Assembly: GCF_005871165.1 (NCBI RefSeq)
Contig: NZ_SWKP01000005.1
Span: forward strand, 186,001 to 250,000
Direction of reading: 5' to 3'
Length of the DNA stretch: 64,000 nucleotides
DNA from: Maricaulis alexandrii
GTDB lineage: Bacteria; Pseudomonadota; Alphaproteobacteria; Caulobacterales; Maricaulaceae
Shown here: in pieces, positions 1-64,000 of the stretch
Numbering within the stretch: position 1 is the first letter of the stretch
Layout of the letters: each line of letters starts with the position of its first letter
Translations under genes and position numbers: made by a program
Notes under the pieces: model-generated
Databases searched by the model: none
Seen by the model: the letters and a program-made list of their open reading frames with translations, nothing else
What the model was told of the DNA's origin: nothing

Positions 1-1388
1 CGATAGCGTGTTTCACGTGAAACAGACGCGGCGCCGAGCTCGATCGCCTTTTCCGTGAGACGCTGGTCCGCATTATCGGCCCGCAGCGTCAGGCGATATT
101 CGGCCCGCGAGGTGAACATGCGATAGGGCTCGCTGACGCCCCGCGTGATCAGATCGTCGATCATCACACCGATATAGGCATCCGACCGGCTGAGGATGAA
201 GGCATCCCGATCCTGAGCCGACAAAGCGGCATTGAGGCCGGCCATCAGCCCCTGGGCCGCGGCCTCTTCATAGCCCGTCGTGCCATTGATCTGACCCGCC
301 AGCCACAAGCCCGGAATGGCCCGGACTTGAAGTGTTGCATCAAGTTCGCGCGGATCGACGTAGTCGTACTCGATGGCATAGCCGTAGCGCTTCACCTCGA
401 CCTGTTCGAGACCCGGAATGGTCCGCAGGAAGCGATCCTGAACCTCATCCGGCAGGGAGGTCGAAATCCCGTTCGGATAGACCGTGTCGTCGTCCAGACC
501 CTCCGGCTCCAGGAAGACCTGGTGCTGGGTCCGGTCCGCGAAGCGCACGACCTTGTCCTCGATGGACGGGCAATAGCGCGGCCCGCGGCCGGCAATCGCC
601 CCGCTATAGACCGCCGACTGTTCCAGATTGTCGCCGATGATCTTGTGCGTCGCTTCCGTGGTCCGGGTAATGGCACACGCGATCTGAGGCACGTCGATCC
701 GGTCCGTCAGGAAGGAAAACGGGACCGGTGTCTCATCCGCATCCTGCTTCTCCAGACTGTCCCAGTGGATGGAGGACTGACGCAAGCGCGCCGGCGTCCC
801 GGTCTTCAAACGGCCCATCTGAAGCTTGAGCCCGTAGAGACGCTCGCCCAGACCCATGGCCGGCTTCTCACCAAAGCGGCCTGCCGGAATGCGTTCGGCG
901 CCGCGGTGAATGATCCCGCGCAGGAAGGTCCCGGTGGTCAGCACCACGGACCCCGCATGATATTCCACACCGGACTCGTCCACCACACCCACGCAGCGCT
1001 CGCCATCGAGGATCAGATCTTCCACGGCGGCTGCCCGGATCTCCAGATTGACCATACCGTGAAGCTCGTCCTGCATCGCCTGGCGATAAAGCGCACGATC
1101 TGATTGGGTGCGCGGGCCCCGCACGGCCGGGCCCTTGGACCGGTTGAGCAAACGGAACTGGATGCCCGACGCATCGGCAATCCGCCCCATCACGCCATCC
1201 AGCGCATCGATCTCGCGAACCAGATGCCCCTTGCCCAGCCCGCCAATGGCCGGATTGCAGGACATCTCGCCAATCGTTTCGAGCTTGTGGGTCAAGAGCA
1301 GGATTTTGGCGCCCAGGCGCGCCGAAGCTGCGGCTGCGTCACAGCCGGCGTGTCCGCCGCCAATGATGATGACATCCCAGGACTGCAT
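1..1388 (-). CDS. mnmG: MnmG (GidA), tRNA uridine-5-carboxymethylaminomethyl modification enzyme, partial
   Basis: FAD-dependent partner of MnmE that installs the carboxymethylaminomethyl group on wobble uridine 34 of certain tRNAs. Only the first 462 or so residues (of about 620 usual) are inside the window; the 3' end lies beyond position 1. The reverse strand from the ATG at 1386-1388 reads [19 protein letters not shown], the FAD-binding Rossmann motif, followed by [22 protein letters not shown], the MnmG signature. It is downstream of mnmE on the same strand, in the alphaproteobacterial order mnmE-mnmG-(rsmG-parA-parB). A perfect parS site lies inside the coding sequence at 9-24. Confidence 0.96.
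9..24. other. parS: parS centromere site (perfect)
   Basis: The 16-bp palindrome TGTTTCACGTGAAACA is an exact match to the bacterial parS consensus bound by ParB. It is inside the mnmG reading frame. parS sites cluster near oriC and parAB, which normally follow mnmG in alphaproteobacteria. Confidence 0.93.
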
Positions 1389-1494
1389 GAGCCGATATCC
1401 CTGAAAACCGAGTGCCGCGCCCTCGCCTAACGGGGCTGCGGAAAGGTCGGCTTACATAATGCCCGTGAGGGTCTGAGTCGAGGGGAAAGCCCGG

Positions 1495-1510
1495 TGTTTC
1501 ACGTGAAACA
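1495..1510. other. parS: parS centromere site (perfect)
   Basis: A second exact copy of TGTTTCACGTGAAACA, in the 134-bp gap between the mnmE stop (1523) and the mnmG start (1388). Two perfect copies within 1.5 kb, about 9-10 kb from the putative origin, fit a ParB loading region. Confidence 0.93.
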
Positions 1511-1522
1511 GTGAAGCCGATC

Positions 1523-2839
1523 CTACTTTCCGATGCAGAACTGGCTGAACACCCGATCCAGGATATCCTCCACATCGACGCGACCGGTGAGGCTCTCCAG
1601 GGCCCGCACGGCCAGACGGGCATCTTCCCCGGACAATTCCGGCGCAAGAGCGAGCTGGTCCCGGCAACGCTCCAAAGCGTGCAAAGCCGTCTCCACGGCC
1701 CGGCGATGACGCGCCCGCGACAGGGCCGGCAATTCCCGCGCGCTCAGACGGTCCCGGACAATGGCCTCGATCCGCGCTTCCAGCGCATCCACGCCCTGCC
1801 CCGACTTGGCGCTGAGACGATAGGCGCCATCGGCCGACTTCTCCGGCGCCAGATCCAGCTTGTTGAGAACGAGAAGATCATCATCCTTCAGGCGACCCCT
1901 CAGATCGAGCAGATCGGCATCGGACCGCGCATCCACCACCCCGATCCTCAGATCCGCATTGTCGGCCCGGTCCAGAGCCCGACGGACCCCTTCGGCCTCG
2001 ATCGCATCCACCGCTTCGCGCAAGCCCGCCGTGTCTGAAATGATGACCGGAAAGCCGGCCATGGTGATCCGAACTTCGACAATGTCCCGCGTCGTGCCAG
2101 GAATATCGGTCACGATTGCCGCTTCCCGGCGCGCCAGCTTGTTGAGCAGGCTGGACTTGCCCGCATTCGGTGCCCCGATCAGGGCAATCGAGAAACCGGT
2201 CCGCACACGCTCTCCACGCCGTCCATCATCGAGATGGTCCTGCATGGACTGGATGAGATCGGACAGGGGCGCGTAGGCGCGATGCGAGAGGGCATCAGGC
2301 ACATCCTCCTCATCCGGGAAATCAATCTCGCCCTCAATCGAGGCCATGGCGTTGATCAGGTCTTCGCGCCAGCCCTCATAGAGCGCTTTCAGGGAACCGG
2401 ACATCTGGGCCAGAGCCTGGATACGCTGGCCCTCCGTCTCCGCCTCGATGAGATCGGCCAGGCCTTCCGCTTCGGTGAGGTCCAGCTTATCATTCTCAAA
2501 AGCGCGCCGCGTGAATTCACCCGGCTCGGCCGGAATGGCGCCGGACTCATCCAACGCCGCCAAAGCGGCCTCGATCACGGCCGGTCCACCATGAAGATGC
2601 AGCTCCGCGCAATCCTCACCCGTAAAACTCGCCGGACCCGGAAACCAGAGCACCAGGGCCCGATCAATCAGCTGTCCATCCGGCGAACGCAGGGTTCGCA
2701 GCGCCGCCTGGCGGGCTGCCGGCCGCGGCAAGCCGGCCAACGCATCCAGAATGCCGCCCGAACCAATCCCGGAAAGGCGGACCACTGCCACGCCGGACCG
2801 CCCGGGCGGCGTGGAAAGCGCATAGATCGTGGTGTCCAC
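1523..2839 (-). CDS. mnmE: MnmE (TrmE), tRNA modification GTPase
   Basis: GTPase that works with MnmG in wobble-uridine modification of tRNA. 438 aa, the usual length. Visible parts are the N-terminal formyl-tetrahydrofolate-binding domain (about 1-118), a helical region, a GTPase domain with P-loop GAPNAGKSS near residues 222-230 and DTAGL near 270, and the terminal FCIGK motif whose cysteine is conserved in the family. The start is GTG at 2839; the family N-terminus (DTIYALSTPPGRSGVAVVRLSG) begins right after it. It is upstream of mnmG on the same strand, with parS between them. Confidence 0.97.
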   Translation of the reverse strand: MDTTIYALSTPPGRSGVAVVRLSGIGSGGILDALAGLPRPAARQAALRTLRSPDGQLIDRALVLWFPGPASFTGEDCAELHLHGGPAVIEAALAALDESGAIPAEPGEFTRRAFENDKLDLTEAEGLADLIEAETEGQRIQALAQMSGSLKALYEGWREDLINAMASIEGEIDFPDEEDVPDALSHRAYAPLSDLIQSMQDHLDDGRRGERVRTGFSIALIGAPNAGKSSLLNKLARREAAIVTDIPGTTRDIVEVRITMAGFPVIISDTAGLREAVDAIEAEGVRRALDRADNADLRIGVVDARSDADLLDLRGRLKDDDLLVLNKLDLAPEKSADGAYRLSAKSGQGVDALEARIEAIVRDRLSARELPALSRARHRRAVETALHALERCRDQLALAPELSGEDARLAVRALESLTGRVDVEDILDRVFSQFCIGK

Positions 2840-2852
2840 GCTGGGCGTCCTT

Positions 2853-3104
2853 CTATCGATCCTTGGACGAGCCGGAACTTCCGCCTGCAGCGGTCCGCAT
2901 CAGATCCATGAACTGGTTGGTCATTTGCCCGCCGAAGGCCGACCATTGTTTCATCAGGACCTCAGGGTCCATCTGATCCATATTGGCTTCGGCCCGTTTG
3001 ACCATTTCATCCATCATCATCTGGTTGAAGGCCTTCACATCCGGCAAGCCCAGAAACGCCCGGGCTTCTTCCGGGGTGCAGTCTATCTCGATATTGACCT
3101 TCAT
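2853..3104 (-). CDS. DUF6489 family protein
   Basis: Small acidic, methionine-rich protein of 83 aa with no known function. The sequence (MKVNIEIDCTPEEARAFLGLPDVKAFNQ and a C-terminal Gly/Ser tail) matches the conserved alphaproteobacterial DUF6489 family as I remember it. No membrane segment or signal peptide. It lies 13 bp upstream of mnmE on the same strand and is probably co-transcribed with mnmE. Members of this family resemble polyhydroxyalkanoate-associated proteins in composition, but I see no basis for assigning that role here. Confidence 0.85.
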   Translation of the reverse strand: MKVNIEIDCTPEEARAFLGLPDVKAFNQMMMDEMVKRAEANMDQMDPEVLMKQWSAFGGQMTNQFMDLMRTAAGGSSGSSKDR

Positions 3105-3157
3105 GCCCGCCTCGATTGATGGTGACCGTTCATCCCAGCACTCAACAGGAGCCCGAC

Positions 3158-3856
3158 ATGTCAGGTCAAGATATCCGGATCACCGGTCCCGCCGGAGACT
3201 TTTCTGCCTATCTCGCCACACCGGCCAGCGGCAAGGGTCCCGGCATTGTCGTGTTGCAGGAGATCTTTGGCGTGAACCAGGTCATGCGCGACCGCTGCGA
3301 TGCCCTGGCCGAACAGGGTTTCGTGGCCCTCTGCCCGGACCTGTTCTGGCGCATCGAACCGGGTGTCGATATCACCGACAAGACGAAGGAAGAATGGGAC
3401 AAGGCCTTTTCCCTGATGCAGGCTTTCAATCCGGAGACCGGCGTCGAGGACATCGCCGCCACGATCACGCATCTGCGCGGGATGGACGCCTGTACCGGAA
3501 AGGTCGGCGCCATGGGTTATTGCCTCGGCGGCCTGCTGGCCTACCTCACCGCCACGCGCACCGACAGTGATGCTTCGGTCGGCTATTACGGCGTGTCGAT
3601 CTCGGACCGGCTCGACGAAGCGAAAAACATCACCAAGCCGCTCATGCTGCACATCGCCGGCAAGGACCAGTTCGTGCCGCCAGAAGCCCAATCCGCCATG
3701 CATGCCGGTCTCGATGATCATCCCCAGGTGACGCTGTATGACTATCCGGAAGATGATCACGCCTTCGCACGTCCGGAAGGCGAGCACTACAATGAAAAAA
3801 GCGCGGCCCTGGCGAACCAGCGCACGCGCGATTTTCTCAAGACCCATCTGGGATAG
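3158..3856 (+). CDS. dienelactone hydrolase family protein
   Basis: Alpha/beta hydrolase of 232 aa. The nucleophile elbow GYCLGG carries the cysteine typical of dienelactone hydrolases; the acid and histidine of the triad are in AGKDQFVPPEA and EDDHAFARP. The early Glu in LQEIFGVN is also typical. Start ATG 3158 is chosen because CAACAGGAG lies 8 bases upstream. True substrate unknown: the family hydrolyses cyclic dienelactones, but most members are housekeeping enzymes of undefined specificity. It stands alone, divergent from the DUF6489-mnmE-mnmG genes and convergent with the GST gene. Confidence 0.92.
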   Translation: MSGQDIRITGPAGDFSAYLATPASGKGPGIVVLQEIFGVNQVMRDRCDALAEQGFVALCPDLFWRIEPGVDITDKTKEEWDKAFSLMQAFNPETGVEDIAATITHLRGMDACTGKVGAMGYCLGGLLAYLTATRTDSDASVGYYGVSISDRLDEAKNITKPLMLHIAGKDQFVPPEAQSAMHAGLDDHPQVTLYDYPEDDHAFARPEGEHYNEKSAALANQRTRDFLKTHLG

Positions 3857-3862
3857 GCGCGA

Positions 3863-4489
3863 TCAATCCACCGCACTGGCCGTGACCCAGGCGTCACGGC
3901 TGGTGATGCGCTTGAAATAGGCCTGCACATTCTCCGGTGCGCCGTCAAATTTCCCAATCAATTTCAGTATATAGAGCATATACCCAACAGAGATATCGGC
4001 CGCTGTGAACCGGTCACCGGCCAGATACTCACTCTCCGCCAGACCGAATTTCCCGATAAAATCCAGACCTTTGGCCGTTTCATCCCAGGCCCAGGCCGCA
4101 ATTCCCGCATTCCGCGCCTTTTCCGGCAGGAGGAAGGTGTGGGCGAGCAGCATGTTCACATTGGTCGCCATGCCGGCCTCGCCGAAATGGAACCATTGCA
4201 GATAGCGTCCATAGGACGGGTCATCCACCGCCGGCAGAAGCTCCGTGGGCCCATAACGGTTGAGGATGAATTCCATGATGGCCAGCGATTCCACGATGAT
4301 CTCGCCATTGGCCTCGAAGGCCGGAACCTTCCGCATCGGATTGATCTTGGCATAGGCCTCATCGCCGGCCGGCCGCTTGTCGAACGCGACCGGAACCACT
4401 TCATGGTCCAGCCCCATTTCCTCGAGCAACCAGCGTACCCGCACCGACCGGGTGCGCGGCGCGTGATAGAGTTTCAACGTGTCCGACAT
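3863..4489 (-). CDS. glutathione S-transferase family protein
   Basis: 208 aa, the usual GST length. The N-terminal thioredoxin-like domain reads LKLYHAPRTRSVRVRWLLEEMG with the RKVPAFEANGEIIVESLAIMEFIL segment that binds glutathione (the cis-Pro of VPAF and the ES pair); the C-terminal all-helical domain carries the N-capping motif TAADISVGY. Likely conjugates or reduces with glutathione in the cytoplasm; the substrate cannot be told. Convergent with the dienelactone hydrolase gene, 6 bp apart, and divergent from the GDPD gene. Confidence 0.93.
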   Translation of the reverse strand: MSDTLKLYHAPRTRSVRVRWLLEEMGLDHEVVPVAFDKRPAGDEAYAKINPMRKVPAFEANGEIIVESLAIMEFILNRYGPTELLPAVDDPSYGRYLQWFHFGEAGMATNVNMLLAHTFLLPEKARNAGIAAWAWDETAKGLDFIGKFGLAESEYLAGDRFTAADISVGYMLYILKLIGKFDGAPENVQAYFKRITSRDAWVTASAVD

Positions 4490-4631
4490 GAATTCGACCT
4501 CCCTCGATTATTCCCTTATGGCCGGATTGAGCCCCGGCTCGGCGCGAAATGAAACCCGTATTGATCGCATCGGCAAGATGCAGTCTTGTGACCGCGCAAT
4601 CGACACACGCCCTCCCGTCCAGATCGAGGAT

Positions 4632-4647
4632 TGTTTCACATGAAACA
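4632..4647. other. parS: parS-like site, one mismatch
   Basis: TGTTTCACATGAAACA differs from the parS consensus at one central base. It overlaps the ATG (4640) of the GDPD gene and encodes its first residues, so ParB binding here could affect that gene's start region. Third member of the cluster with 9-24 and 1495-1510. Confidence 0.7.
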
Positions 4648-5530
4648 TTCGCCTGCCCTCTTCCTGCTCGCCGGTCTCCTAACGGCCTGTTCCCCGGAGT
4701 CCCCAGCGCCGGCCGTTGAGCTCGCCGCGCCGGCCCTGGCCCTGGATTGCTTCCGGGAGAACGGCACCGCCATGCTGGCCGCCCACCGCGCCGGTCCGGC
4801 CTCCGGCTATGCCGAGAACGCACTGTCGAGCCTGGAGCGCCTGGCGGAACTCGGCGTGCTTTACGCGGAGATCGATGTCCGTCGCAGCGCTGACGGCACG
4901 CTCTTTCTGCTGCATGACGAGACGCTTGACCGGACCACGACCGGACGCGGTCCCGCGGAAACGCTGGACTGGTCCGAACTCTCGGTTCTGAACCTGCGGG
5001 ATCCCGACGGTGTCATCCTGGAAGACCGGATTCCGACCCTGTCTGATGCCTTTGCGATCACCCGGCAGACCGGTCTTGTCCTCAATCTGGACCTGAAATC
5101 GATCGGTCCCGACACCATTGTGGATGCCATCCACACCGCCGACGCCCGCCATCACGTCGCCATCATCGCCTATTCCGTCGAGGATGCCGCGGCAGTTCAT
5201 GCCCTCGATCCGGGCCTGGTCCTGTCCGCGCCCGATGATCCGGAGGCGCTGGCCCGCGCGGGCGTCAATCTGGACGCCACCTATCTCTGGCTGGGCACCG
5301 ACCCATCCGAGGCTCACCGGGATGCCCGCTTTTCCGATGACGGGATTGAGACTTCCATCGGTCTGTTTCGCCATGAACCCGGCCCGACCTCGCTTTACAC
5401 CGGGGCCCGTGATGCCGGTGTGGAACTCCTGTCCATTGATCATGTCGAGGATGCCGTGACCGCCCTGGGCGGGCCGACTGTCCTGCACGCCCAGATCGAT
5501 GCCTGCGCTGTCACCCCCGTGGAGAACTGA
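4640..5530 (+). CDS. glycerophosphodiester phosphodiesterase family lipoprotein
   Basis: 296-aa lipoprotein: the N-terminus MKHSPALFLLAGLLTACSP is a signal peptide with lipobox LTAC, so the mature protein is membrane-anchored in the periplasm. The GDPD catalytic pattern is intact: AAHRAG...AEN, EIDVRR and LLHDETLDRTTTG supply the two histidines and metal-binding acids. It probably releases glycerol-3-phosphate from glycerophosphodiesters. The ATG at 4640 sits within a parS-like palindrome; an upstream in-frame TTG at 4631 is less likely because the signal peptide begins at the ATG. The quinone oxidoreductase gene follows after 3 bp. Confidence 0.9.
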   Translation: MKHSPALFLLAGLLTACSPESPAPAVELAAPALALDCFRENGTAMLAAHRAGPASGYAENALSSLERLAELGVLYAEIDVRRSADGTLFLLHDETLDRTTTGRGPAETLDWSELSVLNLRDPDGVILEDRIPTLSDAFAITRQTGLVLNLDLKSIGPDTIVDAIHTADARHHVAIIAYSVEDAAAVHALDPGLVLSAPDDPEALARAGVNLDATYLWLGTDPSEAHRDARFSDDGIETSIGLFRHEPGPTSLYTGARDAGVELLSIDHVEDAVTALGGPTVLHAQIDACAVTPVEN

Positions 5531-5533
5531 GCC

Positions 5534-6508
5534 ATGACCCAAGCCATTCGCATTTCCGAGTTCGGGAATCCTTCGGTTCTTCAGATGGTTGAGATCGACC
5601 TGCCGGATCCGGGCCCCGGGGAAATCCGCGTCCGCCATGCGGCCATCGGCGTGAATTTCATCGACACCTATCATCGCTCCGGCCTCTACCCGCTGCCCCT
5701 GCCGGCCGGGATCGGTCTGGAAGCCGCCGGTGTGGTCGACGCCGTGGGGTCGGATGTCACCCATCTCAAACCCGGCGACCGGATCGCCTATGGCGGCGGT
5801 CCCATCGGCGCCTATTCGCAAGCGGCCAATCTGCCGGCCAACCGGGTCGCTTTGATCCCGGACGGAGTCACGGACGAGCAAGCGGCCACGTTGATGCTCA
5901 AAGGCATGACGGTGCGCTTCCTGTTCAAGGATTGCTTCGCCGTCAAACCCGGTGACACCATTCTCTTCCACGCCGCCGCCGGCGGGGTCGGCCAGATCGC
6001 CTGCCAATGGGCGAAGGATATGGGCGTCACCCTGATCGGGACTGCCGGTTCGGACGAAAAATGCCGTATTGCCAAGGAGATGGGCGCGGCCCACGTGGTC
6101 AATTACCGCCGCGAGAACATCGCCGAAAGCGTCCGCTCCCTGACTGAAGGCAAGGGTGTCCCGGTGGTCTATGACGGCGTTGGCGCCGACACATTCGAGG
6201 CCTCGCTGGACTGTCTCCAGCCACGCGGTCTCATGGTCAGCTTTGGCAATGCCTCCGGTCCGGTCACCGGCGTCAATCTGGGCCTGCTGGCCGCCAAGGG
6301 CTCGCTCTATGTCACCCGGCCCACCCTGATGCACTATATCGCCAAGGATGAGGATCTGGCCGCCAATACGGCGGATGTCTTCGATGCCGTGAAGCGCGGC
6401 GCCGTGACCAGCTCTATCGGGCAGCGCTATGCGCTCGCGGATGCGCGGCAGGCCCATGAAGACCTGGAAGCCCGCAAGACGATCGGTGCGAGCATTCTTC
6501 TTCCGTAA
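5534..6508 (+). CDS. quinone oxidoreductase, zinc-independent MDR family
   Basis: NADPH:quinone reductase-like enzyme of 324 aa. N-terminal GroES-like domain (IRISEFGNPSVLQMVEIDLPDPGPGEIRVRH, GLEAAGVVDAVG) and a C-terminal Rossmann domain with AAAGGVGQIACQWAK. It lacks the cysteine cluster of zinc alcohol dehydrogenases, as expected for the QOR branch. Translated probably together with the upstream GDPD gene (3-bp gap), with which there is no obvious metabolic link. A strong bidirectional terminator follows at 6532-6570. Confidence 0.94.
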   Translation: MTQAIRISEFGNPSVLQMVEIDLPDPGPGEIRVRHAAIGVNFIDTYHRSGLYPLPLPAGIGLEAAGVVDAVGSDVTHLKPGDRIAYGGGPIGAYSQAANLPANRVALIPDGVTDEQAATLMLKGMTVRFLFKDCFAVKPGDTILFHAAAGGVGQIACQWAKDMGVTLIGTAGSDEKCRIAKEMGAAHVVNYRRENIAESVRSLTEGKGVPVVYDGVGADTFEASLDCLQPRGLMVSFGNASGPVTGVNLGLLAAKGSLYVTRPTLMHYIAKDEDLAANTADVFDAVKRGAVTSSIGQRYALADARQAHEDLEARKTIGASILLP

Positions 6509-6531
6509 TCACAGGCCTTTGATCCGGCAAA

Positions 6532-6570
6532 GAAAAAACCCCCGGTGCCAGGCGCCGGGGGTTCTTTTTT
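6532..6570. terminator. bidirectional rho-independent terminator
   Basis: A GC-rich hairpin (ACCCCCGGTGCC paired with GGCGCCGGGGGT, one G-T wobble) is flanked by AAAAAA on the left and TTTTTT on the right, so it can stop transcription both from the quinone oxidoreductase gene (+) and from rho (-), which converge here. Confidence 0.9.
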
Positions 6571-6585
6571 GATCTGGCAGACCGA

Positions 6586-7890
<1,305 letters not shown>

Positions 7891-8123
7891 GGTGTCTATC
7901 TATCGGCCAGAAAGGGCGGGATTCCCGGTGGAAAACCGTTGGGAATCATCGCGATCAAGCAAAACGGGCGCCGTTTGGTATCGGACGACCCGTGATCTGT
8001 GGAATGGGCTGGCGCGCCGTGGGAAATGTCCCGGGTCACGCAAAGAAGGGATCCTGGAAAGGAGTTGACCGAAGCCTTGCCACGCCCGATGCAGAAGGTC
8101 AAGCACTGCTGGCCTTCACGTCC

Positions 8124-8579
8124 CTATTTCAGGACCACCACCACGATCGGTACGATGATCAGAGCCAGCACGAAGGGCATTTCGTTGAGAATGCGATAGC
8201 GCTTGTCCGACCAGTCATTCGTCCCCGCCTGGAAGCGCTTGAAACGCAGGGCATAGACGTGATGCAGACCCGTCATCGCAATGACGGCGAGAAATTTCAC
8301 CGTCCAGGCCCAATGCCCGAAAACTTCCCATCCGCCGGCGCGTTCCGCATTGGACCAGATCAGCAAGGCACCAAATATCCAGGCCGCGATCATGGACGGA
8401 TTCATGATCCCCTTGAGCAGGCGGCGTTCCTGGATTTTCAGGGTTTCATCCAGTTCGCCGCCCGGCGTCGCCCCGCAATGATAGACATAGAGCCGCGGCA
8501 GATAGAGCAGGCCGGCCATCCAGGCGATGATCGCGAGAATGTGCAGGGCGCGGAGCCAATCATAGGCTTCGAGGATCAT
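8124..8579 (-). CDS. hemJ: HemJ, protoporphyrinogen IX oxidase
   Basis: Membrane protoporphyrinogen oxidase of the HemJ type (once UPF0093), the usual enzyme in alphaproteobacteria lacking HemY/HemG. 151 aa from the ATG at 8579 (MILEAYDWLRALHILAIIAWMAGLLYLPRLYVYH), whose His and Arg are conserved heme-linked positions; about four membrane helices. The start overlaps the hemH stop (ATGA), which argues for 8579 rather than the longer upstream frame. It follows hemE-hemH, so the last three steps of protoheme synthesis sit side by side. Confidence 0.94.
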   Translation of the reverse strand: MILEAYDWLRALHILAIIAWMAGLLYLPRLYVYHCGATPGGELDETLKIQERRLLKGIMNPSMIAAWIFGALLIWSNAERAGGWEVFGHWAWTVKFLAVIAMTGLHHVYALRFKRFQAGTNDWSDKRYRILNEMPFVLALIIVPIVVVVLK

Positions 8580-9631
8580 GTGGTTTCCAATTCCATCTTC
8601 CGGCAGGGACACTCACCCCATTCAGCCGGACAGATACGCTGACCGCAATCGGGTTGGACAGAGGCGTCCCGGCCCAGGGCCGTTTTGACCATGCTCGCCA
8701 GGGATTCGATATAGACCGGGTCCTGACCCAGCGCCGGCACGCGGACATAGGTCGAAAGGCCTTCCTCATGGGCGATCTCGGCATATTCCTCGTCGAGCTC
8801 GACCAGGGTCTCGATATGCTCGGAGACAAAGGCGATCGGGACCAAGATAATCCCGTCCTTGCCGTCAGCCACGGTCTTGCGGATCGCGTCATCCGTGGCC
8901 GGGCCGATCCATTCCAGCGGACCGACACGGGACTGGTAGCAGATTTCCCAGTCCGGAAACTCTGGCAATTGCGGCATCAGGGCGCGCACGGTCTCCTCGA
9001 CCTGCCACTGATAGGGGTCGCCGTCCTCGATGACCTTCTTCGGCAGGCCATGAGCGGAGAAGAGCAGACGCACATTCTCCGGCCGTCCGGCCTTTTCCCA
9101 GGTCTTGCGGATCAGGGCTGCATGGGCATCCAGGAACGCCGGTTCGGTGGGATAGCAGCACACGGTCCGGGTTTCCGGACCACCACTTTCGCGCCAGCGC
9201 TTGAAGGACGAAGCCGTCGTCGTCGTGGAATACTGCGGATAAAGCGGCAGCAGCACGCATTCATCCGGGTCCCAGGCCGTCACATCGGCCGCCACATCCT
9301 CGGTCAGGGGATGCCAGTAGCGCATCGCCGGAAACACACCGATCTCCCAATCGGGCATTTCCGCTTCCAGGACCGTCTTCAACGCCTCGGCCTGCTTGCG
9401 GGTTTCGGGAAGAAGCGGAGAACCGCCTCCCATCTTGGCGTAATTGGCCTTGGCTTCCTTGGCGCGGGTTGTGGAGATCAGCAGGGCCAGGGCTTCCCGG
9501 ATCAGACCTGGCGCCCGGATGATCGCCGGGTCGCGGAACAGATTGCGCAGGAAGGGCCGGACATCCTTCTGGCCATCCGGACCGCCCAGATTGAACAGGA
9601 TGACAGCCAGTTTTCGGCGAGGCTTATCCAC
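8576..9631 (-). CDS. hemH: ferrochelatase
   Basis: Inserts ferrous iron into protoporphyrin IX. 351 aa; family hallmarks are LFNLGGPDGQKDVRPFL at the N-terminus, the QYS motif (LYPQYSTTTTASS), and the catalytic His in LFSAHGLPKK near residue 194. The tail has four cysteines in CGQRICPAEWGECPC (about 329-343), which resembles the [2Fe-2S]-binding C-terminus described for ferrochelatases of some alphaproteobacteria such as Caulobacter. GTG start at 9631 with GGAG six bases upstream. It lies 15 bp after hemE and overlaps hemJ by 4 bp. Confidence 0.97.
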   Translation of the reverse strand: MDKPRRKLAVILFNLGGPDGQKDVRPFLRNLFRDPAIIRAPGLIREALALLISTTRAKEAKANYAKMGGGSPLLPETRKQAEALKTVLEAEMPDWEIGVFPAMRYWHPLTEDVAADVTAWDPDECVLLPLYPQYSTTTTASSFKRWRESGGPETRTVCCYPTEPAFLDAHAALIRKTWEKAGRPENVRLLFSAHGLPKKVIEDGDPYQWQVEETVRALMPQLPEFPDWEICYQSRVGPLEWIGPATDDAIRKTVADGKDGIILVPIAFVSEHIETLVELDEEYAEIAHEEGLSTYVRVPALGQDPVYIESLASMVKTALGRDASVQPDCGQRICPAEWGECPCRKMELETT

Positions 9632-9646
9632 GTCTCACTCCGTCTT

Positions 9647-10681
9647 TCAGCCCCGTTCCCGGATCCGGCGCAGCAATTGGTGCACATGATCAACCGGGAC
9701 GTCGGGCGTAATTCCATGACCCAGGTTGAAGATATGGGGCCGGCCCGCCCAACTATCCAGAATACGATCTGTTTCCCGGTCCAGCGCATCCCCGCCGGCC
9801 CGCAGCGCCGCCGGATCAAGATGCCCCTGCACCGGCATGCCGTCCGGCAGGATGGACTGGGCATACGCCGGATCCATCCCGGTATCCAGGGCCACGGCAT
9901 TCACACCGGTTTCCCGGGCATAGCGCGCATACATGGAGCCGGCACCGCGCGGAAAGCCGATGATCGGCACCGTCACGCCCGCCGCCCGAACGCGGTCGAC
10001 GATCCGTTTGGTCGGATTGATCACGACCCGCTCGAACAGGGGTTCCGGCAGGCCTTCCGCCCAGCTGTCGAAAATCTTGAGAACCTCGGCACCGCTCTCA
10101 GCCTGCATGACGAGATATTCCGCGGTCGCGTCGGCAATCCGTTCCAGCATGCCGTCAAAGGCTTCAGGGTGCTGCCAGGCTGCCACACGGGCCGAGAACC
10201 GGTCCTTCGACCCGCCGCCCTCGACCATGTAGGTCGCGACGGTCCAGGGCGCTCCGGCAAAGCCGATCAGCGTGGTTTCGTCGGGCAGTTCAGGCTTCAC
10301 ACGGGTCAGGGTTTCACCAACCGGTCCGAGCACGCTGCGAACCGTATCGGTGGTCAGGTCTTCGAACTGGCGCACATCGAACGGTTCCAGCCTCGGTCCC
10401 TCACCGGCCACGAACCAGACCTTGCGGCCCAGGGCGATCGGGATGAGCAGGATGTCGGCGAACAGGATGGCCGCATCAAAACCGAACCGCCGGATGGGCT
10501 GGAGCGTGACTTCAGCGGCCAGATCCGGTGAGAAGCAGAATTTGATGAAGTCACCGGCTCGGGCCCTGACTTCCCGGTATTCGGCCAGATATCGGCCGGC
10601 TTGGCGCATGAGCCAGACCGGGGGCGGTGAAACCGTCTCGCCGGCGAGAACCTTCAAAAGGGGTTTGTTCGAATGTGTCAT
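9647..10681 (-). CDS. hemE: uroporphyrinogen decarboxylase
   Basis: Decarboxylates uroporphyrinogen III to coproporphyrinogen III in cytoplasmic heme synthesis. 344 aa; N-terminal signature PPVWLMRQAGRYLAEYREVR and the substrate-binding FADILLIPIALG segment are intact, as is GFAGAPWTVATYMVEGG. First gene left of the putative origin, transcribed away from it, followed by hemH and hemJ. The hemE boundary of oriC is the arrangement known in Caulobacter. Confidence 0.98.
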   Translation of the reverse strand: MTHSNKPLLKVLAGETVSPPPVWLMRQAGRYLAEYREVRARAGDFIKFCFSPDLAAEVTLQPIRRFGFDAAILFADILLIPIALGRKVWFVAGEGPRLEPFDVRQFEDLTTDTVRSVLGPVGETLTRVKPELPDETTLIGFAGAPWTVATYMVEGGGSKDRFSARVAAWQHPEAFDGMLERIADATAEYLVMQAESGAEVLKIFDSWAEGLPEPLFERVVINPTKRIVDRVRAAGVTVPIIGFPRGAGSMYARYARETGVNAVALDTGMDPAYAQSILPDGMPVQGHLDPAALRAGGDALDRETDRILDSWAGRPHIFNLGHGITPDVPVDHVHQLLRRIRERG

Positions 10682-11139
10682 CCCGTCTGATTAGGCATCA
10701 GTGGTCGAAGGATCAATGCGGTGTTTTCACCACCCACATTTAATCCCTCAATCTTATAGATTTTAATTGTTGTGTTTGTTGGGGGCGTGGAAGGTGTTGG
10801 CAGACACGGTCATACCGTAATCGACATATTCGCTTTGCCGGAAAAGGCATCCACAGCCTGTTTCCAACAGGGTTTGGAAAACCAGATTTATCTACGAAAA
10901 TTCAAAATCTTGATCGTGTTGTCGGGTGTGAATTATCAGTGTGAAAAGCGAAAATGGCGGTGAATTGGGTTTATGCGTCCACAGGCTTGCCAACAGGCCC
11001 GCACCATGTGGAAAGTCTTGTTGGTTGCCGCGGGTAAGACCCGGTAATACTCACAGGGGTCTGGGAGGGCGCCGGATTTGTCCGGAGTTTTCCCAACTTG
11101 TTAACAGAGCGTAAACGCGAAACAGGGGACGCAAGCCGG
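10682..11139. other. oriC: putative chromosomal replication origin (oriC)
   Basis: 458-bp gene-free region between divergent hemE and the PPSR gene, the place of the Caulobacter origin. It holds an AT-rich stretch (about 10736-10776, CACATTTAATCCC...GATTTTAATTG) and several imperfect DnaA-box-like 9-mers: GCATCCACA (10847-10855), TTATCTACG (10888-10896), GCGTCCACA (10975-10983) and, on the other strand, TGTGGAAAG (11007-11015). Gene direction switches here: six genes on the left run left, five on the right run right. No perfect TTATCCACA box and no CtrA TTAA-N7-TTAA site was found, so protein sites are inferred only. Confidence 0.75.
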
Positions 11140-11979
11140 ATGAGTGTGCCGACCAAGAGCATCGAAACCTGTTTCCATATCCACATGGTGTCCGACTCCA
11201 CGGGGGAAACCCTGATGGAAGTCATGCGCGCCTCGGTGGCCCAGTTCGAAGGGACGAGCCCGCTTGAGCATTTGTATGCCTTGGTGCGCTCATCCCGGCA
11301 GATGGAGCGCGTTTTCGACGAGATCGCGGCCTATCCGGGCATCGTCATGTATACCGTGGTCAATCCGGATCTGCGCCGCGAGCTGGAAACCAAGTGTGTC
11401 GAGCTGGGCATTCCGGCGATTGCCGTGCTCGATCCCATGCTGGCCACCCTGTCTGCCTATCTCGGTCGCCCCGTGGCCAGCCGCGCCGGCGCCCAGCGTT
11501 CCCTGGATGCGGAGTATTACAAGCGGATCGACGCGCTCAATTTCGCCATGGCCCATGATGATGGCCAGGGCGATGATTATGAAGCGGCGGACATCGTGCT
11601 TCTGGGTGTCAGCCGGACCTCCAAGACGCCGACCAGCATTTATCTCGCCCATCGCGGTTTCCGGGCGGCGAACATTCCGCTGGTGAAAGGCGTGCCGATC
11701 CCGGAAGCGATCTATTCCCTGCGAAACCCGCTTGTGGTCGGCCTGACCGCGTCGCCGGAGCGGATCGTCCAGATCCGGCGGAACCGGCTTTTGTCCCTGA
11801 ATGAAGACCGGGATACCGATTACATTGATGATTTCGCGGTGAAGGACGAAATCCTTCATGCCAAGCGTCTCTACGCCAAATACAAATGGCCGACGATCGA
11901 TGTGACCCGCCGCTCGATCGAGGAAACGGCCGCCAAAATCATCAATCTTCTCACCGAAAAGCGGAACCAGTCCAAATGA
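11140..11979 (+). CDS. pyruvate, phosphate dikinase regulatory protein (PPSR/PDRP family)
   Basis: Bifunctional serine/threonine kinase and pyrophosphorylase (DUF299) that switches pyruvate phosphate dikinase or PEP synthase off with ADP and on with Pi. 279 aa; opens with HMVSDSTGETL and contains the phosphate-binding loop GVSRTSKTPTSIYLA (about 156-170), both signatures. Start ATG 11140 is preferred (AGGGGAC 9 bases upstream, no coding character in the extra 14 residues from 11098). It is the homologue of the gene that borders the Caulobacter origin opposite hemE. The stop overlaps maf (ATGA). Confidence 0.95.
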   Translation: MSVPTKSIETCFHIHMVSDSTGETLMEVMRASVAQFEGTSPLEHLYALVRSSRQMERVFDEIAAYPGIVMYTVVNPDLRRELETKCVELGIPAIAVLDPMLATLSAYLGRPVASRAGAQRSLDAEYYKRIDALNFAMAHDDGQGDDYEAADIVLLGVSRTSKTPTSIYLAHRGFRAANIPLVKGVPIPEAIYSLRNPLVVGLTASPERIVQIRRNRLLSLNEDRDTDYIDDFAVKDEILHAKRLYAKYKWPTIDVTRRSIEETAAKIINLLTEKRNQSK

Positions 11980-12566
11980 CGCGTTTTGTCCTCGCCTCCG
12001 GCAGCCAGATCCGGCGCCAGGTCCTGGAAAATGCCGAAATCCCGTTCGAGATCATCAAGCCGGATGTGGACGAGGCTGTGATCAAGGCGGAGCGGGCCGA
12101 TCTGACGCCGGCTGAAATGGCGCTGGTGCTGGGCGAGGCCAAGTCCGAAGCCGTGTCGCGCCAGCATCCGGACGCGCTGGTTCTCGGCGCGGACCAGACC
12201 ATGGAACTGGATGGCCAATTGCTGGACAAATTGCCGGATGCCGGCCTGGCGCGCGACCGGCTGAAAGCGATGCGCGGCAAACCGCATCATCTCCATTCCG
12301 GTCTCGCCCTGTTCCGGAATGGCCGGAAAGTCTGGACCTGGCAGCAAACGTCCGCGCTTCATGTCCGTGATTTTTCGGATGAATTCCTGGAGTCCTATCT
12401 GGAAAAGGCCGGCTGGGCCCTGACCGCCAGTGTCGGCGCCTATGCCTATGAAGGCCTGGGCGCCCAATTATTCGAGCGGGTCGAGGGTGATTATTACGCC
12501 ATTATCGGTCTGCCGCTTCTTCCCCTTCTGGCCGTGCTGCGGGAGGAAGGGGTGCTGCCCTCATGA
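11976..12566 (+). CDS. maf: Maf family nucleotide pyrophosphatase
   Basis: House-cleaning nucleoside triphosphate pyrophosphatase of 196 aa. The N-terminal FVLASGSQIRRQVLENAEI is the Maf signature (usually LASxSPRR; here SGSQIRR) and LVLGADQTM carries the catalytic Asp. Which nucleotide it cleaves is not clear from sequence; the Gln in SQIRR departs from the common SPRR. Start ATG 11976 overlaps the PPSR stop and the stop overlaps aroE, so translation is coupled. Confidence 0.9.
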   Translation: MTRFVLASGSQIRRQVLENAEIPFEIIKPDVDEAVIKAERADLTPAEMALVLGEAKSEAVSRQHPDALVLGADQTMELDGQLLDKLPDAGLARDRLKAMRGKPHHLHSGLALFRNGRKVWTWQQTSALHVRDFSDEFLESYLEKAGWALTASVGAYAYEGLGAQLFERVEGDYYAIIGLPLLPLLAVLREEGVLPS

Positions 12567-13411
12567 GCCGGATCAGCGGATCGGCCCGGCTGGCGGGTGT
12601 GGTCGGGGACCCGATCGCCCATTCCCTGTCGCCCGCCCTGATGCGCTTCTGGATCGAGGCGCTGGATCTGAATGCCCTCTATGCCCCTTTTGCGGTTCCG
12701 GCCGCCGGGTTTGATAGCTTCGTCGAGGGTATCGCCGAATCCCATATCGCCGGGTTGAATGTGACCCTTCCGCACAAGGAAGCGGCCCTGGCCCTGTCGG
12801 ACACGGCGAGCAAGGCGGCCCGCGAAATCGGAGCGGCCAATCTCCTGACATTCGCGGATGGCAAAATCCATGCGGACAACACGGATGCGGCCGGTTTCCT
12901 GGCAGCCCTGAAACCTGCCAAAATAAAGTACCGGCAGTCCACCGCCCTGGTGCTGGGGGCTGGCGGCGCATCCCGGGCGCTGGTCTATGCGCTCCTGACA
13001 TCCGGGATCTCGCGCCTGATCCTGTCCAACCGGTCGAAATCACGGGCCGAGCGCCTGGTTGATGAAATCGCGCCCATGGCGGCCGTCGTGGACTGGGACC
13101 AGAAGGACAATGTCCTCGCCGAAGCCGATCTGGTCATCAATGCCACTTCGCTGGGACTCAAGGGAGTGGATCCGCTTCAATTGGACTGGAAACGGGCCAA
13201 GCCCGGATCGGTCGCCTTTGACAGTGTCTACACACCGCTGGAAACCGAGTTTCTGAAGGGGGCCCGCCAGAGAGGACTGACCGGTGTGGACGGGCTCGAC
13301 ATGCTGATCGGTCAGGCGCGGCCGAGCTTCCGGGCCTTTTTTGGTCGCGAAGCCCCGATCCTGCCACCGGTCCGGCCGGCCCTGGTCGCGCAATTGGGGG
13401 ACGAGGCGTGA
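12563..13411 (+). CDS. aroE: shikimate dehydrogenase
   Basis: NADPH-dependent reduction of 3-dehydroshikimate in aromatic amino-acid synthesis. 282 aa. Substrate-site motifs GDPIAHSLSPALMRFWIEAL, NVTLPHKEAAL (catalytic Lys) and ADNTDAAGFLAAL (Asp) are present, followed by a Rossmann motif GAGGASRALVYALL and the adenosine-phosphate-binding NRSKSRAE. Overlaps maf and coaE by 4 bp each. Confidence 0.97.
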   Translation: MSRISGSARLAGVVGDPIAHSLSPALMRFWIEALDLNALYAPFAVPAAGFDSFVEGIAESHIAGLNVTLPHKEAALALSDTASKAAREIGAANLLTFADGKIHADNTDAAGFLAALKPAKIKYRQSTALVLGAGGASRALVYALLTSGISRLILSNRSKSRAERLVDEIAPMAAVVDWDQKDNVLAEADLVINATSLGLKGVDPLQLDWKRAKPGSVAFDSVYTPLETEFLKGARQRGLTGVDGLDMLIGQARPSFRAFFGREAPILPPVRPALVAQLGDEA

Positions 13412-13995
13412 AGATTGTCGGCCTTACCGGCTCCATCGGGATGGGCAAGTCCGCGACCGCCAAGCTCTTTCGCGAACAGGGCGTACCGGTCTTCGACTCC
13501 GACGCCATCGTGCATGAACTCTATGATGTGGGCGGTGCGGCCGTGAAACCGGTCGGAGCGGCGTTTCCAGGCGTGGTTCATGAAGGCGCGGTGGACCGGG
13601 AGATATTGTCGGCCCGCTTGCGGGAGGACCCGTCCGGGTTTGAAACCCTGGAAGCCATTGTCCATCCGCTGGTTGGCCGGGCCCGGCAGCATTTCCTGAC
13701 CCAGGCGGAAAAGGCCGGCGCCCCCTTTGTCATCCTGGATGTGCCGCTCCTGTTCGAAACGGGCGGGCATGAGCATGTTGATGCCGTGGTTGTTGTCCAT
13801 GCGCCGCAGGATGAGCGCCGGGCGCGTGTCCTGCAGCGTCCGGGCATGACGGATGAGAAGCTGGACGCCATAATCGCGCGTCAGACACCTGATTCGGTCA
13901 AACTGGACCAGGCAGACTATATCGTTGAAACTTCGGGCGGTTTTGACGATGCTCGCCGACAGGTGAGCGCAATTGTCAAGAAGTTGGCAGGATAG
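13408..13995 (+). CDS. coaE: dephospho-CoA kinase
   Basis: Last step of coenzyme A synthesis, phosphorylating the ribose 3'-OH of dephospho-CoA. 195 aa with P-loop GLTGSIGMGKSATAKLF at the N-terminus, DSDAIVHELY (substrate Asp) and DVPLLFETG. GTG start at 13408 overlaps the aroE stop (GTGA). The aroE-coaE-dnaQ order is standard in alphaproteobacteria. Confidence 0.97.
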   Translation: MKIVGLTGSIGMGKSATAKLFREQGVPVFDSDAIVHELYDVGGAAVKPVGAAFPGVVHEGAVDREILSARLREDPSGFETLEAIVHPLVGRARQHFLTQAEKAGAPFVILDVPLLFETGGHEHVDAVVVVHAPQDERRARVLQRPGMTDEKLDAIIARQTPDSVKLDQADYIVETSGGFDDARRQVSAIVKKLAG

Positions 13996-14031
13996 GGTGC
14001 TCCCGGTCCGCCGGCGATAAACGGGGTGGAT

Positions 14032-14730
14032 ATGCGGGAAATCGTTTTCGATACCGAGACCACGGGCCTGGACCCGAAGACCGGCGACCGGATCACCGAA
14101 CTGGGCTGTGTCGAAGTGATCGACTGCATCCCGACGGGGCGCACCTTCCACACCTGGGTCAATCCGCAGCGCGACGTGCCGGACGAAGTGGTGAAGATCA
14201 CCGGCCTGACCACGGAATTCCTCAAGGACAAGCCGCTTTTCGAAGAGATCGCCCAGGACTTTGTCGAGTTTGTCGGGGATGCGGTCATGGTGGCGCACAA
14301 TGCGCCCTTCGACCGTGGCTTCATCAATATGGAGCTCGCCCGGCTGGGAATCGACATCTATCCCGATGACCGGTTCAAGGACACGGCGCGGATCGCCCGC
14401 GCCAAATTTCCCGGCTCCTATGTCTCGCTGGATGCGCTCTGCAAGCGTTTCGACATTTCCCTGGAAACCCGGAATGTTCACGGTGCCCTGATCGACGCCA
14501 AATTGCTGGCGGAAGTCTATCTGGAACTGACCGGCGGCCGCACCCAGGTGCTCGACCTGTCCGGCAAGGGCGCGGAATCATCCGGCGAGGGCAAGGTCAG
14601 TTTTCCGGCCCGCCCGGCCCGTCCGCGGGCGCTGGCGTCCCGCCTGAAAGACGAAGAGCGCGCCGCCCATTCCGCCTTTGTCGACGAAATGGGCGAAAAC
14701 GCGCTCTGGAAAGTCCTGACGTTGAACTGA
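14032..14730 (+). CDS. dnaQ: DNA polymerase III epsilon subunit (3'-5' proofreading exonuclease)
   Basis: 232-aa DEDDh exonuclease. Exo I is REIVFDTETTGLDP, Exo II MVAHNAPFDRGFI, Exo III HGALIDAKLLAEVY, giving the DEDD acids and the His. The C-terminal tail (about 185-232) would bind the polymerase alpha subunit. Start ATG 14032 is preferred over GTG 14026 because GGGGTGGA then serves as the ribosome-binding site. Last of the rightward chain of five genes from the origin; convergent with secB. Confidence 0.96.
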   Translation: MREIVFDTETTGLDPKTGDRITELGCVEVIDCIPTGRTFHTWVNPQRDVPDEVVKITGLTTEFLKDKPLFEEIAQDFVEFVGDAVMVAHNAPFDRGFINMELARLGIDIYPDDRFKDTARIARAKFPGSYVSLDALCKRFDISLETRNVHGALIDAKLLAEVYLELTGGRTQVLDLSGKGAESSGEGKVSFPARPARPRALASRLKDEERAAHSAFVDEMGENALWKVLTLN

Positions 14731-14734
14731 CGGC

Positions 14735-15262
14735 CTAGTTGGCAGCCGCCGGGTCGCCATTGCCGTTCGGCTCGGAACCCGGAGCGGCGGCGGCACGCTG
14801 GGCCAGCTGCTGGCGGTAGAGCTGCGAGAAATCCACCGGCTCAAGCATGAGCGGCGGGAAATTGCCGTCGCGGGTGGCGTCAGCGAGAACGCGGCGCGCA
14901 TACGGGAAGATCAGGCGCGGGCATTCGATCAGCAGAAGCGGCTCGCGTTCCTGGTCCGACACATTCGCCATCTGGAACAGGCCGGCATAGGTCAGCTCGG
15001 CGATGAAGACGACGTCCTTGCTTTCCTGGTCGCGCGAGGCGCGGGCCGAGATGGACAGGGCCACTTCGAACGTATCCTCACCCAGCGACCGGGCTTTCAC
15101 GTCGATCGACAGGTCAATGCCCGGAGCCGGCTGGCCCGGACGCAGCGTGTCGGGCGCGCCCGGATTCTCGAAGGACAAATCCTTCACATACTGGGCCAGG
15201 ACGCGCAGTTGCGGCTGGGTCGGAGCTTGATTGTCGGCGGGCGTGGACGGTGCGTCGGTCAT
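14735..15262 (-). CDS. secB: protein-export chaperone SecB
   Basis: Cytosolic tetrameric chaperone that keeps preproteins unfolded for SecA. 175 aa; the core LAQYVKDLSFENPGAP and AELTYAGLFQM..ECPRLIFPYARRVLADATRDGNFPPLMLEPVDF is the SecB signature. The Ala/Pro/Gly-rich tail (AAAAPGSEPNGNGDPAAAN) is longer than in E. coli. Start taken at 15262 (MTDAPST); the frame further upstream lacks family similarity. Convergent with dnaQ. Confidence 0.96.
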   Translation of the reverse strand: MTDAPSTPADNQAPTQPQLRVLAQYVKDLSFENPGAPDTLRPGQPAPGIDLSIDVKARSLGEDTFEVALSISARASRDQESKDVVFIAELTYAGLFQMANVSDQEREPLLLIECPRLIFPYARRVLADATRDGNFPPLMLEPVDFSQLYRQQLAQRAAAAPGSEPNGNGDPAAAN

Positions 15263-15448
15263 GTGGATCCCCGGATGGGTCATGTGAAACGGCAACAACC
15301 CGCAAGCGGGCTGAACAAAACTAGCCCGGGCGGTTAGCACGCAGACCCCGTTGCGGCAAGGCAGGAGCACCGCACCCGGGTGGCTGACGTGACCGGCAAT
15401 CCGCCCTATATTCAGGGGCAATCAAGCAACCCCTGACAGGCGGACCCG

Positions 15449-16078
15449 ATGTTCGAGCTCTTTTCAACTGTGCTTTTTGGTGCTGTGGCGGTGTTTTTTG
15501 CCATTCGGCTCTACTCCGTCCTGGGCCGACGCGAAGGGCATATGGAAGCACCGGCATCGCGGGATCTGGACGGGGCCAACCCGTCCAAACCGGACGCGTC
15601 GGGACATTTGCGCCCGGCTTTCGAAGGACCGGCCGCCGCGGGCCTGGAAGCCATTGCCCAGGCCGACCAGAGCTTTGATCCGGAACTCTTCCTCGATGGC
15701 GCCCGCAAGGCCTATGAGATGATTGTCATGGCCTTTGCCAAGGGGGATCGCGAGGCCCTCAAGGGCCTGCTCGCCCCGAAAGTCTATGATCGCTACGAGG
15801 CGGCCATCGCCCAGCGTGAGGTCAAGGGCGAGACCGTCCGCACGGACATTGAACGCATCCGCAAGGCCGAGATCATCGAAGCAGGCCATGCGGATCACAC
15901 CGCCACGATCAAGGTGCATTTCGATGCCGAGATCGCCACGGAAACCCTCGATGCTGACGGCAAGGCCATCGCCGGTGATTTTTCCCGCCTGGCCACGGTT
16001 CACGAGGACTGGGTGTTCGAGCGCCGCACCGATACTGCCAATCCGAACTGGGTCCTGGTCCGTGTTGCGACGGCCTGA
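15449..16078 (+). CDS. Tim44/TimA family protein
   Basis: 209-aa protein with one N-terminal membrane helix (FELFSTVLFGAVAVFFAIRLYSVLG) followed by a disordered linker and a Tim44-like domain (about 75-209: ALDGARKAYEMIVMAFAKGDREALKGLLAPKVYDRYEAAIAQRE). In Caulobacter the homologous TimA is an inner-membrane protein of unclear job; mitochondrial Tim44 anchors the import motor. It lies in the alphaproteobacterial secB-timA-mltA-smr neighbourhood. The end overlaps the mltA start by 17 bp. Confidence 0.92.
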   Translation: MFELFSTVLFGAVAVFFAIRLYSVLGRREGHMEAPASRDLDGANPSKPDASGHLRPAFEGPAAAGLEAIAQADQSFDPELFLDGARKAYEMIVMAFAKGDREALKGLLAPKVYDRYEAAIAQREVKGETVRTDIERIRKAEIIEAGHADHTATIKVHFDAEIATETLDADGKAIAGDFSRLATVHEDWVFERRTDTANPNWVLVRVATA

Positions 16079-17306
16079 ATTCGTCCTGGCGGCCGGCGCC
16101 GCGCTCCTTCTGGCTGCTTGCCAACCCCGTCCGGAACCCGAGCCGGAACAGCCGGACGAACCGGTCTTCACCCCGCAAGCGATGGACTTTCTGCCCGTGG
16201 ACTGGGCGGCGATGTCGTCCTGGTCGCAAAGCGATCTGGCACCGGCCCTGTCGGCCTTCCGTCGCAGCTGTGCCCGGATCACGCGCCGGGATGATGCCGA
16301 CCCGCTGAGCGCGCGGGCCGCCTGGGCAGGCACGGTCGGCGAATGGCGTCCGGCCTGCGGCGCGGCTGACAGTGTGCCGGACGCACCGGAGTCGATCCGG
16401 GCCTTCTTTGAAACCCATTTCACACCGGCCCGGGCCCGCGCCGTCGATCCGGATACGGGTGAAACCGCGCTGACCGGCCGGCTGACCGGCTATTACGAAC
16501 CCTTTGTGGAAGTGCGCGAGCAGGCGGGCGGTGAATTCACCCAGCCCCTGCGGCGCCGGCCGGATGATCTGGTCACCGTGGATCTGGGCCTGTTTGATCC
16601 GGATCTGTCCGGGCGCCGGATTGTGGGCGAGGTCGAGGACGGGCGCCTTGTGCTCTACAAGGATCGCGCCGAGATCGAAGCCGAGAATGCCGGCGAAGTC
16701 TTCGCCTGGGGCCGGCCGATCGATGTCTTCTTCCTGCAGATCCAGGGGTCGGGCCGGCTGGTCTTTCCCGATGGTCACCAGGAACGCGCCGCCTTTGCCG
16801 CCCATAATGGTCTGCCCTACCGCTCGATCGGACGGGAACTGATCCAACGCGGCGAGCTGGAAGCCCATGCGGCCTCCAAGTCTGGGATCGAAGCCTGGCT
16901 GAATGAGAACGGTCCCGAGGCCACGGCGGAACTTTTCGCGGTCAATCCGCGCTACGTCTTTTTCCAGACCCAGATGCTGGACGATCCGGACCTGGGTCCG
17001 AACGGGTCATCCGGTGTTGCCCTGACGCCGATGGCCTCCATTGCGGTGGATCCGGCGCACCATGCCCATGGCGTTCCGGTCTGGCTGGAAGCCTCGGCCC
17101 TGCCGGAGCTGGGTGACTGGTCGGGCCTGGTCGTGACCCAGGATGCCGGCGGTGCGATCACCGGTCCGCTTCGGGCCGACTTCTTCTGGGGTTGGGGCGA
17201 AACGGCTGAACGCCGGGCCGGCAGCACGCGCAGCGATGCAGGCTGGATCCTCCTTCTGCCGCACACGGTTGTGGCGCGCCTGTTCGCGGCGCAGGACCCG
17301 GTCTGA
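16062..17306 (+). CDS. mltA: membrane-bound lytic murein transglycosylase A
   Basis: Outer-membrane lipoprotein that cleaves the glycan strands of peptidoglycan to 1,6-anhydromuropeptides. 414 aa from a GTG at 16062; the signal peptide LRRPEFVLAAGAALLLAAC gives a lipobox LAAC and is followed by a Pro/Glu linker. MltA domain (GYYEP...VFFLQIQGSGRLVFPDG) and the terminal 3D domain (LVVTQDAGGAITGPLRADFFWGWG), whose Asp is catalytic in the family. The start overlaps the Tim44-like gene and smr follows after 6 bp. Confidence 0.93.
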   Translation: MLRRPEFVLAAGAALLLAACQPRPEPEPEQPDEPVFTPQAMDFLPVDWAAMSSWSQSDLAPALSAFRRSCARITRRDDADPLSARAAWAGTVGEWRPACGAADSVPDAPESIRAFFETHFTPARARAVDPDTGETALTGRLTGYYEPFVEVREQAGGEFTQPLRRRPDDLVTVDLGLFDPDLSGRRIVGEVEDGRLVLYKDRAEIEAENAGEVFAWGRPIDVFFLQIQGSGRLVFPDGHQERAAFAAHNGLPYRSIGRELIQRGELEAHAASKSGIEAWLNENGPEATAELFAVNPRYVFFQTQMLDDPDLGPNGSSGVALTPMASIAVDPAHHAHGVPVWLEASALPELGDWSGLVVTQDAGGAITGPLRADFFWGWGETAERRAGSTRSDAGWILLLPHTVVARLFAAQDPV

Positions 17307-17312
17307 CCCGGC

Positions 17313-17891
17313 ATGGCCCGCAAGCGGACCATACGACCGGAGGAGAAAGCCCTCTGGAAGAAAGTGGCCCGTTCGGTGACACCTCTGTCCGCAGACCGGA
17401 TGGAGCAGCTGGACAAGGACGAGCCTGTCCAGCCAGCGCCAGAACCCACGCCCGATGAAACGCCCATCCGCACGCGCCTGCCCCGGCCGCACAAGCCGCA
17501 GGAAGCAGCCATCCATCATCCGCCCGTCCCGCATGACCGCAGCACCGAAAAGCGGGTCCGGCGCGGGCGTGTGGACATTGATGCGCGGATCGATCTGCAC
17601 GGCCTGACACAGGCCCAGGCCCTGTCCTCCCTGCGTCATTTCATCGCCATGGCCTATGCCGGTGGTTATCGCACCGTGCTGGTCATCACTGGCAAGGGGC
17701 TGAAGGCCCGGGAGCGGGAAAGCGAGCCCTGGGACTACCCGGACGAGCCCGGTGTCCTCAGGCGCAAACTGCCGGAATGGCTGGGCCTTCCGGAATTTCG
17801 TCAGCAAGTGTCAGGATGCGCGCCGGCGCATGTCCGCCATGGCGGTAGTGGCGCGTATTACGTGACCTTGCGGGTGCGGCCTAAAGAATGA
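17313..17891 (+). CDS. Smr/MutS2-type domain protein
   Basis: 192 aa: a charged, low-complexity N-terminal half (1-85) and a C-terminal Smr domain with [20 protein letters not shown] and the HGGSGAYYV end. Stand-alone Smr proteins are putative nucleases acting on RNA or DNA; the true substrate is unknown. Follows mltA at 6 bp and overlaps the 3' end of hslU by 11 bp tail to tail. Confidence 0.9.
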
Positions 17892-19188
17892 ATTTGGACA
17901 AGTCGGCATTCTTGGCCAGCTCGCCGACATGTGCGGCAACATAGGCCTCGTCGATCGTCACGCTTTCCCCGGACCGGTCCGACGCGGTGTATGAGATTTC
18001 CTCCACCAGCTTCTCCATAACGGTCTGCAGGCGGCGGGCGCCGATATTCTCCACCGTTGAATTGACGTCGGCGGCCAGCTTGGCCAGCGCCTTGATCGCA
18101 TCCTCGGTGAAGTCCAGCGTCATGCCTTCCGTGCCCATCAGGGCCGTGTACTGGGTCACCAGATTGGCTTCCGGTTCCGACAGAATGCGGATGAAATCGG
18201 CTTCGGTCAGCGCGTTCAGTTCGACACGGATCGGCAGGCGGCCCTGCAACTCCGGGAGCATGTCCGAGGGCTTGGCGACGTGGAAGGCGCCCGAGGCGAT
18301 GAAGAGGATATGGTCCGTCTTGATCGCGCCATGCTTGGTTGCCACGGTCGTGCCCTCGATCAGGGGCAGGAGATCGCGCTGCACCCCTTCGCGGGAGACG
18401 TCCCCGCCGCGGGCATCGGAGCGGGCGGCGATCTTGTCGATCTCGTCCAGGAAGACGATGCCGTCATTCTCCGCCAGCTTGATCGCATCAGCCGTGATCT
18501 GCGCATCATCGAGCAGATTGTCGGCTTCCTCCTCGATCAGCGGCTCATAGGCGTCCTTGACCTTCATCCGGACCGACTTGGTCTTCTTGGGGAAGCCCTT
18601 GCCGAAAATATCGCCCAGATTGATCACGCCGGCGCCGCCGGACGGCATGCCGGGAATGTCCAGCATCTGCATCGGCGAGGAGGTTTCCGACAGCTGGATC
18701 TCGACATCCTTGTCGTCCAGTTCACCGGCCCGCAGGCGTTTGCGGAAACTGTCCTTCGTGCTCTCGCTCGCGCCCGGTCCGACCAGGGCTTCCAGGACGC
18801 GGTTTTCCGCAGCCGTATGGGCCTTGGCCTTCACTTCTTCGCGCTTTTTCTCGCGGACAATGGTGATGGCGACTTCCACCAAATCCCGGGCGATCTGGTC
18901 CACATCACGACCGACATAACCGACCTCGGTGAACTTGGTCGCTTCCACCTTGATGAAGGGCGCACCGGCCAGCTTGGCCAGACGGCGGGAGATCTCGGTC
19001 TTGCCGACACCGGTCGGTCCGATCATCAGGATATTCTTTGGTGTGACCTCTTCGGCCAGCGTCTCTTCCAGCTGACGCCGCCGCCAGCGATTGCGCAGGG
19101 CAATGGCGACCGCCTTCTTGGCATCGGCCTGACCGACGATGTGACGGTCGAGTTCGGAAACGATTTCGCGGGGAGTAAAGTCGGTCAT
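17881..19188 (-). CDS. hslU: HslU, ATPase subunit of the HslUV protease
   Basis: AAA+ unfoldase of the bacterial proteasome-like HslVU (ClpYQ). 435 aa. P-loop [35 protein letters not shown] pore motif, I-domain, Walker [10 protein letters not shown], sensor 2 [16 protein letters not shown] and the terminal LSKFIL that docks on HslV. In most genomes hslV is immediately upstream; here hslV (21018-21590) is on the same strand but 1.8 kb away with four opposite-strand genes between. Confidence 0.97.
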
Positions 19189-19268
19189 GAGGAAATTATA
19201 TCGCCTGAGGTTTGTCTTGATGTAATCAGGAGGGCGTCCCGAAACCAGCCCCGAAAGGCATTAAAAGC

Positions 19269-19688
19269 ATGGCCCGTCCGCGTTTCCACCTCGCCTTTCC
19301 GGTTGATGATCTGACCGCCGCCCGCGCTTTCTACGGTGATCTCATGGGGTGCGCGGAGGGCCGGTCCAGTGAGAACTGGGTCGATTTCGACCTGTTCGAC
19401 CACCAAATCGTGGCGCATCTCGCTCCTGAGGAATGTGCCTCGGTGAAGGCCGGTGCGGTTGATGGCAAACAGGTCCCGGTCCGGCATTTCGGCCTTCTGC
19501 TGGACTGGGCCGACTGGGAAGCCCTCGCCGCCCGTTTCGAGGCCGCCGGCACGGACTTCATCATCGAACCCTATGTCCGTTTCAAGGGTGAGGCCGGCGA
19601 GCAGGGCACTTTCTTCGTCCGCGACCCGGCCGGCAATGCGCTGGAGTTCAAGAGCTTCCGGGATGAGGCGCAGATCTTTGCACGCTGA
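19269..19688 (+). CDS. VOC family (glyoxalase/dioxygenase-like) protein
   Basis: 139-aa single-domain protein of the vicinal oxygen chelate fold: RFHLAFPVDDLTAARAFYGDLMGCAEGRSSENWVDFDLFDHQIVAHL...VRHFGLLLDW...FFVRDPAGNALEFKSF. Metal-site positions are His of FHLAF, His of RHFGLLL and Glu of ALEFKS. Activity unknown. Divergent from hslU, 80 bp apart. Confidence 0.88.
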   Translation: MARPRFHLAFPVDDLTAARAFYGDLMGCAEGRSSENWVDFDLFDHQIVAHLAPEECASVKAGAVDGKQVPVRHFGLLLDWADWEALAARFEAAGTDFIIEPYVRFKGEAGEQGTFFVRDPAGNALEFKSFRDEAQIFAR

Positions 19689-19834
19689 CGGACGAACCCC
19701 TTTTTGACCGGACTTCCGGCCTATCAGGCGGGTCGTCCGGTACAAGGCTGTCGATTTTCTGTCTCTAACTCATTGCTTTATCTTGAATAAATCAACATTT
19801 ATCGCCTGCGACATAAAGTCTGCCTTGCAATTTG

Positions 19835-19849
19835 GTTTGTAATACAAAC
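19835..19849. promoter_or_regulatory. perfect inverted repeat upstream of the membrane-protein/winged-helix operon, probable operator
   Basis: GTTTGTAATACAAAC, a perfect 6-3-6 palindrome, lies 26 bp before the ATG of the membrane-protein gene and just before a strong AAGGAGGTG ribosome site. The second gene of that operon encodes a winged-helix regulator, so autoregulation at this site is likely. Confidence 0.6.
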
Positions 19850-19875
19850 ATAATCCTCCATCCAAGGAGGTGACC

Positions 19876-20466
19876 ATGACGACTCCCCTGACCCGCGCCC
19901 TTTACCGGCGCTCTTTTGACGATGGCTGGCTGGATGTCCTGGTGGGTGTCGGTTTGACCCTGATCGGATGTTTCTGGCTCATTGACCAGGTCGTGCTGGG
20001 CGCGCTCGTTCCGGCCGTTCTGTTCCCTTTCTGGAAGATCGGGCGGCAAAAACTGGTCGAGCCGCGCCTGGCTGCGCCGAACTTCGGGGTGTCGCAAACG
20101 GCGCAGACCCGGCGCGCCCTGACCGGCTGGGTCCTGTTCGGGGCCGGAGTCGCCCTGACCGAACTGGCTTTTGTCGTCTTCGTGAAAACGACAGGGAGTA
20201 CAGCGGGTGGGTCCACGGATTTCGCCGTTGCGATACCGGCCATACTGGTCGGCACCGGATTGTTCAGCGGCCTGATCATTGGAGCGAGACGCTTTCTCGT
20301 CTACGGCCTGCTCGCCATCGGAACCGCACTGGGTGGGAGCTGGGCGGGTGTGGAACAGCCCGGCTGGCTTCTGGTCCTGGCTGGCCTTCCCGTGTTGATC
20401 GCTGGTCTCGTTCTGCTGGTTCGATTTTTCAGAGACTTTCCCGAGGTGACGGATGAAGCGGTCTGA
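19876..20466 (+). CDS. predicted integral membrane protein of a regulator operon
   Basis: 196 aa, unrecognised. About six hydrophobic segments (for example WLDVLVGVGLTLIGCFWLI, TGWVLFGAGVALTELAFVVFV, AIPAILVGTGLFSGLIIGA, LLVLAGLPVLIAGLVLLVRFF). The ATG at 19876 is preceded by a near-perfect AAGGAGGTG. It overlaps the winged-helix regulator gene by 14 bp and forms a three-gene operon with it and a small membrane protein; such trios are usually regulator plus regulated membrane protein, but the function is unknown. Confidence 0.8.
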   Translation: MTTPLTRALYRRSFDDGWLDVLVGVGLTLIGCFWLIDQVVLGALVPAVLFPFWKIGRQKLVEPRLAAPNFGVSQTAQTRRALTGWVLFGAGVALTELAFVVFVKTTGSTAGGSTDFAVAIPAILVGTGLFSGLIIGARRFLVYGLLAIGTALGGSWAGVEQPGWLLVLAGLPVLIAGLVLLVRFFRDFPEVTDEAV

Positions 20467-20827
20467 GACGTCGATCCTGCCGGAGATCCGGGACGTCCTG
20501 TCATCGGACAAGCTCGTCCACGAGCCTGCCCGACTGGCCGTCCTGGCGCTCCTGTCATCCGTTGAAAGCGCTGATTTCACCTGGCTGATGCATCAGACGG
20601 GCCTGACCCAAGGCAATCTTTCCACTCATCTGACCAAACTCGACCAGGCGGGCCTGGTCAGTATCGAGAAAGGCTTCCAGGGCAAGCGTCCGAAAACCAC
20701 ACTGCGCATTTCCGAGGAGGGCGCGGCGCGCCTGACCACACAGGCCGAAACCCTGCGCCGGTTTCTGGCCCTCATCGCTCACCGGCCCGCCCGGCCGCGC
20801 GACAAAAACAAGGACTTCCGACCATGA
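20453..20827 (+). CDS. winged-helix transcriptional regulator
   Basis: 124 aa with a single winged helix-turn-helix (about 20-90): HEPARLAVLALLSSVESADFTWLMHQTGLTQGNLSTHLTKLDQAGLVSIEKGFQGKRPKTTLRISEEGAARL. It fits the MarR/ArsR-like HTH_34 type, in which QGNLSTHLTKL is the recognition helix. No ligand domain or metal-binding cysteines. Embedded between two membrane-protein genes with overlapping ends; it probably controls its own operon through the palindrome at 19835-19849. Confidence 0.88.
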   Translation: MKRSETSILPEIRDVLSSDKLVHEPARLAVLALLSSVESADFTWLMHQTGLTQGNLSTHLTKLDQAGLVSIEKGFQGKRPKTTLRISEEGAARLTTQAETLRRFLALIAHRPARPRDKNKDFRP

Positions 20828-21021
20828 TCCGCCCCCGTTCGATCATCTTCAATGCCGTACTGGCTGCGGTGTCTGCCCTTGTGACCTTGTTGTACTGGCC
20901 CCTGGTCCATCAACCGGATACCGCGATGCGCACTGCGATTATCTTCGGGCTCTGGGTCGCAGTGGCGCTCTTCAGCGGTGGCGTCTTGGCATTCAGACTA
21001 TTCCGACGGGTCCGCCGCTAG
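20824..21021 (+). CDS. small membrane protein
   Basis: 65 aa with two hydrophobic helices ([22 protein letters not shown] and [23 protein letters not shown]) and a basic C-terminus. The ATG overlaps the regulator's stop (ATGA), so it belongs to that operon. Function unknown. It overlaps the 3' end of hslV by 4 bp tail to tail. Confidence 0.75.
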
Positions 21022-21590
21022 TCTGCGCCCAGCATTTCCACCGTCAGGTTTTCGTTCGTGTAGACGCAGATCCGCGCTGCAATCTCCATGGATTTGCGGG
21101 CGATGACTTCCGGGTCTTCCTCGTATTCGAAAATGGCGCGGGCGGCGGAGAGGGCGTAATTGCCGCCGGATCCGACTGCGACGACGCCGTCCTCCGGTTC
21201 CAGGACATCGCCGGCACCGGTCAGGAGAAAAGTTTCCGTCCTGTCGCCGACGATGAGCATGGCTTCCAGGCGGCGCAGATAACGGTCGGTCCGCCAGTCC
21301 TTGGCGAGCTCGACACAGGCCCTTGCGAGCTGACCGGGATATTGTTCCAGCTTGCCTTCCAGGCGTTCGAAAAGAGCGAACGCATCGGCCGTGGCCCCGG
21401 CGAAGCCGGCAATCACCTGACCACTGGAAAGGCGGCGGACCTTGCGGGCATTGCCCTTCATCACGGTCGGGCCGATCGAGACCTGTCCGTCACCGGCGAC
21501 CACGAGGCGGCCGCCCTTGCGCACGGCGATGATCGTGGTGCCGCGCCATTGAGTGGCATCGGCGTAGTCGGGGGTCATGGATTGCGTCAT
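21018..21590 (-). CDS. hslV: HslV, peptidase subunit of the HslUV protease
   Basis: Threonine peptidase of the HslVU complex. 190 aa; the mature N-terminal Thr is the first of [23 protein letters not shown], preceded by an 18-residue propeptide-like leader ([17 protein letters not shown]), typical in alphaproteobacteria, whereas E. coli starts at Met-Thr. [13 protein letters not shown] and Lys of [12 protein letters not shown] complete the active site. Same strand as hslU but separated from it by other genes. Confidence 0.96.
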
Positions 21591-21672
21591 CTCGGCCTCT
21601 GATCACAGGGATACCTGTCCAGCATGTGGCCGAGTGCGCGGTAGGGATCAAGTCCCGACGCTGAAAGCGGAC

Positions 21673-23775
21673 CTATTCGTTGACCGCACGGTCCTTGCCC
21701 GGAGCCTCACGGCTGTCGGTCGCAAACTCGACGAAGTCGGCTGACGGCATGGGGCGTCCGAACAGGAAGCCCTGGGCCAGCGTCGCCCCCTGCAGGCGCA
21801 GCATCTGCATCTGCTCGGTGGTCTCCACGCCTTCGGCAACGGTTTCCAGCTTCAGCGACTTGGCCATGGCCAGAATGGTCTCGACCACGATGCGGGCATG
21901 CGGGTCGGTCGTCATGTCGCGCACGAAGGACTGGTCGATCTTGAACACGTCGAACGGCATGCGCGTCAGATAGGACAGGGAGGAGTGACCGGTCCCGAAA
22001 TCATCAATGGCGAAGTTCACACCGCGATCACGCAGCGGCTGGACCTGTTCGATCACCCGTTCCGGGTTCTCCATGGCGATGGATTCGGTCAATTCCAGTT
22101 CCAGCAGGTGCGGCGGCAGATGGGCGGCTTCCAGCGCTTCCAGCACGGAGTCGGCGAAGCCGTCGCGCTCGAACTGCATGGCGGAAACATTCACGGCCAC
22201 CGGAATTTCCAGGCCCTGCTTGCGCCATTCGGCGGCTTGCAGGCAGGCCCGGCGCAGGACCCAGTCGCCGATCTCCCCGATCAGGCCGCATTCTTCGGCG
22301 GCTTCGATAAAGGCGCCCGGCGAGAGCAGTCCGGCAGTCGGGTGCTGCCAGCGCACGAGCGCTTCGGCCCCGGCGCAGGTTCCGTCCTTCATCAGCACCT
22401 TGGGCTGGTAGAAGACGACCAGCTGGTCCTGGTTGACCGCATCACGCAGCTCGTTTTCCAGCACCAGACGCTCGAAAGCGGACTGGTTCATGGTCGGTTC
22501 GAAGAATTGGGCTGCAGACCCGCCGGCACGCTTGGCGTGGGCCATGGCGAGGTCGGCGTGGCGCATCAGGGTTTCCGGATCGGCCCCGTCCTGCGGGAAG
22601 ACGGCAACACCGACGGACACGCCCAGGAAAACCTGGTGGCCGGAAATTTCGAAAGGCAGGCGGATGGCATCGACCAGTTTGTTGGCGACGCGGGCTGCAT
22701 CGGCACTGTCCTGGATGGACGGCAGAAGCACGGTGAACTCATCGCCGCCCAGACGGGCCACCATGGAGGGTTCTTCCAGACCCATGGCCATGTCGCAGCC
22801 GCGGGTCACTTCGGACAGGCGCCGGCCGACCATTTCCAGCAGGCGGTCGCCCTCGCCGATACCCAGACTGTCATTCACGCGCTTGAAGCGGTCGAGGTCG
22901 AGGAAAAGCACGGCACCGGAGGACCCGTCTTCCAGGGCCTTGCGGGCCACGCGCTCGGTTTCCTTGCGGAAGCGTTCGCGGTTTGGCAATTCGGTGACCA
23001 TGTCGACATAGGCAAGGCGGTGGATCCGCTTCAGATTGCCGTCGAGGCGCGCAAACATGCGGTTGAAGGCATTCGCCAGCACTTCCAGCTCATCACCGGT
23101 CTTCACATCAATGCGCATGTCCAGCGTCTTGGATGAGGCGAGACGGGCAGCATCCGTGAGAGTCTGGACCGGTTTCAGGGCCCGGCCCACGATCAGGGCG
23201 GCGAGCGGCAGGAAAATGCCCAGGGCGAAAAGCGCGATCAGGGTCTGGCGGCGCAGGGCGGCATTGCGCGAAGCGACCAGTTCGACCAGTTCCCGCTTGG
23301 CGTAGACGATGCCGACCAGGCGGCGCTCCTCGGTATAGACCGGCGCAGCCATTTCCAGCACGCCATCCGTCAGGGAATAGCGCAGGTCCCCGGCGCCCAA
23401 GGCCATCACGGCCAGATCGGCGGCGCGCAGCTGGCCCTCGGAACGGCCGTCGGAATAGGCCTCGCCCAGCACTTCCCGACGATTGTTGAGGACATACATT
23501 TCATTGGCGCCGACGCTGGAAATCAGCTCGTCGACATACAGGTCGATATAGTTGGAATTGTTGACGGAAACGGCTCCGGCCAAGCGGGTCGCCGTGGCTT
23601 GCAATGAAGCCAGTGAGCGATCAACCAGCAGGTTGCGCGTTTCACGCTGGGCCGAAACATTCTCCAGCGTCATCAGCATGAGTGTGGTCGCGAAGATCAA
23701 GGCACCGGTGAGAAGCGTGAACTTCATCACCAAGGAACGCATCACTCGCGACACCGCTTTGCGGATGGGTGCCAT
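21673..23775 (-). CDS. membrane sensor with GGDEF and EAL domains (cyclic-di-GMP turnover)
   Basis: 700-aa inner-membrane protein. Two membrane helices (about 14-38 and 190-212) flank a periplasmic sensor domain; then a HAMP domain (RALKPVQTLTDAARLAS), a GGDEF domain with an intact RLGGDEF motif near 345, and an EAL domain with intact AEALVRW, FAIDDFGTGHSSL and VAEGVET. Both catalytic motifs look functional, so it could make or degrade c-di-GMP; hybrid proteins often show only one activity. Start chosen at 23775 (MAPIRKAVSRVMRS, basic run before the first helix). The 170 bp upstream hold no other gene. Confidence 0.93.
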   Translation of the reverse strand: MAPIRKAVSRVMRSLVMKFTLLTGALIFATTLMLMTLENVSAQRETRNLLVDRSLASLQATATRLAGAVSVNNSNYIDLYVDELISSVGANEMYVLNNRREVLGEAYSDGRSEGQLRAADLAVMALGAGDLRYSLTDGVLEMAAPVYTEERRLVGIVYAKRELVELVASRNAALRRQTLIALFALGIFLPLAALIVGRALKPVQTLTDAARLASSKTLDMRIDVKTGDELEVLANAFNRMFARLDGNLKRIHRLAYVDMVTELPNRERFRKETERVARKALEDGSSGAVLFLDLDRFKRVNDSLGIGEGDRLLEMVGRRLSEVTRGCDMAMGLEEPSMVARLGGDEFTVLLPSIQDSADAARVANKLVDAIRLPFEISGHQVFLGVSVGVAVFPQDGADPETLMRHADLAMAHAKRAGGSAAQFFEPTMNQSAFERLVLENELRDAVNQDQLVVFYQPKVLMKDGTCAGAEALVRWQHPTAGLLSPGAFIEAAEECGLIGEIGDWVLRRACLQAAEWRKQGLEIPVAVNVSAMQFERDGFADSVLEALEAAHLPPHLLELELTESIAMENPERVIEQVQPLRDRGVNFAIDDFGTGHSSLSYLTRMPFDVFKIDQSFVRDMTTDPHARIVVETILAMAKSLKLETVAEGVETTEQMQMLRLQGATLAQGFLFGRPMPSADFVEFATDSREAPGKDRAVNE

Positions 23776-23945
23776 GTCTACCCCTGAGCACGCGTCCCCC
23801 CAAGGAGCGCGCTTTACCACCAAAAACATGGGTGAGAGGTTCTTCTCACCCGATCTCAGGGTGCACAGTGACAGCAAGCACTTGAATTGTGGTTAAAATG
23901 CCGGAGTTGTTTCATTAAGTTTTTAGCCAAATGCCGGATTGCCCT

Positions 23946-24953
23946 TTAATCAAAGGCAATTCCGGACTGTTCGGCGAGCAATTTCAGGCTCTTTTCCGGA
24001 CGGGCACCATAGTGGGAGATGATTTCAGCGGCCGAAATCGCCCCCATTTTACCCGCATCTTCCAGGCTCCGGCCTTGGGCAATCCCGAGCAGGAAGCCGG
24101 CGGCAAAAAGATCGCCAGCCCCAGTAGTATCAACAAGTTGCGTGACAGGAGCAGCGGGAACCGTGGTGGTCTCATCACCGGCCGTGATGACCGCGCCCTT
24201 CTCCGACCGGGTCACGGCCGCGATGGCGACATCCTTGCGAACAGCGGCCAGTGCCGTGTCGAAGTCATCGGTGTCATAGAGAGCCAGGAGTTCGGCCTCA
24301 TTCGACAGGAGAATGTCGATATGGTTAGCGACCAGGTGGCGGAAGGCGGCCTTGTGACGCTCCACGCAGAACACATCCGACAGGGTCAGGGCGGTTTTGC
24401 GCTTGGCGGCAGCAGCCATTTCAGCCGCGGCGACATAGGCGCGCTTCGCTTCTTCCCGGTCGAAGAGATAGCCTTCCAGATAGACGATCTCGGCGGCTTT
24501 CAGGTCTTCGGCTCCGGCTTCCACATCCTCTTCCGTCACCAGGGCAGCGGCGCCCAGGAAGGTCGACATGGAACGGCTGGCGTCCGGCGTGACATTGATC
24601 AGGCAACGGGCCGTCGCCGGTCCGTCCTTCAGGGAAGGCGTATCGAAATGCACGCCGATGGCGCGGATATCGTGGGTGAAAATGTCGCCCAGCTGGTCGT
24701 CGGCCACCTTGCCGATATAGGCCGCCTTGCCACCCAGGGAGGCAATTCCCGCCACCGTGTTGGCCGCAGACCCGCCCGAGGCTTCCGTGCCCGGTTGCAT
24801 CGCCTTGTAGAGCGTGCGGGCGCGATCCTCGTCGATCAGCGTCATGGCGTCCTTGGCAATGCCCTCGGCGGCCAGAAAATCGTCCGTGGTAGGCGAGAGG
24901 ACATCGACAATGGCATTGCCGACGGCGAGCACATCAAAGCGGGCTTGGGACAT
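23946..24953 (-). CDS. PfkB family carbohydrate kinase, adenosine kinase type
   Basis: 335 aa of the ribokinase/PfkB fold: ASGGSAANTVAGIASLGGKAAYIGKV (first PfkB signature) and VDTTGAGDLFAAGFLLGIAQG (second signature with the catalytic Asp and anion hole). Closest resemblance is to the alphaproteobacterial adenosine kinase group (DVLAVGNAIVDVLSP), so it probably phosphorylates adenosine or a related nucleoside. Start ATG 24953. Divergent from the ATP-grasp gene. Confidence 0.9.
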   Translation of the reverse strand: MSQARFDVLAVGNAIVDVLSPTTDDFLAAEGIAKDAMTLIDEDRARTLYKAMQPGTEASGGSAANTVAGIASLGGKAAYIGKVADDQLGDIFTHDIRAIGVHFDTPSLKDGPATARCLINVTPDASRSMSTFLGAAALVTEEDVEAGAEDLKAAEIVYLEGYLFDREEAKRAYVAAAEMAAAAKRKTALTLSDVFCVERHKAAFRHLVANHIDILLSNEAELLALYDTDDFDTALAAVRKDVAIAAVTRSEKGAVITAGDETTTVPAAPVTQLVDTTGAGDLFAAGFLLGIAQGRSLEDAGKMGAISAAEIISHYGARPEKSLKLLAEQSGIAFD

Positions 24954-25063
24954 GAAACATCCGTTCTGTTGCCAATGGGGAAAGTCTTGTCCCGATGGGT
25001 AAACGCAGCGCCGGGGAATAACAAGGCTTGCCGCCATGGCGGGCGCTGGCTAAGCGCTGGGGC

Positions 25064-25948
25064 ATGAAAAAAGTCGCCTTTCTCACCGCAGCCTGCATGT
25101 TCCGTGACCACCCGGACGCGCGCCTGGACTATTTCGAATACGAGCATGAAATCGGCGCCCTGCAGCCGGCTTGCCGTGCAGCCGGGATCGACCTTGTACC
25201 GGCGATCTGGGATGCACCCGATTATGACCCGTCAGCCTTCGACGCGGTCATGGTGGGTACGTGCTGGGACTATATGGAAAAGCCGGACGCCTTCATGGCC
25301 ATGCTCGAGCGGACGGATGCGGCCACGTGCCTGCTCAACCCGCTCGATCTGATGCGCTGGAACATGCGGAAAATCTATCTCAAGGATTTGGCGGAACGCG
25401 GTGCACCGATGATCCCGACGGTCTGGGCGGACAAGGCGGATGCGGCGACGATCGAAGCCGCCTTTGATGAACTGGCAGCGGACGACATCGTCGTGAAACC
25501 GGTTCTGGGGGCTGGCGCCTGGCGTCAGGCGCGGGTCCGTAAGGGCGAGGCCCTGCCGCAGGCGGACACGCTGCCGCCCGCAGACTGCATGATCCAGCCC
25601 TTCCTGCCGGCCGTGTCCGAAGAGGGGGAGTTCGCCTTCCTCTTCTTTGGTGGGGAATTCTCGCACTGTGCCCGGAAAATCCCGGCGAAGGGCGATTATC
25701 GCGTCCAGTCGGAATATGGCGGGCATGAAGAGATCCACCATCCGTCCGAGCATGAGCTGGAGCTGGCCCGCGCCGTGCTGGATTGCCTGCCCGGCAAGCC
25801 GCTCTATGCCCGCGTCGACATGCTGCGCGGCCTGGATGGCGAGCTGGCCCTCATCGAGTGCGAACTGATCGAACCCTATCTCTATCCCGAACAGGGCCCG
25901 CAAATGGGTGAGGTCTTTGCCCGGGCGCTGGGGCGGATGCTGGGCTAG
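25064..25948 (+). CDS. ATP-grasp domain protein (glutathione synthetase/RimK-like fold)
   Basis: 294 aa. Central ATP-grasp: DDIVVKPVLGAGAWRQARVRKGE, MIQPFLPAVSEEGEFAFLFFGGEFSHCARKIPAKGDYRVQ, and the metal-binding end ARVDMLRGLDGELALIECELIEPYLY. Ligates an acid to an amine or thiol using ATP; the substrates cannot be told and no pathway partner is adjacent. It ends within 4 bp of nth on the other strand. Confidence 0.88.
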   Translation: MKKVAFLTAACMFRDHPDARLDYFEYEHEIGALQPACRAAGIDLVPAIWDAPDYDPSAFDAVMVGTCWDYMEKPDAFMAMLERTDAATCLLNPLDLMRWNMRKIYLKDLAERGAPMIPTVWADKADAATIEAAFDELAADDIVVKPVLGAGAWRQARVRKGEALPQADTLPPADCMIQPFLPAVSEEGEFAFLFFGGEFSHCARKIPAKGDYRVQSEYGGHEEIHHPSEHELELARAVLDCLPGKPLYARVDMLRGLDGELALIECELIEPYLYPEQGPQMGEVFARALGRMLG

Positions 25949-26646
25949 ACCCCTTTCGGCGCCGGCGTCTTGTCCTTGAAGGCGCACAAATCCTCGATCG
26001 GGCAGCGCCAGCATTCCGGCTTTCTCGCCTTGCAGACATAGCGGCCGTGCAGGATCAGCCAGTGATGGGCGCCCTGCTTGAACTCGTCCGGCACGATCTT
26101 CTCCAGGCGCAGCTCCACGGCCAGCGGATCTTTGCCCGGTGCCAGCTTGGTGCGGTTGGAGACGCGGAAGATATGGGTGTCCACGGCAATGGTGGGGACG
26201 CCGAAGGCCTCATTCATCACCACATTGGCGGTCTTGCGGCCGACGCCCGGCAATGCTTCCAGGGCGGCCTGATCGGCGGGGACCTCGCCGCCATGGCGTT
26301 CGATCAGCAGCTGGGACACGGCGATGACATTCTTGGCCTTGTTGCGGAACAGGCCGATCGTCTTGATCCGGTCGCGCACATGATCCTCGCCCAGCGCGAC
26401 CATCTTCTCCGGCGTGTCGGCTTCCTGGAACAGGAGCTTGGTGGCCTTGTTCACACCGACATCCGTGGCCTGGGCTGACAGGGCGACCGCGACGAGCAGC
26501 GTGTAGGGATTGGTATAGTCCAGTTCGGTACGCGGGGCCGGCCGGTCCTGGGCCAGACGCGCCATCAGGTCATGGGCCTGTTCCCGGTTGAGACCACGGG
26601 GCAGGCGTTTGGCGGGCTTTTTCCGGGGCTTGGCAGCGGGCGGCAT
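25945..26646 (-). CDS. nth: endonuclease III
   Basis: DNA glycosylase/AP lyase for oxidised pyrimidines. 233 aa; helix-hairpin-helix LEALPGVGRKTANVVMNEAFG followed by the catalytic Asp in AVDTHIFRVSNR, the catalytic Lys in LSAQATDVGVNKAT, and the 4Fe-4S cluster ligands C-x6-C-x2-C-x5-C near the C-terminus (VCKARKPECWRCPIEDLC). A basic N-terminal extension (MPPAAKPRKKPAKRLPRG) is extra to E. coli Nth. Confidence 0.97.
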   Translation of the reverse strand: MPPAAKPRKKPAKRLPRGLNREQAHDLMARLAQDRPAPRTELDYTNPYTLLVAVALSAQATDVGVNKATKLLFQEADTPEKMVALGEDHVRDRIKTIGLFRNKAKNVIAVSQLLIERHGGEVPADQAALEALPGVGRKTANVVMNEAFGVPTIAVDTHIFRVSNRTKLAPGKDPLAVELRLEKIVPDEFKQGAHHWLILHGRYVCKARKPECWRCPIEDLCAFKDKTPAPKGV

Positions 26647-26672
26647 GGGGATCTCCAGAAAACGGGGTCCGG

Positions 26673-27296
26673 TCAGACGGGGGCTGTGTCGAGAAAGAGC
26701 CAGATCGCGATCCCCGCCAGTAATACAGCCAGAACCCGCCGGAACCAGAGTGTGCTCTGCGGTGTTTGCAGGAAGGCCGCGGCCCGGGCGGCCAGAAGCA
26801 CGATCACAACATGGATGCCGGTGGCGACGAGAACCGTGATCGCGGTCAGGCCCAGCGCCTGCGGCAGGGCCGGCCGGTCGGCGAGGATGTATTCGGGCAG
26901 GACGACCAGGAAGAAGAGCGCTGCCTTGGGGTTGAGCAGATTGATGATCAGCCCGTGGCGGAAATGCTTGCCCAGGGTCTCCGACAGGTGAATGGGTGAG
27001 CTTTCCCCGGCATGGCGCCAGCCTTCAATGGCCAAATAGAGCAGGAAGAGCGTGCCGGCATGGCGCAAGAGGGCGAACAGCCAGGGCGTCTGCGTGACGA
27101 TGGCCGCCAGTCCCAGCGCAGCCAGCCCCCCGATCAGGCTGAGGCCCAGCATGACGCCGAGAACGGCGGCGAATCCGGCCTTGCGACCGCGATCCGCGCT
27201 CAACACGGCCAGCCAGGCCATGTTGGGGCCAGGCGTCAGCTCGATCACCAGCACGGTGAGTGAAAACGCGGCCAGTGTTGCCAGGAGATCCCCCAT
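26673..27296 (-). CDS. LysE family amino-acid exporter
   Basis: 207-aa inner-membrane protein with six hydrophobic segments; the N-terminal LTPGPNMAWLAVLSADRGRKAGFAAVLGVMLG is the LysE/RhtB signature, and LLNPKAALFFLVVLPEY is the second conserved segment. Exports amino acids or derivatives; the substrate is unclear. Upstream of nth on the same strand, 26 bp apart. Confidence 0.92.
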   Translation of the reverse strand: MGDLLATLAAFSLTVLVIELTPGPNMAWLAVLSADRGRKAGFAAVLGVMLGLSLIGGLAALGLAAIVTQTPWLFALLRHAGTLFLLYLAIEGWRHAGESSPIHLSETLGKHFRHGLIINLLNPKAALFFLVVLPEYILADRPALPQALGLTAITVLVATGIHVVIVLLAARAAAFLQTPQSTLWFRRVLAVLLAGIAIWLFLDTAPV

Positions 27297-27367
27297 GTCT
27301 GACGCTTAGGCAGAATTGCCGTCCCCGTCACGTGGCATTTTTCAGCCAGCGGCCTATCCTGAAGCCC

Positions 27368-27934
27368 ATGAAGACGATCATCGAAACCTGGCCGGCCGAG
27401 GCCGAAAGCGTCACCCGGCATGATGGACCGGTTTTCATGGACGCCGAAATCGCGCCCAACCGCTCCCTGGCCAATCCCGCCTTCATCGCGCTCATGGTCG
27501 CGATCAGTGTGATCTCCTTCAGTGCGGGCCTGTTCTACATGATGATGGGGGCTTGGCCGGTCCTGCCCTTTTTCGGGCTGGACGTCTTCCTGGTCTGGCT
27601 GGCCTTCAAAATCTCCTATCGCGACGGCCGCGCCCGGGAATATGTCCGCGTCGATGCGCGTGATATCGAAGTGGTGCGCCAATTGCCGACCGGGCACCGG
27701 CGCCGCTATCGCCTGCCTACGGCCTGGGTGACACTGCGCCTGATCAATCCGAAGGCCCACCAGTCCCAGATCGCCCTGACCGCCCATGGCCGCGCGCTCA
27801 TCCTGGGCCAGTTTCTCAGCCCGCCCGAGCGCGGCAGTTTCGCCAAGGCGCTTGAAAAGGCCATTCTCGCGGCCCGGCAATCCCTGTCGGAGCGGCCGCA
27901 AGAAACGGGTGGAGCCGGTGTGCCGGGGGCGTAA
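27368..27934 (+). CDS. DUF2244 domain protein
   Basis: 188 aa, integral membrane. Two helices close together (PAFIALMVAISVISFSAGLFYMMMGAWPVLPFFGLDVFLVWLAFKISY) followed by a cytoplasmic beta-rich part (VDARDIEVVRQLPTGHRRRYRLPTAWVTLRL). The layout is that of DUF2244 proteins, often found near cytochrome oxidase assembly genes or nth in alphaproteobacteria; function unknown. Divergent from lysE; the Ada-type gene follows after 9 bp. Confidence 0.87.
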   Translation: MKTIIETWPAEAESVTRHDGPVFMDAEIAPNRSLANPAFIALMVAISVISFSAGLFYMMMGAWPVLPFFGLDVFLVWLAFKISYRDGRAREYVRVDARDIEVVRQLPTGHRRRYRLPTAWVTLRLINPKAHQSQIALTAHGRALILGQFLSPPERGSFAKALEKAILAARQSLSERPQETGGAGVPGA

Positions 27935-27943
27935 ATTGGCGGC

Positions 27944-28792
27944 ATGAACACGATGTCCTACACGCTCGATGAGTCGAGCCGCGATTTTGACCGGATTGCC
28001 GACGCGCTCGAATTCCTCGGCGAGAACTGGCAGTCCCATCCCGATCTGGATGCGGCGGCCCGCTCTGCCGGCCTCTCCCCGCACCATTTCCAGCGGGTCT
28101 TCACGCGCTGGGTCGGGATGAGTCCCAAGAAATATGTCGGGGCCCTGGCCCATCAGGCGGCGCGTTCGGCGCTGGATGACGGGGCCAATCTTCTGGATGC
28201 CGCGTTCGATGCGGGCCTGTCGGGCCCTGGCCGGCTGCATGATCTCTTCATCGCGCATGAAGCCGTCACGCCGGGCGATGCGAAACGGCGCGGGGCCGGT
28301 CTCAGCTTTGTCTGGGGCGTGGCGCCCAGCCCGTTCGGGGATGCGGTCTTCCTGATATCGCCGCGCGGCCTGTCCGCCCTCGCCTTTGCCGATCCGGATG
28401 TGGAGGCCGGGTTCGAGGATTTGCGCAGCCGCTATCCCGCTGCCGACTATGCCCGGGATGATGATCTGGCCCGGCAATGGGCGGAGCGGATCTTTACGCC
28501 CCGGGACAGCGATCCGATCCCGCTGGCGCTCTATGGCACGCCCTGGCAGCGACAGGTCTGGCGCGCCCTTCTGGACATTCCGGCCGGGGCCACAACCAGT
28601 TACAAGGCGATCGCCGAGACGGTCTGCACCGCGAAGGCCTCGCGGGCCGTCGGGGCGGCTGTCGGGGCCAATCCGATTTCCTGGCTCATACCCTGTCACC
28701 GCGTCTTGGCCAGCAATGGCCGGCTGACCGGCTATCACTGGGGTGTGAAACGCAAGCGCGCCATGCTCGCCTATGAGGCCGCAGCAAGTTAG
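27944..28792 (+). CDS. AraC-type HTH fused to methylated-DNA--protein-cysteine methyltransferase (Ada-like)
   Basis: 282 aa. N-terminal AraC helix-turn-helix pair (about 15-100: LDAAARSAGLSPHHFQRVFTRWVGMSPKKYVGALAHQAAR) and a C-terminal methyltransferase domain with PWQRQVWRALLDIPAG, NPISWLIPCHRVLASNG; the Cys of PCHR accepts the O6-methyl group of guanine. It lacks the zinc-binding N-terminal Ada domain whose Cys takes methyl from phosphotriesters, so it cannot be switched on in the way of E. coli Ada. Follows DUF2244 at 9 bp. Confidence 0.93.
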   Translation: MNTMSYTLDESSRDFDRIADALEFLGENWQSHPDLDAAARSAGLSPHHFQRVFTRWVGMSPKKYVGALAHQAARSALDDGANLLDAAFDAGLSGPGRLHDLFIAHEAVTPGDAKRRGAGLSFVWGVAPSPFGDAVFLISPRGLSALAFADPDVEAGFEDLRSRYPAADYARDDDLARQWAERIFTPRDSDPIPLALYGTPWQRQVWRALLDIPAGATTSYKAIAETVCTAKASRAVGAAVGANPISWLIPCHRVLASNGRLTGYHWGVKRKRAMLAYEAAAS

Positions 28793-28801
28793 ATTGCCCG
28801 G

Positions 28802-29365
28802 ATGATGGATCATCCGCTCTTCCTGGCTGCGGTCATCGGTCTTCTGGCCGCCGCTGCCTTCCTCATCCGTTGGGTCGCCTCGCGCCGCCGCCTCATGGAG
28901 GATGCGCGGATCGAATATGCCGAACGCTGTGACACCAAGCCGAAAACGGTGAAAGGCGTGGATGCCGCCACGTTCGAGCGCCTCTATGTCGCCGCTTATG
29001 AGCCGCGCTGGGCGCTCTACATTGCCGGCGCTCTGGTGCTGGCCATCCTGGTGACGCCGCCGGCCGCGCTCGGTCTGGTCGCGCTCTGGCCCATTCTCGT
29101 GCTCGGGCTGGAGGCCGGGCCCTGGTATGATGAGGGCTATTATCCCTGGATGTTCTACATGTTCTTCGGTTTCTGCGGCATCTGGGCCCTGTGCGGGTTC
29201 CTGATGGCCCGCCTGCACCATGCGCGGCGCCCGGAACCCTTCAATCCGGCCCTGGCCCGCGCGCGCGGCGAACCGCTCGACGATGTTGCCATTCCGCGCA
29301 AACGCCCCAAATGGGCGGTGAAGGCACGACCGGATACGCGGTCGTCAAAACCCGACAGCGAATAG
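28802..29365 (+). CDS. uncharacterised membrane protein
   Basis: 187 aa, unrecognised. Helices at about 6-24 ([20 protein letters not shown]), 75-110 ([33 protein letters not shown]) and 118-138 ([24 protein letters not shown]), and a basic C-terminal tail. The stop of the Ada-like gene is 9 bp upstream and gloA 10 bp downstream, so it lies in a likely four-gene transcript DUF2244-ada-this-gloA. Confidence 0.78.
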
Positions 29366-29375
29366 GGGACACATC

Positions 29376-29834
29376 ATGCGTTACCTGCACACCATGGTCC
29401 GTGTTTCGGATCTGGACGCCAGCCTGCGCTTCTATTGCGAAGGCCTCGGCCTGACCGAGGTCAGCCGCAAGGATATCGAGGCCGGCCGTTTCACCCTGGT
29501 CTTCCTGGCCACACCGGAAGATGTCGCCGCGGCCGGGTATGAAGGCGGTCCGCTGCCGGAAGGCCTGCCCTGTGTCGAACTCACCCATAATTGGGACCCG
29601 GAAGAGTATTCGGGCGGCCGCAATTTCGGTCATCTCGCCTACCGCATGGACAATGTCTATGAGACCTGCCAGCGCCTGATGGACATGGGCTACACGATCA
29701 ACCGCCCGCCCCGCGACGGCCACATGGCCTTCGTGCGCTCGCCGGACGGGATTTCCGTGGAACTCCTCCAGCGCAATGGTGCCCTGCCGCCGCAGGAACC
29801 CTGGGCGTCGATGGAGAATACCGGCAGCTGGTAG
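29376..29834 (+). CDS. gloA: lactoylglutathione lyase (glyoxalase I)
   Basis: 152 aa; converts the methylglyoxal-glutathione hemithioacetal to lactoylglutathione. Metal ligands fit the family: His5 ([11 protein letters not shown]), Glu of CVELTHNWD, His of [11 protein letters not shown] and Glu of GISVELLQ. The NWD motif and gap lengths follow the Ni/Zn GloA pattern. AGGGGACA precedes the ATG. Convergent with the WYL regulator gene, 3 bp apart. Confidence 0.94.
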
Positions 29835-29837
29835 GCC

Positions 29838-30512
29838 TCAGGCCGCGTCCCGCATGTCCTCGAACCGCTTGCCCGGTTCATCCTCGAAGCTTTCCGCCAG
29901 CACGGTGAGCCGCTCAATGCGGTCGGTGCGGAAATGGCGGAAGTCCTGGCGCAGCTCGCACCAGGCCGAGAGCAGCCAGACGCGGCCGAAACAGGTCAGG
30001 GCGAGCGGACGGATGACCCGCTTGCTCAGCTCGTCCGACAGGGATTTGTAGACCACGCGCAGCTTTCGCTTGTTGGCGATGGCATTGCGCACCGGGCCGA
30101 AGGCTTCCGGGCGAACGGTCTCGTCCAGGAAGCTGGCAAAGAGCGGGGTCGAGCGCAGGCGCTGGCGATGCGTGTCCGGCAGGGCACGTTCGATCTTGGC
30201 GAGGGCCTCTGCCGCCGCAGCGGCCAGATCCTTGTCGCCGGTCGCCTTGACCAGGCGGGCGCCCAGGGCCAGCGCGTCCAATTGCTCATAGGAGAAGGTC
30301 AGGGGCGGCAGGTCGAAACCGGGTCGCAGCACATAGCCGACCCCGGCCTCGCCATCGATCGGCGCGCCGGATCCGATCAGGTGCGCGATATCGCGATAAA
30401 TGGTCCGTTCGGAGACTTCGAACTTGTGGCCCAGCTCATGGGCTGTCACCGCGCCCGGCGCGGCTTCGCGCAAGGCCTGGACGATCCGGATGAGACGTTC
30501 GGCACGACGCAC
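29838..30512 (-). CDS. HTH-WYL domain transcriptional regulator (YafY type)
   Basis: 224 aa. N-terminal HTH_11 winged helix (ERLIRIVQALREAAPGAVTAHELGHKFEVSERTIYRDIAHL) and a WYL ligand-sensing domain (about 130-220: RKLRVVYKSLSDELSKRVIRPLALTCFGRVWLLSAWCELRQDFRHFRTDRIERLTVL). GTG 30512 is preferred to GTG 30518 because AGGGGG then has correct spacing. Target unknown; it faces gloA tail to tail. Confidence 0.9.
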   Translation of the reverse strand: MRRAERLIRIVQALREAAPGAVTAHELGHKFEVSERTIYRDIAHLIGSGAPIDGEAGVGYVLRPGFDLPPLTFSYEQLDALALGARLVKATGDKDLAAAAAEALAKIERALPDTHRQRLRSTPLFASFLDETVRPEAFGPVRNAIANKRKLRVVYKSLSDELSKRVIRPLALTCFGRVWLLSAWCELRQDFRHFRTDRIERLTVLAESFEDEPGKRFEDMRDAA

Positions 30513-30592
30513 TGACACCCCCTGAAACCATTTGTTCGTGTCGGGAAGATGTCAGCTTCTGGCTGGACTGGCAAGTCTGGCCCGTCCGTCTG

Positions 30593-30608
30593 TGTTTCAC
30601 GTGCAACA
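30593..30608. other. parS: parS-like site, one mismatch
   Basis: TGTTTCACGTGCAACA is one base off the parS consensus. It lies in the 172-bp gap between the WYL regulator and the SnoaL-like gene, about 20 kb from the putative origin on the side opposite the other three sites. Otherwise no feature was seen in this gap. Confidence 0.55.
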
Positions 30609-30684
30609 ACGGCTCGAATGTCAGGACTTGACAGGAGCGGGGCCGAACGTCCCGGACGCCCGGCCCGGTCCCGGTCTGTGCCCG

Positions 30685-31227
30685 TCAGCTGCGGGCATCC
30701 ATGATGGCGGTATGGGCGATCCGCCAGTCCGTGCCCTCCCGCTGCAGGACGAGGTGGAAATGCGTCCGACGTGCGCTTTCCCCGCCATTGCGGGACACGC
30801 CGCGCTGGCTGTCCGTGTACAGGTGGAGGACGGCCCCGTCCTGTCCGAGGAAACGGATGGAGATGAGTTGCATCAGGGCGGACTCGTCCCGCGATACGTC
30901 CGGATCAAAAGCCGGAAACAGGCGCTCTTCCAGGAAATTGCCCAGCGTATCGCGACCCTGGAACATGCGGGCATAGGCATTGATCCATTCCGTATCCGGC
31001 GTGTGCATCGCCATCAGTCCCGCCGTGTCCTGGTCGGCCCAGCGGTCCCGGAATGTTTCGAGGAAGGCGCGCAACTCGGCCTCGTCGCCGGGCCGGGCCG
31101 GCTCGCCATGCAGGGTGAACTCCGGCACTTGGCGGCGCTCCTGCGCCAGGGCGTCTGTCGGCACGCTGGCCAGGCAGGCAAGGGTGAGCAGGGTGAGTGG
31201 AATGAGGTAAAGGCGGTAAAGCTGCAT
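30685..31227 (-). CDS. secreted SnoaL-like (NTF2 fold) protein
   Basis: 180 aa with signal peptide MQLYRLYLIPLTLLTLACLASVPTDALA and a periplasmic NTF2-like domain (DEAELRAFLETFRDRWADQDTAGLMAMHTPDTEWINAYARMFQGRDTLGNFLEERLF...RTHFHLVLQREGTDWRIAHTAIMDAR), a common calcium/calmodulin-kinase-II-association or SnoaL-type shape. No enzyme activity can be assigned. ATG 31227 has CAGGAG seven bases upstream. Divergent from the LytTR gene. Confidence 0.85.
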   Translation of the reverse strand: MQLYRLYLIPLTLLTLACLASVPTDALAQERRQVPEFTLHGEPARPGDEAELRAFLETFRDRWADQDTAGLMAMHTPDTEWINAYARMFQGRDTLGNFLEERLFPAFDPDVSRDESALMQLISIRFLGQDGAVLHLYTDSQRGVSRNGGESARRTHFHLVLQREGTDWRIAHTAIMDARS

Positions 31228-31375
31228 GGAAAACTCCTGGTAAGTCCGATAGGTCTTTGAACAGCATCCCGGCACATCCAGGCCGGGACAGCGATGCCCG
31301 GACCTAGCGTGCGTGCCCGGGCGGTTTCGCCCCGGGAGTCGTGAAGTGTCCGGATATGTCGCGAAGGGTCCGCCA

Positions 31376-32170
31376 ATGGCGGAAGGCCGTGTTCGGCCCC
31401 TCCCGCTCTGGCAGCAGCTGGGCTATCTCGGCCTGGGCGTGGCGGTGCTCGCCTTCGCGTTTTCCACCGCCGGCGCGTTCGATACGGACGAGCTGGGCGT
31501 GCCGCACCGGCTGGCGCTCTGGACTGTCGTGGCCTTCCTGATGCTGACCCAGCCTTGGCTGATCGAATACGGTCTGTCCCGGCTCGTGCCCCGGACCCGG
31601 ACCTGGCGGTGGGCGAGCCTCATTTTTGCGGTTCTGTTGTGCAATCTGGCCCTGACCCTGGAACTGCACGCTCTGAAATCGACGCCGCTTCTGCCCAAGG
31701 CCAATGATCCGCTGGTCGATTTCTTTGTCTTCCTCGCTCCGGTTGTCATGCCGATCGCGCTTCTGGTTCTGCTCCTGAAACGGGGCTTTGCCGGACGCGT
31801 CGTCCTGGCACCGCCGGAAGACGGGGCGCCGGGACTGCTGGTCTCACCCGGCCTGGGGGATTGGCAGACGGGCTGGGAAGCGAAGGATCTGCTCTTCGTG
31901 CGGGCCGAGGACCATTATCTGGAAATCCGGACGGCCCGGACCCGCCACTATGTCCGCGGCCGCCTCTCCGATGCCCTTGAAAAACTGCACGGCCAGGATG
32001 GCGAACAGGTTCACCGGTCCTGGTGGGTCGCAGATCGCGCCGTGGCCCAGGCCCGCCGCCAGAACCGGGACATCAAGCTCACCCTGACAAGCGGGGAAAC
32101 CGTCCCGGTCAGCCGGTCGCGGACCGAGGCGGTCCGGGCGCGCGGCTGGCTGGCGCGCAGTCCGGAATGA
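31376..32170 (+). CDS. LytTR DNA-binding domain protein with N-terminal membrane region
   Basis: 264 aa. About four membrane helices in residues 10-145 (WQQLGYLGLGVAVLAFAFSTAG, LALWTVVAFLMLTQPWLI, WASLIFAVLLCNLALTLEL, FFVFLAPVVMPIALLVLLL) and a C-terminal LytTR domain (LLFVRAEDHYLEIRTARTRHYVRGRLSDALEKL...VHRSWWVADRAVAQARR). This is a membrane-tethered regulator; no receiver domain is present. ATG 31376 follows CGAAGG. Confidence 0.9.
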   Translation: MAEGRVRPLPLWQQLGYLGLGVAVLAFAFSTAGAFDTDELGVPHRLALWTVVAFLMLTQPWLIEYGLSRLVPRTRTWRWASLIFAVLLCNLALTLELHALKSTPLLPKANDPLVDFFVFLAPVVMPIALLVLLLKRGFAGRVVLAPPEDGAPGLLVSPGLGDWQTGWEAKDLLFVRAEDHYLEIRTARTRHYVRGRLSDALEKLHGQDGEQVHRSWWVADRAVAQARRQNRDIKLTLTSGETVPVSRSRTEAVRARGWLARSPE

Positions 32171-32179
32171 GGCCGGGGA

Positions 32180-33004
32180 TCAGCCCCTGACCACATCCTG
32201 CATGGAATAGAGGCCGGCGGGTCGGGGCTCGCCCTCATTCAGTATCCAACGGGCCGCTTCCACGGCACCGCGGGCGAACACGTCGCGGTCATGGGCGCGG
32301 TGGGCAATGGTGATGTCTTCCAGTTCGGCCAGGAAGCGCACGGCGTGCTCACCGATGATGCCGCCGCCCCGTGTGACGGCAAACCCGATCCGGCCCGTCT
32401 CGCGGGCACCGGTATGGCCGTGACGGGCCCAATCGGCGACATCGTCCAACGCCTCACCGCGGCCCTGCGCAGCGGCCTGGCCCAGCATGAGGGCCGTGCC
32501 GGACGGGGCATCGGCCTTCATCCGGTGATGGCTTTCCTCGATCTCGATATCCCAATCGGCAGCCGGCAGGCTGGCGGCCATGCGCACCAGGCGTTCGGCC
32601 ATGGCCACGCCCAGGGAAAAATTCCCGGCCTGTAAGACGGGGATGGTTCCGGCCGCCTTGACCAGCCCGTCCTGCTGTTTGGAATTCAATCCTGTCACAC
32701 CACTGACAAACGGGATATTTCCCTTTTCAGCCAATATCTTGGCGGCGGCTTCCGTCAGTTCGGGCAGACTGGCATCAATGACAATGTCACAGTCGGACAT
32801 CGCGTCCTCGAGGGAGACTACAGCGGTGACGCCATTGGATTCCCCGGTCAGATAGCGACCGATATCCCCGCCCTCGACGGGTGAGCCGGCGCGCACGGCT
32901 GCGCCGCTCAGCGCAAAGCCGGGCGTGGCGAGGATGGTCCGGCCGATGGCGCCGCCCAGACGGCCGGTCAGGCCCAGCAGGGCGATCTGGATGTCACGGC
33001 TCAT
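32180..33004 (-). CDS. dapB: 4-hydroxy-tetrahydrodipicolinate reductase
   Basis: NAD(P)H reductase of the lysine/diaminopimelate pathway, 274 aa. N-terminal GLTGRLGGAIG nucleotide-binding loop (GxxGRMG variant with Leu for Met) and the catalytic EIEESHHRMKADAPSGTALMLG motif with His-His and Lys. Start overlaps the stop of the upstream membrane-protein gene (ATGA). Confidence 0.97.
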   Translation of the reverse strand: MSRDIQIALLGLTGRLGGAIGRTILATPGFALSGAAVRAGSPVEGGDIGRYLTGESNGVTAVVSLEDAMSDCDIVIDASLPELTEAAAKILAEKGNIPFVSGVTGLNSKQQDGLVKAAGTIPVLQAGNFSLGVAMAERLVRMAASLPAADWDIEIEESHHRMKADAPSGTALMLGQAAAQGRGEALDDVADWARHGHTGARETGRIGFAVTRGGGIIGEHAVRFLAELEDITIAHRAHDRDVFARGAVEAARWILNEGEPRPAGLYSMQDVVRG

Positions 33005-34134
33005 AGCCCGCCTCCGCTGATGAATTGGTCTGCCAGGTTTTCAAACACATAGGAGCCGATGATGGGAATGACCGGCAGCAGGATATAGAGCGAAAACCGC
33101 GTCGTGATCCCGGCCGAGACCGGCCATTCGCGCAGATTGTTCACCCAGATCTCGTAATCGGTATAGCCGGCCAGGGCCGAGGCGGCGTCGGCATCCCCGG
33201 CCAGCGCCTTGTCCCGCATCTCGGCCATTTGCGCATGCACGCGGTCGAGTTCGGCCTGTTTGGCGGCACGGATCTTCAGGTGGACGGGATGCAGCGCGCT
33301 GGTCAGCAGGAAGAGACCGCCGACAATCGACGCACCGACCACCGGAATGGTCATGCCCAACTGGTCGGCGGCGAACAATTGGTCCGGCGCGTTCGGATTG
33401 ATCAGGAAAAGCAGGATGATGGCGGCCATGATCATCCAGGTCCGGGCCGCCCGCAGCCCGATCCGGCCGAACACTTGCAGCCGGTCCAGCTCGAACAGGT
33501 CGACGCTCAGATGATTGCGGATCAGCGCCTTGATCGTGCGGCTCTCCCGGGCCACGTCGACGCCGGCGCGAAACCCGATCCCGTAGAGGAAGGGCGAGAC
33601 AATCAGGAACCAGAGCCCGACCGAATTGACATAGTCCGGCAGGGTGAAGCCATTGGCCAGGATCATGAAGATATTGAAGCCCAGCCCGGCCACCGCACCG
33701 ATGATGAAGGCCGTCAGATAGCGTCGCCGCCAAGTGTCCGGAATCCCGTCCGCCAGCGCCAGCGCGTCTTCGCCGCCATCCGCCTGGCCCAGGGCTGCTG
33801 CCAGATCGGCAGCCTCGGCGGCCCACAGCCGGCGCCCGGTCTCGCTGAAGGCGACACCGGCCGTGAAGATCAGGGAGAGGACAAAAGCGATCCAGGCGAC
33901 ACGCGTCAGCAGGGCCTGCCCGGTTTCGGTGAATTCGAACAGGCCCGGCCCGTTCGTGGTCTCGGCAATCAGGACATAACCGCCATAGACCAGCGCGAAC
34001 AGGATCAGCGTGGTCGGCAAAAAGCCCAGTGGTGACCAGCGGAAAAAATGCACTTCCGCCGGCTGGAAAAAGCCGGGTCTGCCGGGCCCTGGCGCGGGAG
34101 CCGGGTCCGAACGGGTATCAGGTGTCGCGTCCAT
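33001..34134 (-). CDS. uncharacterised polytopic membrane protein
   Basis: 377 aa, unrecognised. A Pro-rich cytoplasmic N-terminus (PAPAPGPGRPGF) precedes seven to eight hydrophobic segments, with a charged helix at about 290-330 (KIRAAKQAELDRVHAQMAEMRDKALAGDADAASAL). Translationally coupled to dapB by a 4-bp overlap. The neighbour dnaJ is 73 bp upstream on the same strand. No known family was recalled. Confidence 0.8.
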   Translation of the reverse strand: MDATPDTRSDPAPAPGPGRPGFFQPAEVHFFRWSPLGFLPTTLILFALVYGGYVLIAETTNGPGLFEFTETGQALLTRVAWIAFVLSLIFTAGVAFSETGRRLWAAEAADLAAALGQADGGEDALALADGIPDTWRRRYLTAFIIGAVAGLGFNIFMILANGFTLPDYVNSVGLWFLIVSPFLYGIGFRAGVDVARESRTIKALIRNHLSVDLFELDRLQVFGRIGLRAARTWMIMAAIILLFLINPNAPDQLFAADQLGMTIPVVGASIVGGLFLLTSALHPVHLKIRAAKQAELDRVHAQMAEMRDKALAGDADAASALAGYTDYEIWVNNLREWPVSAGITTRFSLYILLPVIPIIGSYVFENLADQFISGGGL

Positions 34135-34207
34135 TCAGGGATTGGTACGCGTATCCCCCTGATCTGTCATCCCGAACCCGGTCGCCGGCTTGCAAAAAGC
34201 GATGGGA

Positions 34208-35389
34208 TCAATTCGCGTTGGGGCGGCCGTCATCTGTGGTGACGTCGTCCCAGAATTGTTTGACCTTGTTGAAGAAGCCGGCGCTGTCCGGATTGCAGCC
34301 CTCGCCGGACAGGTCGCAGAATTCCTTCAGGATCTCTTTCTGACGGTCGCACAGATTGCGGGGTGTCTCGACGAAGAGCTCCACCACCATGTCGCCGCGC
34401 GGGCCGCCGCGCAGGCGGGGCATGCCCTTGCCGCGCAGGCGCATGCGGCGTCCGGTCTGGGCGCCTTCGGGGATTTTCATCTCGGCCTTGCCGCCTTCGA
34501 TGGTCGGCACCTGCATGGAACAGCCCAGCGCGGCCTGCACCATGGAGGCCGGGGCGCGGCAATAGAGATTGGGTCCGTCGCGCTCGAAAATCTCGTGCGG
34601 GGTGACGGAAATGAAGATGTAGAGATCGCCGCGCGGGCCGCCGCGGGCGCCGGCTTCGCCTTCCCCGGCCAGACGGATGCGGGTACCGTCCTCGACACCG
34701 GCGGGCACGGTAACGTTCAGCGTGCGGTTCTTGCGCACCCGGCCGACGCCGTCACAGTCCTGGCAGGGGGTTTTGACATACTGGCCCCGGCCACCGCATT
34801 GCGGACAGGTCTGTTCCATCGTGAAAAAGCCCTGGGAGCGGCGGATGCGCCCGGCGCCGTGACAGGTGCCGCAGGTCTCCAGATCCGTGCCCGGCTCATT
34901 GCCCTGCCCGTCACAGCGTTCGCAATGCATGGCGGTCGGCACGGTGATGGTGGCATCCTTGCCGTTGAAGGCCTCTTCCAGCGAGATTTCCATGTCGAAG
35001 CGCAGATCGGCGCCGCGGGCCGGGCCGGAGCGGGCGCGTCCGCCACCCCGGCGGCCGCCGCCCATATTAAAGGCTTCGCCGAAGACCTGTTCGAAAATAT
35101 CGGCAAAGTCGGCCGCGCCGGCCCCGCCGCCAAACGGACCCTGACCGCCGCCCATTCCGCCCTGTTCAAAGGCGGCATGGCCCATCCGGTCATAGGCGGC
35201 GCGCTTGTCGGCGTCGGACAGGACCGCATAGGCCTCGCCGACTTCCTTGAACTTGGCTTCCGCCTCCGCATCACCCGGATTCCGGTCCGGGTGGTATTGC
35301 ATGGCGAGCTTGCGATAGGCGCTCTTCAGCGCCTTCTCGTCGACACCGCGGTCGACACCCAGGACTTCGTAGAAATCACGCTTGCTCAT
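34208..35389 (-). CDS. dnaJ: chaperone protein DnaJ
   Basis: Hsp40 co-chaperone of DnaK, 393 aa. J domain (1-70) with YHPDRNPGD (HPD), a Gly-rich linker ([46 protein letters not shown]), four CxxCxGxG zinc modules ([32 protein letters not shown]) and the C-terminal substrate-binding domains. ATG 35389 shares one base with the stop of the upstream FkbM gene, TGATG. A methyltransferase gene intervenes between dnaK and dnaJ. Confidence 0.97.
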
Positions 35390-36252
35390 CAAACTTCACC
35401 GTTTTGCAGAACCAGAACCGCGTTCTGCCGCATTTGTTGCGCGACGCCATAACCATGCTTCAGGCACAGTCCGGCGGCGCTGTCCTCGATCGCGGCGTCG
35501 TGCCGCGTCTCGATCAAGATCATGCCCGGCCACAGGTTTCGCGGAGCTTCCGCAAAAAACGCGTCAAGCACGGGCGCTTCATAGCCTTCGATGTCGATTT
35601 TCATGACATCGACGCGGTCAATTCCGTTCTCGGCCAGGACTTGGCGCAGGGGGCGCAGCGGTACCGTGACCCCATCGCCATCCTGCTCGACATGGACCTC
35701 GCCGCGATTGCGGCCACTGACCGACAGATGGGCCTCGCCGGCCTCGGCGCCAAGGGCGACCGGGGCGACGGTCACATCCTTCGCGGTCGAGGCGGTCAGA
35801 TTGAATTCCAGCCGCCGCCGGTTTTCCGGATCCGGTTCCACCGCGATCACCGTGACCGGCTTGCCCAGGGTTTGCGCGTCAGCCAGTACGGACAGGGTGT
35901 AAAGCCCCGCATTGGCGCCGGCATCGACGAAGACAAACGGCGTATCGCCCGCATGGGCCGCAATGCGTTGGCGGATTTCCGCCCGCTCGGCATCATCCCA
36001 GGTCCTCGACCCGGCAAAGACGCGCTTTTCGCACCGGTTATCGCGCAGATGGAGGCGGGCAAACTGGCCCGGGAAGACCTCGATATCCGCGATCTCGCGT
36101 CCGCCGGCCATCAGGACCCGCCGCACGACCGTCTCGGCAGCGCGGCGCAGCCCATTCAGCGGCAGCGACATGGGGAGTCGCCGCAGGCGTTCCGGAAAGG
36201 CGGAAAGCGCAAAGGCTCCAAACGGAGCGGAGATCGGATCGGGACGGTCCAT
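35389..36252 (-). CDS. FkbM family methyltransferase
   Basis: SAM-dependent methyltransferase of 287 aa. SAM motif [19 protein letters not shown] (motif I), [18 protein letters not shown], and the FkbM-characteristic [20 protein letters not shown]. The family methylates hydroxyls of sugars or polyketides; the substrate is unknown. It sits between dnaK (64 bp upstream) and dnaJ (TGATG overlap), where most genomes have only a short gap. Its stop is fused to the dnaJ start. Confidence 0.9.
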
Positions 36253-36316
36253 TTGGACACCTCAAGGCCGGAAGAGAGGGGGCGGCTGCTGTGCAACCGC
36301 CCCGCATTTCCGGACC

Positions 36317-38227
<1,911 letters not shown>

Positions 38228-38559
38228 TGATCGTCTCTCCGTTTTTTCCAAGCGGGACCGGGGCTGTCGAGGTCGGCCTTTTTCAAAAGCACCGCGCCTG
38301 ACGCGTTCCGTCCCCTTCGGGATCGTCATTGATAAACCGGCGATGCCGCCGCCGGCGTGGTTCAGGTGTTTCGCAGGGAATAACCCCGCGCTTGGTAGGC
38401 GATTTAGGGAGGGGAGGGTGAGGACGCAAGGGCGGCTTCATATAACATGCAGATTCCGGTGCATTCGGCGCGAAATAGGCGGGTTTCGGGCTCTTCATGC
38501 CCCGGATTTGCGCAGATTCCGGGTGGAAGCGGGACCGGGTCTGTCCCATCTTCCGCGTC
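38228..38559. other. gene-free region upstream of dnaK and alkB
   Basis: 332 bp between divergent dnaK and alkB, so it must hold both promoters. No reading frame with coding character was seen. An 11-bp direct repeat GCAGATTCCGG occurs at 38449-38459 and 38512-38522, 63 bp apart, near the alkB side. A TTGAAA and CCCCGG pair facing dnaK is a weak heat-shock-promoter look-alike with a long spacer, and I do not call it. Confidence 0.5.
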
Positions 38560-39201
38560 ATGGCGACCCCTGTTCCTCCCCCGTCCGGCTTCCGTTTCCT
38601 GCCCGGCTATTTCGACCGCGCTGCCCAGACCGCTCTGATCGAGGCCGTCATGGCGGCGACGCAGGACGCGCCCTTCTGGCGCCCCACCATGCCGCGCACG
38701 GGCCAGCCCCTGTCGGTGAAGATGACGAATTTCGGTCCGCTGGGTTGGGTGACCGACAAGGCCAAGGGCTATCGCTATGAGCCGGCCCATCCGGAAACCG
38801 GCACGGCCTGGCCCGACTTGCCGCCGGCCCTGCTCGATCTCTGGACCGCCGTCGCGGACTACCCGGCTCCGCCGGAAGCCTGTCTGGTCAACTGGTACGG
38901 GCCGGACAGCAAGATGGGTCTCCATGTCGACTGGGATGAAGAGGCCACGGACGCCGCGGTCGTCTCGGTCTCGCTGGGGGACAAGGCCCGCTTCCGCATC
39001 GGCGGACCGGAACGCAAGGGCCGGACCTCGTCGCTGGTCCTGTCATCCGGTGATGTCGTCGTGCTCGGCGGTGCCGCCCGGCGCTGCTATCACGGTGTCG
39101 ACCGGATCTATCCGGGCACCTCGACCCTTCTGCCCCCGGACGCGTTTTCCGGCGGCGGCCGCATCAATCTCACCATGCGCCGGGTCACGATCCCGGCTTG
39201 A
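38560..39201 (+). CDS. alkB: AlkB family DNA repair dioxygenase
   Basis: Iron/2-oxoglutarate dioxygenase that removes N1-methyladenine and N3-methylcytosine by oxidation. 213 aa; iron ligands His and Asp in MGLHVDWDE, second His in RRCYHGVDRI, and the 2-oxoglutarate Arg pair in RINLTMRRV. LVNWYGPDSKM is the family's substrate-loop motif. Single gene, divergent from dnaK. Confidence 0.94.
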   Translation: MATPVPPPSGFRFLPGYFDRAAQTALIEAVMAATQDAPFWRPTMPRTGQPLSVKMTNFGPLGWVTDKAKGYRYEPAHPETGTAWPDLPPALLDLWTAVADYPAPPEACLVNWYGPDSKMGLHVDWDEEATDAAVVSVSLGDKARFRIGGPERKGRTSSLVLSSGDVVVLGGAARRCYHGVDRIYPGTSTLLPPDAFSGGGRINLTMRRVTIPA

Positions 39202-39348
39202 ACGCGTCTTGAACCTGTCCTGATACCGTTTCGGGTCTGTTCTGTGCCGGTTCCGGGCCCGCCCTGATGCCATTGTGGTGCTCCGGCGGAACGGTTTTGG
39301 GTCCCACGCGTTGCTCTTTCATGTCCAACCAGCATGGGAGACGTAGCC

Positions 39349-39696
39349 ATGTACAAGTCTGTTATACTCGTCTCGATCGCCGCTGTGAGCCTGACCGCCT
39401 GTGGTGCCACCACGCGCGGCGCGGCCACCGGCGCAGCCATGGGGGCGGCAGCGGGGGCTGTCATCGGCAATAATACCGGGTCCGGCGATGCGGAGTCCGG
39501 GGCCATCATCGGTGGTGTGGTCGGCGGGGCCGCCGGCGCCTATGCCGGTTGCCGGTCCGAGGGCGGTTGCCGCTGGACGGAGGACAATCCGAACCAGTCG
39601 CGCCTCTATCTCGATGAACGCGCAAACCGCTATTATTACGTCAATAATCGCGATGGATGCACCTATTGGCGCAATGGCGAATACCGCGCCTGCTAG
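39349..39696 (+). CDS. glycine-zipper 2TM-type lipoprotein
   Basis: 115 aa. Lipoprotein signal MYKSVILVSIAAVSLTAC (lipobox LTAC) and a glycine zipper (AATGAAMGAAAGAVIGNNTGSGDAESGAIIGGVVGGAAGAYAG) as in outer-membrane Rick_17kDa-like proteins; the tail is Tyr- and Arg-rich (LYLDERANRYYYVNNRDGCTYWRNGEY). Role unknown. ATG 39349 has GGGAG nine bases upstream; an ATG at 39334 is less likely. Confidence 0.85.
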   Translation: MYKSVILVSIAAVSLTACGATTRGAATGAAMGAAAGAVIGNNTGSGDAESGAIIGGVVGGAAGAYAGCRSEGGCRWTEDNPNQSRLYLDERANRYYYVNNRDGCTYWRNGEYRAC

Positions 39697-39703
39697 GCCG
39701 GGT

Positions 39704-40045
39704 TCAGCCGAACAATCGCCGGGCCAGGGCGCCCAGGACGACGACGGAAAACACCGGGACCATGACGGGGATCACCTTCAGGGCCCAGCTTTCCGGCAGG
39801 AAGAAGACATCCCGCTCCCAGCCCTCGGTCCGCCCGGTCATGCGGCAGGCCAGGGTCTGCAGGATGCAGGTCCCGCGATTGAGCAGGATGCCGATCAATA
39901 TCCCCAGCGGGGGCAGGAGGGCCAGCACCGCCCACCGGCCCCCGTTTCCTGTCAGGGCATAGTGTGCCAGTGGCACCAGCATGGCGATGCAGACGACGAC
40001 GATCAGCGTATGCACGAGCCGCAGGGCAAACAGGGCGACGGCCAT
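39704..40045 (-). CDS. small membrane protein next to a glutamate-synthase-like gene
   Basis: 113 aa with three to four hydrophobic helices (LVHTLIVVVCIAMLVPLAHYAL, AVLALLPPLGILIGILL, VIPVMVPVFSVVVLGALA). The start directly abuts the stop of the upstream glutamate-synthase-like gene (TGAATG), so translation is coupled. Function unknown. Sequences of this shape accompany glutamate-synthase-like genes, but I cannot name the family. Confidence 0.78.
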   Translation of the reverse strand: MAVALFALRLVHTLIVVVCIAMLVPLAHYALTGNGGRWAVLALLPPLGILIGILLNRGTCILQTLACRMTGRTEGWERDVFFLPESWALKVIPVMVPVFSVVVLGALARRLFG

Positions 40046-41569
40046 TCAGGGTGTGTTCTCCGGGTCCAGAAAGGCATTGCCGGGGCGGGCCGGCAGGGGC
40101 GGCAGGCTGGCCATCGGAACGGACCGCCCATCGCCCAGCACGATGCGGACATGGTGTGGACGCAGCTCGCGCGGCTCTGCCACTCCACAGGAGTGGGCAA
40201 TCATTTCAACATGTTCGCGGATGGTCCGGGCATATTCCGCCACCTTTTCCGCCTTGTCCTTCACGACCAAGCCGCGCTGCAACCGCTTGTCATGCGTGGT
40301 CACACCGGTCGGGCAGGTATTGCGATGGCATTTGAGCGCCTGGATACAGCCCAGGGAAAACATGAAGCCGCGCGCGCACTGGATGAAGTCGGCGCCGGCG
40401 GCAATCGCCCAGGCGGCATGTCCGGGGACCAGAAGCTTGCCGGAAGCGATCACCCGGATCCGGTCCTTCAGCCCGTACTGATCGCGTAGTGCGACCAGCA
40501 TGGGCAGGGCTTCGCGCAGGGGCAGGCCGACATTGTCCATCAGGGCCATGGGCGCAGCGCCCGTTCCCCCATCCCCGCCATCGACCGTGATGAAGTCCGG
40601 AGCGTGCTCGATCCCGCGCCGTGTCACGGCCTCGAAAAGCTCCTCCAGGAAGGCCGGATCACTGATCACGCCTTTGAAACCGCAAGGCTTTCCCGTGACC
40701 TCGCGGATATGGCCGATCATGTCGAGCAGGCCGTCGGCATCGTCGAATTCGGGATGGCGGTTGGGGGAGATGGAGGCCTGACCGGGCTCGATCCCGCGAA
40801 TGGCGGCAATTTCCTCGGTGACCTTGGCGCCGGGCAGGATACCGCCCTTGCCCGGTTTGGCGCCCTGGGCGAGTTTCAGCTCGAACATGCGGACCTGGTC
40901 ATGGCCTGCGATGACCTTCAGCTTGTCATCGCTCAGTCCGCCGGTCCCGTTGCGGACCCCGTATTTGGCTGTTCCGATCTGGAAGACGATGTCGCACCCG
41001 CCCTCCAGATGCATGGAGGACAGACCGCCCTCGCCCGTATTCATCCAGATGCCGGCCTTGGCGGCACCCCGGGACAGGGCCCGGACCGCCGGTTTGGAGA
41101 GCGCTCCATAACTCATCCCGGAGATATTGAAGAAGGACGGCGCATCAAAGGGCTGGCGAGCGCCGGCACCAATCCGCAAGGGCTGGGTCTCGGCAGCGTG
41201 ATCGTCCAGGGGCGGGAAGGGGTGATTCAGAAAGATGGCCGTGCCCGGCTTGTCCATCGGTTTTGTGGAGCCGAAGGGAATGGTGCCACCCTGCCCGTTC
41301 GCGGCGCGATAGATCCATTGCCTCTCAGCCCGGTTGAAGGGCAGCTCCTCACGGTCCAGGGCGAAGAAATACTGGCGGAAAAATTCGCCCAGATGCGTGA
41401 AGAGGTTCCGGAAGCGCCCGACCAGCGGATAGTTCCGCCGCACCGCATCCCTCGTCTGGCTGATATCGGCGATATAAAAGGCCAGCGCCACTATCGCCAG
41501 GCCGCCCAGGGTCAGGATGAAGCCCTGGGTCAGAAGGTTCATGGCCTGCATCGCCCAATTCGGCAGCAT
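40046..41569 (-). CDS. FMN-binding glutamate synthase family protein
   Basis: 507 aa. After one N-terminal membrane helix (AMQAMNLLTQGFILTLGGLAIVALAFYI) comes a GltB-like FMN-barrel domain: FFNISGMSYGALSKPAVRALSRGAAKAG, GVRNGTGGLSDDKL, AKPGKGGILPGAKV, DFITVDGGDGGTGAAP, and the cysteine-rich CIQALKCHRNTCPTGV where GltB binds its 3Fe-4S cluster. Lacks the amidotransferase domain of true glutamate synthase, so it probably is an orphan FMN oxidoreductase of unknown substrate. Confidence 0.9.
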   Translation of the reverse strand: MLPNWAMQAMNLLTQGFILTLGGLAIVALAFYIADISQTRDAVRRNYPLVGRFRNLFTHLGEFFRQYFFALDREELPFNRAERQWIYRAANGQGGTIPFGSTKPMDKPGTAIFLNHPFPPLDDHAAETQPLRIGAGARQPFDAPSFFNISGMSYGALSKPAVRALSRGAAKAGIWMNTGEGGLSSMHLEGGCDIVFQIGTAKYGVRNGTGGLSDDKLKVIAGHDQVRMFELKLAQGAKPGKGGILPGAKVTEEIAAIRGIEPGQASISPNRHPEFDDADGLLDMIGHIREVTGKPCGFKGVISDPAFLEELFEAVTRRGIEHAPDFITVDGGDGGTGAAPMALMDNVGLPLREALPMLVALRDQYGLKDRIRVIASGKLLVPGHAAWAIAAGADFIQCARGFMFSLGCIQALKCHRNTCPTGVTTHDKRLQRGLVVKDKAEKVAEYARTIREHVEMIAHSCGVAEPRELRPHHVRIVLGDGRSVPMASLPPLPARPGNAFLDPENTP

Positions 41570-41657
41570 GATGCTCTTTCCTTCGCAAAGCGCAGACCGG
41601 CATCATGTCTGAGCCGGGCCGATCTGGCGAGAGGGCGCTGCCTATCGCCTTGATCTC

Positions 41658-42956
41658 TTAATCCGAATTCGCCGCTTCCAGCTCTGCCGAGATTTGTTCG
41701 GCACGGTCGATGCGCAGATCGCTGGACTGGTCATCGGCGCCCATCTCCAGCTGGCCGGCTTTCCAGTCCATGGCCATGGCAACCCGGGACTGGCCGGAGG
41801 GGTGGTCGAAGAACATGAATTCCTCCCAGCCCGAAGGCGAGATCTTGCGATAGGAGGACAGGCGCAGCGCCACGGTGGCGAACCCGTCCGGTTCGCGGGC
41901 GGCATTCAACCCGAAAATGTCAGCCTCGGCCTCATTGGTGTAGACGATGCGATTGTAGACCGGGGTCGTGACCAGGAAGAAGATCGTGAGGCAAGCGCTG
42001 AGCAGGGGCAGGCCGGCAATATCGCCGATATCCTTGACCCCCCAGCGCTGTCCGAACCGTTTGTTGGCCCATTTGAACAGACCATCGGCAAAGGCCAGGC
42101 CCAGCGCCAGCAAGACGCCGAAATAGATGAACATTTCCCAGATGTGATTGAGCACGTAATGGCCGATCTCATGGCCCATCACGGCGAGGACTTCATCCGC
42201 GTCCGCTTGTTCGACCAGCGTATCGGACAGGGCGATCCGTGTGGTGCCGAACAGGCCGGAGACATTGGCCGTGATCCGGTTGGACTGGCGCGAAACGTCG
42301 AAGACATAGACATCATCGGCCGGAATGCCGTTGGCGTGGGCGACGGCCAGGATGTCGTCGCGCAGCTCGCCCTCTTCCATCGGCGTGTAATCATTGAACA
42401 AGGGTTCGATATAGACCGGGGCGATCAGGAGCGCGAAGGCCATGAAGACGATGGCGATACCGGCGCCCCACAACCACCAGGCGGCCTTGGCGGCGCGGAT
42501 CATGACGTAGAAGACCGTCAGGAAAACCGCGCCCATGATCGTGCTGACCAGGAGCTGCATCGCCCATTCTCCCAACCAGGCCGGCAGGGTCATGGTCGAG
42601 AGATTGTAGGCATGCTCCCGGATGAAGCCTTCATAGAGGGTCAGCGGGAAGGTCAGGACGGATGTGGCCAGCGACCAGGCGATGACGAAAAGCGGGATGG
42701 CCAGCCAGCGCCAGGGCATCCAGGCCTCGGCCTTGTCGCGCACAGTGCGGGCAAACCCGCTCTGAAGAAGAATGAAGGCGACGACCAGGCCGACGGCGGC
42801 ATTGATGAGGATCAGCCAGTAGCCGCCTTCGAAATAGGAATCAGAGCGTTCGCGGGCTGCCCCGTCCAGGGTGGCCAGATAGGCCGAGACGGCCGAATCC
42901 GCATCGAAACCCGGCACGGCAGAGGTGGTCAGCCCTGCCAGTTCAATCATGGTCAT
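41658..42956 (-). CDS. M48 family metallopeptidase (CAAX protease/Ste24-like)
   Basis: 432 aa, about five to seven membrane helices. Zinc motif AVMGHEIGHYVLNH (HEIGH) with the third ligand in TNEAEADIFGL. N-terminal arrangement (YEGFIREHAYNLSTMTLPAWLGEW) resembles the Ste24 group. Degrades membrane-linked or CAAX-like substrates in other organisms; the bacterial role is membrane-protein quality control or unknown. ATG 42956 has GGGGAG eight bases upstream. Confidence 0.92.
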   Translation of the reverse strand: MTMIELAGLTTSAVPGFDADSAVSAYLATLDGAARERSDSYFEGGYWLILINAAVGLVVAFILLQSGFARTVRDKAEAWMPWRWLAIPLFVIAWSLATSVLTFPLTLYEGFIREHAYNLSTMTLPAWLGEWAMQLLVSTIMGAVFLTVFYVMIRAAKAAWWLWGAGIAIVFMAFALLIAPVYIEPLFNDYTPMEEGELRDDILAVAHANGIPADDVYVFDVSRQSNRITANVSGLFGTTRIALSDTLVEQADADEVLAVMGHEIGHYVLNHIWEMFIYFGVLLALGLAFADGLFKWANKRFGQRWGVKDIGDIAGLPLLSACLTIFFLVTTPVYNRIVYTNEAEADIFGLNAAREPDGFATVALRLSSYRKISPSGWEEFMFFDHPSGQSRVAMAMDWKAGQLEMGADDQSSDLRIDRAEQISAELEAANSD

Positions 42957-43046
42957 GAAATCAACTCCCCGACCCGCAGCCGTCGCGGTCGGAAAGCATG
43001 AGGCGGCGATCCCGGACCCAAGTCAAGGATCGCCGGAACGGGTTCG

Positions 43047-43646
43047 TCAGGCCTTCACGTCGACATTGCCGCCGGAATCACCTGCCGAACCGCCACCGGG
43101 CTGGCCCGCCGAAACGGCGACCATGGCGGCCCGCAAGGTGCGGTCGCCAATCACGAAACCGGTCTGCATGACGGAGGCGATCTTGCCGGAAGGCTGGTCC
43201 GACGGGATTTGGGCCACGGCCTGGTGACGGTTCGGGTCGAACACATCGCCCGGGGCCGGGTCGATCATCTTCACGCCGTGACGCTCCATCTTGGAGAGCA
43301 GCGATTTCTCGGTCATGGCGATGCCTTCGACCAAATTCTTCAGCGCGTCCGAGGCGTTCTCCAGCTGGCTGGGCTCAAGGGCGGCCAGGGCGCGGGACAG
43401 ATTGTCGGCCACGTCCAGCATGTCCTTGGCGAAGCTGGACACGGAATAGGCGCGGGCGTCGGCCACTTCCTTTTCAGCCCGGCGGCGCGTGTTCTGCGCA
43501 TCCGCCAGGGCGCGCAGGCGATCGTCGCGCAGCGTGTCCAGTTCAGCCGTCAGCTCGGCAATCACGGCCTCCGGCGAATTGTCTTCGGCCGGGGCTTCGG
43601 TCTCTTCGGCTTCTGTGTCCGGCGTGATGTTTTCGTTGTCGCTCAT
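43047..43646 (-). CDS. grpE: GrpE, nucleotide exchange factor for DnaK
   Basis: 199 aa. Acidic N-terminus, long coiled coil (ELTAELDTLRDDRLRALADAQNTRRRAEKEVADARAYSVSSFAKDMLDVADNLSRALAAL) and beta-domain ending GVKMIDPAPGDVFDPNRHQAVAQIPSD...TGFVIGDRTLRAAMVAVSAG. Start taken at ATG 43646 (MSDNENITPD); a GTG at 43658 that overlaps the hrcA stop is the alternative. Next to hrcA, as is common in alphaproteobacteria, and 5 kb from dnaK. Confidence 0.95.
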   Translation of the reverse strand: MSDNENITPDTEAEETEAPAEDNSPEAVIAELTAELDTLRDDRLRALADAQNTRRRAEKEVADARAYSVSSFAKDMLDVADNLSRALAALEPSQLENASDALKNLVEGIAMTEKSLLSKMERHGVKMIDPAPGDVFDPNRHQAVAQIPSDQPSGKIASVMQTGFVIGDRTLRAAMVAVSAGQPGGGSAGDSGGNVDVKA

Positions 43647-43654
43647 ATCGTTCT

Positions 43655-44728
43655 TCACTCTCGTCGCGTGCCGTCCAGGATCTGGCCGACGACACGGGCT
43701 GTGTAGTCGACCAGCGGAATAACACGGGCATAGTTCAAACGCGTGGGGCCAATTACACCCAGCGCGCCGATGATTTCCTGTTCCGAGTTCATATAGGGAG
43801 CCACGATCACGCTTGAACCCGACAGGCTGAAGAGCGGGTTTTCCGCGCCGATGAAGAGGCGGACCCCGTCCCCGTCGCGCGCCTTGTCCAGCAGGGTGAT
43901 CAGTTCTTCCTTGCGTTCGATATCCTCGAACAGCATGCGGATGCGTTCCAGATCGCCGGCGGCATCGACGCTTTCCAGCAGGCGCGCCTGGCCGCGCACG
44001 ATCAGGGCGCGATCATTCTTGCGGCCCGTCCAGTCGGCGAGCCCCTGTTTGACCAGGGTTTCCGCCGCCGTATCCAGCTGGGCGCGGCGCTCGTCGATTT
44101 CCTGGGCGATGGCCTTGCGCGCCTCGTCCAGGCTGCGCCCCTTGAGGCGGGCGGAGAGGTAATTGCCCGCTTCCACCAGTGTGGCCGGAAACATGCCCTC
44201 CGGCGTGCGCATCAGGCGGTTCTCCACCGAGCCGTCCTCGAAGACGAGAATGCCGAGGACTTCCTGGGCCGATAGGGGCACGAATTCGACATGGCGCAGC
44301 GGGGCTTCCCGTTTCGGCGTGACCACCAGGCCGGCTCCGCCGGCCAGCCCGCTGAGCAGGGCGGAAGCCTCGGACAGCAGGTCCTGTGTGGTGCGGCCTG
44401 AGCGGACGACCTTGCCCTCGATCGCCTTGCGCTCGTCCTCGGTCAGCTCACCGACTTGCAGGAGACCGTCCACAAAGAGTCGCAGGCCCGCATGGGTGGG
44501 CATGCGGCCGGCACTGGAATGCGGCGCGGACAGAAGGCCCAGCTGGGCGAGGTCCGCCATTGTGTTGCGGATCGAGGCCGGGGAGAGGGAGAGATTGCCG
44601 GTCTGGGACAGGGTGCGTGAGCCCACTGGTTCGCCCGAGCGCAGATAGGCTTCCACGATCTCGCGGAAGATCGTGCGCATGCGGTCATCCAGGGCGGACA
44701 GCGCGGATGCGTGCGGTATCGGGTTCAT
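43655..44728 (-). CDS. hrcA: HrcA, heat-inducible transcription repressor
   Basis: Repressor of class I heat-shock genes that binds CIRCE. 357 aa; N-terminal winged helix ([72 protein letters not shown]), GAF-like and dimerisation domains ([38 protein letters not shown]). Divergent from rph. No CIRCE element was found within this window, so its targets (groESL in most alphaproteobacteria) lie elsewhere. Confidence 0.96.
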
Positions 44729-44855
44729 GCCCTTGAATTAGTCGCGCCCGGCGCAAGGTTCAATTCCTATTGATGCGCCGCGTCTTGTCGCCGGCGCTTG
44801 AAGCAGGCGGCGCATCCGTCTACCAGCCTAGCCAGACACCTGACGGAGAGAGACC

Positions 44856-45572
44856 ATGAGACCAATGGGACGGGCGCGCGATGCGATGCGGGCTGTAACG
44901 CTGGAGGCCGGAGCCTCACTGTATGCGGAAGGCTCCTGCCTGGCCCGGTTCGGCGGGACGCATGTCCTGTGCACGGCCTCGATCGAGGAAAGCGTGCCGC
45001 CCTGGCTGCGTGGCGGTGGCAAGGGCTGGGTCACGGCGGAATACGGCATGCTGCCGCGCTCGACCCATACGCGTTCGCGCCGGGAAGCCGCAGCCGGCAA
45101 ACAGTCCGGCCGGACCCAGGAAATCCAGCGCCTGATCGGCCGCTCCCTGCGCGCCGTGGTCGATCTGAAAGCCCTGGGCGAACGCCAGATCACGATTGAC
45201 TGCGACGTGCTGCAGGCCGATGGCGGCACCCGGACCGCCGCGATCACGGGCGCGTGGGTCGCCCTGAAACAGGCCACCGGCTATTTGCTCGAGGAAGGCG
45301 TTCTCAAGAGCGATCCGGTTTATGGCCAGCTCGCCGCGATTTCCTGTGGTGTGATCGACGGGGAAACCCGTCTGGACCTGGAATATGAGGAAGACCGCCG
45401 CGCCGAAGCGGATGCGAATTTTGTGCTGACGGATAATGGCGGTATCGTCGAAATTCAGGCAACGGCGGAAGACAAGCCGATCCCGGAGAGCGATTTCACC
45501 GAATTGTTCTCGCTGGCCAAGGCCGGTGTCGCGGATCTCTGCGCCTTGCAGATGGCAGCCCTGAAGGGCTGA
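44856..45572 (+). CDS. rph: ribonuclease PH
   Basis: Phosphate-dependent 3' exoribonuclease maturing tRNA ends. 238 aa: [90 protein letters not shown], and [26 protein letters not shown] are the family's conserved blocks, including RNA-binding arginines. ATG 44856 with CGGAGAGAG upstream. In many alphaproteobacteria rph is followed by rdgB-hemW, here displaced by the XRE/DUF2975 locus. Confidence 0.97.
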
Positions 45573-45580
45573 GACACGGA

Positions 45581-45602
45581 TATCGCCGGTTCGCCGGCGA
45601 TA
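45581..45602 (+). terminator. UUCG-loop hairpin after rph
   Basis: A perfect 9-bp stem TATCGCCGG/CCGGCGATA closed by TTCG, 8 bp after the rph stop. There is no clear T-run after it, so it may stabilise the 3' end or terminate weakly rather than act as a classical intrinsic terminator. Confidence 0.5.
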
Positions 45603-45606
45603 AAGA

Positions 45607-45696
45607 CAGACGGCGGGAGCGCGCTGGGGGGCTGAAAACGGCCCGCAAGGCTACTCTTGGGAAGGGGCGACCTTGCAGGCCCGCCCCCGCCGTCTG
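45607..45696. ncRNA. possible structured RNA or convergent terminator region
   Basis: Between convergent rph and the XRE gene. An 11-bp perfect stem, CAGACGGCGGG (45607-45617) with CCCGCCGTCTG (45686-45696), encloses a nested GCAAGG/CCTTGC pair (45645-45650 with 45671-45676). The nested layout resembles a compact ncRNA, but it could be the terminator of both genes. No match to SRP RNA, 6S or tmRNA was recognised. Confidence 0.25.
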
Positions 45697-45741
45697 ACCC
45701 GTCCGGTTTGACCCGGCCGGATTTCATTGTGACCTGTACGC

Positions 45742-45975
45742 CTATTCGGCGGCGTCCTGGTCCTCATCATCCTCATCATCGAAACTCAGCAGATCGCCAG
45801 GCTGGCAGCCGAGTTCGCGGCAGAGCGCTTCCAGGGTGGAGAAGCGGACGGCCTTGGCCTTGCCCGTCTTCAGGATGGACAGGTTGGCCATGGTGATACC
45901 CACGCGATCGCACAGCTCTGTCAGGGACATGCGGCGCTCGAGGAGCATTCGGTCGAGGGTGACGCGGATTGGCAT
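45742..45975 (-). CDS. XRE/Cro-type HTH regulator with acidic tail
   Basis: 77 aa: a single helix-turn-helix (LDRMLLERRMSLTELCDRVGITMANLSILKTGKAKAVRFSTLEALCRELGCQPGDLL) and a DEDDEDQDAAE acidic end. It is 12 bp after the DUF2975 membrane gene on the same strand; YozG-type Cro regulators pair with DUF2975 proteins widely in bacteria. It probably controls this operon through the palindromes upstream of the 38-aa ORF. Confidence 0.9.
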   Translation of the reverse strand: MPIRVTLDRMLLERRMSLTELCDRVGITMANLSILKTGKAKAVRFSTLEALCRELGCQPGDLLSFDDEDDEDQDAAE

Positions 45976-45987
45976 GTGTGCGTCCCC

Positions 45988-46536
45988 CTAAATCGTCAGT
46001 TTTTGTTCTTGGCGCATTTTCGCACCTTCGCGGAAGACTTCCGCCAGGACCAGCAGGGCGGCCACTGCAAACCAGGCCCCGAGGTCGACATTCCAGCTCG
46101 CTGTCAGCTCCTGTCCGCCGATGACCGGCTGACCGAGCATGGTCAGCAGCATGGCCACCGCCCCCTGCGTGACGTGACGCAGGATCTGGAAGCCCGCGAT
46201 CGCCAGGGCAATGATCCGCAGATGTCCGGCATTTTCCGGAACAAAGGGATCGCCGGCGATCAGCGTCGAGAAAATCCGGCGCAGACGATCGATCACGATC
46301 ATCACGGCGATGATTTCCGCCACCAGGATCGGGAACAGCCAGCCATTGTCGCGGATATCTTCCAGCAACACGGTGACCGGACCGGGCGAATAGCCCAACA
46401 GATCCATGATCAGCGTTGCCCCGGCTGCCAGGATGACCAGCGCCGCAATCGCCAGGAGAATCCAGGCGAGATACCAGACAATATCGAGCACCACCTTGAT
46501 GATGGAGGCAATTGAGCCTTGGCCCAGTGTTTTCAT
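45988..46536 (-). CDS. DUF2975 family membrane protein
   Basis: 182 aa with four hydrophobic helices (VVLDIVWYLAWILLAIAALVILAAGATLI, WLFPILVAEIIAVMIVIDRL, RIIALAIAGFQILRHVTQGAVAMLLTML, LGAWFAVAALLVLAEVFREG) and FSTLIAGDPFVPENAGHLRIIAL between helices 2 and 3, the DUF2975 signature. Function unknown. Between the 38-aa ORF and the XRE regulator in an apparent three-gene leftward operon. Confidence 0.87.
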   Translation of the reverse strand: MKTLGQGSIASIIKVVLDIVWYLAWILLAIAALVILAAGATLIMDLLGYSPGPVTVLLEDIRDNGWLFPILVAEIIAVMIVIDRLRRIFSTLIAGDPFVPENAGHLRIIALAIAGFQILRHVTQGAVAMLLTMLGQPVIGGQELTASWNVDLGAWFAVAALLVLAEVFREGAKMRQEQKLTI

Positions 46537-46611
46537 GCCCGCCCCTTCCCGTGTCGCAGATGAGGCCTGTGAACGGCGCTCCGTTCGTCAGGCCTCACCC
46601 GTCCTTAGCAA

Positions 46612-46728
46612 TCATGCAGCAACCGGGGCAATCGCGTAGAACGCACCGGCAGCCACCGAAACCAGCAACATCACATTGACCGCGATCGACGCGACCGTGC
46701 GAAAGCTGGAATTGTTGGACCTGACCAT
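46612..46728 (-). CDS. 38-aa membrane microprotein upstream of DUF2975
   Basis: Short open frame [20 protein letters not shown] continuing with [18 protein letters not shown]; one hydrophobic segment from about residue 11 on, basic-polar N-terminus, and an excellent AGGAG immediately upstream of the ATG. Not previously recognisable to me. Its position at the head of the DUF2975-XRE operon and its ribosome site make it likely real. It ends 75 bp before the DUF2975 start. Confidence 0.55.
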
Positions 46729-46807
46729 CTCCTGTTTCCTTTCTCTTGTATCTGACCAATTCACGTTATCTGTCTTGCGTGTGGGACGGTGTCTCCCGTC
46801 CTTGTTG

Positions 46808-46864
46808 TTTATCGATAAACAGAAACATTCGGACGCGCAAGCAAAAAATATCGTTTTTCGATAT
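46808..46864. promoter_or_regulatory. two palindromes in the divergent XRE-operon/rdgB promoter region
   Basis: TTTATCGATAAA (46808-46819) and ATATCG-TTTTT-CGATAT (46848-46864) lie in the AT-rich gap between the leftward microprotein-DUF2975-XRE operon and rdgB. Both centre on ATCGAT-like sequence and are plausible operator sites for the XRE protein. The gap 46729-46907 holds no other gene. Confidence 0.5.
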
Positions 46865-46907
46865 GAATTTTTCGAAAGGCGATAAAAACCGGGAGCCAGA
46901 CAGCCTC

Positions 46908-47498
46908 ATGGCAGGGACTGAAACATGGGTGCTCGCCAGCCATAATGCGGGCAAAATCAAAGAGTTGAGTGATATTCTGGCACCGTTTGGAATCGCCCTG
47001 AAAAGCGCTGCGGACCTGGATTTGCCGGAGCCGGAAGAGACGGAAGACAGTTTCGAGGGCAATGCCGGGTTGAAAGCCCGGGCGGCCTGCGAGTCGACGG
47101 GCCTGGTGTGTCTGGCAGATGATTCCGGCTTGGCTGTGGATGCGCTGGACGGGGCGCCGGGCATTTATTCGGCCCGCTGGGCGGGCGAGCCCCGGGATTT
47201 CGGCCGGGCCATGCAGATGGTGCAGGATGAATTGGGCGATGCGGCAGACCGGACCGCGCGCTTCGTCTGTGTGATCGCCCTTGCCCGCCCGGACGGATCG
47301 ATGGCGCATTATCGCGGCGAAGTGGTGGGTGAGATCGTCTGGCCGCCACGAGGCGAGGCCGGTTTCGGCTATGATCCGATCTTTCAGCCGGAGGGCGAGA
47401 CGCGGACTTTTGCGGAAATGTCGGCCGCGGAAAAGCGGGCATTGAGTCATCGCGGACGGGCTCTCGCCTTGATGGCCGCCGCTGAACTGGGCGCGTGA
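46908..47498 (+). CDS. rdgB: RdgB/HAM1 family non-canonical purine NTP pyrophosphatase
   Basis: Removes dITP/XTP from the nucleotide pool. 196 aa: [19 protein letters not shown] at the N-terminus, [49 protein letters not shown] (catalytic DDSG) and [35 protein letters not shown]. Start ATG 46908. Overlaps hemW start region by one base (TGATG), so hemW is likely coupled. Confidence 0.96.
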
Positions 47499-48652
47499 TG
47501 GACGGTCTGACTCATCCGGGCGATGCGCTGGGACTGTATGTTCACTGGCCCTATTGCGCCCGGATCTGCCCTTATTGTGATTTCAATGTCTACCGCCCGC
47601 GCGGTGATGATGACGCGCTTTTGGCTGCCATACTCGAAGACATGGCCGCCTGGCGCGCGCGGACCGGCTCGCGCTCCCTGGTGAGCCTGCACTTCGGCGG
47701 TGGTACGCCCTCGCTCATGACACCGGACCAATTGGGTCAGGTGATCGAGGCGGCGGACCGCTTGTGGGGGCTGGAGACCGGGGCGGAGATCGGCCTGGAG
47801 GCCAATCCGAAAGACCAGGACGGGTTTGCCGGCATGGCGTCGGCCGGGATCAACCGGCTCTCCCTGGGGGTTCAGAGCTTTGATGATGCCGCCCTGGTCG
47901 CGCTGGGCCGGGATCATGATGCCCGCATGGGCGAGACCTCGATCGAGGCGGCTCTGTCCGTCTTTGACCGGGTCTCTCTTGACCTGATCTATGCCCGGGC
48001 CGGCCAGACCGAGGCCCATTGGGAAGGGGAGTTGAGGAAGGCTCTCGCCAGCGGGGTCAGCCATCTTTCGCCCTATCAATTGACGATCGAGCCCGCCACC
48101 GCGTTCGGAAAGCGGGCCAGCCGCGGCGAGGAACTCTCCGTGACCGAGGACCTGGGGGCGGACCTGTTCGACCTGACCCAATCCGTGTGCGAGGCGGCGG
48201 GCTTCCCGGCTTATGAGATTTCCAATCATGCCCGCTCAGTCGGGGACCGCTCGGTTCACAACACGCTCTATTGGGCGGGGGGCGACTGGATCGGTGTGGG
48301 TCCGGGCGCCCATGGACGCCTGGGCCGCAGCACGCATGCCGGTCGGATTGCCAGCGAGGCACTGCGCCGGCCGGCGGATTATCGCGCGGGGCCGGTCCGC
48401 CATGAAGAGAGCTGTCTGAGCCCGGCCGATGACGCGGCGGAACGCATTCTCATGGGCATGCGGGTCGTTGAGGGGCTCGATCTCAACCGGCTGGCAGCGG
48501 CGACCGGCATGAGCGTGGACGCGGACGGGCTGGCGCGCATGAAGGTGCAGGGTTTCGTCGAGCAGAACGGGTCACGCATCCGGCTGACGCGGGACGGGCG
48601 CTTGCTGGCAGACGGGGTGTCGGGCGAGCTCGTGCCCGATATGGAGGCCTAG
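47498..48652 (+). CDS. hemW: HemW, radical SAM heme-binding protein
   Basis: 384-aa radical SAM protein of the coproporphyrinogen-III-oxidase-like group (HemW), thought to pass heme to target proteins rather than oxidise coproporphyrinogen. The cluster motif YCARICPYCDFNVY (C-x3-C-x2-C), the HFGGGTPSLM glycine motif and RLSLGVQSFDDAALVALGRDHDA are present. ATG 47498 overlaps the rdgB stop by one base. The HemN-specific N-terminal trip-wire region is absent. Confidence 0.94.
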   Translation: MDGLTHPGDALGLYVHWPYCARICPYCDFNVYRPRGDDDALLAAILEDMAAWRARTGSRSLVSLHFGGGTPSLMTPDQLGQVIEAADRLWGLETGAEIGLEANPKDQDGFAGMASAGINRLSLGVQSFDDAALVALGRDHDARMGETSIEAALSVFDRVSLDLIYARAGQTEAHWEGELRKALASGVSHLSPYQLTIEPATAFGKRASRGEELSVTEDLGADLFDLTQSVCEAAGFPAYEISNHARSVGDRSVHNTLYWAGGDWIGVGPGAHGRLGRSTHAGRIASEALRRPADYRAGPVRHEESCLSPADDAAERILMGMRVVEGLDLNRLAAATGMSVDADGLARMKVQGFVEQNGSRIRLTRDGRLLADGVSGELVPDMEA

Positions 48653-48655
48653 AGC

Positions 48656-49963
48656 CTAGAAAGCTTCCGGTTCAAAGCTCAGCGGGGCCGGCTCGATTTC
48701 TCGCAGGCCGCGCGACCGGATTTCATAGATCGCCAGGCCGCGCTCGATCAGACCGTCGGCATGGAAACGGAAGAGCCCGTCTGCACCCATGAAGCCCTGG
48801 GCTTCCTCGATCGCTTCCGGGGAAAAGCCCAGCTCGCCGCCATCCAGATGGGCGGCCAGGGCCATGGCGTCATAAGCCAGGCTGGCGATCCGTGACGGTT
48901 CGGATCCATAGGTGGCTTCATAACTGGTCTCGAAATTCACCCGGGCCGACTGGTCGGGACCGGCAAACCAGCCGCCATGCAGTGCTGGTTCGCGCAACAG
49001 GTCCGGGTCATTCCACAGGCCGGTGCCCAGGAAGCGCACGACCAGCGGGTCGACATTCTGGGAGATCAGGAGCGGCCCCAGCGCGCGGAGGCGGGTCCCG
49101 CCTTCCGGCAGGATCACGGCCTGGAAAGGCGCTTCCGGATCGGGCATCCATTCGGTCTGGCGCAGCTCGTCGGCCTCTTCCGGGGTCAGCGGTTCGAAAA
49201 CGCCTTCGGCGAGACGGGCCGAAGCGCGCGCCATGGCTTCCACATCACCGGTATAGAAGGATTCCGCGGTGACACTGCCCAGCGTCAGATTGGTCGTGTT
49301 CTGCAGCGCATTGTAGACGGCCAGGCCATAGCGGTCCTGCGGGCCCAGATAGGCAAAGCGCTCGACACCCTGGCGCGCCGCATAATCGACGATGCGGTTC
49401 ACCTCGATTTCCGGCGGGAAACTCATAAGATAGACGCCATTGCCGGCCACGCTGGTATCCGTGGTGAAGGCAATCACGGGGATATCCGCCTGCCGGGCCA
49501 CGTCTGCTGCCGCTTCAACAGAGGTTCCGAACAGCGGGCCGATGATCAGGTCGGCGCCATCCTCGGCAGCGGCCTGGGCTGCGGCACGGGCACCCTCCGG
49601 CGTTCCCTGGGTGTCCTTGGGGATCATGAGAAGATTGCCGCCAGCGCGTTCGAACAGGGCCAGCTCGGCTGCGCGCAGCAGGCGCAGGGCTTCACCGCGG
49701 GCGCCGGAATTTTCGGCGGAGAAGGGCAGGAGCACCGCCACGCGGGCAATGTCGCGGCCCTGCATGTGCGGCGGGATCAGGCCGGTTTCCAGGGAGGGGG
49801 TCGGCTCTTCTGGCTCGGGTTCCGGTTCGGGCTCGGGCTGCGGCAGGGGCTGCTGCGGGATTGGCTGTTGCGGTGGGGGCGGAGCGGGTGTGCTGCAGGC
49901 GGCCAGGACCAGGCCGGTGACGCCGATGACGGCAAGGAGGCGCGGTCGCGCGCTTTGTGCCAT
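48656..49963 (-). CDS. penicillin-binding protein activator (LpoA/YraM-like) lipoprotein
   Basis: About 435 aa from ATG 49963 (MAQSARPRLLAVIGVTGLVLAAC, lipobox LAAC); an upstream ATG at 50008 would overlap rsmI. A Pro/Glu-rich linker (PAPPPPQQPIPQQPLPQPEPEPEPEPEEPTP) is followed by a periplasmic-binding-protein fold (IARVAVLLPFSAENSGARGEALRLLRAAELALFE...DLIIGPLFGTSVEAAADVARQADIPVIAFTTD...RFAYLGPQDRYGLAVYNAL). LpoA activates PBP1a in gammaproteobacteria; here, as in other alphaproteobacteria, the domain faces rsmI divergently. Confidence 0.88.
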   Translation of the reverse strand: MAQSARPRLLAVIGVTGLVLAACSTPAPPPPQQPIPQQPLPQPEPEPEPEPEEPTPSLETGLIPPHMQGRDIARVAVLLPFSAENSGARGEALRLLRAAELALFERAGGNLLMIPKDTQGTPEGARAAAQAAAEDGADLIIGPLFGTSVEAAADVARQADIPVIAFTTDTSVAGNGVYLMSFPPEIEVNRIVDYAARQGVERFAYLGPQDRYGLAVYNALQNTTNLTLGSVTAESFYTGDVEAMARASARLAEGVFEPLTPEEADELRQTEWMPDPEAPFQAVILPEGGTRLRALGPLLISQNVDPLVVRFLGTGLWNDPDLLREPALHGGWFAGPDQSARVNFETSYEATYGSEPSRIASLAYDAMALAAHLDGGELGFSPEAIEEAQGFMGADGLFRFHADGLIERGLAIYEIRSRGLREIEPAPLSFEPEAF

Positions 49964-49994
49964 GGTGGCGAGACAGGCGAAAAGACGCGACGAA

Positions 49995-50903
49995 ATGACT
50001 GACAGCATGACCGGTTCATCCAGTGAAATTCAGGGCGAAGCTAGCCGCCACCGCGTCTCGGGGCAAGCGCTGGCCCCCGGGCTTTACCTGGTGGCGACAC
50101 CGATCGGGAATCTGCGGGATATCACCCTGCGGGCATTGGATGTGCTGGGCGCGGCGGATCGGGTCCTGGCCGAGGATACACGGGTCACCCGCCGCCTCCT
50201 CGACGCCCATGGCATAAGGGCGGAGCTGCAGCCCTATCATGATCATAACGGGGAGAAGGTCCGGCCGGGCATTCTGGACGCCCTGGCCGACGGGGCGGTG
50301 ATCGCGCTGGTCTCCGATGCCGGCACGCCCTTGGTGTCCGATCCGGGGTTCAAGCTGGCCCGTGAGGCGATTGCCCGCGATATCAACGTGATCGCCATCC
50401 CCGGAGCTTCGGCCGTGCTCGCCGCCCTGTCGATCGCCGGACTCCCGACCGACTGTTTCACCTTCGCCGGCTTCCCGCCGCAAAAGACCGGCGCCCGGGA
50501 AACCTGGCTGGAGGGCTTCGTGGATGTCCCGGGAAGCCTGGTCATCTATGAGGGCAATTCCCGGCTCGCGGCCAGCCTCGCCTCGATGGCCAGGATACTG
50601 GGTGACCGGCCGGCGGCCGTGTGCCGCGAGCTGACCAAATTGCACGAGGAAGCCCGGCGCGGCCGTCTATCGGAACTGGCCAAATACTATGACGAAACCG
50701 GTTCACCACGGGGTGAAATTGTCATCGTGATTGGTCCGAAACAGGATCAGGACTGGGATGAAACCCGCATAGACACGGCCTTGGGTGAGGCCATGAAGCG
50801 ATTGCGGGTGAAGGATGCTGCTGCCGAAGTGGCGGCGCAGTCGGGTTGGTCCCGCCGGGATGTCTATGCCCGCGCCCAGGCGCTGAAGGATGCGGCCGGG
50901 TGA
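49995..50903 (+). CDS. rsmI: 16S rRNA (cytidine(1402)-2'-O)-methyltransferase
   Basis: Methylates the 2'-OH of C1402 in the ribosomal P site. 302 aa from ATG 49995 (MTDSMTGSSSEIQGEAS) or a few residues less from 50007. SAM fold of the tetrapyrrole-methylase type: GLYLVATPIGNLRDITLRALDVLGAADRVLAEDTRVT, ALVSDAGTPLVSDPGFKLAREA, VIAIPGASAVLAALSIAGLP and GFPPQKTGARE. Divergent from the LpoA-like gene with almost no gap; yraN follows by GTGA overlap. Confidence 0.95.
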   Translation: MTDSMTGSSSEIQGEASRHRVSGQALAPGLYLVATPIGNLRDITLRALDVLGAADRVLAEDTRVTRRLLDAHGIRAELQPYHDHNGEKVRPGILDALADGAVIALVSDAGTPLVSDPGFKLAREAIARDINVIAIPGASAVLAALSIAGLPTDCFTFAGFPPQKTGARETWLEGFVDVPGSLVIYEGNSRLAASLASMARILGDRPAAVCRELTKLHEEARRGRLSELAKYYDETGSPRGEIVIVIGPKQDQDWDETRIDTALGEAMKRLRVKDAAAEVAAQSGWSRRDVYARAQALKDAAG

Positions 50904-51283
50904 GGGGTAAGCGGCAGGCGGCAGAAGCGCGCGGCCGATGGGCCGAGCGGCTCGCCATGCTCATCCTCACCCTCAAGGGTTACCGCCTGCTGGACCATCG
51001 CGCCCGCACCCGGGCCGGCGAGATCGATCTCGTGGCGCAGCGGGGCGAGTATCTGGTTTTCATCGAGGTGAAGGCGCGTCCGGATCTGGACGAGGCGCAG
51101 GCGGCGCTTGGGACGCGGCAGCGCGAGCGGATCATCCGGGCTGCGAGTGTGTGGATGGCCCGTCATCGCCGTTTTTCGGGCTTGTTTCCCCGCTACGACC
51201 TGTTTCTGGTCGCGCCCTGGCGCTGGCCGGTGCATCATCGCGCGGCCTGGGTGCCGGATGATCGCGCCCGCAATCTGCTTTAG
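50900..51283 (+). CDS. yraN: YraN (UPF0102) family endonuclease-like protein
   Basis: 127 aa, restriction-endonuclease-like fold: ARTRAGEIDLVAQRGEYLVFIEVKARPDLDEAQAALG holds the PD-(D/E)xK-type EIDLV and EVKAR motifs. Actual substrate unknown. GTG 50900 overlaps the rsmI stop, the usual rsmI-yraN arrangement. Confidence 0.93.
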   Translation: MRGKRQAAEARGRWAERLAMLILTLKGYRLLDHRARTRAGEIDLVAQRGEYLVFIEVKARPDLDEAQAALGTRQRERIIRAASVWMARHRRFSGLFPRYDLFLVAPWRWPVHHRAAWVPDDRARNLL

Positions 51284-51315
51284 GGTTCACCCCGTCGATT
51301 CGACAGGAGAGAGTC

Positions 51316-51981
51316 ATGTCCCGTTTCTTGCTGATCCCGCTCATGGTCGGCGTGTTAAGTGCCTGTTCGACCGTGCTGCCGGAACGCTCCATTGGCCGCT
51401 CTTTTGATGACACGAACGCCTCCGTGGCGATCAAGTCGCAAATGCTGCGGGTTGAGGGCTTTGCCTTGGACGGCGTCGATGTGGAAGTGACCGAGGGGAT
51501 TGCCCTGCTGACGGGCCGCGTTCCGCGCGAGGATGATCGCCAGATGGCGGAATGCCTGGCCTGGTCGTCACCGGCGATCCGCAATGTCGCCAATGAGCTA
51601 GAGGTCGGCGAGGGACAGGCTTTCCGCGACCGGACACGTGACACGCAGATCACGGCCCGGGTGAATGCCCGCCTGGTCTCGGACCGGGATGTCCGCTCGA
51701 TCAATTTCAATGTCGAGACCCATGACGGCACGGTTTATCTGCTGGGCGTGGCGCGCAATCGCGGCGAGCTGGAACGCGCAACCTCACATGCCTCACTGGT
51801 CGAGGGTGTCAGCGAGGTGATTTCCTATGTCCGCGTGGCGGGCACCGATCTCAACCTGCCGGCCCGGGGTGAGCGCCGGGCCAGCGCGTGTGCGGGTGAA
51901 GCCCTGCCCTCTCTTGATCCGGGAAATTCAGCCCCTAACTCCGGTCCGCAATTGCTGGGTGGCCCGGAGACAAATCAATGA
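51316..51981 (+). CDS. BON domain lipoprotein
   Basis: 221 aa; signal peptide MSRFLLIPLMVGVLSAC (lipobox LSAC) and two BON domains (about 30-95 and 105-170: AIKSQMLRVEGFALDGVDVEVTEGIALLTGRV and ARVNARLVSDRDVRSINFNVETHDGTVYLLGVARNRGELERATSHASLVEGV). Resembles OsmY/DolP-like envelope-maintenance proteins. The stop overlaps gshB (ATGA). AGGAGAGAG precedes the ATG. Confidence 0.92.
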   Translation: MSRFLLIPLMVGVLSACSTVLPERSIGRSFDDTNASVAIKSQMLRVEGFALDGVDVEVTEGIALLTGRVPREDDRQMAECLAWSSPAIRNVANELEVGEGQAFRDRTRDTQITARVNARLVSDRDVRSINFNVETHDGTVYLLGVARNRGELERATSHASLVEGVSEVISYVRVAGTDLNLPARGERRASACAGEALPSLDPGNSAPNSGPQLLGGPETNQ

Positions 51982-52925
51982 GCCTGCGCGTAGCGGTCCA
52001 GATGGACCCGATCGAAACGGTCAATGTCGATGCCGACACGACCTTTGCCCTGATGGAAGAAGCGCAGGCCCGGGGTGCGGACCTCTTCGTCTATCATCCA
52101 GACTCCCTGGCCTGGCAGGAAGGCCGGGTGCTGGCGCGGGCGCGGCCGGTCCGTGTCCGCCATGAGCAGGGCCATCATGCGGATCTGGGTGAGCCGGTCC
52201 TGCTGGATCTGGCTGAGGATGTCGATGTCGTCCTGATGCGTCAGGACCCGCCCTTCGACATGGCTTACCAGACGGCTGCCCACATTCTGGAATTCCTCAA
52301 GGGCCAGACCCTGGTGCTCAATGACCCGGCCTGGGTCCGGTCGAGCCCGGAGAAGATCATGCCCCTGCTCTTCCCGAACCTGATCCCGCCGACCCTGATC
52401 ACCCGGGACGTGGGGGCCCTGAAGGCGTTCCGCGACACCCATTCCGACATCATCATCAAACCGCTCTACGGCAATGGCGGGGCCGGTGTGTTCCGGCTCA
52501 AGCCGGGGGATGGAAATTTCTCCTCCCTGCTGGAAATGTTCTTTGCCCAGTCGCGCGAACCCGTTGTTGCGCAAGCCTTCCTGCCGGCCGTCTCCAAGGG
52601 CGACAAGCGCGTGCTGATCATTGATGGTGAGCCGGTTGGTGCCATCAACCGCGTGCCGCAAAAGGGCGAAACCCGCTCCAACATGCATGTTGGTGGCGTG
52701 GCCGAAGCCTCGGAGCTGGACGAAGCCGACCTGGCCATCTGCAAGGCGATCGGTCCGGTCCTGAAGGAACGCGATCTGGTCCTGGTCGGGATTGATGTGA
52801 TCGGCGGCCGCATGACCGAAATCAATGTCACCTCGCCGACCGGTGTTCAGGAATTGAAACGCTTCTCCGGAATCGATACGTGCGCGATCTTCTGGGACTG
52901 CGTTGAGGCGCGTCTGGCCGGGTAG
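51978..52925 (+). CDS. gshB: glutathione synthetase
   Basis: Adds glycine to gamma-glutamylcysteine, 315 aa. N-terminal MSLRVAVQMDPIETVNVDADTTFALMEEAQARG, the ATP-grasp DIIIKPLYGNGGAGVFRLKPGDGNFSSLLEMF, and the terminal INVTSPTGVQEL motif. Start overlaps the BON gene stop. Next rightward is the LexA-type box and comM. Confidence 0.97.
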   Translation: MSLRVAVQMDPIETVNVDADTTFALMEEAQARGADLFVYHPDSLAWQEGRVLARARPVRVRHEQGHHADLGEPVLLDLAEDVDVVLMRQDPPFDMAYQTAAHILEFLKGQTLVLNDPAWVRSSPEKIMPLLFPNLIPPTLITRDVGALKAFRDTHSDIIIKPLYGNGGAGVFRLKPGDGNFSSLLEMFFAQSREPVVAQAFLPAVSKGDKRVLIIDGEPVGAINRVPQKGETRSNMHVGGVAEASELDEADLAICKAIGPVLKERDLVLVGIDVIGGRMTEINVTSPTGVQELKRFSGIDTCAIFWDCVEARLAG

Positions 52926-52947
52926 TCAATTTGCACGCTTGACGTGT

Positions 52948-52972
52948 GTTCCAAAATGTTCCAACTTTGTTC
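52948..52972. promoter_or_regulatory. LexA-type SOS box upstream of comM
   Basis: GTTC-CAACTTT-type box: GTTC at 52958-52961, seven bases, GTTC at 52969-52972, the alphaproteobacterial GTTC-N7-GTTC LexA consensus. Another GTTC at 52948-52951 is six bases before, giving three in tandem. A TTGACG at 52939-52944 lies just upstream, so the box is positioned to overlap a promoter. Lies in the 207-bp gap before comM. Confidence 0.6.
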
Positions 52973-53132
52973 CCGATTTGGACTTCGGGATGGTTAAGCC
53001 TGTGGAAAACCCAATGCTGATGGCGGGTTAGCGGTTTCTTAAGAAATTCGCCCCGGCCTTTTGGCAGACGGTCGTTTCCTGCCACGACACGCCCGAACAC
53101 GGTTTCTATGTTTCGGTATGTCGGGGAATAGC

Positions 53133-54068
53133 ATGGCGGCACGGACAAGCTCAGTAGCGTTCGAGGGAGCCGAAGCCCGCCGGGTTGAGGTGCAAGTCCA
53201 GATTGCAGGCGGGTCCCAGCCGATCTTTTCCGTCGTGGGTCTGGGCGACAAGGCGGTCAATGAAAGCCGGGAACGGGTGCGCGGGGCTTTCTCAGCGATC
53301 GGCCTGTCCCTGCCGTCGAAACGCCTGATCGTGAATCTGGCGCCGGCGGACCGGCCCAAGGAGGGGGCGCACTTCGATCTGCCCATCGCAATCGGTGTCC
53401 TCGCCGAGCTCGGCGTTCTGCCCAAGGATGCTGCCGAGGACTATCTCGTCTTCGGGGAGCTGGGGGCCGACGCCCGTATCCGTCCGGCGCCTGGAGCGCT
53501 GCCCGCAGCGGTCGCAGCCAATGCCGCCGGATTGTCGCTGATCTGTCCGGAGGCCAGTGGTCCGGAAGCCGCCTGGGCGGGTGGCGATCTGCCCATTCTG
53601 GCCCCGGCGACGCTGATCCAGCTGATCAATCACTTCAAGGGCAGCCAGGTCCTGGCCCGTCCGGCGCCGGGTGAGCTCGTCGAAACCGACGCCTTGCCGG
53701 ATCTGCGCCAGGTGAAGGGTCAGGAAAGCGCCAAACGGGCCGTCGAGATCGCGGCGGCCGGACACCATAATCTCCTCATGGTCGGCCCACCCGGTTCGGG
53801 CAAGTCCATGCTGGCCGAACGCCTGCCCGGGCTCTTGCCACCGCTCGACCCGTCCGAACTGCTGGACGTGTCCATGATCCATTCCGTGGCGGGTCTGCTG
53901 GAACGGGGCTGTCTGACCCGGTCACGCCCTTTCCGCTCGCCCCACCACTCCGCTTCTATGGCGGCCATGGTCGGGGGCGGTACGCGGGCCCGGCCCGGTG
54001 AGGCCTCCCTGGCGCACCATGGGGTGCTCTTTCTCGACGAATTGCCGGAATTCCACGGCATTATGTAG
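53133..54068 (+). pseudogene. comM: ComM (YifB), AAA+ Mg-chelatase-family helicase, 5' fragment interrupted by insertion
   Basis: ComM-type hexameric helicase that aids branch migration in transformation and recombination in other bacteria. The fragment (311 aa) carries the N-terminal domain ([40 protein letters not shown]), the Walker [20 protein letters not shown], and ends at Walker [12 protein letters not shown], followed by HGIM and a TAG contributed by the element's left end. Residues up to F307 are native. Removing 54056-62196 joins LDELPEF to HPQVLDSLRQP and restores a 509-aa frame. A LexA-type box precedes it. Confidence 0.93.
54048..54055. repeat. target-site duplication, left copy
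   Basis: GAATTCCA immediately before the element's left end; repeated at 62189-62196 immediately after its right end. An 8-bp duplication is the size reported for IS1595-family elements. Confidence 0.95.
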
Positions 54069-54079
54069 CAAATGCACAA
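54056..54079. repeat. left terminal inverted repeat of the IS1595 element
   Basis: Begins CGGCATTATGTAGCAAATGC and matches the inverted right end at 22 of 24 positions. It contains the TAG that ends the ComM 5' fragment. An A-run (up to 54084) follows, similar to the right side. Confidence 0.93.
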
Positions 54080-54103
54080 AAAAAGTGGTCGTACGATGTA
54101 TTG

Positions 54104-54346
54104 TTATGAGAGGTCTTGGACCATCTTAGCTGTCTTTCGGTCTCGTGATTTAGGTGAATCATCTAATATTTGTTTGTTCTTATCAAGGTGAAGACGAGCA
54201 CCATCCGATTCCACATATTCATTCAATATTGCGCGCACTAATTTCGACAGTGTGAGCCCATGACCAGATGCAGCATTATGCAAATGATTATATGTTTCCT
54301 CATCGAGAGAAAGTGAAAATCGTTTGATCTTGGATGTTTGACTCAT
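54104..54346 (-). CDS. ribbon-helix-helix (CopG-like) protein
   Basis: 80 aa from ATG 54346: MSQTSKIKRFSLSLDEETYNHLHNAASGHGLTLSKLVRAILNEYVESDG. The beta strand KRFSLSLDEET and two helices are the RHH DNA-binding fold used by antitoxins and plasmid regulators; a basic tail follows. The start overlaps the stop of the upstream membrane ORF (ATGA). Alone it has no identifiable toxin, but see the neighbour. Confidence 0.75.
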   Translation of the reverse strand: MSQTSKIKRFSLSLDEETYNHLHNAASGHGLTLSKLVRAILNEYVESDGARLHLDKNKQILDDSPKSRDRKTAKMVQDLS

Positions 54347-54546
54347 GGATGGCTCCAATTATTGATCCAGAGCAGTTTTACAGCCGCTGACGCCTGAAAG
54401 ATTAAGAAAAGGCAGACAAACATGAACCCCAAACGATGGAGACTTTGGTTATAGAAGGGAAATCGCTTCATCGTGTTTGGCATCCTATCATCTAGAATGA
54501 GGAACAGCATCTCGATGGATGCGATTATGCTCATAATTTGAAACAT
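54343..54546 (-). CDS. small two-helix membrane protein paired with the RHH gene
   Basis: 67 aa from ATG 54546 (MFQIMSIIASIEMLFLILDD...LGFMFVCLFLIFQASAAVKLLWINNW): helix 1 at about 3-18 and helix 2 at about 43-62. GGGAG seven bases upstream supports this start over a longer GTG frame. Overlaps the RHH gene by 4 bp; might be a toxin-like or membrane partner, but no family is recognised. Confidence 0.55.
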   Translation of the reverse strand: MFQIMSIIASIEMLFLILDDRMPNTMKRFPFYNQSLHRLGFMFVCLFLIFQASAAVKLLWINNWSHP

Positions 54547-54931
54547 CAGCGCGCGCTCCCATACATTCTGTGTCACAGGAACTGTAAGCGATGAGCAATT
54601 AACAGAGACTTAAAAGTGCACCAATTGCACTCCGGTATAGAGTTCCAAAACTCTGACTTGTTATGGCAAAAACACTATATGTGGTAGGAATAAAACAGGA
54701 ACGACCGCCACCACTTGACGAAGAATGGTTTCCGCTATTTCATTTTGTGGAGCGGAGTCGAAAAGGGCCGCAGGGTCTTCCACACCCGTACGGCCCAGAT
54801 CGATTTCGTCCCCGTGACCATTGTTGGTGGTCGAGCGCGGGGCGTGTGCGGAAATCGGATGGCTACGGAATCGCGATCTGACTCTGGTGTCAAGGCTCGA
54901 CCACGCATTTTGGCAAGAAAGGCCAAGTGTT
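54547..54931. other. gap of about 385 bp without a confident gene
   Basis: Upstream of the RHH/membrane pair, which reads left, and of the ORF at 54932, which reads right. Three overlapping rightward frames (from 54663, 54715 and 54821) are open for 70-120 codons but none has convincing coding character, and they end or frame-shift against one another. It may hold promoters and a decayed gene. Confidence 0.4.
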
Positions 54932-55186
54932 ATGTCAAGCTATGATGTAGCCCTGATTAAAGAACAGGGCGTCACCTTCGCAGTGGTCTCGGTCAAGGAC
55001 CACATCCTTCACAACACCCATGAGTCCAACAAGGCGGTCGAAGCGTTCAGCTACGAGTTTGGCTGTCCCGCCGTGATCATGGGGGCGAGGAACCATAAGC
55101 TTTATGGGCGTCGCGATCTGGTGAATTTCCTTTCGAGGATTTCCATTTCGCGGCTGCCGTGGAAGCGCTGGAACCGCGCAGCATAG
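54932..55186 (+). CDS. small hypothetical protein
   Basis: 84 aa from ATG 54932: MSSYDVALIKEQGVTFAVVSVKDHILHNTHESNKAVEAFSYEFGCPAVIMGARNHKLYGRRDLVNFLSRIS. Mixed alpha/beta look (VTFAVVSVK, PAVIMGARNHKLYGRRDL) with no membrane segment. Family not recognised. An upstream frame in phase (54821) could be an older N-terminus but has no family support. Confidence 0.5.
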   Translation: MSSYDVALIKEQGVTFAVVSVKDHILHNTHESNKAVEAFSYEFGCPAVIMGARNHKLYGRRDLVNFLSRISISRLPWKRWNRAA

Positions 55187-55232
55187 TCCGGGTGGCCGAA
55201 TGTCACCGAACGACGTTCGGCCACTCATTCAC

Positions 55233-56000
55233 TCACGGTATGAGCTTGCACAATTCCGTCTCGGCCAATGCCGGATATCCGGCATTTTCGTAGCTCCGCA
55301 CCTCATCCACAATTCGTTTCGCCCGCCGAATTTCATTGTTCCGCCACTCTGCGGATTCATTGGGGCTAAGACTGTCAAAGACATGGAACACATAGTCTCG
55401 CAAGTTTGAGCAGAGGAAGTAGTTTCTGTCCGTGATCCATTTTTCAAATCTGAAACTGTCAAAAACATGATTTCTGTTGGCGTTCCATATTTTTGCTAGT
55501 CGAATTGTTGGTTTCAGCTTTGAGCCTTCCTCTCCATTCCGCTCTGATAAATGAGAGCTGAATTCAAGAGGCGAAGTTCCCTGCCAACCAAGAGCCAAAT
55601 CTGGAATTTGATACTCTCGCCACAAAGACGTTATCGCTGGTACCAAATCAAATTTGATATGGTTTAGCTCTAGAACCAGTGAAGGCGAGTCCTGCTTTAT
55701 GGACGAACTGGGGTAGTAATACTCTGCGAATTTTTTCAGCCGGGCCAAATAGGTTTGTGGCTGAAAGCTTCCGTCTGCGAAAACCACCATATAGTCGATG
55801 TCTGATCGCGAGTCGTATGACCTCGGTAAGATAGTGCCGCGCGTTGACGACCCGAACCGGAAGTGCCGAACAAGGTCGTTTCCAAAATAAGAATCCAGCC
55901 GCGCTGAAATGGTATTGATTGAAGTCGTTATGGAGGCTTGCTCCGGCCCCGATAGAATCGCGGCTGATGCCCTGCTCTGCAAATGGCCCAGAACACTCAT
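55233..56000 (-). CDS. Pol-beta-fold nucleotidyltransferase, SMODS/CD-NTase-like
   Basis: 255 aa. Catalytic core FRFGSSTRGTILPRSYDSRSDIDYMVVF gives the GS loop (G50, S51) and DxD acids D67 and D69; the third acid is D118 in HIKFDLVPAI. This spacing is that of cGAS/DncV-like (CD-NTase) enzymes that make cyclic or linear oligonucleotide messengers in CBASS defence. The C-terminal helical half is shorter than in typical CD-NTases (about 300-400 aa), so it may be a minimal SMODS. All catalytic acids are present. Overlaps the SLATT gene stop (ATGA), so the two are translationally coupled. Product unknown. A non-CBASS nucleotidyltransferase remains possible. Confidence 0.8.
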   Translation of the reverse strand: MSVLGHLQSRASAAILSGPEQASITTSINTISARLDSYFGNDLVRHFRFGSSTRGTILPRSYDSRSDIDYMVVFADGSFQPQTYLARLKKFAEYYYPSSSIKQDSPSLVLELNHIKFDLVPAITSLWREYQIPDLALGWQGTSPLEFSSHLSERNGEEGSKLKPTIRLAKIWNANRNHVFDSFRFEKWITDRNYFLCSNLRDYVFHVFDSLSPNESAEWRNNEIRRAKRIVDEVRSYENAGYPALAETELCKLIP

Positions 56001-56506
56001 TTTGTTACTCCATCATCAACTTCATGAAGTGCTTCACCTTCTTCAATGCCTTTGCGTGCTTTTTGAAAATCAGAGTTCAAGAATGTGGGTGCAGCGCGGT
56101 TTAGGTCTTTTTGGCGGCTCACAAGAACGTCCAGCAGGTCAGACGTTAGTGAAACGTCATCCGCTGTTGGGAGACGAATTGTTCGGAACCGCCTAACATC
56201 GCCCTTGAGTGCAAGGTATTGATCGCCTGCACCCTTGTGCTCAGCGGCTTGTTCGGCGGGTTTTAGAAAAGTTAGCAGAGCGGTTAGGATCGTTGCGGCC
56301 AGTGACAGAACACCCGCAACTACATGATAATCTGCGAAGATGGCTGTTCCGGCGGCTGCGCTAGATATAACGGCACAACTTCCCAGAATCCGATGTTGCC
56401 ACGTCAGCCGTTCCGTAGCGTTGAAATGGGCTTTACCCGTGTATTTGCAGTCTTCTTCGACCCTGCGAAGCTCCGCATCGATGCTCGATCTCGTGTCTTC
56501 GTTCAT
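55997..56506 (-). CDS. SLATT domain (two-transmembrane) protein, likely effector
   Basis: 169 aa. Two hydrophobic helices, about 40-60 (ILGSCAVISSAAAGTAIFADY) and 62-81 (VVAGVLSLAATILTALLTFL), are followed by a cytoplasmic helical region KPAEQAAEHKGAGDQYLALKGDVRRFRTI and the end APTFLNSDFQKARKGIEEGEAL. This is the SLATT (SMODS and SLOG-associating two-TM effector) layout. SLATT proteins are predicted membrane-damaging effectors activated by nucleotide signals. First gene of the operon; the nucleotidyltransferase follows with a 4-bp overlap. Confidence 0.82.
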   Translation of the reverse strand: MNEDTRSSIDAELRRVEEDCKYTGKAHFNATERLTWQHRILGSCAVISSAAAGTAIFADYHVVAGVLSLAATILTALLTFLKPAEQAAEHKGAGDQYLALKGDVRRFRTIRLPTADDVSLTSDLLDVLVSRQKDLNRAAPTFLNSDFQKARKGIEEGEALHEVDDGVTK

Positions 56507-56606
56507 AACGCCCCAACCTTTTCATTCGGAACTTACATGGGGGTTCCAACCGCAGGTGTGATCCTCGTCACGTAAAAGTGCTGTGGATTACGGGCCTAAG
56601 TACTAG
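56507..56606. promoter_or_regulatory. divergent promoter region of the SLATT operon and a small ORF
   Basis: 100-bp gap between the leftward SLATT-nucleotidyltransferase operon and the rightward 112-aa ORF. Promoters for both must lie here; no clear operator or hairpin was seen. Confidence 0.35.
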
Positions 56607-56945
56607 ATGGAAAACAACAATGCCGATCAGGCACAGTCTCAAAGTACGATTGTCTGCCGCGCTCTGGCGCTAACCGATGAGGCTTGGCGAGCCAACGCTG
56701 CTGGACGTGAATTTGACTTTCGTCGGGTAGAAATGGGGTTCGAGGCATTGCTGGCCTCTGTCGCCACTATGGAACTAGACCCTTCTCTTGAAAGAGACCC
56801 GGTCGTGTCAAACATTCTCAGAGTGCTTTCTTCATCCAACGTGATAGCGCGGCGCTACGATCACCGCCACGCATTCGATCTGCTAGTGCGAGCCGCCGGA
56901 CCGATCACCGACAAGGCAAAGTGTTTAGATACGGCGAAACGCTAG
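56607..56945 (+). CDS. hypothetical protein, 112 aa
   Basis: Soluble, charged (MENNNADQAQSQSTIVCRALALTDEAWRANAAGREFDFRRVEMGFEALLASVATMELDPSLERDPVVSNILRVL...). No motif recognised. Divergent from the SLATT operon and may be regulated with it. It overlaps the 3' end of the following lipoprotein gene by 4 bp. Confidence 0.5.
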   Translation: MENNNADQAQSQSTIVCRALALTDEAWRANAAGREFDFRRVEMGFEALLASVATMELDPSLERDPVVSNILRVLSSSNVIARRYDHRHAFDLLVRAAGPITDKAKCLDTAKR

Positions 56946-57454
56946 TTTCTAGGCCTACTACGGTAATGCCCTCGAACGTAAGTTCCATCAGATCGATAGT
57001 AGCCTTGGACGTATACAGTTCTTGGCCTGCCGGTCTGGCTGCTAATGTCGCCATAACACGACCCGTTCTCAGCACAGTGTGGTCTAGTGCCGGTAGGTGA
57101 ATTGACACTCGACGAACTCAGATAGTCAGTTCGCGCAATGATGGCTTCCTCGACAGAGTCATACTGATTGCCATTGAAAACATAGACAGGTGAAAACGAT
57201 GAGGCCGGAATGCCGTCACTAGAAACGTTTGCGCCGGAAGGCCGATAACAGTGACAGGTGTCTTGGTATTCTAGAGACGCCCCGTCACCTGTCTCTCGTC
57301 TCAGCGGGTTCTGAACCACTTCGATTGGCGGGATTTGGCCTTTTTGTTGGGCAATGTAGGCAGCAGACTGCGGCCCCATCAGCGGACTTGTGGGACCATA
57401 GTAAGAACACGCACTCAAAAGAATGGCCGCAAACGTCACTGTGATAAGCCGCAC
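56942..57454 (-). CDS. predicted lipoprotein
   Basis: 170 aa from GTG 57454 (MRLITVTFAAILLSACSYYG), a signal peptide with lipobox LSAC. GGGAGG a few bases upstream supports this start over GTG 57460. The body is polar with repeated Ser/Tyr/Gly (CHCYRPSGANVSSDG, YYRSDGTYVRGHYRSRP). Function unknown; might be an envelope adaptation cargo. Confidence 0.6.
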   Translation of the reverse strand: MRLITVTFAAILLSACSYYGPTSPLMGPQSAAYIAQQKGQIPPIEVVQNPLRRETGDGASLEYQDTCHCYRPSGANVSSDGIPASSFSPVYVFNGNQYDSVEEAIIARTDYLSSSSVNSPTGTRPHCAENGSCYGDISSQTGRPRTVYVQGYYRSDGTYVRGHYRSRPRN

Positions 57455-57525
57455 GATCACCTCCCGCTTTTCGTGTGGAACGTTCTATCACATCTAGTCG
57501 TAGACCTACTAGGCAGGCTGATTGC

Positions 57526-57825
57526 CTAATCAACGTAGTAGCTCGTCCCCCAATCCGGTTCGGCGGTGTAGCGGACAACGCAACGCATGGTTTGTTGTCC
57601 CATTCCGCCGAAGCCGTTACGCGCCGTGACATCCCACGTGACGATGTAACTATGATTGCTTGCTGATCGAACCGAGCTGTTTTCAAAACGCGAACCAGCC
57701 GGTTCGCGAAGGCGTTCTCGCAAGTGTTCTTTGCAAATGCCTGCGGCATCAATTTCAGGATTGAACTCACAACCAGAAGCCAGCACGCACGTAGCCGCCA
57801 GCAGGAACACCTGCTTCACACGCAT
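57526..57825 (-). CDS. small predicted lipoprotein
   Basis: 99 aa from ATG 57825 (MRVKQVFLLAATCVLASGC; lipobox ASGC) with TGGAGA six bases upstream; a longer start at 57837 is less likely. The body reads EFNPEIDAAGICKEHLRERLREPAGSRFENSSVRSASNHSYIVTWDVTARNGFGGMGQQTMRCVVRYTAE. Function unknown. Divergent from the XRE gene. Confidence 0.6.
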   Translation of the reverse strand: MRVKQVFLLAATCVLASGCEFNPEIDAAGICKEHLRERLREPAGSRFENSSVRSASNHSYIVTWDVTARNGFGGMGQQTMRCVVRYTAEPDWGTSYYVD

Positions 57826-57852
57826 CACGATCTCCATGTAAATATAAGAAGA

Positions 57853-57878
57853 TCGTATATCGCAAAATCGTATTTATG
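57853..57878. promoter_or_regulatory. direct repeats in the divergent XRE promoter, possible operator
   Basis: Between the lipoprotein and XRE genes, ATCGTATATCGC and ATCGTATTTATG lie head to tail, sharing ATCGTAT. A position just upstream of an XRE gene suggests autoregulation. Confidence 0.4.
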
Positions 57879-57906
57879 CAAGCGCTGGTTTCAGAGGCCA
57901 GCGATC

Positions 57907-58164
57907 ATGCCGAAGTCGGTTTTCACGGATGCGTATAAGACGTTCTTGGACGTGCTGATTCAGGCGCGGAAGGATGCTGGTGTAACGCAGGCCGAGCTGG
58001 CGGAACGGTTAGGCAAACCTCAGCCATGGGTTTCGAACATCGAGCGCGGAATTAGGCGGGTTGATGTTATCGAGTTCATAGCGATCTGCCACGTGTTGCG
58101 CGTCCAACCTGATGCGACCATCTCCACAATATCAGATAGGTTGTCCCCGCCTATTTCGATTTAG
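57907..58164 (+). CDS. XRE family HTH regulator
   Basis: 85 aa from ATG 57907: MPKSVFTDAYKTFLDVLIQARKDAGVTQAELAERLGKPQPWVSNIERGIRRVDVIEFIAICHVLRV. A standard helix-turn-helix of the Cro/C1 type, with TQAELAERLGKPQPWVSNIERG as the core. No partner toxin is recognised, but the next gene follows 12 bp downstream. Confidence 0.85.
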   Translation: MPKSVFTDAYKTFLDVLIQARKDAGVTQAELAERLGKPQPWVSNIERGIRRVDVIEFIAICHVLRVQPDATISTISDRLSPPISI

Positions 58165-58176
58165 ACGAGGCCGCCG

Positions 58177-58926
58177 ATGCCGATTACTCCTCCCGCAATC
58201 TCCACAAAGCGACTGCTCGCTAGAAAGCTGCTCGATGCGGTGGTTGGCGAGGTACCGCTAGTCGGAGGCCCTTTGGCAGCGCTCTATAGTGTAACTCACC
58301 CCGCGAAGGGCGATATTCAGTTTAATCAATGGGTTACCGAAATCACCGCACTCGTGAATTCACTAGAGCAGGCGATTAAATACGTATCACAAAGCATCAC
58401 GCTATCTGAGGAGGCTGCATCCTTCGGTCTTTGGATCGCGCAACAATCAGAATCCGGCGGTAGGTTTGATCTTCTAAGCTATGATCATTTAGTCGAGAAT
58501 TTCGAGTGCCCAAATGGCGCTTCTCTTTCTGACCTCGTTGGCGAACTCGAACTGGAAGGGATGCTGAGAGTCTCCAAATGTCTAGGCAAGCCGTTCTCTT
58601 CCGTCCGGCCCTCGCACAAACTGTTTGAAACTTTCGATCCGGTAATTTTCGACGAGGCTAACCCACGTAGCGACGCAGCTCAGATTGTTCAGCGGTATCT
58701 TACAAAAGAAGAAGATGCGATTTCCGCGTCCAAGCTAGCCGAAGACTTCGGCTGGTTGCCTCGCCGGTTAAATCCAGCTTTGGCTATCATCGCTGACTAC
58801 ATCGGCGAGCGACGGATAAGTGCGCCAATGGGACAGCCCTATGTCGCGCGCGTAATGTTTCCGGACATTAGCGAGCGAATTGCGCTTAAACGGCTTGTCC
58901 AATCAGTTCAGGGAGATCAGAACTAA
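58177..58926 (+). CDS. uncharacterised protein with possible C-terminal winged helix
   Basis: 249 aa. N-terminal region contains a weakly hydrophobic stretch (KLLDAVVGEVPLVGGPLAALYSVTHP), a central acidic helical region (EQAIKYVSQSITLSEEAASFGLWIAQQS), and a C-terminal part whose ISASKLAEDFGWLPRRLNPALAIIADYIGERRISAPMG looks like a winged helix-turn-helix. Lies 12 bp after the XRE gene and is probably co-transcribed. No family recognised; could be the second half of an accessory regulatory or defence module. Confidence 0.6.
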   Translation: MPITPPAISTKRLLARKLLDAVVGEVPLVGGPLAALYSVTHPAKGDIQFNQWVTEITALVNSLEQAIKYVSQSITLSEEAASFGLWIAQQSESGGRFDLLSYDHLVENFECPNGASLSDLVGELELEGMLRVSKCLGKPFSSVRPSHKLFETFDPVIFDEANPRSDAAQIVQRYLTKEEDAISASKLAEDFGWLPRRLNPALAIIADYIGERRISAPMGQPYVARVMFPDISERIALKRLVQSVQGDQN

Positions 58927-59076
58927 AAAATTGCGTGCTGCAATTTCCGCTGCGAGAACACTAAATATATGATTGTCATATATTGAATGGGCCCGTTATG
59001 TGGAAGTACTACTATTTCGAACAAATAATTAAGACTGATGGGTCAATTGAATATCGACAAATTAGAAGGTGGAAAG

Positions 59077-59286
59077 CTATTCTTTTAATGGCAAGATGCG
59101 GGTTCCAGCATCTCGTAAATGCTTGCAAGACAATAAGATAGTTCCGCCATCATCATTTTGTTCTTTCGCGACGCACATCGTATTCCAAGTGAAAGCATCT
59201 GCTTGTTCAATCTCGCGTCCGTCAGGTAGCGTGACGGATACCATTTCAAACCCACATTCTTCACACTTTACTTTTGGCTTAGCCAT
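59077..59286 (-). CDS. small cysteine-rich protein
   Basis: 69 aa: MAKPKVKCEECGFEMVSVTLPDGREIEQADAFTWNTMCVAKEQNDDGGTILLSCKHLRDAGTRILPLKE. CEEC and two further Cys (MC, SC) could bind zinc. Overlaps the stop of the upstream short ORF by 8 bp. Function unknown. Confidence 0.5.
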   Translation of the reverse strand: MAKPKVKCEECGFEMVSVTLPDGREIEQADAFTWNTMCVAKEQNDDGGTILLSCKHLRDAGTRILPLKE

Positions 59287-59506
59287 TTTTGAAATTCATC
59301 CTAGATTTGTCCGCGGATCGCACCTTCACTAGTGAGATGTCGCTGTCGTCGTTGCCGATCACATTAATTGCTTCGCCAACCATGGCTTCAATCTGTTCGA
59401 CATTCGCGGAATGCATTTCGAGCGAGGTGTATAGAACGAGAACACGTTTCCACTCAGCATCTTGAATCTCATATTCAAATTCATGCGATACTAAATTTTC
59501 CACCAT
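59279..59506 (-). CDS. hypothetical protein, 75 aa
   Basis: Starts at ATG 59506 (MVENLVSHEFEYEIQDAEWKRVLVLYTSLEMHSANVEQIEAMVGEAINVIGNDDSDISLVKVRSADKSRMN) with TGGAG nine bases upstream. No known family. Leftward pair with the cysteine-rich gene. Confidence 0.5.
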   Translation of the reverse strand: MVENLVSHEFEYEIQDAEWKRVLVLYTSLEMHSANVEQIEAMVGEAINVIGNDDSDISLVKVRSADKSRMNFKNG

Positions 59507-59611
59507 GTCATTTTGCTCCACGTATTGTTGTGCTTTGGGTTTTGTCCCACCAAGGTGGAGTATTGCGGGGCTGTCGAAAAACACAAGACCGTAGCATTTG
59601 TTGAGGCGGAG

Positions 59612-60046
59612 ATGAGCCGAGCGCAAGTCTGTAAAACGTTGGAGCGAAAGTACGCCGCTGTTCTTGGCGAGTTTGTTGCGGCGCCCGCTGCCGACAATGC
59701 CGACAGCCTAAAGGAAGCCCTTGCCGCCATCCAGATCGTCATCCGCCTTTGGGAACCGGATTGGCTGCCGGATCACATCAAGCCGATCAGACCGAAACAG
59801 TCCTACGCGACGCACGGCATTCAAAGCCGCCTTCTCTTTGAATTCATCGGCGCTCGAACCGGAAGCTTCACGGCTATGGAAGCGGCAGAATACGTATCTG
59901 TCAGGTTGGAAGCGCTAGGCGAGACCATTCCGCCCATCGAAAATATTAAAATAAACGCACACAACTTAATGCGCAAACTGGAGAGTAAATTTGTCGTGTC
60001 AAATAATACACGGCCTGAAACTTGGACAAAGATAAATAAAAAGTAG
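59612..60046 (+). CDS. IS1595-associated helical protein
   Basis: 144 aa from ATG 59612 (MSRAQVCKTLERKYAAVLGEFVAAPAADNADSLKEALAAIQIVIRLWEPDWLPDHIKPIRP), with GAGGCGGAG just before. Helical throughout; the second half (LLFEFIGARTGSFTAMEAAEYVSVRLEALGETIPPIENIKINAHNLMRKLE) looks like a winged helix-turn-helix. Proteins of this shape stand beside IS1595 transposases in alphaproteobacteria as I recall; role unknown. Confidence 0.65.
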   Translation: MSRAQVCKTLERKYAAVLGEFVAAPAADNADSLKEALAAIQIVIRLWEPDWLPDHIKPIRPKQSYATHGIQSRLLFEFIGARTGSFTAMEAAEYVSVRLEALGETIPPIENIKINAHNLMRKLESKFVVSNNTRPETWTKINKK

Positions 60047-60130
60047 CCTGCATTGCTTTTTTAGTTGACAATATACGAAATCCGTATATATCGACGCGCG
60101 CATTGATTCGTTAACTACACGGAGGCGCAG

Positions 60131-61162
60131 TTGAACAATGACGGATGCACGGCAAAGACTAAAAGTCGCCCGCTTCGGAACCCGACGCGGAAAGGTCAAC
60201 ACTATCGGATGGCATCGGCCTATCGGAATTTCCGGCCCGTAGATATTGCTACGATGCCCAAGCGGAAACTCCATAAACTTTGGATGAAGCTGGCGTTTCC
60301 TCTGACTGGTGGAGAACCATATTGTCCGCGCTGCGGATCGGTTCGCTACACGCACATCAAGACGCGGAAACAATACCGCTGTCGGGATTGCGAGCACCGC
60401 TATAGCAACACGTCAGGCACCATGTTCGCCTGCCGGAAACTGCCGATCCGAGACATTCTTTTTGGTATTGCTGAATTTCAAGACGAGGAAGATGCCTGTA
60501 CGGCGCATTCCTTCGCTCGAAAAATGGGCGTTTCATACAAAACCGCTTGGGTGATGGCACATAAGGTGCGCCAGCTCATGTTCGCGGCTCGATCCAATAT
60601 TTTGATTACCGAAGATGTTGCGGTTGACGGTGCCTACTTTGGTGGCGTGCTCCGAAACATCAACGTCAAGAAAAATCGAAACGATCATCGTCTCAAAAAA
60701 TTTCGGCACCAGAACAAGAAGAAGGTGGTTGTGATCGTCAAAGGACGAATTACAAACTCCACGATCCTTGCTCGTGAATTTGTGTCTGAAGCGGAAGCGG
60801 TTGATTGGGTTCGCGGTTGTGTTCCCAAGGACAAAAAGATTTTCACTGACGAGGCTAATCACTGGAATTCGTTGGGAGCATCCCACGAACACCACACCAT
60901 TAATCACAAGCAAGCCTACAAGATTGGTGACAACGATACGAATGCGGCTGAGAGCTTTTTCAGCACCTTCCGCGTCGCATCGAAGGTCTATCGTTCCGTA
61001 AGTCGTGGCTACTTCACCGCGTACATCAATGAGCAAGTTTGGCGACGTACTGCCAAACTGGCGCGGTCCAACCTTGATCGATTTCTTGATGTAGTGAGCC
61101 ACATCCGAGATGTGGTGAACAAGTTTCGTGGTTATTGGCAATTCGGGGAGATGACGGCGTGA
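60131..61162 (+). CDS. IS1595 family transposase (ISXO2-like)
   Basis: 343 aa from a TTG at 60131, chosen because GGAGG lies 5 bases upstream; ATG 60209 is the alternative. Zinc ribbon CPRCGSVRYTHIKTRKQYRCRDC near residues 65-90, then ISXO2-like DDE core: DVAVDGAYFGG, TDEANHWNSLG, HHTINHKQAYKIGDNDTNAAESFFSTFRVASKVYR. The three catalytic acid sites are present, so it looks active. GIY-YIG gene follows with GTGA overlap. Read toward the right inverted repeat. Confidence 0.93.
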   Translation: MNNDGCTAKTKSRPLRNPTRKGQHYRMASAYRNFRPVDIATMPKRKLHKLWMKLAFPLTGGEPYCPRCGSVRYTHIKTRKQYRCRDCEHRYSNTSGTMFACRKLPIRDILFGIAEFQDEEDACTAHSFARKMGVSYKTAWVMAHKVRQLMFAARSNILITEDVAVDGAYFGGVLRNINVKKNRNDHRLKKFRHQNKKKVVVIVKGRITNSTILAREFVSEAEAVDWVRGCVPKDKKIFTDEANHWNSLGASHEHHTINHKQAYKIGDNDTNAAESFFSTFRVASKVYRSVSRGYFTAYINEQVWRRTAKLARSNLDRFLDVVSHIRDVVNKFRGYWQFGEMTA

Positions 61163-61650
61163 CCGATCTCTGTCCAAGCTTGTGTCCAGACCACAATTTG
61201 AAATTTGAACTGTTCACGCCAGACGAGCTTTTTAAAAAATTGGCCCAGCATGATGTTGGCGGCATTTATTCCATCGGCCTAACACGCATCCACGAAGTGC
61301 TAGTTCGGGCTGGATACATCAAGGAAGCGCCGGAAGTTTGGACTGGTAGCCATTTCCACGTCTATGTCGGTGAAACCTATTCTTTGAAGGTCCGTATGGG
61401 TCAACACTTCGGCCTTGATGGTGAAGTATCAAACTTCCGAACCACCTTAGCCATGGTCCTTGGAATGGATGACGCGGCAACGAAGCGCTTTCTGTTCGAA
61501 AAGGCCGTAATCGGTTGGCGTTATGTAGACTTCATGGGTGATGTGGAACGCGATCTGATCAAGAGAACGGCTTGCCCCTTAAACCTACGAGGCAAAGGCC
61601 CGTCGCCATTTGCAAAGCGGCTTCGGAAGTTGAAACGGCAGATCGGCTAA
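61159..61650 (+). CDS. GIY-YIG nuclease-like protein, transposase-coupled
   Basis: 163 aa from GTG 61159, overlapping the transposase stop by 4 bp. GGIYSIGLTRIHEVLVRAGY and HVYVGETYSLKVRMGQHFG give the GIY and YVG (for YIG) halves with the spacing of the family, with Arg in KVRMG; the C-terminal part has CPLNLRGKG like the last conserved Asn. GIY-YIG enzymes cut DNA. The genetic coupling suggests a role in transposition. Confidence 0.78.
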   Translation: MTDLCPSLCPDHNLKFELFTPDELFKKLAQHDVGGIYSIGLTRIHEVLVRAGYIKEAPEVWTGSHFHVYVGETYSLKVRMGQHFGLDGEVSNFRTTLAMVLGMDDAATKRFLFEKAVIGWRYVDFMGDVERDLIKRTACPLNLRGKGPSPFAKRLRKLKRQIG

Positions 61651-61655
61651 AGAAC

Positions 61656-62120
61656 CTAGCGGTGCACAGATTTCCATCCTGCGCGACCAGTCTCTAGAAT
61701 CTTCTTTTCGACCTGACCATTTTTCCGCATCTTCGTGAGACATGCGGAAACTCGCTTAGTCATAAGCGTGATGAGTGAGCGATCCTCAATCGGCAAGTTC
61801 CGCTTCTCCATCATGACCAATGCGATCTCCGTGGAGGTCACATAGTTATCCGCTTTTCTCAGCACTGAATGCACAATCCGCGTTACTTCTCCGCGAAACG
61901 CCTGATGACGCGGAGGAACCGGTTTCGCGTCGATATCGCATACATCGATGTCTGGATCGAAAATGCGAAGAGTCGCGTCTACGGCATCCAGTTCAGAGAC
62001 CAGATTCCGAAGCTCTTGCTGATTGTGCTCAATTTTGCCAGCGATCTCCGCACGCTTTCTAATAAGAGCGTGAAGAACATTTGGGTTGTCGGTGTCCGAC
62101 GAGATCAGTGCGTTTGCCAT
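61656..62120 (-). CDS. IS1595-associated hypothetical protein, 154 aa
   Basis: Coiled-coil-rich (LHALIRKRAEIAGKIEHNQQELRNLVSELDAVDATLRIFDPDIDV) then a basic region VPPRHQAFRGEVTRIVHSVLRKADNYVTSTEIALVMMEKRNLPIEDRSLITLMTKRVSACLTKMRKNGQVEKKI with winged-helix appearance. I recall very similar proteins next to transposon genes in many alphaproteobacteria; the function is unknown. It lies just inside the right inverted repeat, tail to tail with the GIY-YIG gene. Confidence 0.7.
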   Translation of the reverse strand: MANALISSDTDNPNVLHALIRKRAEIAGKIEHNQQELRNLVSELDAVDATLRIFDPDIDVCDIDAKPVPPRHQAFRGEVTRIVHSVLRKADNYVTSTEIALVMMEKRNLPIEDRSLITLMTKRVSACLTKMRKNGQVEKKILETGRAGWKSVHR

Positions 62121-62164
62121 GCGCTGTAAATAGCAAATACAGAGGGGATTCTGTACTCTTTTTA

Positions 62165-62188
62165 TTGTGCAAATGCTACATAATGCCG
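62165..62188. repeat. right terminal inverted repeat of the IS1595 element
   Basis: Inverted copy of the left end, 22 of 24 positions identical; ends CTACATAATGCCG. It contains an ATG (62183) in frame with the ComM 3' fragment. Flanked by the right copy of GAATTCCA. Confidence 0.93.
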
Positions 62189-62803
62189 GAATTCCATCCC
62201 CAGGTGCTCGACAGTTTGCGCCAGCCCCTGGAGACCGGGTCCATCACCGTGGCGCGGGCCAATGCCCATATCGCCTATCCGGCGCGTTTCCAGCTCATTG
62301 CCGCGATGAATCCCTGCCGCTGTGGCGGGGGCGGGACGGATGGCCAGTCCTGCCGACGCGGGCCGCGATGTGCCAGCGACTACCAGGCGCGGATTTCCGG
62401 GCCCATGCTCGACCGGATTGATCTGCAAATCTATGTGCCGCCGGTGACGCCCGCCGATCTGGCCCTGCCGCCGCCCGTGGAGGGCTCGGCGGAGGTGGCC
62501 GCGCGGATCGCCGGGGCGCGGGAAGGCCAATTGGAGCGTGGCTTTCTCAATGCGCACATGCCCACGGATGTGCTGGATCATGTCGCCGCGCCGGACCGGG
62601 CCGGGGAGGCCCTGCTGCGCGAGGCGGCCCTGTCCCAGAACCTCACCGCCCGCTCCTATCACCGCATCCTGCGCGTCGCCCGCACGATCGCCGATCTGGA
62701 GGGGCAGGATGCGGTGCGCCGGATCCATATCGCCGAAGCCCTTGCCAGCCGTCGCGGTCTGGTCAGCGCCACCGCCTCCAGCCAGGGTCAGCCGGTGGTC
62801 TGA
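62183..62803 (+). pseudogene. comM: ComM (YifB), 3' fragment
   Basis: The 3' half of comM. From the ATG in the right inverted repeat it reads MPEFHPQVLDSLRQPLETGSITVARANAHIAYPARFQLIAAMNPCRCGGGG...GPRCASDYQARISGPMLDRIDLQIYVPPV, then the C-terminal helical domain of Mg-chelatase-type ComM. Native residues start at 62189. Alone it lacks Walker A and B, so it cannot hydrolyse ATP. No ribosome-binding site was seen before the ATG, so expression is doubtful. No further frameshift was seen, so the insertion is probably recent. Confidence 0.93.
62189..62196. repeat. target-site duplication, right copy
   Basis: GAATTCCA, identical to 54048-54055. Confidence 0.95.
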
Positions 62804-62917
62804 GCGGAGGGGCCGGAGTGTTGGGGCCCGAGAAATGGGACCTGAGTGGTGGGGCTTGAACGGTGCGGGCCGACCCCGCCTGCAACGACGCTTCGTTAAC
62901 GGCTGTCTGCTAGACAA

Positions 62918-64000
62918 ATGCCTGACATGTCACGGGATGATCTTGATAAACGCGACGGGGCGGACGGCGCGCCGGGGGCAGGCCGGGCGGGACCCGTGCA
63001 CTTGCGTCCGCACGGCGCTCCGGCGGCGCGGCCGGAAGACTGGCTGCTGACTGCACTGGATGCGACCGGAGAGCTTATTCTGGTCCGGGGGCAGAATGGC
63101 CGCGTTCTATACGTCAATTCCGCCTTTCTTGCCGCCTTTGGCGGCGAACGCACCGATTGGATCGGGCGCTGGTTCTCCGTCGCGCCGCCCGTCGGCGAGG
63201 CCGGTTCGCGCCGCTATGAAATGCTGATGCGGACCCGGTCGGGCCCGCTCTGGATCGAATGGGATGAGCGCTTGTTGCCGGATGAGGGCGGGGTGATCTC
63301 CGTCGGCCGCGATGTCACCCGTCGCCGCGAAGCTCATGAAGATCTGGAGGCCTCCCAGAGGGCCAAATCCCTCTTCTTTGCCGCGGTCACCCATGAATTG
63401 CGCACGCCGCTGGCCGGCACGCTCGGCGTGGCGCGCCTGCTGGATGCCACACCGCTGCGACCGGACCAGGCCGACTATGTCCGCTCCATCGCTGTTTCGG
63501 CCGATCATGCCCTGGCGATGGTGGATGACATTCTCGACCTATCCCGTCTGGAAGCCGGAAAGCTGGATCTGCGTCCGGAAGAGGTCGATGTTTTTGATCT
63601 GGTGCGCGATACGGTCGAACTGGCGGCCCCCCGCGCCCGTGAGAAGGGACTGGAAATGGGCGTTGTGCGGGCGTGCGGGGCGCCCCGGCGCATCCGCGGC
63701 GATGCTGCCCGGATCAAGCAGATCCTGTTCAACCTGATCGGCAATGCCGTCAAATTCACCGTCACCGGCGGGGTGCGCGTTGATATGGCCGACGCCCCGG
63801 CCCCGGACGGCCGCCCCCGCCTGGCCATTTCGGTCAGCGATACCGGACCGGGCATTTCCGAAGCCGACCAGGAAAAGCTTTTCGAGCATTTCGAGCGCGG
63901 CGCCGCCGAGCGCAATGGCGCGGAAAGCGGTGCCGGTCTGGGCCTCGCCATGGTCCGCCGCCTGGTGGAAGCCATGGAATCCCAGATGGGCGTGGAGAGC
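62918..64000 (+). CDS. PAS domain sensor histidine kinase, partial
   Basis: Runs past the window end; 361 codons visible. Start ATG 62918 (MPDMSRDDLDKRDGADGAPGAGRAG). A PAS domain (WLLTALDATGELILVRGQNGRVLYVNSAFLAAFGGERTDWIGRW), H-box FAAVTHELRTPLAGTLGVARLL with the phospho-accepting His, N-box ILFNLIGNAVKF, G1 SDTGPGISEAD, F-box EHFERG and G2 GAGLGLAMVRRL. Soluble, with no membrane helix in this part. A receiver domain may follow. Signal and target unknown. Confidence 0.92.
   Translation, partial: MPDMSRDDLDKRDGADGAPGAGRAGPVHLRPHGAPAARPEDWLLTALDATGELILVRGQNGRVLYVNSAFLAAFGGERTDWIGRWFSVAPPVGEAGSRRYEMLMRTRSGPLWIEWDERLLPDEGGVISVGRDVTRRREAHEDLEASQRAKSLFFAAVTHELRTPLAGTLGVARLLDATPLRPDQADYVRSIAVSADHALAMVDDILDLSRLEAGKLDLRPEEVDVFDLVRDTVELAAPRAREKGLEMGVVRACGAPRRIRGDAARIKQILFNLIGNAVKFTVTGGVRVDMADAPAPDGRPRLAISVSDTGPGISEADQEKLFEHFERGAAERNGAESGAGLGLAMVRRLVEAMESQMGVES

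Follow-up and report, generated by a model that had tools for sequence, protein, structure and literature searches.

Introduction

The hemE/COG1806 flanks of the chromosome origin of Caulobacter and its relatives are treated as established in passages of PMC1914354. According to passages of a review, Cori, the origin of Caulobacter, relies on G- and W-boxes, which are weaker DnaA boxes, and CtrA sterically excludes DnaA; beside a citation of Shaheen et al. 2009, the same passages state that some marine Caulobacter origins use CtrA and that this probably evolved independently (PMC4468827). The G-box is given as TGATCCACA in a passage of PMC4285127, and for Hyphomonas neptunium a passage of PMC7200025 describes a CtrA ChIP-seq signal at a site beside the origin. 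The passages on Maricaulis and the replication origin that we consulted in the open-licence literature contained no description of the origin treated here. The Maricaulis origin of MCS10, the subject of Shaheen, Ouimet and Marczynski in 2009 (Microbiology 155:1215), reportedly has a single CtrA site over a critical DnaA box. That site is said to be unique in its genome, and the CtrA and DnaA activities are said to have been separated by mutation.

We analysed a window of 64,000 nucleotides from Maricaulis alexandrii (C4:186001-250000, where C4 is a contig of 647,450 bp in a genome of 3,348,699 bp and 12 contigs). Positions are those of the window unless prefixed C4. The intergenic gap between hemE and the PPSR (COG1806) gene measures exactly 458 bp (10682-11139), and the features discussed below are collected in Table 1.

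Results

The hemE-PPSR gap is very probably the chromosome origin

The genes nearest to the gap point away from it on either side: rho, a hemJ-like gene, hemH and hemE lie to the left on the minus strand, and PPSR, a maf-like gene, aroE, coaE and dnaQ lie to the right on the plus strand; the genes at 4631-6508 are again on the plus strand. The GC content of the gap is 0.491, compared with 0.58-0.62 in the surrounding 2-kb windows and 0.637 in the contig. An earlier note, made from the letters of this DNA, had proposed a putative origin here from a flip in gene orientation, the flanks of the Caulobacter origin and an AT-rich gap of 458 bp, and all of these observations are borne out (hemE minus, PPSR plus, GC as given). 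The closest named relatives of the PPSR protein are from Maricaulis parjimensis DSM 16078 (98%) and a Maricaulis MAG (97%). Across the order, hemE was found beside PPSR in 60 of the 62 genomes for which the gap region was taken (120 searched), and hemE lay upstream of PPSR in 80/80 loci compared, Pelagibacter included; the adjacency did not appear in the stretches used for L188 and for L021/L180, which are a single genome.

For GC skew, C4 (1 of the 12 contigs) was taken as 33 stretches, which were joined. The cumulative minimum of the 647-kb contig fell at C4:196430, which is window position 10430 and 252 bp outside the gap; a minimum located elsewhere was what the earlier note had named as a possible refutation of its origin call. 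The skew of C4 is not clean: it stays around zero over C4:1-80000 and dips slightly below zero at 520-580 kb. The near-zero skew over C4:1-80000, together with the position of dnaA (C4:18065-19459, ~177 kb from the gap), may point to a rearrangement. We also sampled the single-contig chromosome of a congener (G049, 3,368,780 bp) with 20 samples of 20 kb. All ten samples starting from 1 to 1.53 Mb had positive skew and all ten starting from 1.70 to 3.245 Mb had negative skew. Within the last sample, the minimum was at 3,258,810, 1.8 kb from the start of the PPSR match (3,257,049), and the point opposite the origin, by arithmetic ~1.57 Mb, is where the sign of the skew flips back.

A search of the whole genome for parS, allowing at most two mismatches to the consensus, gave five places, all in C4:185481-216608 and within 20 kb of the gap, and the reversed parS control gave no match in the whole genome. 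The genes parB (C4:183159-184079, ~12.6 kb from the origin) and mnmG (C4:185529-187388) adjoin the cluster. The ORF beside parB, in the place expected for parA, was assigned to no family at E 1e-40. The parS-like site at 30593-30608 is found 19.5 kb rightward of the origin, with parB and the other four sites on its other side. The parS-like cluster and the sampled whole-chromosome skew of the congener add further backing to the origin call.

Gene orientation can produce skew switches over short ranges, and both flanking genes begin at the gap, as they would at an ordinary divergent promoter region with the origin elsewhere; we regard this reading as extremely improbable given the skew minimum on the scale of 647 kb, the skew of the congener, the parS cluster and the maximum in DnaA-like density described below. 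A scan of 10600-11250 for sigma-70 promoters and terminators, which covered this one promoter type, found neither, and this also speaks against an ordinary promoter region. Of the features expected of an origin, the gap has the skew minimum close by and a cluster of DnaA boxes, albeit weak ones only; of those expected of a Caulobacter-type hemE/COG1806 origin, it has the boundary genes and a par locus nearby. Overall, we conclude from these sequence data that this Maricaulis strain very probably has its chromosome origin in the gap at 10682-11139.

Elsewhere in the window, a low-GC island (~54069-62180; GC about 0.48-0.52 versus 0.63) splits a Mg-chelatase gene, which we take to be ChlI/ComM-like, into two parts (53061-54068 and 62081-62803). 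Genes in the island encode an IS1595-type transposase (60131-61162), a GIY-YIG protein (61135-61650) and, as a CBASS-like pair of two genes, a SMODS cyclase (55233-56000) and a 2TM SLATT-type effector (55997-56506).

Table 1. Features of the gap and its surroundings in the window. Mean mismatches are to TTATCCACA; fractions give the aligned Maricaulis gaps that lie within three mismatches.
Feature	Position	Strand	Basis
parS, exact TGTTTCACGTGAAACA	9-24	.	motif search
parS, exact	1495-1510	.	motif search
parS-like, one mismatch	4632-4647	.	motif search
hemE, left flank	9647-10681	-	TIGR01464, 390.5 bits
AT-rich stretch, candidate unwinding element	10736-10780	.	40-bp windows starting 10736-10741 at 75-77.5% AT
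DnaA slot beside AT-rich stretch, CTGCCAACA	10795-10803	-	mean 3.00; 11/16
GGTCATACC, palindrome of GGTNNNACC type, hemE side	10808-10816	.	pattern search
DnaA-like GCATCCACA	10847-10855	+	two mismatches; in part of the genus only
DnaA slot TAATTCACA	10927-10935	-	mean 2.62; 13/16
DnaA slot in tandem with the 10927 slot, start 10938; CTTTTCACA at 10940-10948	10938-10948	-	mean 3.50; 9/16
DnaA slot GCGTCCACA; TGATCCACA or TCATCCACA in some congeners	10975-10983	+	mean 2.75; 13/16
DnaA slot TTGCCAACA	10987-10995	+	mean 2.25; 15/16
DnaA slot CTTTCCACA, best conserved	11007-11015	-	mean 1.94; 16/16
DnaA slot CAACCAACA	11019-11027	-	mean 3.31; 8/16
Tandem GGTAAGACC-C-GGTAATAC, 10-bp period, direct repeat of GGTNNNACC	11033-11050	.	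strict pattern in 14/17 distinct Maricaulis gaps
DnaA slot ATACTCACA; TTACCCACA in two congeners	11047-11055	+	mean 2.62; 16/16
DnaA half of composite, TTGTTAACA	11098-11106	+	mean 2.31; 16/16
CtrA half of composite, TTAACAGAGCGTAAA	11101-11115	+	one mismatch to TTAA-N7-TTAA; 17/17 distinct Maricaulis gaps
PPSR (COG1806) gene, right flank	11140-11979	+	ATG at 11140; NF003742, 324.2 bits
parS-like, one mismatch	30593-30608	.	motif search

An array of weak DnaA slots is conserved in Maricaulis

The DnaA consensus TTATCCACA is missing from the gap even when one mismatch is allowed, and so is an exact TTAA-N7-TTAA CtrA site, which confirms both absences recorded in the earlier note. Its count of four weak 9-mers was too low: six 9-mers in the gap lie within two mismatches of TTATCCACA, compared with a contig mean of 0.59 per 458 bp, and six were reached by none of 300 dinucleotide shuffles of the gap. 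The maximum in the contig is seven such 9-mers, found only in 458-bp stretches that start at 10728-10818 and run into PPSR. The sole other place in the contig with six per 458 bp is C4 ~39,440-40,010.

We aligned 16 Maricaulis gaps and averaged the mismatches to TTATCCACA for each reference position and strand. Over 848 position-strands the mean mismatch was 6.71 (sd 0.92), with seven slots at 3.0 or less and nine at 3.5 or less, and 60 permuted consensuses gave on average 0.4 slots at 3.0 or less (maximum 2) and 1.28 at 3.5 or less (maximum 6). Nine weak DnaA slots thus hold their position and strand across the 16 gaps, the congeners sharing ancestry so that conservation counts are not independent. 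Individual species carry differing weak versions in each slot, and a few carry strong ones (such as TGATCCACA in L043, TTACCCACA in L008 and L041). The absence of a consensus box in one genome can therefore hide a kept array that becomes visible only by comparison.

The earlier note had suggested that the origin may differ from that of Caulobacter in its DnaA input. This stands insofar as the gap has no G-box TGATCCACA within one mismatch (an exact one is present in the congener L043), but the missing TTATCCACA is no departure from Caulobacter because Cori itself has weaker G- and W-boxes. GANTC and the IHF consensus WATCAANNNNTTR, the latter expected of a Caulobacter-type origin, were likewise absent from the gap.

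The highest AT content in the gap is that of the 40 bp at 10738-10777, and a second AT-rich stretch starts at 10875-10878 (72.5%). The AT maximum varies in place within the genus, lying further right and away from the hemE side in 9 of the 16 Maricaulis gaps, so the stretch on the hemE side is a candidate for the one that opens. A search of the gap for the DnaA-trio (3'-GAT-5') found no forward unit and a reverse score of 1.0 (one trio). With the strict trio, the mean best scores were 0.41 forward and 0.94 reverse in 17 Maricaulis gaps (0.22 in shuffles), and 1.18 forward and 0.76 reverse in 63 gaps from outside Maricaulis (0.18 in shuffles). With a forward trio score of zero, we do not claim a basal unwinding system (BUS) for the gap of the window.

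Many gaps of the Oceanicaulis clade resemble a BUS in having TAG separated by a spacer of 12 bp from a DnaA box on the minus strand, a BUS-like arrangement seen at fixed spacing on the hemE side in L046, L047, L045, L050-L052 and others; the published spacer peak of 10-13 bp, as given in a passage of PMC8287927, spans this 12 bp. The window and most Maricaulis gaps differ in having TTG at the corresponding place, which falls short of the strict trio. A run of TAG-like trinucleotides is present in L176.

A composite DnaA/CtrA site is conserved beside PPSR

At the PPSR end of the gap, the DnaA-like TTGTTAACA (11098-11106) overlaps TTAACAGAGCGTAAA (11101-11115), a CtrA-type site that is one base short of the consensus. 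A CtrA match with at most one mismatch was reached in 58 of 300 shuffles of the gap and is not rarer than chance, so the support for the CtrA site comes from its conservation and not from its sequence. We therefore turned to 21 Maricaulis loci, which represent 17 distinct gaps (L039 being included by its place in the Maricaulis clade of the HemE tree). The composite pattern, TT-N-TTAACA followed by GTAAA or GTTAA, was present in 17/17 distinct gaps, with M. maris DSM 4734 (L037) showing the same pattern; at the composite, TTAA-N7-TTAA is exact in two gaps (L008 and L041) and has one mismatch in the other 15. The pattern has one match in the whole genome, and the reversed control has none. An overlapping DnaA/CtrA site that is unique in its genome, as reported for the marine Caulobacter type, is thus found at 11098-11115, with one mismatch in the CtrA half. 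In one Maricaulis MAG (L042) the distance from the composite to the inferred PPSR start is 109 bp, compared with 34-46 bp elsewhere, and the start may be misplaced or the gap extended.

The genome encodes DnaA, CtrA (NF045991, 432 bits; on C7) and GcrA. TTAACA is also part of the DnaA-like box, and DnaA alone could therefore conserve much of the CtrA site. It is conceivable that the origin lies here and CtrA does not act on it, 11098-11115 being a weak DnaA box with flanking sequence, as would fit the lack of an exact CtrA site in 15 of the 17 gaps and the ease with which one-mismatch matches arise in an AT-rich gap. However, the right half-site GTWAA, which lies outside the DnaA box, is kept in 17/17 gaps and therefore goes beyond the DnaA box alone, which would not need a second half. 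Together with the exact sites in L008 and L041, and with exact CtrA sites 36-37 bp before PPSR in the outer lineages L015, L025 and L172, this makes an origin free of CtrA action quite unlikely. We conclude from the conserved sequence that the origin probably does receive a CtrA input, through a single remaining site whose sequence overlaps a DnaA-like box. The suspicion of the earlier note that the CtrA input is unusual holds in that there is one CtrA-type site instead of five; that input appears reduced, not absent.

We compared these gaps with 13 distinct gaps of the Oceanicaulis-Glycocaulis-Marinicauda-Alkalicaulis group. At the corresponding place, all 13 have a TTCACA box (12 as TT[AG]TTCACA and L055 as ATGTTCACA) and none has the CtrA pattern. 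In the middle of the gap, CtrA sites with at most one mismatch occur in 13/13 and exact ones in seven; it is the seven exact sites that carry weight because one-mismatch sites easily arise by chance. The DnaA-box half of the composite and the plain DnaA box thus differ by a single base, TTAACA versus TTCACA, and gaps with the plain box have their CtrA-like sites elsewhere.

In the HemE tree (68 rows), the Oceanicaulis group is a supported clade (100/99) and Maricaulis is another (100/99). Among the outer lineages, L015, L044 and L172 have the composite, and L025 has a variant in which the first base of the box differs. Seven rows assigned by the database to the same family (L173-L179) are without the composite and lie elsewhere in the HemE tree, and the pattern also occurs in rows of other families (L191 and L204). 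Within the portion of the family that surrounds Maricaulis, the composite may represent the older state, the alternative being independent gain; the deciding fork has support of 80/58.

A tandem palindrome lies among the DnaA slots next to PPSR

The element GGTNNNACC, repeated in the tandem at 11033-11050, was counted 29 times in the 17 Maricaulis gaps (shuffles, 2.2) and 19 times in 63 gaps from elsewhere (shuffles, 6.3), related gaps not being independent. Three copies are found in L009, two at the hemE end in Oceanicaulis L046 and L047, and two in L187, which belongs to another family. Over the whole genome, the generic tandem GGTN3ACCNGGTN3AC shows no enrichment (5 matches versus 6 for the reversed control), so the support for the tandem is its conservation at the gap only.

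The tandem may serve the origin or the transcription of PPSR. The stretch at 11019-11055 lies within 121 bp before PPSR, FadR- and PdhR-type regulators have GGTNNNACC as the core of their operators, and the genome encodes two regulators with an FCD domain; 11019-11055 could then be the promoter/operator of PPSR, with GGTNNNACC as a GntR/FadR-type operator, and not part of origin control. We consider this possible but doubtful, as the tandem stands at the hemE end in Oceanicaulis L046/L047, the stretch has no sigma-70-like hexamers, and neither FCD gene has a convincing operator next to it: one has three unconvincing matches in its vicinity (C4:363211, 364112 and 364366) and the other has none, and we rejected a GntR/FCD operator for GGTNNNACC on these grounds. 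A speculative and rather unlikely proposal is that the tandem binds a regulator of the origin, perhaps one of GntR/FCD type that senses a central metabolite; together with the composite, this would make the inputs to these origins shifting ones. Literature passages on OpaA with Cori, Caulobacter and DnaA gave no OpaA motif. The GGTNNNACC element is a concrete candidate for a further origin input.

Discussion

The location of the gap, its conserved slots and a conserved composite that is unique in the genome are features of the sequences compared here. We propose that the gap is the origin, that a weak DnaA array opens an AT-rich stretch and that CtrA~P blocks an overlapping box, and we give this model as a whole a probability of about 0.8. 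By analogy with Caulobacter and with the reported marine Caulobacter origins, which guide what we suggest for DnaA binding, the place of unwinding, occlusion by CtrA and cell-cycle timing, DnaA would assemble cooperatively on an ordered series of boxes, each of them weak (10927-11106), and, via the slot at 10795-10803, would open an AT-rich stretch, most likely that on the hemE side at 10736-10780. In non-replicating swarmer cells, CtrA~P on 11101-11115 would shut DnaA out of the overlapping box at 11098-11106, and the origin would be held off until CtrA is removed.

A marine dimorphic bacterium that is not a Caulobacter thereby has an origin with good support. Further, the contrast between Maricaulis and Oceanicaulis can be used to test directly how a regulator of the cell cycle becomes attached to, or detached from, an origin. 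If the proposals for GGTNNNACC and for the composite, with its TTAACA versus TTCACA, were both true, the origins of this family would gain, lose and move regulatory inputs by very few changes.

The MCS10-type marine Caulobacter (Maricaulis) origin, which belongs to a different species, is reportedly alike in having one CtrA site that overlaps a DnaA box. If the MCS10 origin is as reported, the composite is a further member of an already reported kind of origin; the present analysis also covers the conservation of the slots, the outer lineages and the Oceanicaulis counterpart. The origin of Hyphomonas neptunium shares with the present one a CtrA site near the origin, seen by ChIP-seq there, in a passage of PMC7200025, and predicted from sequence here. 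The Cori of Caulobacter crescentus, as described in passages of PMC1914354 and PMC4468827, is alike in its hemE/COG1806 flanks, AT-rich stretch, low-affinity DnaA boxes and CtrA-type sites, and differs in having five CtrA sites, compared with one site of one mismatch in the Maricaulis gap.

Follow-up and report, generated by a model that had tools for sequence, protein, structure and literature searches.

An IS1595-family transposon in comM of Maricaulis alexandrii, with a candidate winged-helix target selector and a transposase-coupled GIY-YIG nuclease

The window, by which we mean the whole 64,000-nucleotide stretch of Maricaulis alexandrii DNA that was analysed, contains an 8,133 bp transposon of the IS1595 family (positions 54056-62188) that interrupts the host gene comM. 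The element is bounded by 24-bp terminal inverted repeats (TIRs), the arms of which agree at 22 of 24 positions, and is flanked on both sides by an exact 8-bp target site duplication (TSD), GAATTCCA. The GC content drops from approximately 65% to approximately 50% across this stretch. The original prediction had singled out a conserved-looking quartet comprising a winged-helix protein, a transposase, a GIY-YIG protein and a coiled-coil protein; all four open reading frames are present, and constitute the right-hand portion of the transposon. The features of the locus are:

53061-54055, + strand: host comM (Mg-chelatase-like ATPase; PF01078/PF13541), 5' part, up to DELPEF
54048-54055, no strand: TSD GAATTCCA, left copy, within the E-F-H codons of comM
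54056-54079, + strand: left TIR, CGGCATTATGTAGCAAATGCACAA, matching the right arm at 22 of 24 positions
55233-56000, - strand: CBASS oligonucleotide cyclase (CD-NTase, SMODS; PF18144, 1.1e-36; PADLOC PDLC00769, 4.6e-101)
55997-56506, - strand: 2TM SLATT effector of the CBASS operon (PDLC00712, 3.3e-53; NF033632, 9e-34)
59612-60046, + strand: 144-aa accessory paralogue of winged-helix type, with an N-terminal helix and a winged helix (accessory HMM, 8.4e-20)
60131-61162, + strand: IS1595-family DDE transposase with an N-terminal zinc ribbon (PF12762, 4.5e-26; PF12760, 1.1e-7; NF033547, 3.9e-31)
61159-61650, + strand: predicted GIY-YIG nuclease (GIY_YIG_2; PF20815, 3.9e-9), the start of which overlaps the transposase stop (GTGA)
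61656-62120, - strand: 154-aa accessory protein, the candidate target selector (AF2 model pLDDT 87; homologue in 87 of 93 loci)
62165-62188, - strand: right TIR
62189-62196, no strand: TSD GAATTCCA, right copy, an exact repeat of the left copy
62197-62803, + strand: host comM, 3' part (PF01078/PF13335)

The element belongs to the IS1595 family by every feature tested. Its transposase is of the IS1595/ISXO2 type (PF12762, NF033547), carrying the DDE_Tnp_IS1595 domain with a catalytic triad that is invariant across the transposase alignment (D140, D214 and E248, numbered by the first sequence of alignment A3). An N-terminal zinc ribbon is expected in all IS1595 groups except IS1016, and is present here, with conserved cysteines. 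The transposase is encoded by a single open reading frame, with the element containing further genes besides. The duplication is an exact 8 bp, and a GG lies near the end of the TIR, with CGG... being the consensus over 66 delimited elements, for each of which an exact 8-bp TSD was a requirement of the search. These correspond to the published traits of the family, namely 8-bp TSDs, GG ends and a zinc finger (PMC8101967).

The insertion splits comM between DELPEF and H, in the Walker B region, and joining the two flanks with one copy of the TSD restores the reading frame. A search of 18 further genomes of the genus found full-length comM in every one (77-95% identity); the split gene is confined to the window, so this insertion is young. 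The cyclase gene and the adjacent effector gene make up a two-gene CBASS operon. In carrying this operon into comM, the element disrupted the gene. Elsewhere in the cargo, an Xre-type HTH gene followed by a gene for a 249-aa protein without a known family (57907-58926) may represent an undescribed system. Mobile elements frequently disrupt comM in Acinetobacter, where loss of the gene lowers transformation, and comM-interrupting islands carrying CBASS are reported in A. baumannii (PMC11472951).

The quartet is real and recurrent. A transposase profile applied to 398 genomes of the order gave bimodal scores, with the upper mode (approximately 65 full copies) corresponding to the clade of the window element; these copies, together with loci from the class, from plasmids and from two Brevundimonas records, make up the 93 clade loci considered here. 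The TIR search for L012 gave long palindromic artefacts, and was omitted from the counts, and a scan of genome contigs using the transposase alone yielded no confirmed relatives. A member of the accessory family adjoins the transposase in 87 of the 93 clade loci, compared with none of 17 outgroup IS1595 loci. Five of the six clade loci without one lie near a contig end, leaving L158 as the only locus to lack an accessory gene in its full context. An independent sample of 36 loci on contigs binned as viral (L168-L203), which are perhaps misassigned host DNA or prophages, again had an accessory gene near most of the clade transposases. Hence the four-part association that was originally proposed stands as a near-universal core of transposase and accessory protein, whereas the GIY-YIG gene is optional, being found in only eight of the 93 loci (the window, L058, L059, L070-L073 and L077). 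All four components are present in the window, in L058 from the same genome and in L077, as well as in L059 and L070, in which the transposase and nuclease are fused; three of the four are visible in L071, L072 and L073. The second element of the genome, L058 (G000:C9:94001-114000, 1182-11184), is 10,003 bp long, with a transposase approximately 30% identical to that of the window, efflux-type cargo and an apparently frameshifted accessory gene.

The two proteins flanking the transposase and nuclease had been described as separate families, but this could not be sustained: aligning their family profiles with hhalign gave a probability of 99.4% and an E value of 5e-21 over 152 columns. By their sequence profiles, they are therefore paralogues from a single undescribed family, combining a long helix with a winged helix. 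Neither the 144-aa nor the 154-aa protein had a meaningful match to a Pfam, NCBIfam, PHROG or PADLOC family. The AF2 model of the latter (mean pLDDT 87) comprises a predicted 42-residue helix (residues 13-54), followed by a winged helix (residues 78-151). The folds that best matched this model were the DNA-binding domains of Fur and MarR proteins, albeit with weak E values of approximately 0.005-0.07, and no PDB entry matched at an E value of 0.001. The accessory gene is convergent with the transposase in 78 loci, codirectional in nine and divergent in none; in 61 of 67 cases, a TIR is found within 100 bp of it.

These elements repeatedly enter the same sites. comM contains 22 of the 66 delimited elements, 20 of which lie over the same 8 bp, corresponding to the codons E-F/Y-x after DELP, while the other two share a second comM site; 13 of these insertions are in the same orientation as the gene, and nine in the opposite orientation. 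The elements at L123 and L112 have accessory proteins that are 88% identical, yet lie in opposite orientations within comM genes that are only 67% identical, and must consequently represent independent insertions at one nucleotide position. A single glycosyltransferase gene was hit by at least ten elements at two main sites, with seven at one and three at another. The sites in this gene were GTSNHF, the boundary between NWLT and R, and apparently a third between SIQRL and DYP; insertions in this gene were seen at L122, L124, L127, L133, L146, L160, L161, L051, L135, L140, L138, L154, L156 and L043. The L141 insertion lies beside the CPCALGLATP codons of a P-type ATPase, a highly conserved coding motif. 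By contrast, amtB was rejected as the target of L045, as this element lies downstream of the gene. In L167, an element of approximately 12.5 kb (roughly 3981-16516) with a truncated transposase occupies comM.

The target site follows the accessory protein, rather than the transposase. Accounting for the target labels took 11 changes on the accessory phylogeny and 19 on that of the transposase, relative to 28 for shuffled labels on either. With transposase identity controlled for, sharing a target was correlated with the identity of the accessory proteins (partial r 0.56, permutation p 5e-4); controlling for the latter left no such correlation with transposase identity (partial r -0.01, p 0.59), although these pairwise tests leave some phylogeny in, as the permutations shuffle labels rather than history. 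The association is not without exceptions, as seven loci have an accessory protein of the comM type with an element outside comM (L045, L054, L058, L059, L070, L116 and L118), indicating that specificity is either not absolute, or has shifted. From this comparative evidence, we infer that the 154-aa accessory protein is a target selector.

The GIY-YIG protein scores 37.1 bits against the GIY_YIG_2 domain, above the Pfam cut-off of 22.4, and the window protein retains all of the GIY, YIG, Arg, His/Tyr, Glu and Asn active-site residues, with G35, Y37, Y69, G71, R79, H83, E130 and N142 invariant between the window, L058 and L059 proteins; it is therefore predicted to be a nuclease. A structural model of this protein was of low confidence (pLDDT 65), and was left unused. 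The overlap of its start with the transposase stop, previously noted as GTGA, is genuine (61159-61162). A -1 frameshift joining the two proteins was considered and rejected: the nuclease frame is indeed -1 to that of the transposase, but no slippery run was apparent by eye; termination-reinitiation at GTGA would be the simpler account of the coupling. The gene is directly 3' of the transposase, or fused to it, in seven of the eight loci, the exception being L077, in which it is not adjacent. In four cases, there is an in-frame fusion of 561-581 aa: L059, from Brevundimonas viscosa; L070 and L071, both from Brevundimonas; and L072, which by its group code is from the same genus as L059. Comparisons between the fusions found dN/dS to be 0.04-0.08 in the transposase part, and 0.07-0.19 in the nuclease part, meaning these fusions are under purifying selection. 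That the fusion occurs in four genomes, with these dN/dS values, favours a working unit over random cargo, as the original prediction had suspected, and this unit would probably act in transposition. The transposases of the elements with the nuclease form one clade on long branches, and therefore their single origin is not secure; those in this clade are only 22-31% identical to that of the window, suggesting the association between transposase and nuclease is old. Nevertheless, the absence of the gene from 85 of the 93 loci means it is neither universal nor essential to this family of elements. A paralogue of the 144-aa type was present in all eight loci with the nuclease. A second accessory paralogue also occurs in L166, which was considered as a further example, but rejected, because it has no GIY-YIG open reading frame despite its two accessory genes. 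Across the 398 genomes, nine loci of the nuclease family were found, six of them inside IS1595 elements, and a search of plasmids and viral contigs gave no match. The solitary relatives at L074, L075 and L076 lie outside IS1595 elements in unrelated neighbourhoods, with a recombinase-like gene nearby in one case and restriction-like genes in another.

The best explanation of the locus as a whole, which we consider probable, is that it is a cut-and-paste transposon of the IS1595 family that encodes a target selector of its own. The DDE transposase, the catalysis of which is assumed from its family, would act on the CGG...GTAGCAA inverted repeats to make an insertion with an 8-bp stagger. The 154-aa protein, probably dimerising through its long helix, would use its winged helix to read the E-F-x codons after the Walker B DELP of comM, and thereby bring the transposase to this site, as the comparative evidence suggests. 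Coupled to the transposase at translation in the window, and fused to it in Brevundimonas, the GIY-YIG protein may be an accessory nuclease that raises the efficiency of transposition, for instance by cutting donor or target strands. The weakest part of this scheme is the role of the 144-aa paralogue, which might be a second DNA-binding subunit, perhaps for the transposon end. Finally, the loss of comM would be expected, from the behaviour of other bacteria, to lower transformation, thereby shielding the element from removal. The more general proposal, that a new family of small coiled-coil winged-helix proteins provides swappable, protein-encoded selectors to an IS1595 DDE transposase, targeting single 8-bp sites in comM, the glycosyltransferase gene and possibly other conserved genes, with a GIY-YIG domain joined into the transposase in one lineage, is one on which we regard the balance as even.

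Other explanations can be envisaged for the link between accessory protein and target. The accessory proteins could be passenger transcription regulators that stay with the flank when transposases are exchanged by recombination, such that the link to the target is incidental. Their genes are indeed close to the TIR, and the IS1595-family element ISNha5 is reported with a transcription regulator as a passenger (PMC11891212). However, their near universality is unlike that of a passenger, and accessory proteins that are 80-88% identical are found in opposite orientations within divergent host comM genes, so the same 8-bp site must have been entered independently more than once. Furthermore, the accessory tree alone foretold the targets of three out of three loci, with L144 and L167 splitting comM, and L138 splitting the glycosyltransferase gene, albeit that the ends of these three elements were not located, and their accessory proteins fall inside labelled clades. 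Hence we regard the passenger explanation as improbable. It is more doubtful still that the transposase alone prefers sequences in comM and the glycosyltransferase gene, with the accessory proteins merely diverging alongside it. Many comM TSDs do resemble the palindrome GAATTC, yet transposases that are 80-82% identical have different targets when paired with accessory proteins that are 21-23% identical (L137/L150, L121/L124 and L130/L133), and adding transposase identity to a model that already includes the accessory protein explains nothing further. Precise insertion into conserved coding motifs, repeated across hosts, would also be a property of targeting guided by an RNA from a non-coding part of the element, as in IS110 elements. 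This we consider extremely unlikely, as the longest matches between a target and its own element across 32 elements averaged no longer than those of control windows from the same gene (9.25 versus 9.51 nt), a comparison that extends to guides of at least 8 nt, with shorter split guides beyond its reach.

The nuclease could likewise be cargo with no part in transposition, be it a restriction, defence or homing-like passenger. Its restriction to eight loci, the existence of solitary relatives, one of them near restriction-like genes, and the proof from the CBASS operon that the element carries defence genes are all consistent with such a role. However, the gene overlaps, abuts or is fused to transposases as little as 22-31% identical to that of the window in all but one of its loci, and has been kept while the cargo has varied between CBASS, RND efflux and DUF2130 genes. 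The cargo explanation is therefore unlikely, though worth serious consideration, and it is probable that the GIY-YIG nuclease helps the element to transpose.

Target-selector transposons have so far been mainly Tn7-like or RNA-guided, and the element described here appears to work in a similar manner. In particular, both the Tn7-like Tn6022 and Tsy, an element mobilised by tyrosine recombinases, target the Walker B region of comM via TnsF; Tsy also encodes an HTH protein, together with a GIY-YIG nuclease without which transposition is reduced, though not lost (Faure et al. 2023, PMC10293859). Tsy has its insertion site in common with the window element, and each encodes a small HTH protein as well as a GIY-YIG protein, the last being likened by description rather than sequence comparison. 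Yet Tsy uses tyrosine recombinases, with no inverted repeats detected, and its TnsF selector has a tyrosine recombinase fold, whereas the window element has a DDE transposase, TIRs and a winged-helix candidate; neither a tyrosine recombinase nor a TnsF-like selector was found among the scanned element proteins. Hence, by analogy, Tsy would be a close functional precedent assembled from unrelated parts, including a helper GIY-YIG nuclease. The Tn6022/AbaR islands resemble the window element in their comM target, cargo islands and, if our proposal is correct, dedicated selector protein, but are Tn7-like and depend on TnsF, whereas the window module has a single IS1595 transposase; there were no matches to TnsA, TnsB, TnsC or TniQ in Pfam, PADLOC or NCBIfam among the scanned element proteins. 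The TnsD/TniQ proteins of Tn7 likewise recognise a conserved stretch of coding sequence within a chromosomal gene, but the window element lacks TniQ and an AAA+ regulator, its candidate selector instead being a coiled-coil winged-helix protein of 145-155 aa. Within the IS1595 family, "transporter IS" with passenger genes are known, such as ISNha5 (Siguier 2009, as cited in PMC11891212). These have the same transposase domain, zinc ribbon, 8-bp TSDs, GG ends and additional genes between the TIRs, but the elements described here differ in their near-universal accessory protein that tracks the target, their exact site specificity and their coupling to GIY-YIG, with the ISNha5 regulator compared by description only. 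Among the open-access papers searched, none described a target selector in an IS1595 element, an IS1595 element that targets comM, or a GIY-YIG accompanying an IS1595 transposase.

More important than the functional module that was first suspected are the accessory protein and its accompanying site specificity. If the proposal is correct, then a transposase and a protein of 145 aa would together constitute a one-transposase system of approximately 1.5 kb, representing a simple, testable and perhaps reprogrammable tool for insertion. The fusion of a DDE transposase to a GIY-YIG domain also raises the mechanistic question of which strand the extra nuclease cuts. Furthermore, these elements would be another independent type of mobile element, besides Tn6022 and Tsy, to have converged on the Walker B region of comM, which fits the idea that breaking this gene protects mobile elements from being cured through transformation.
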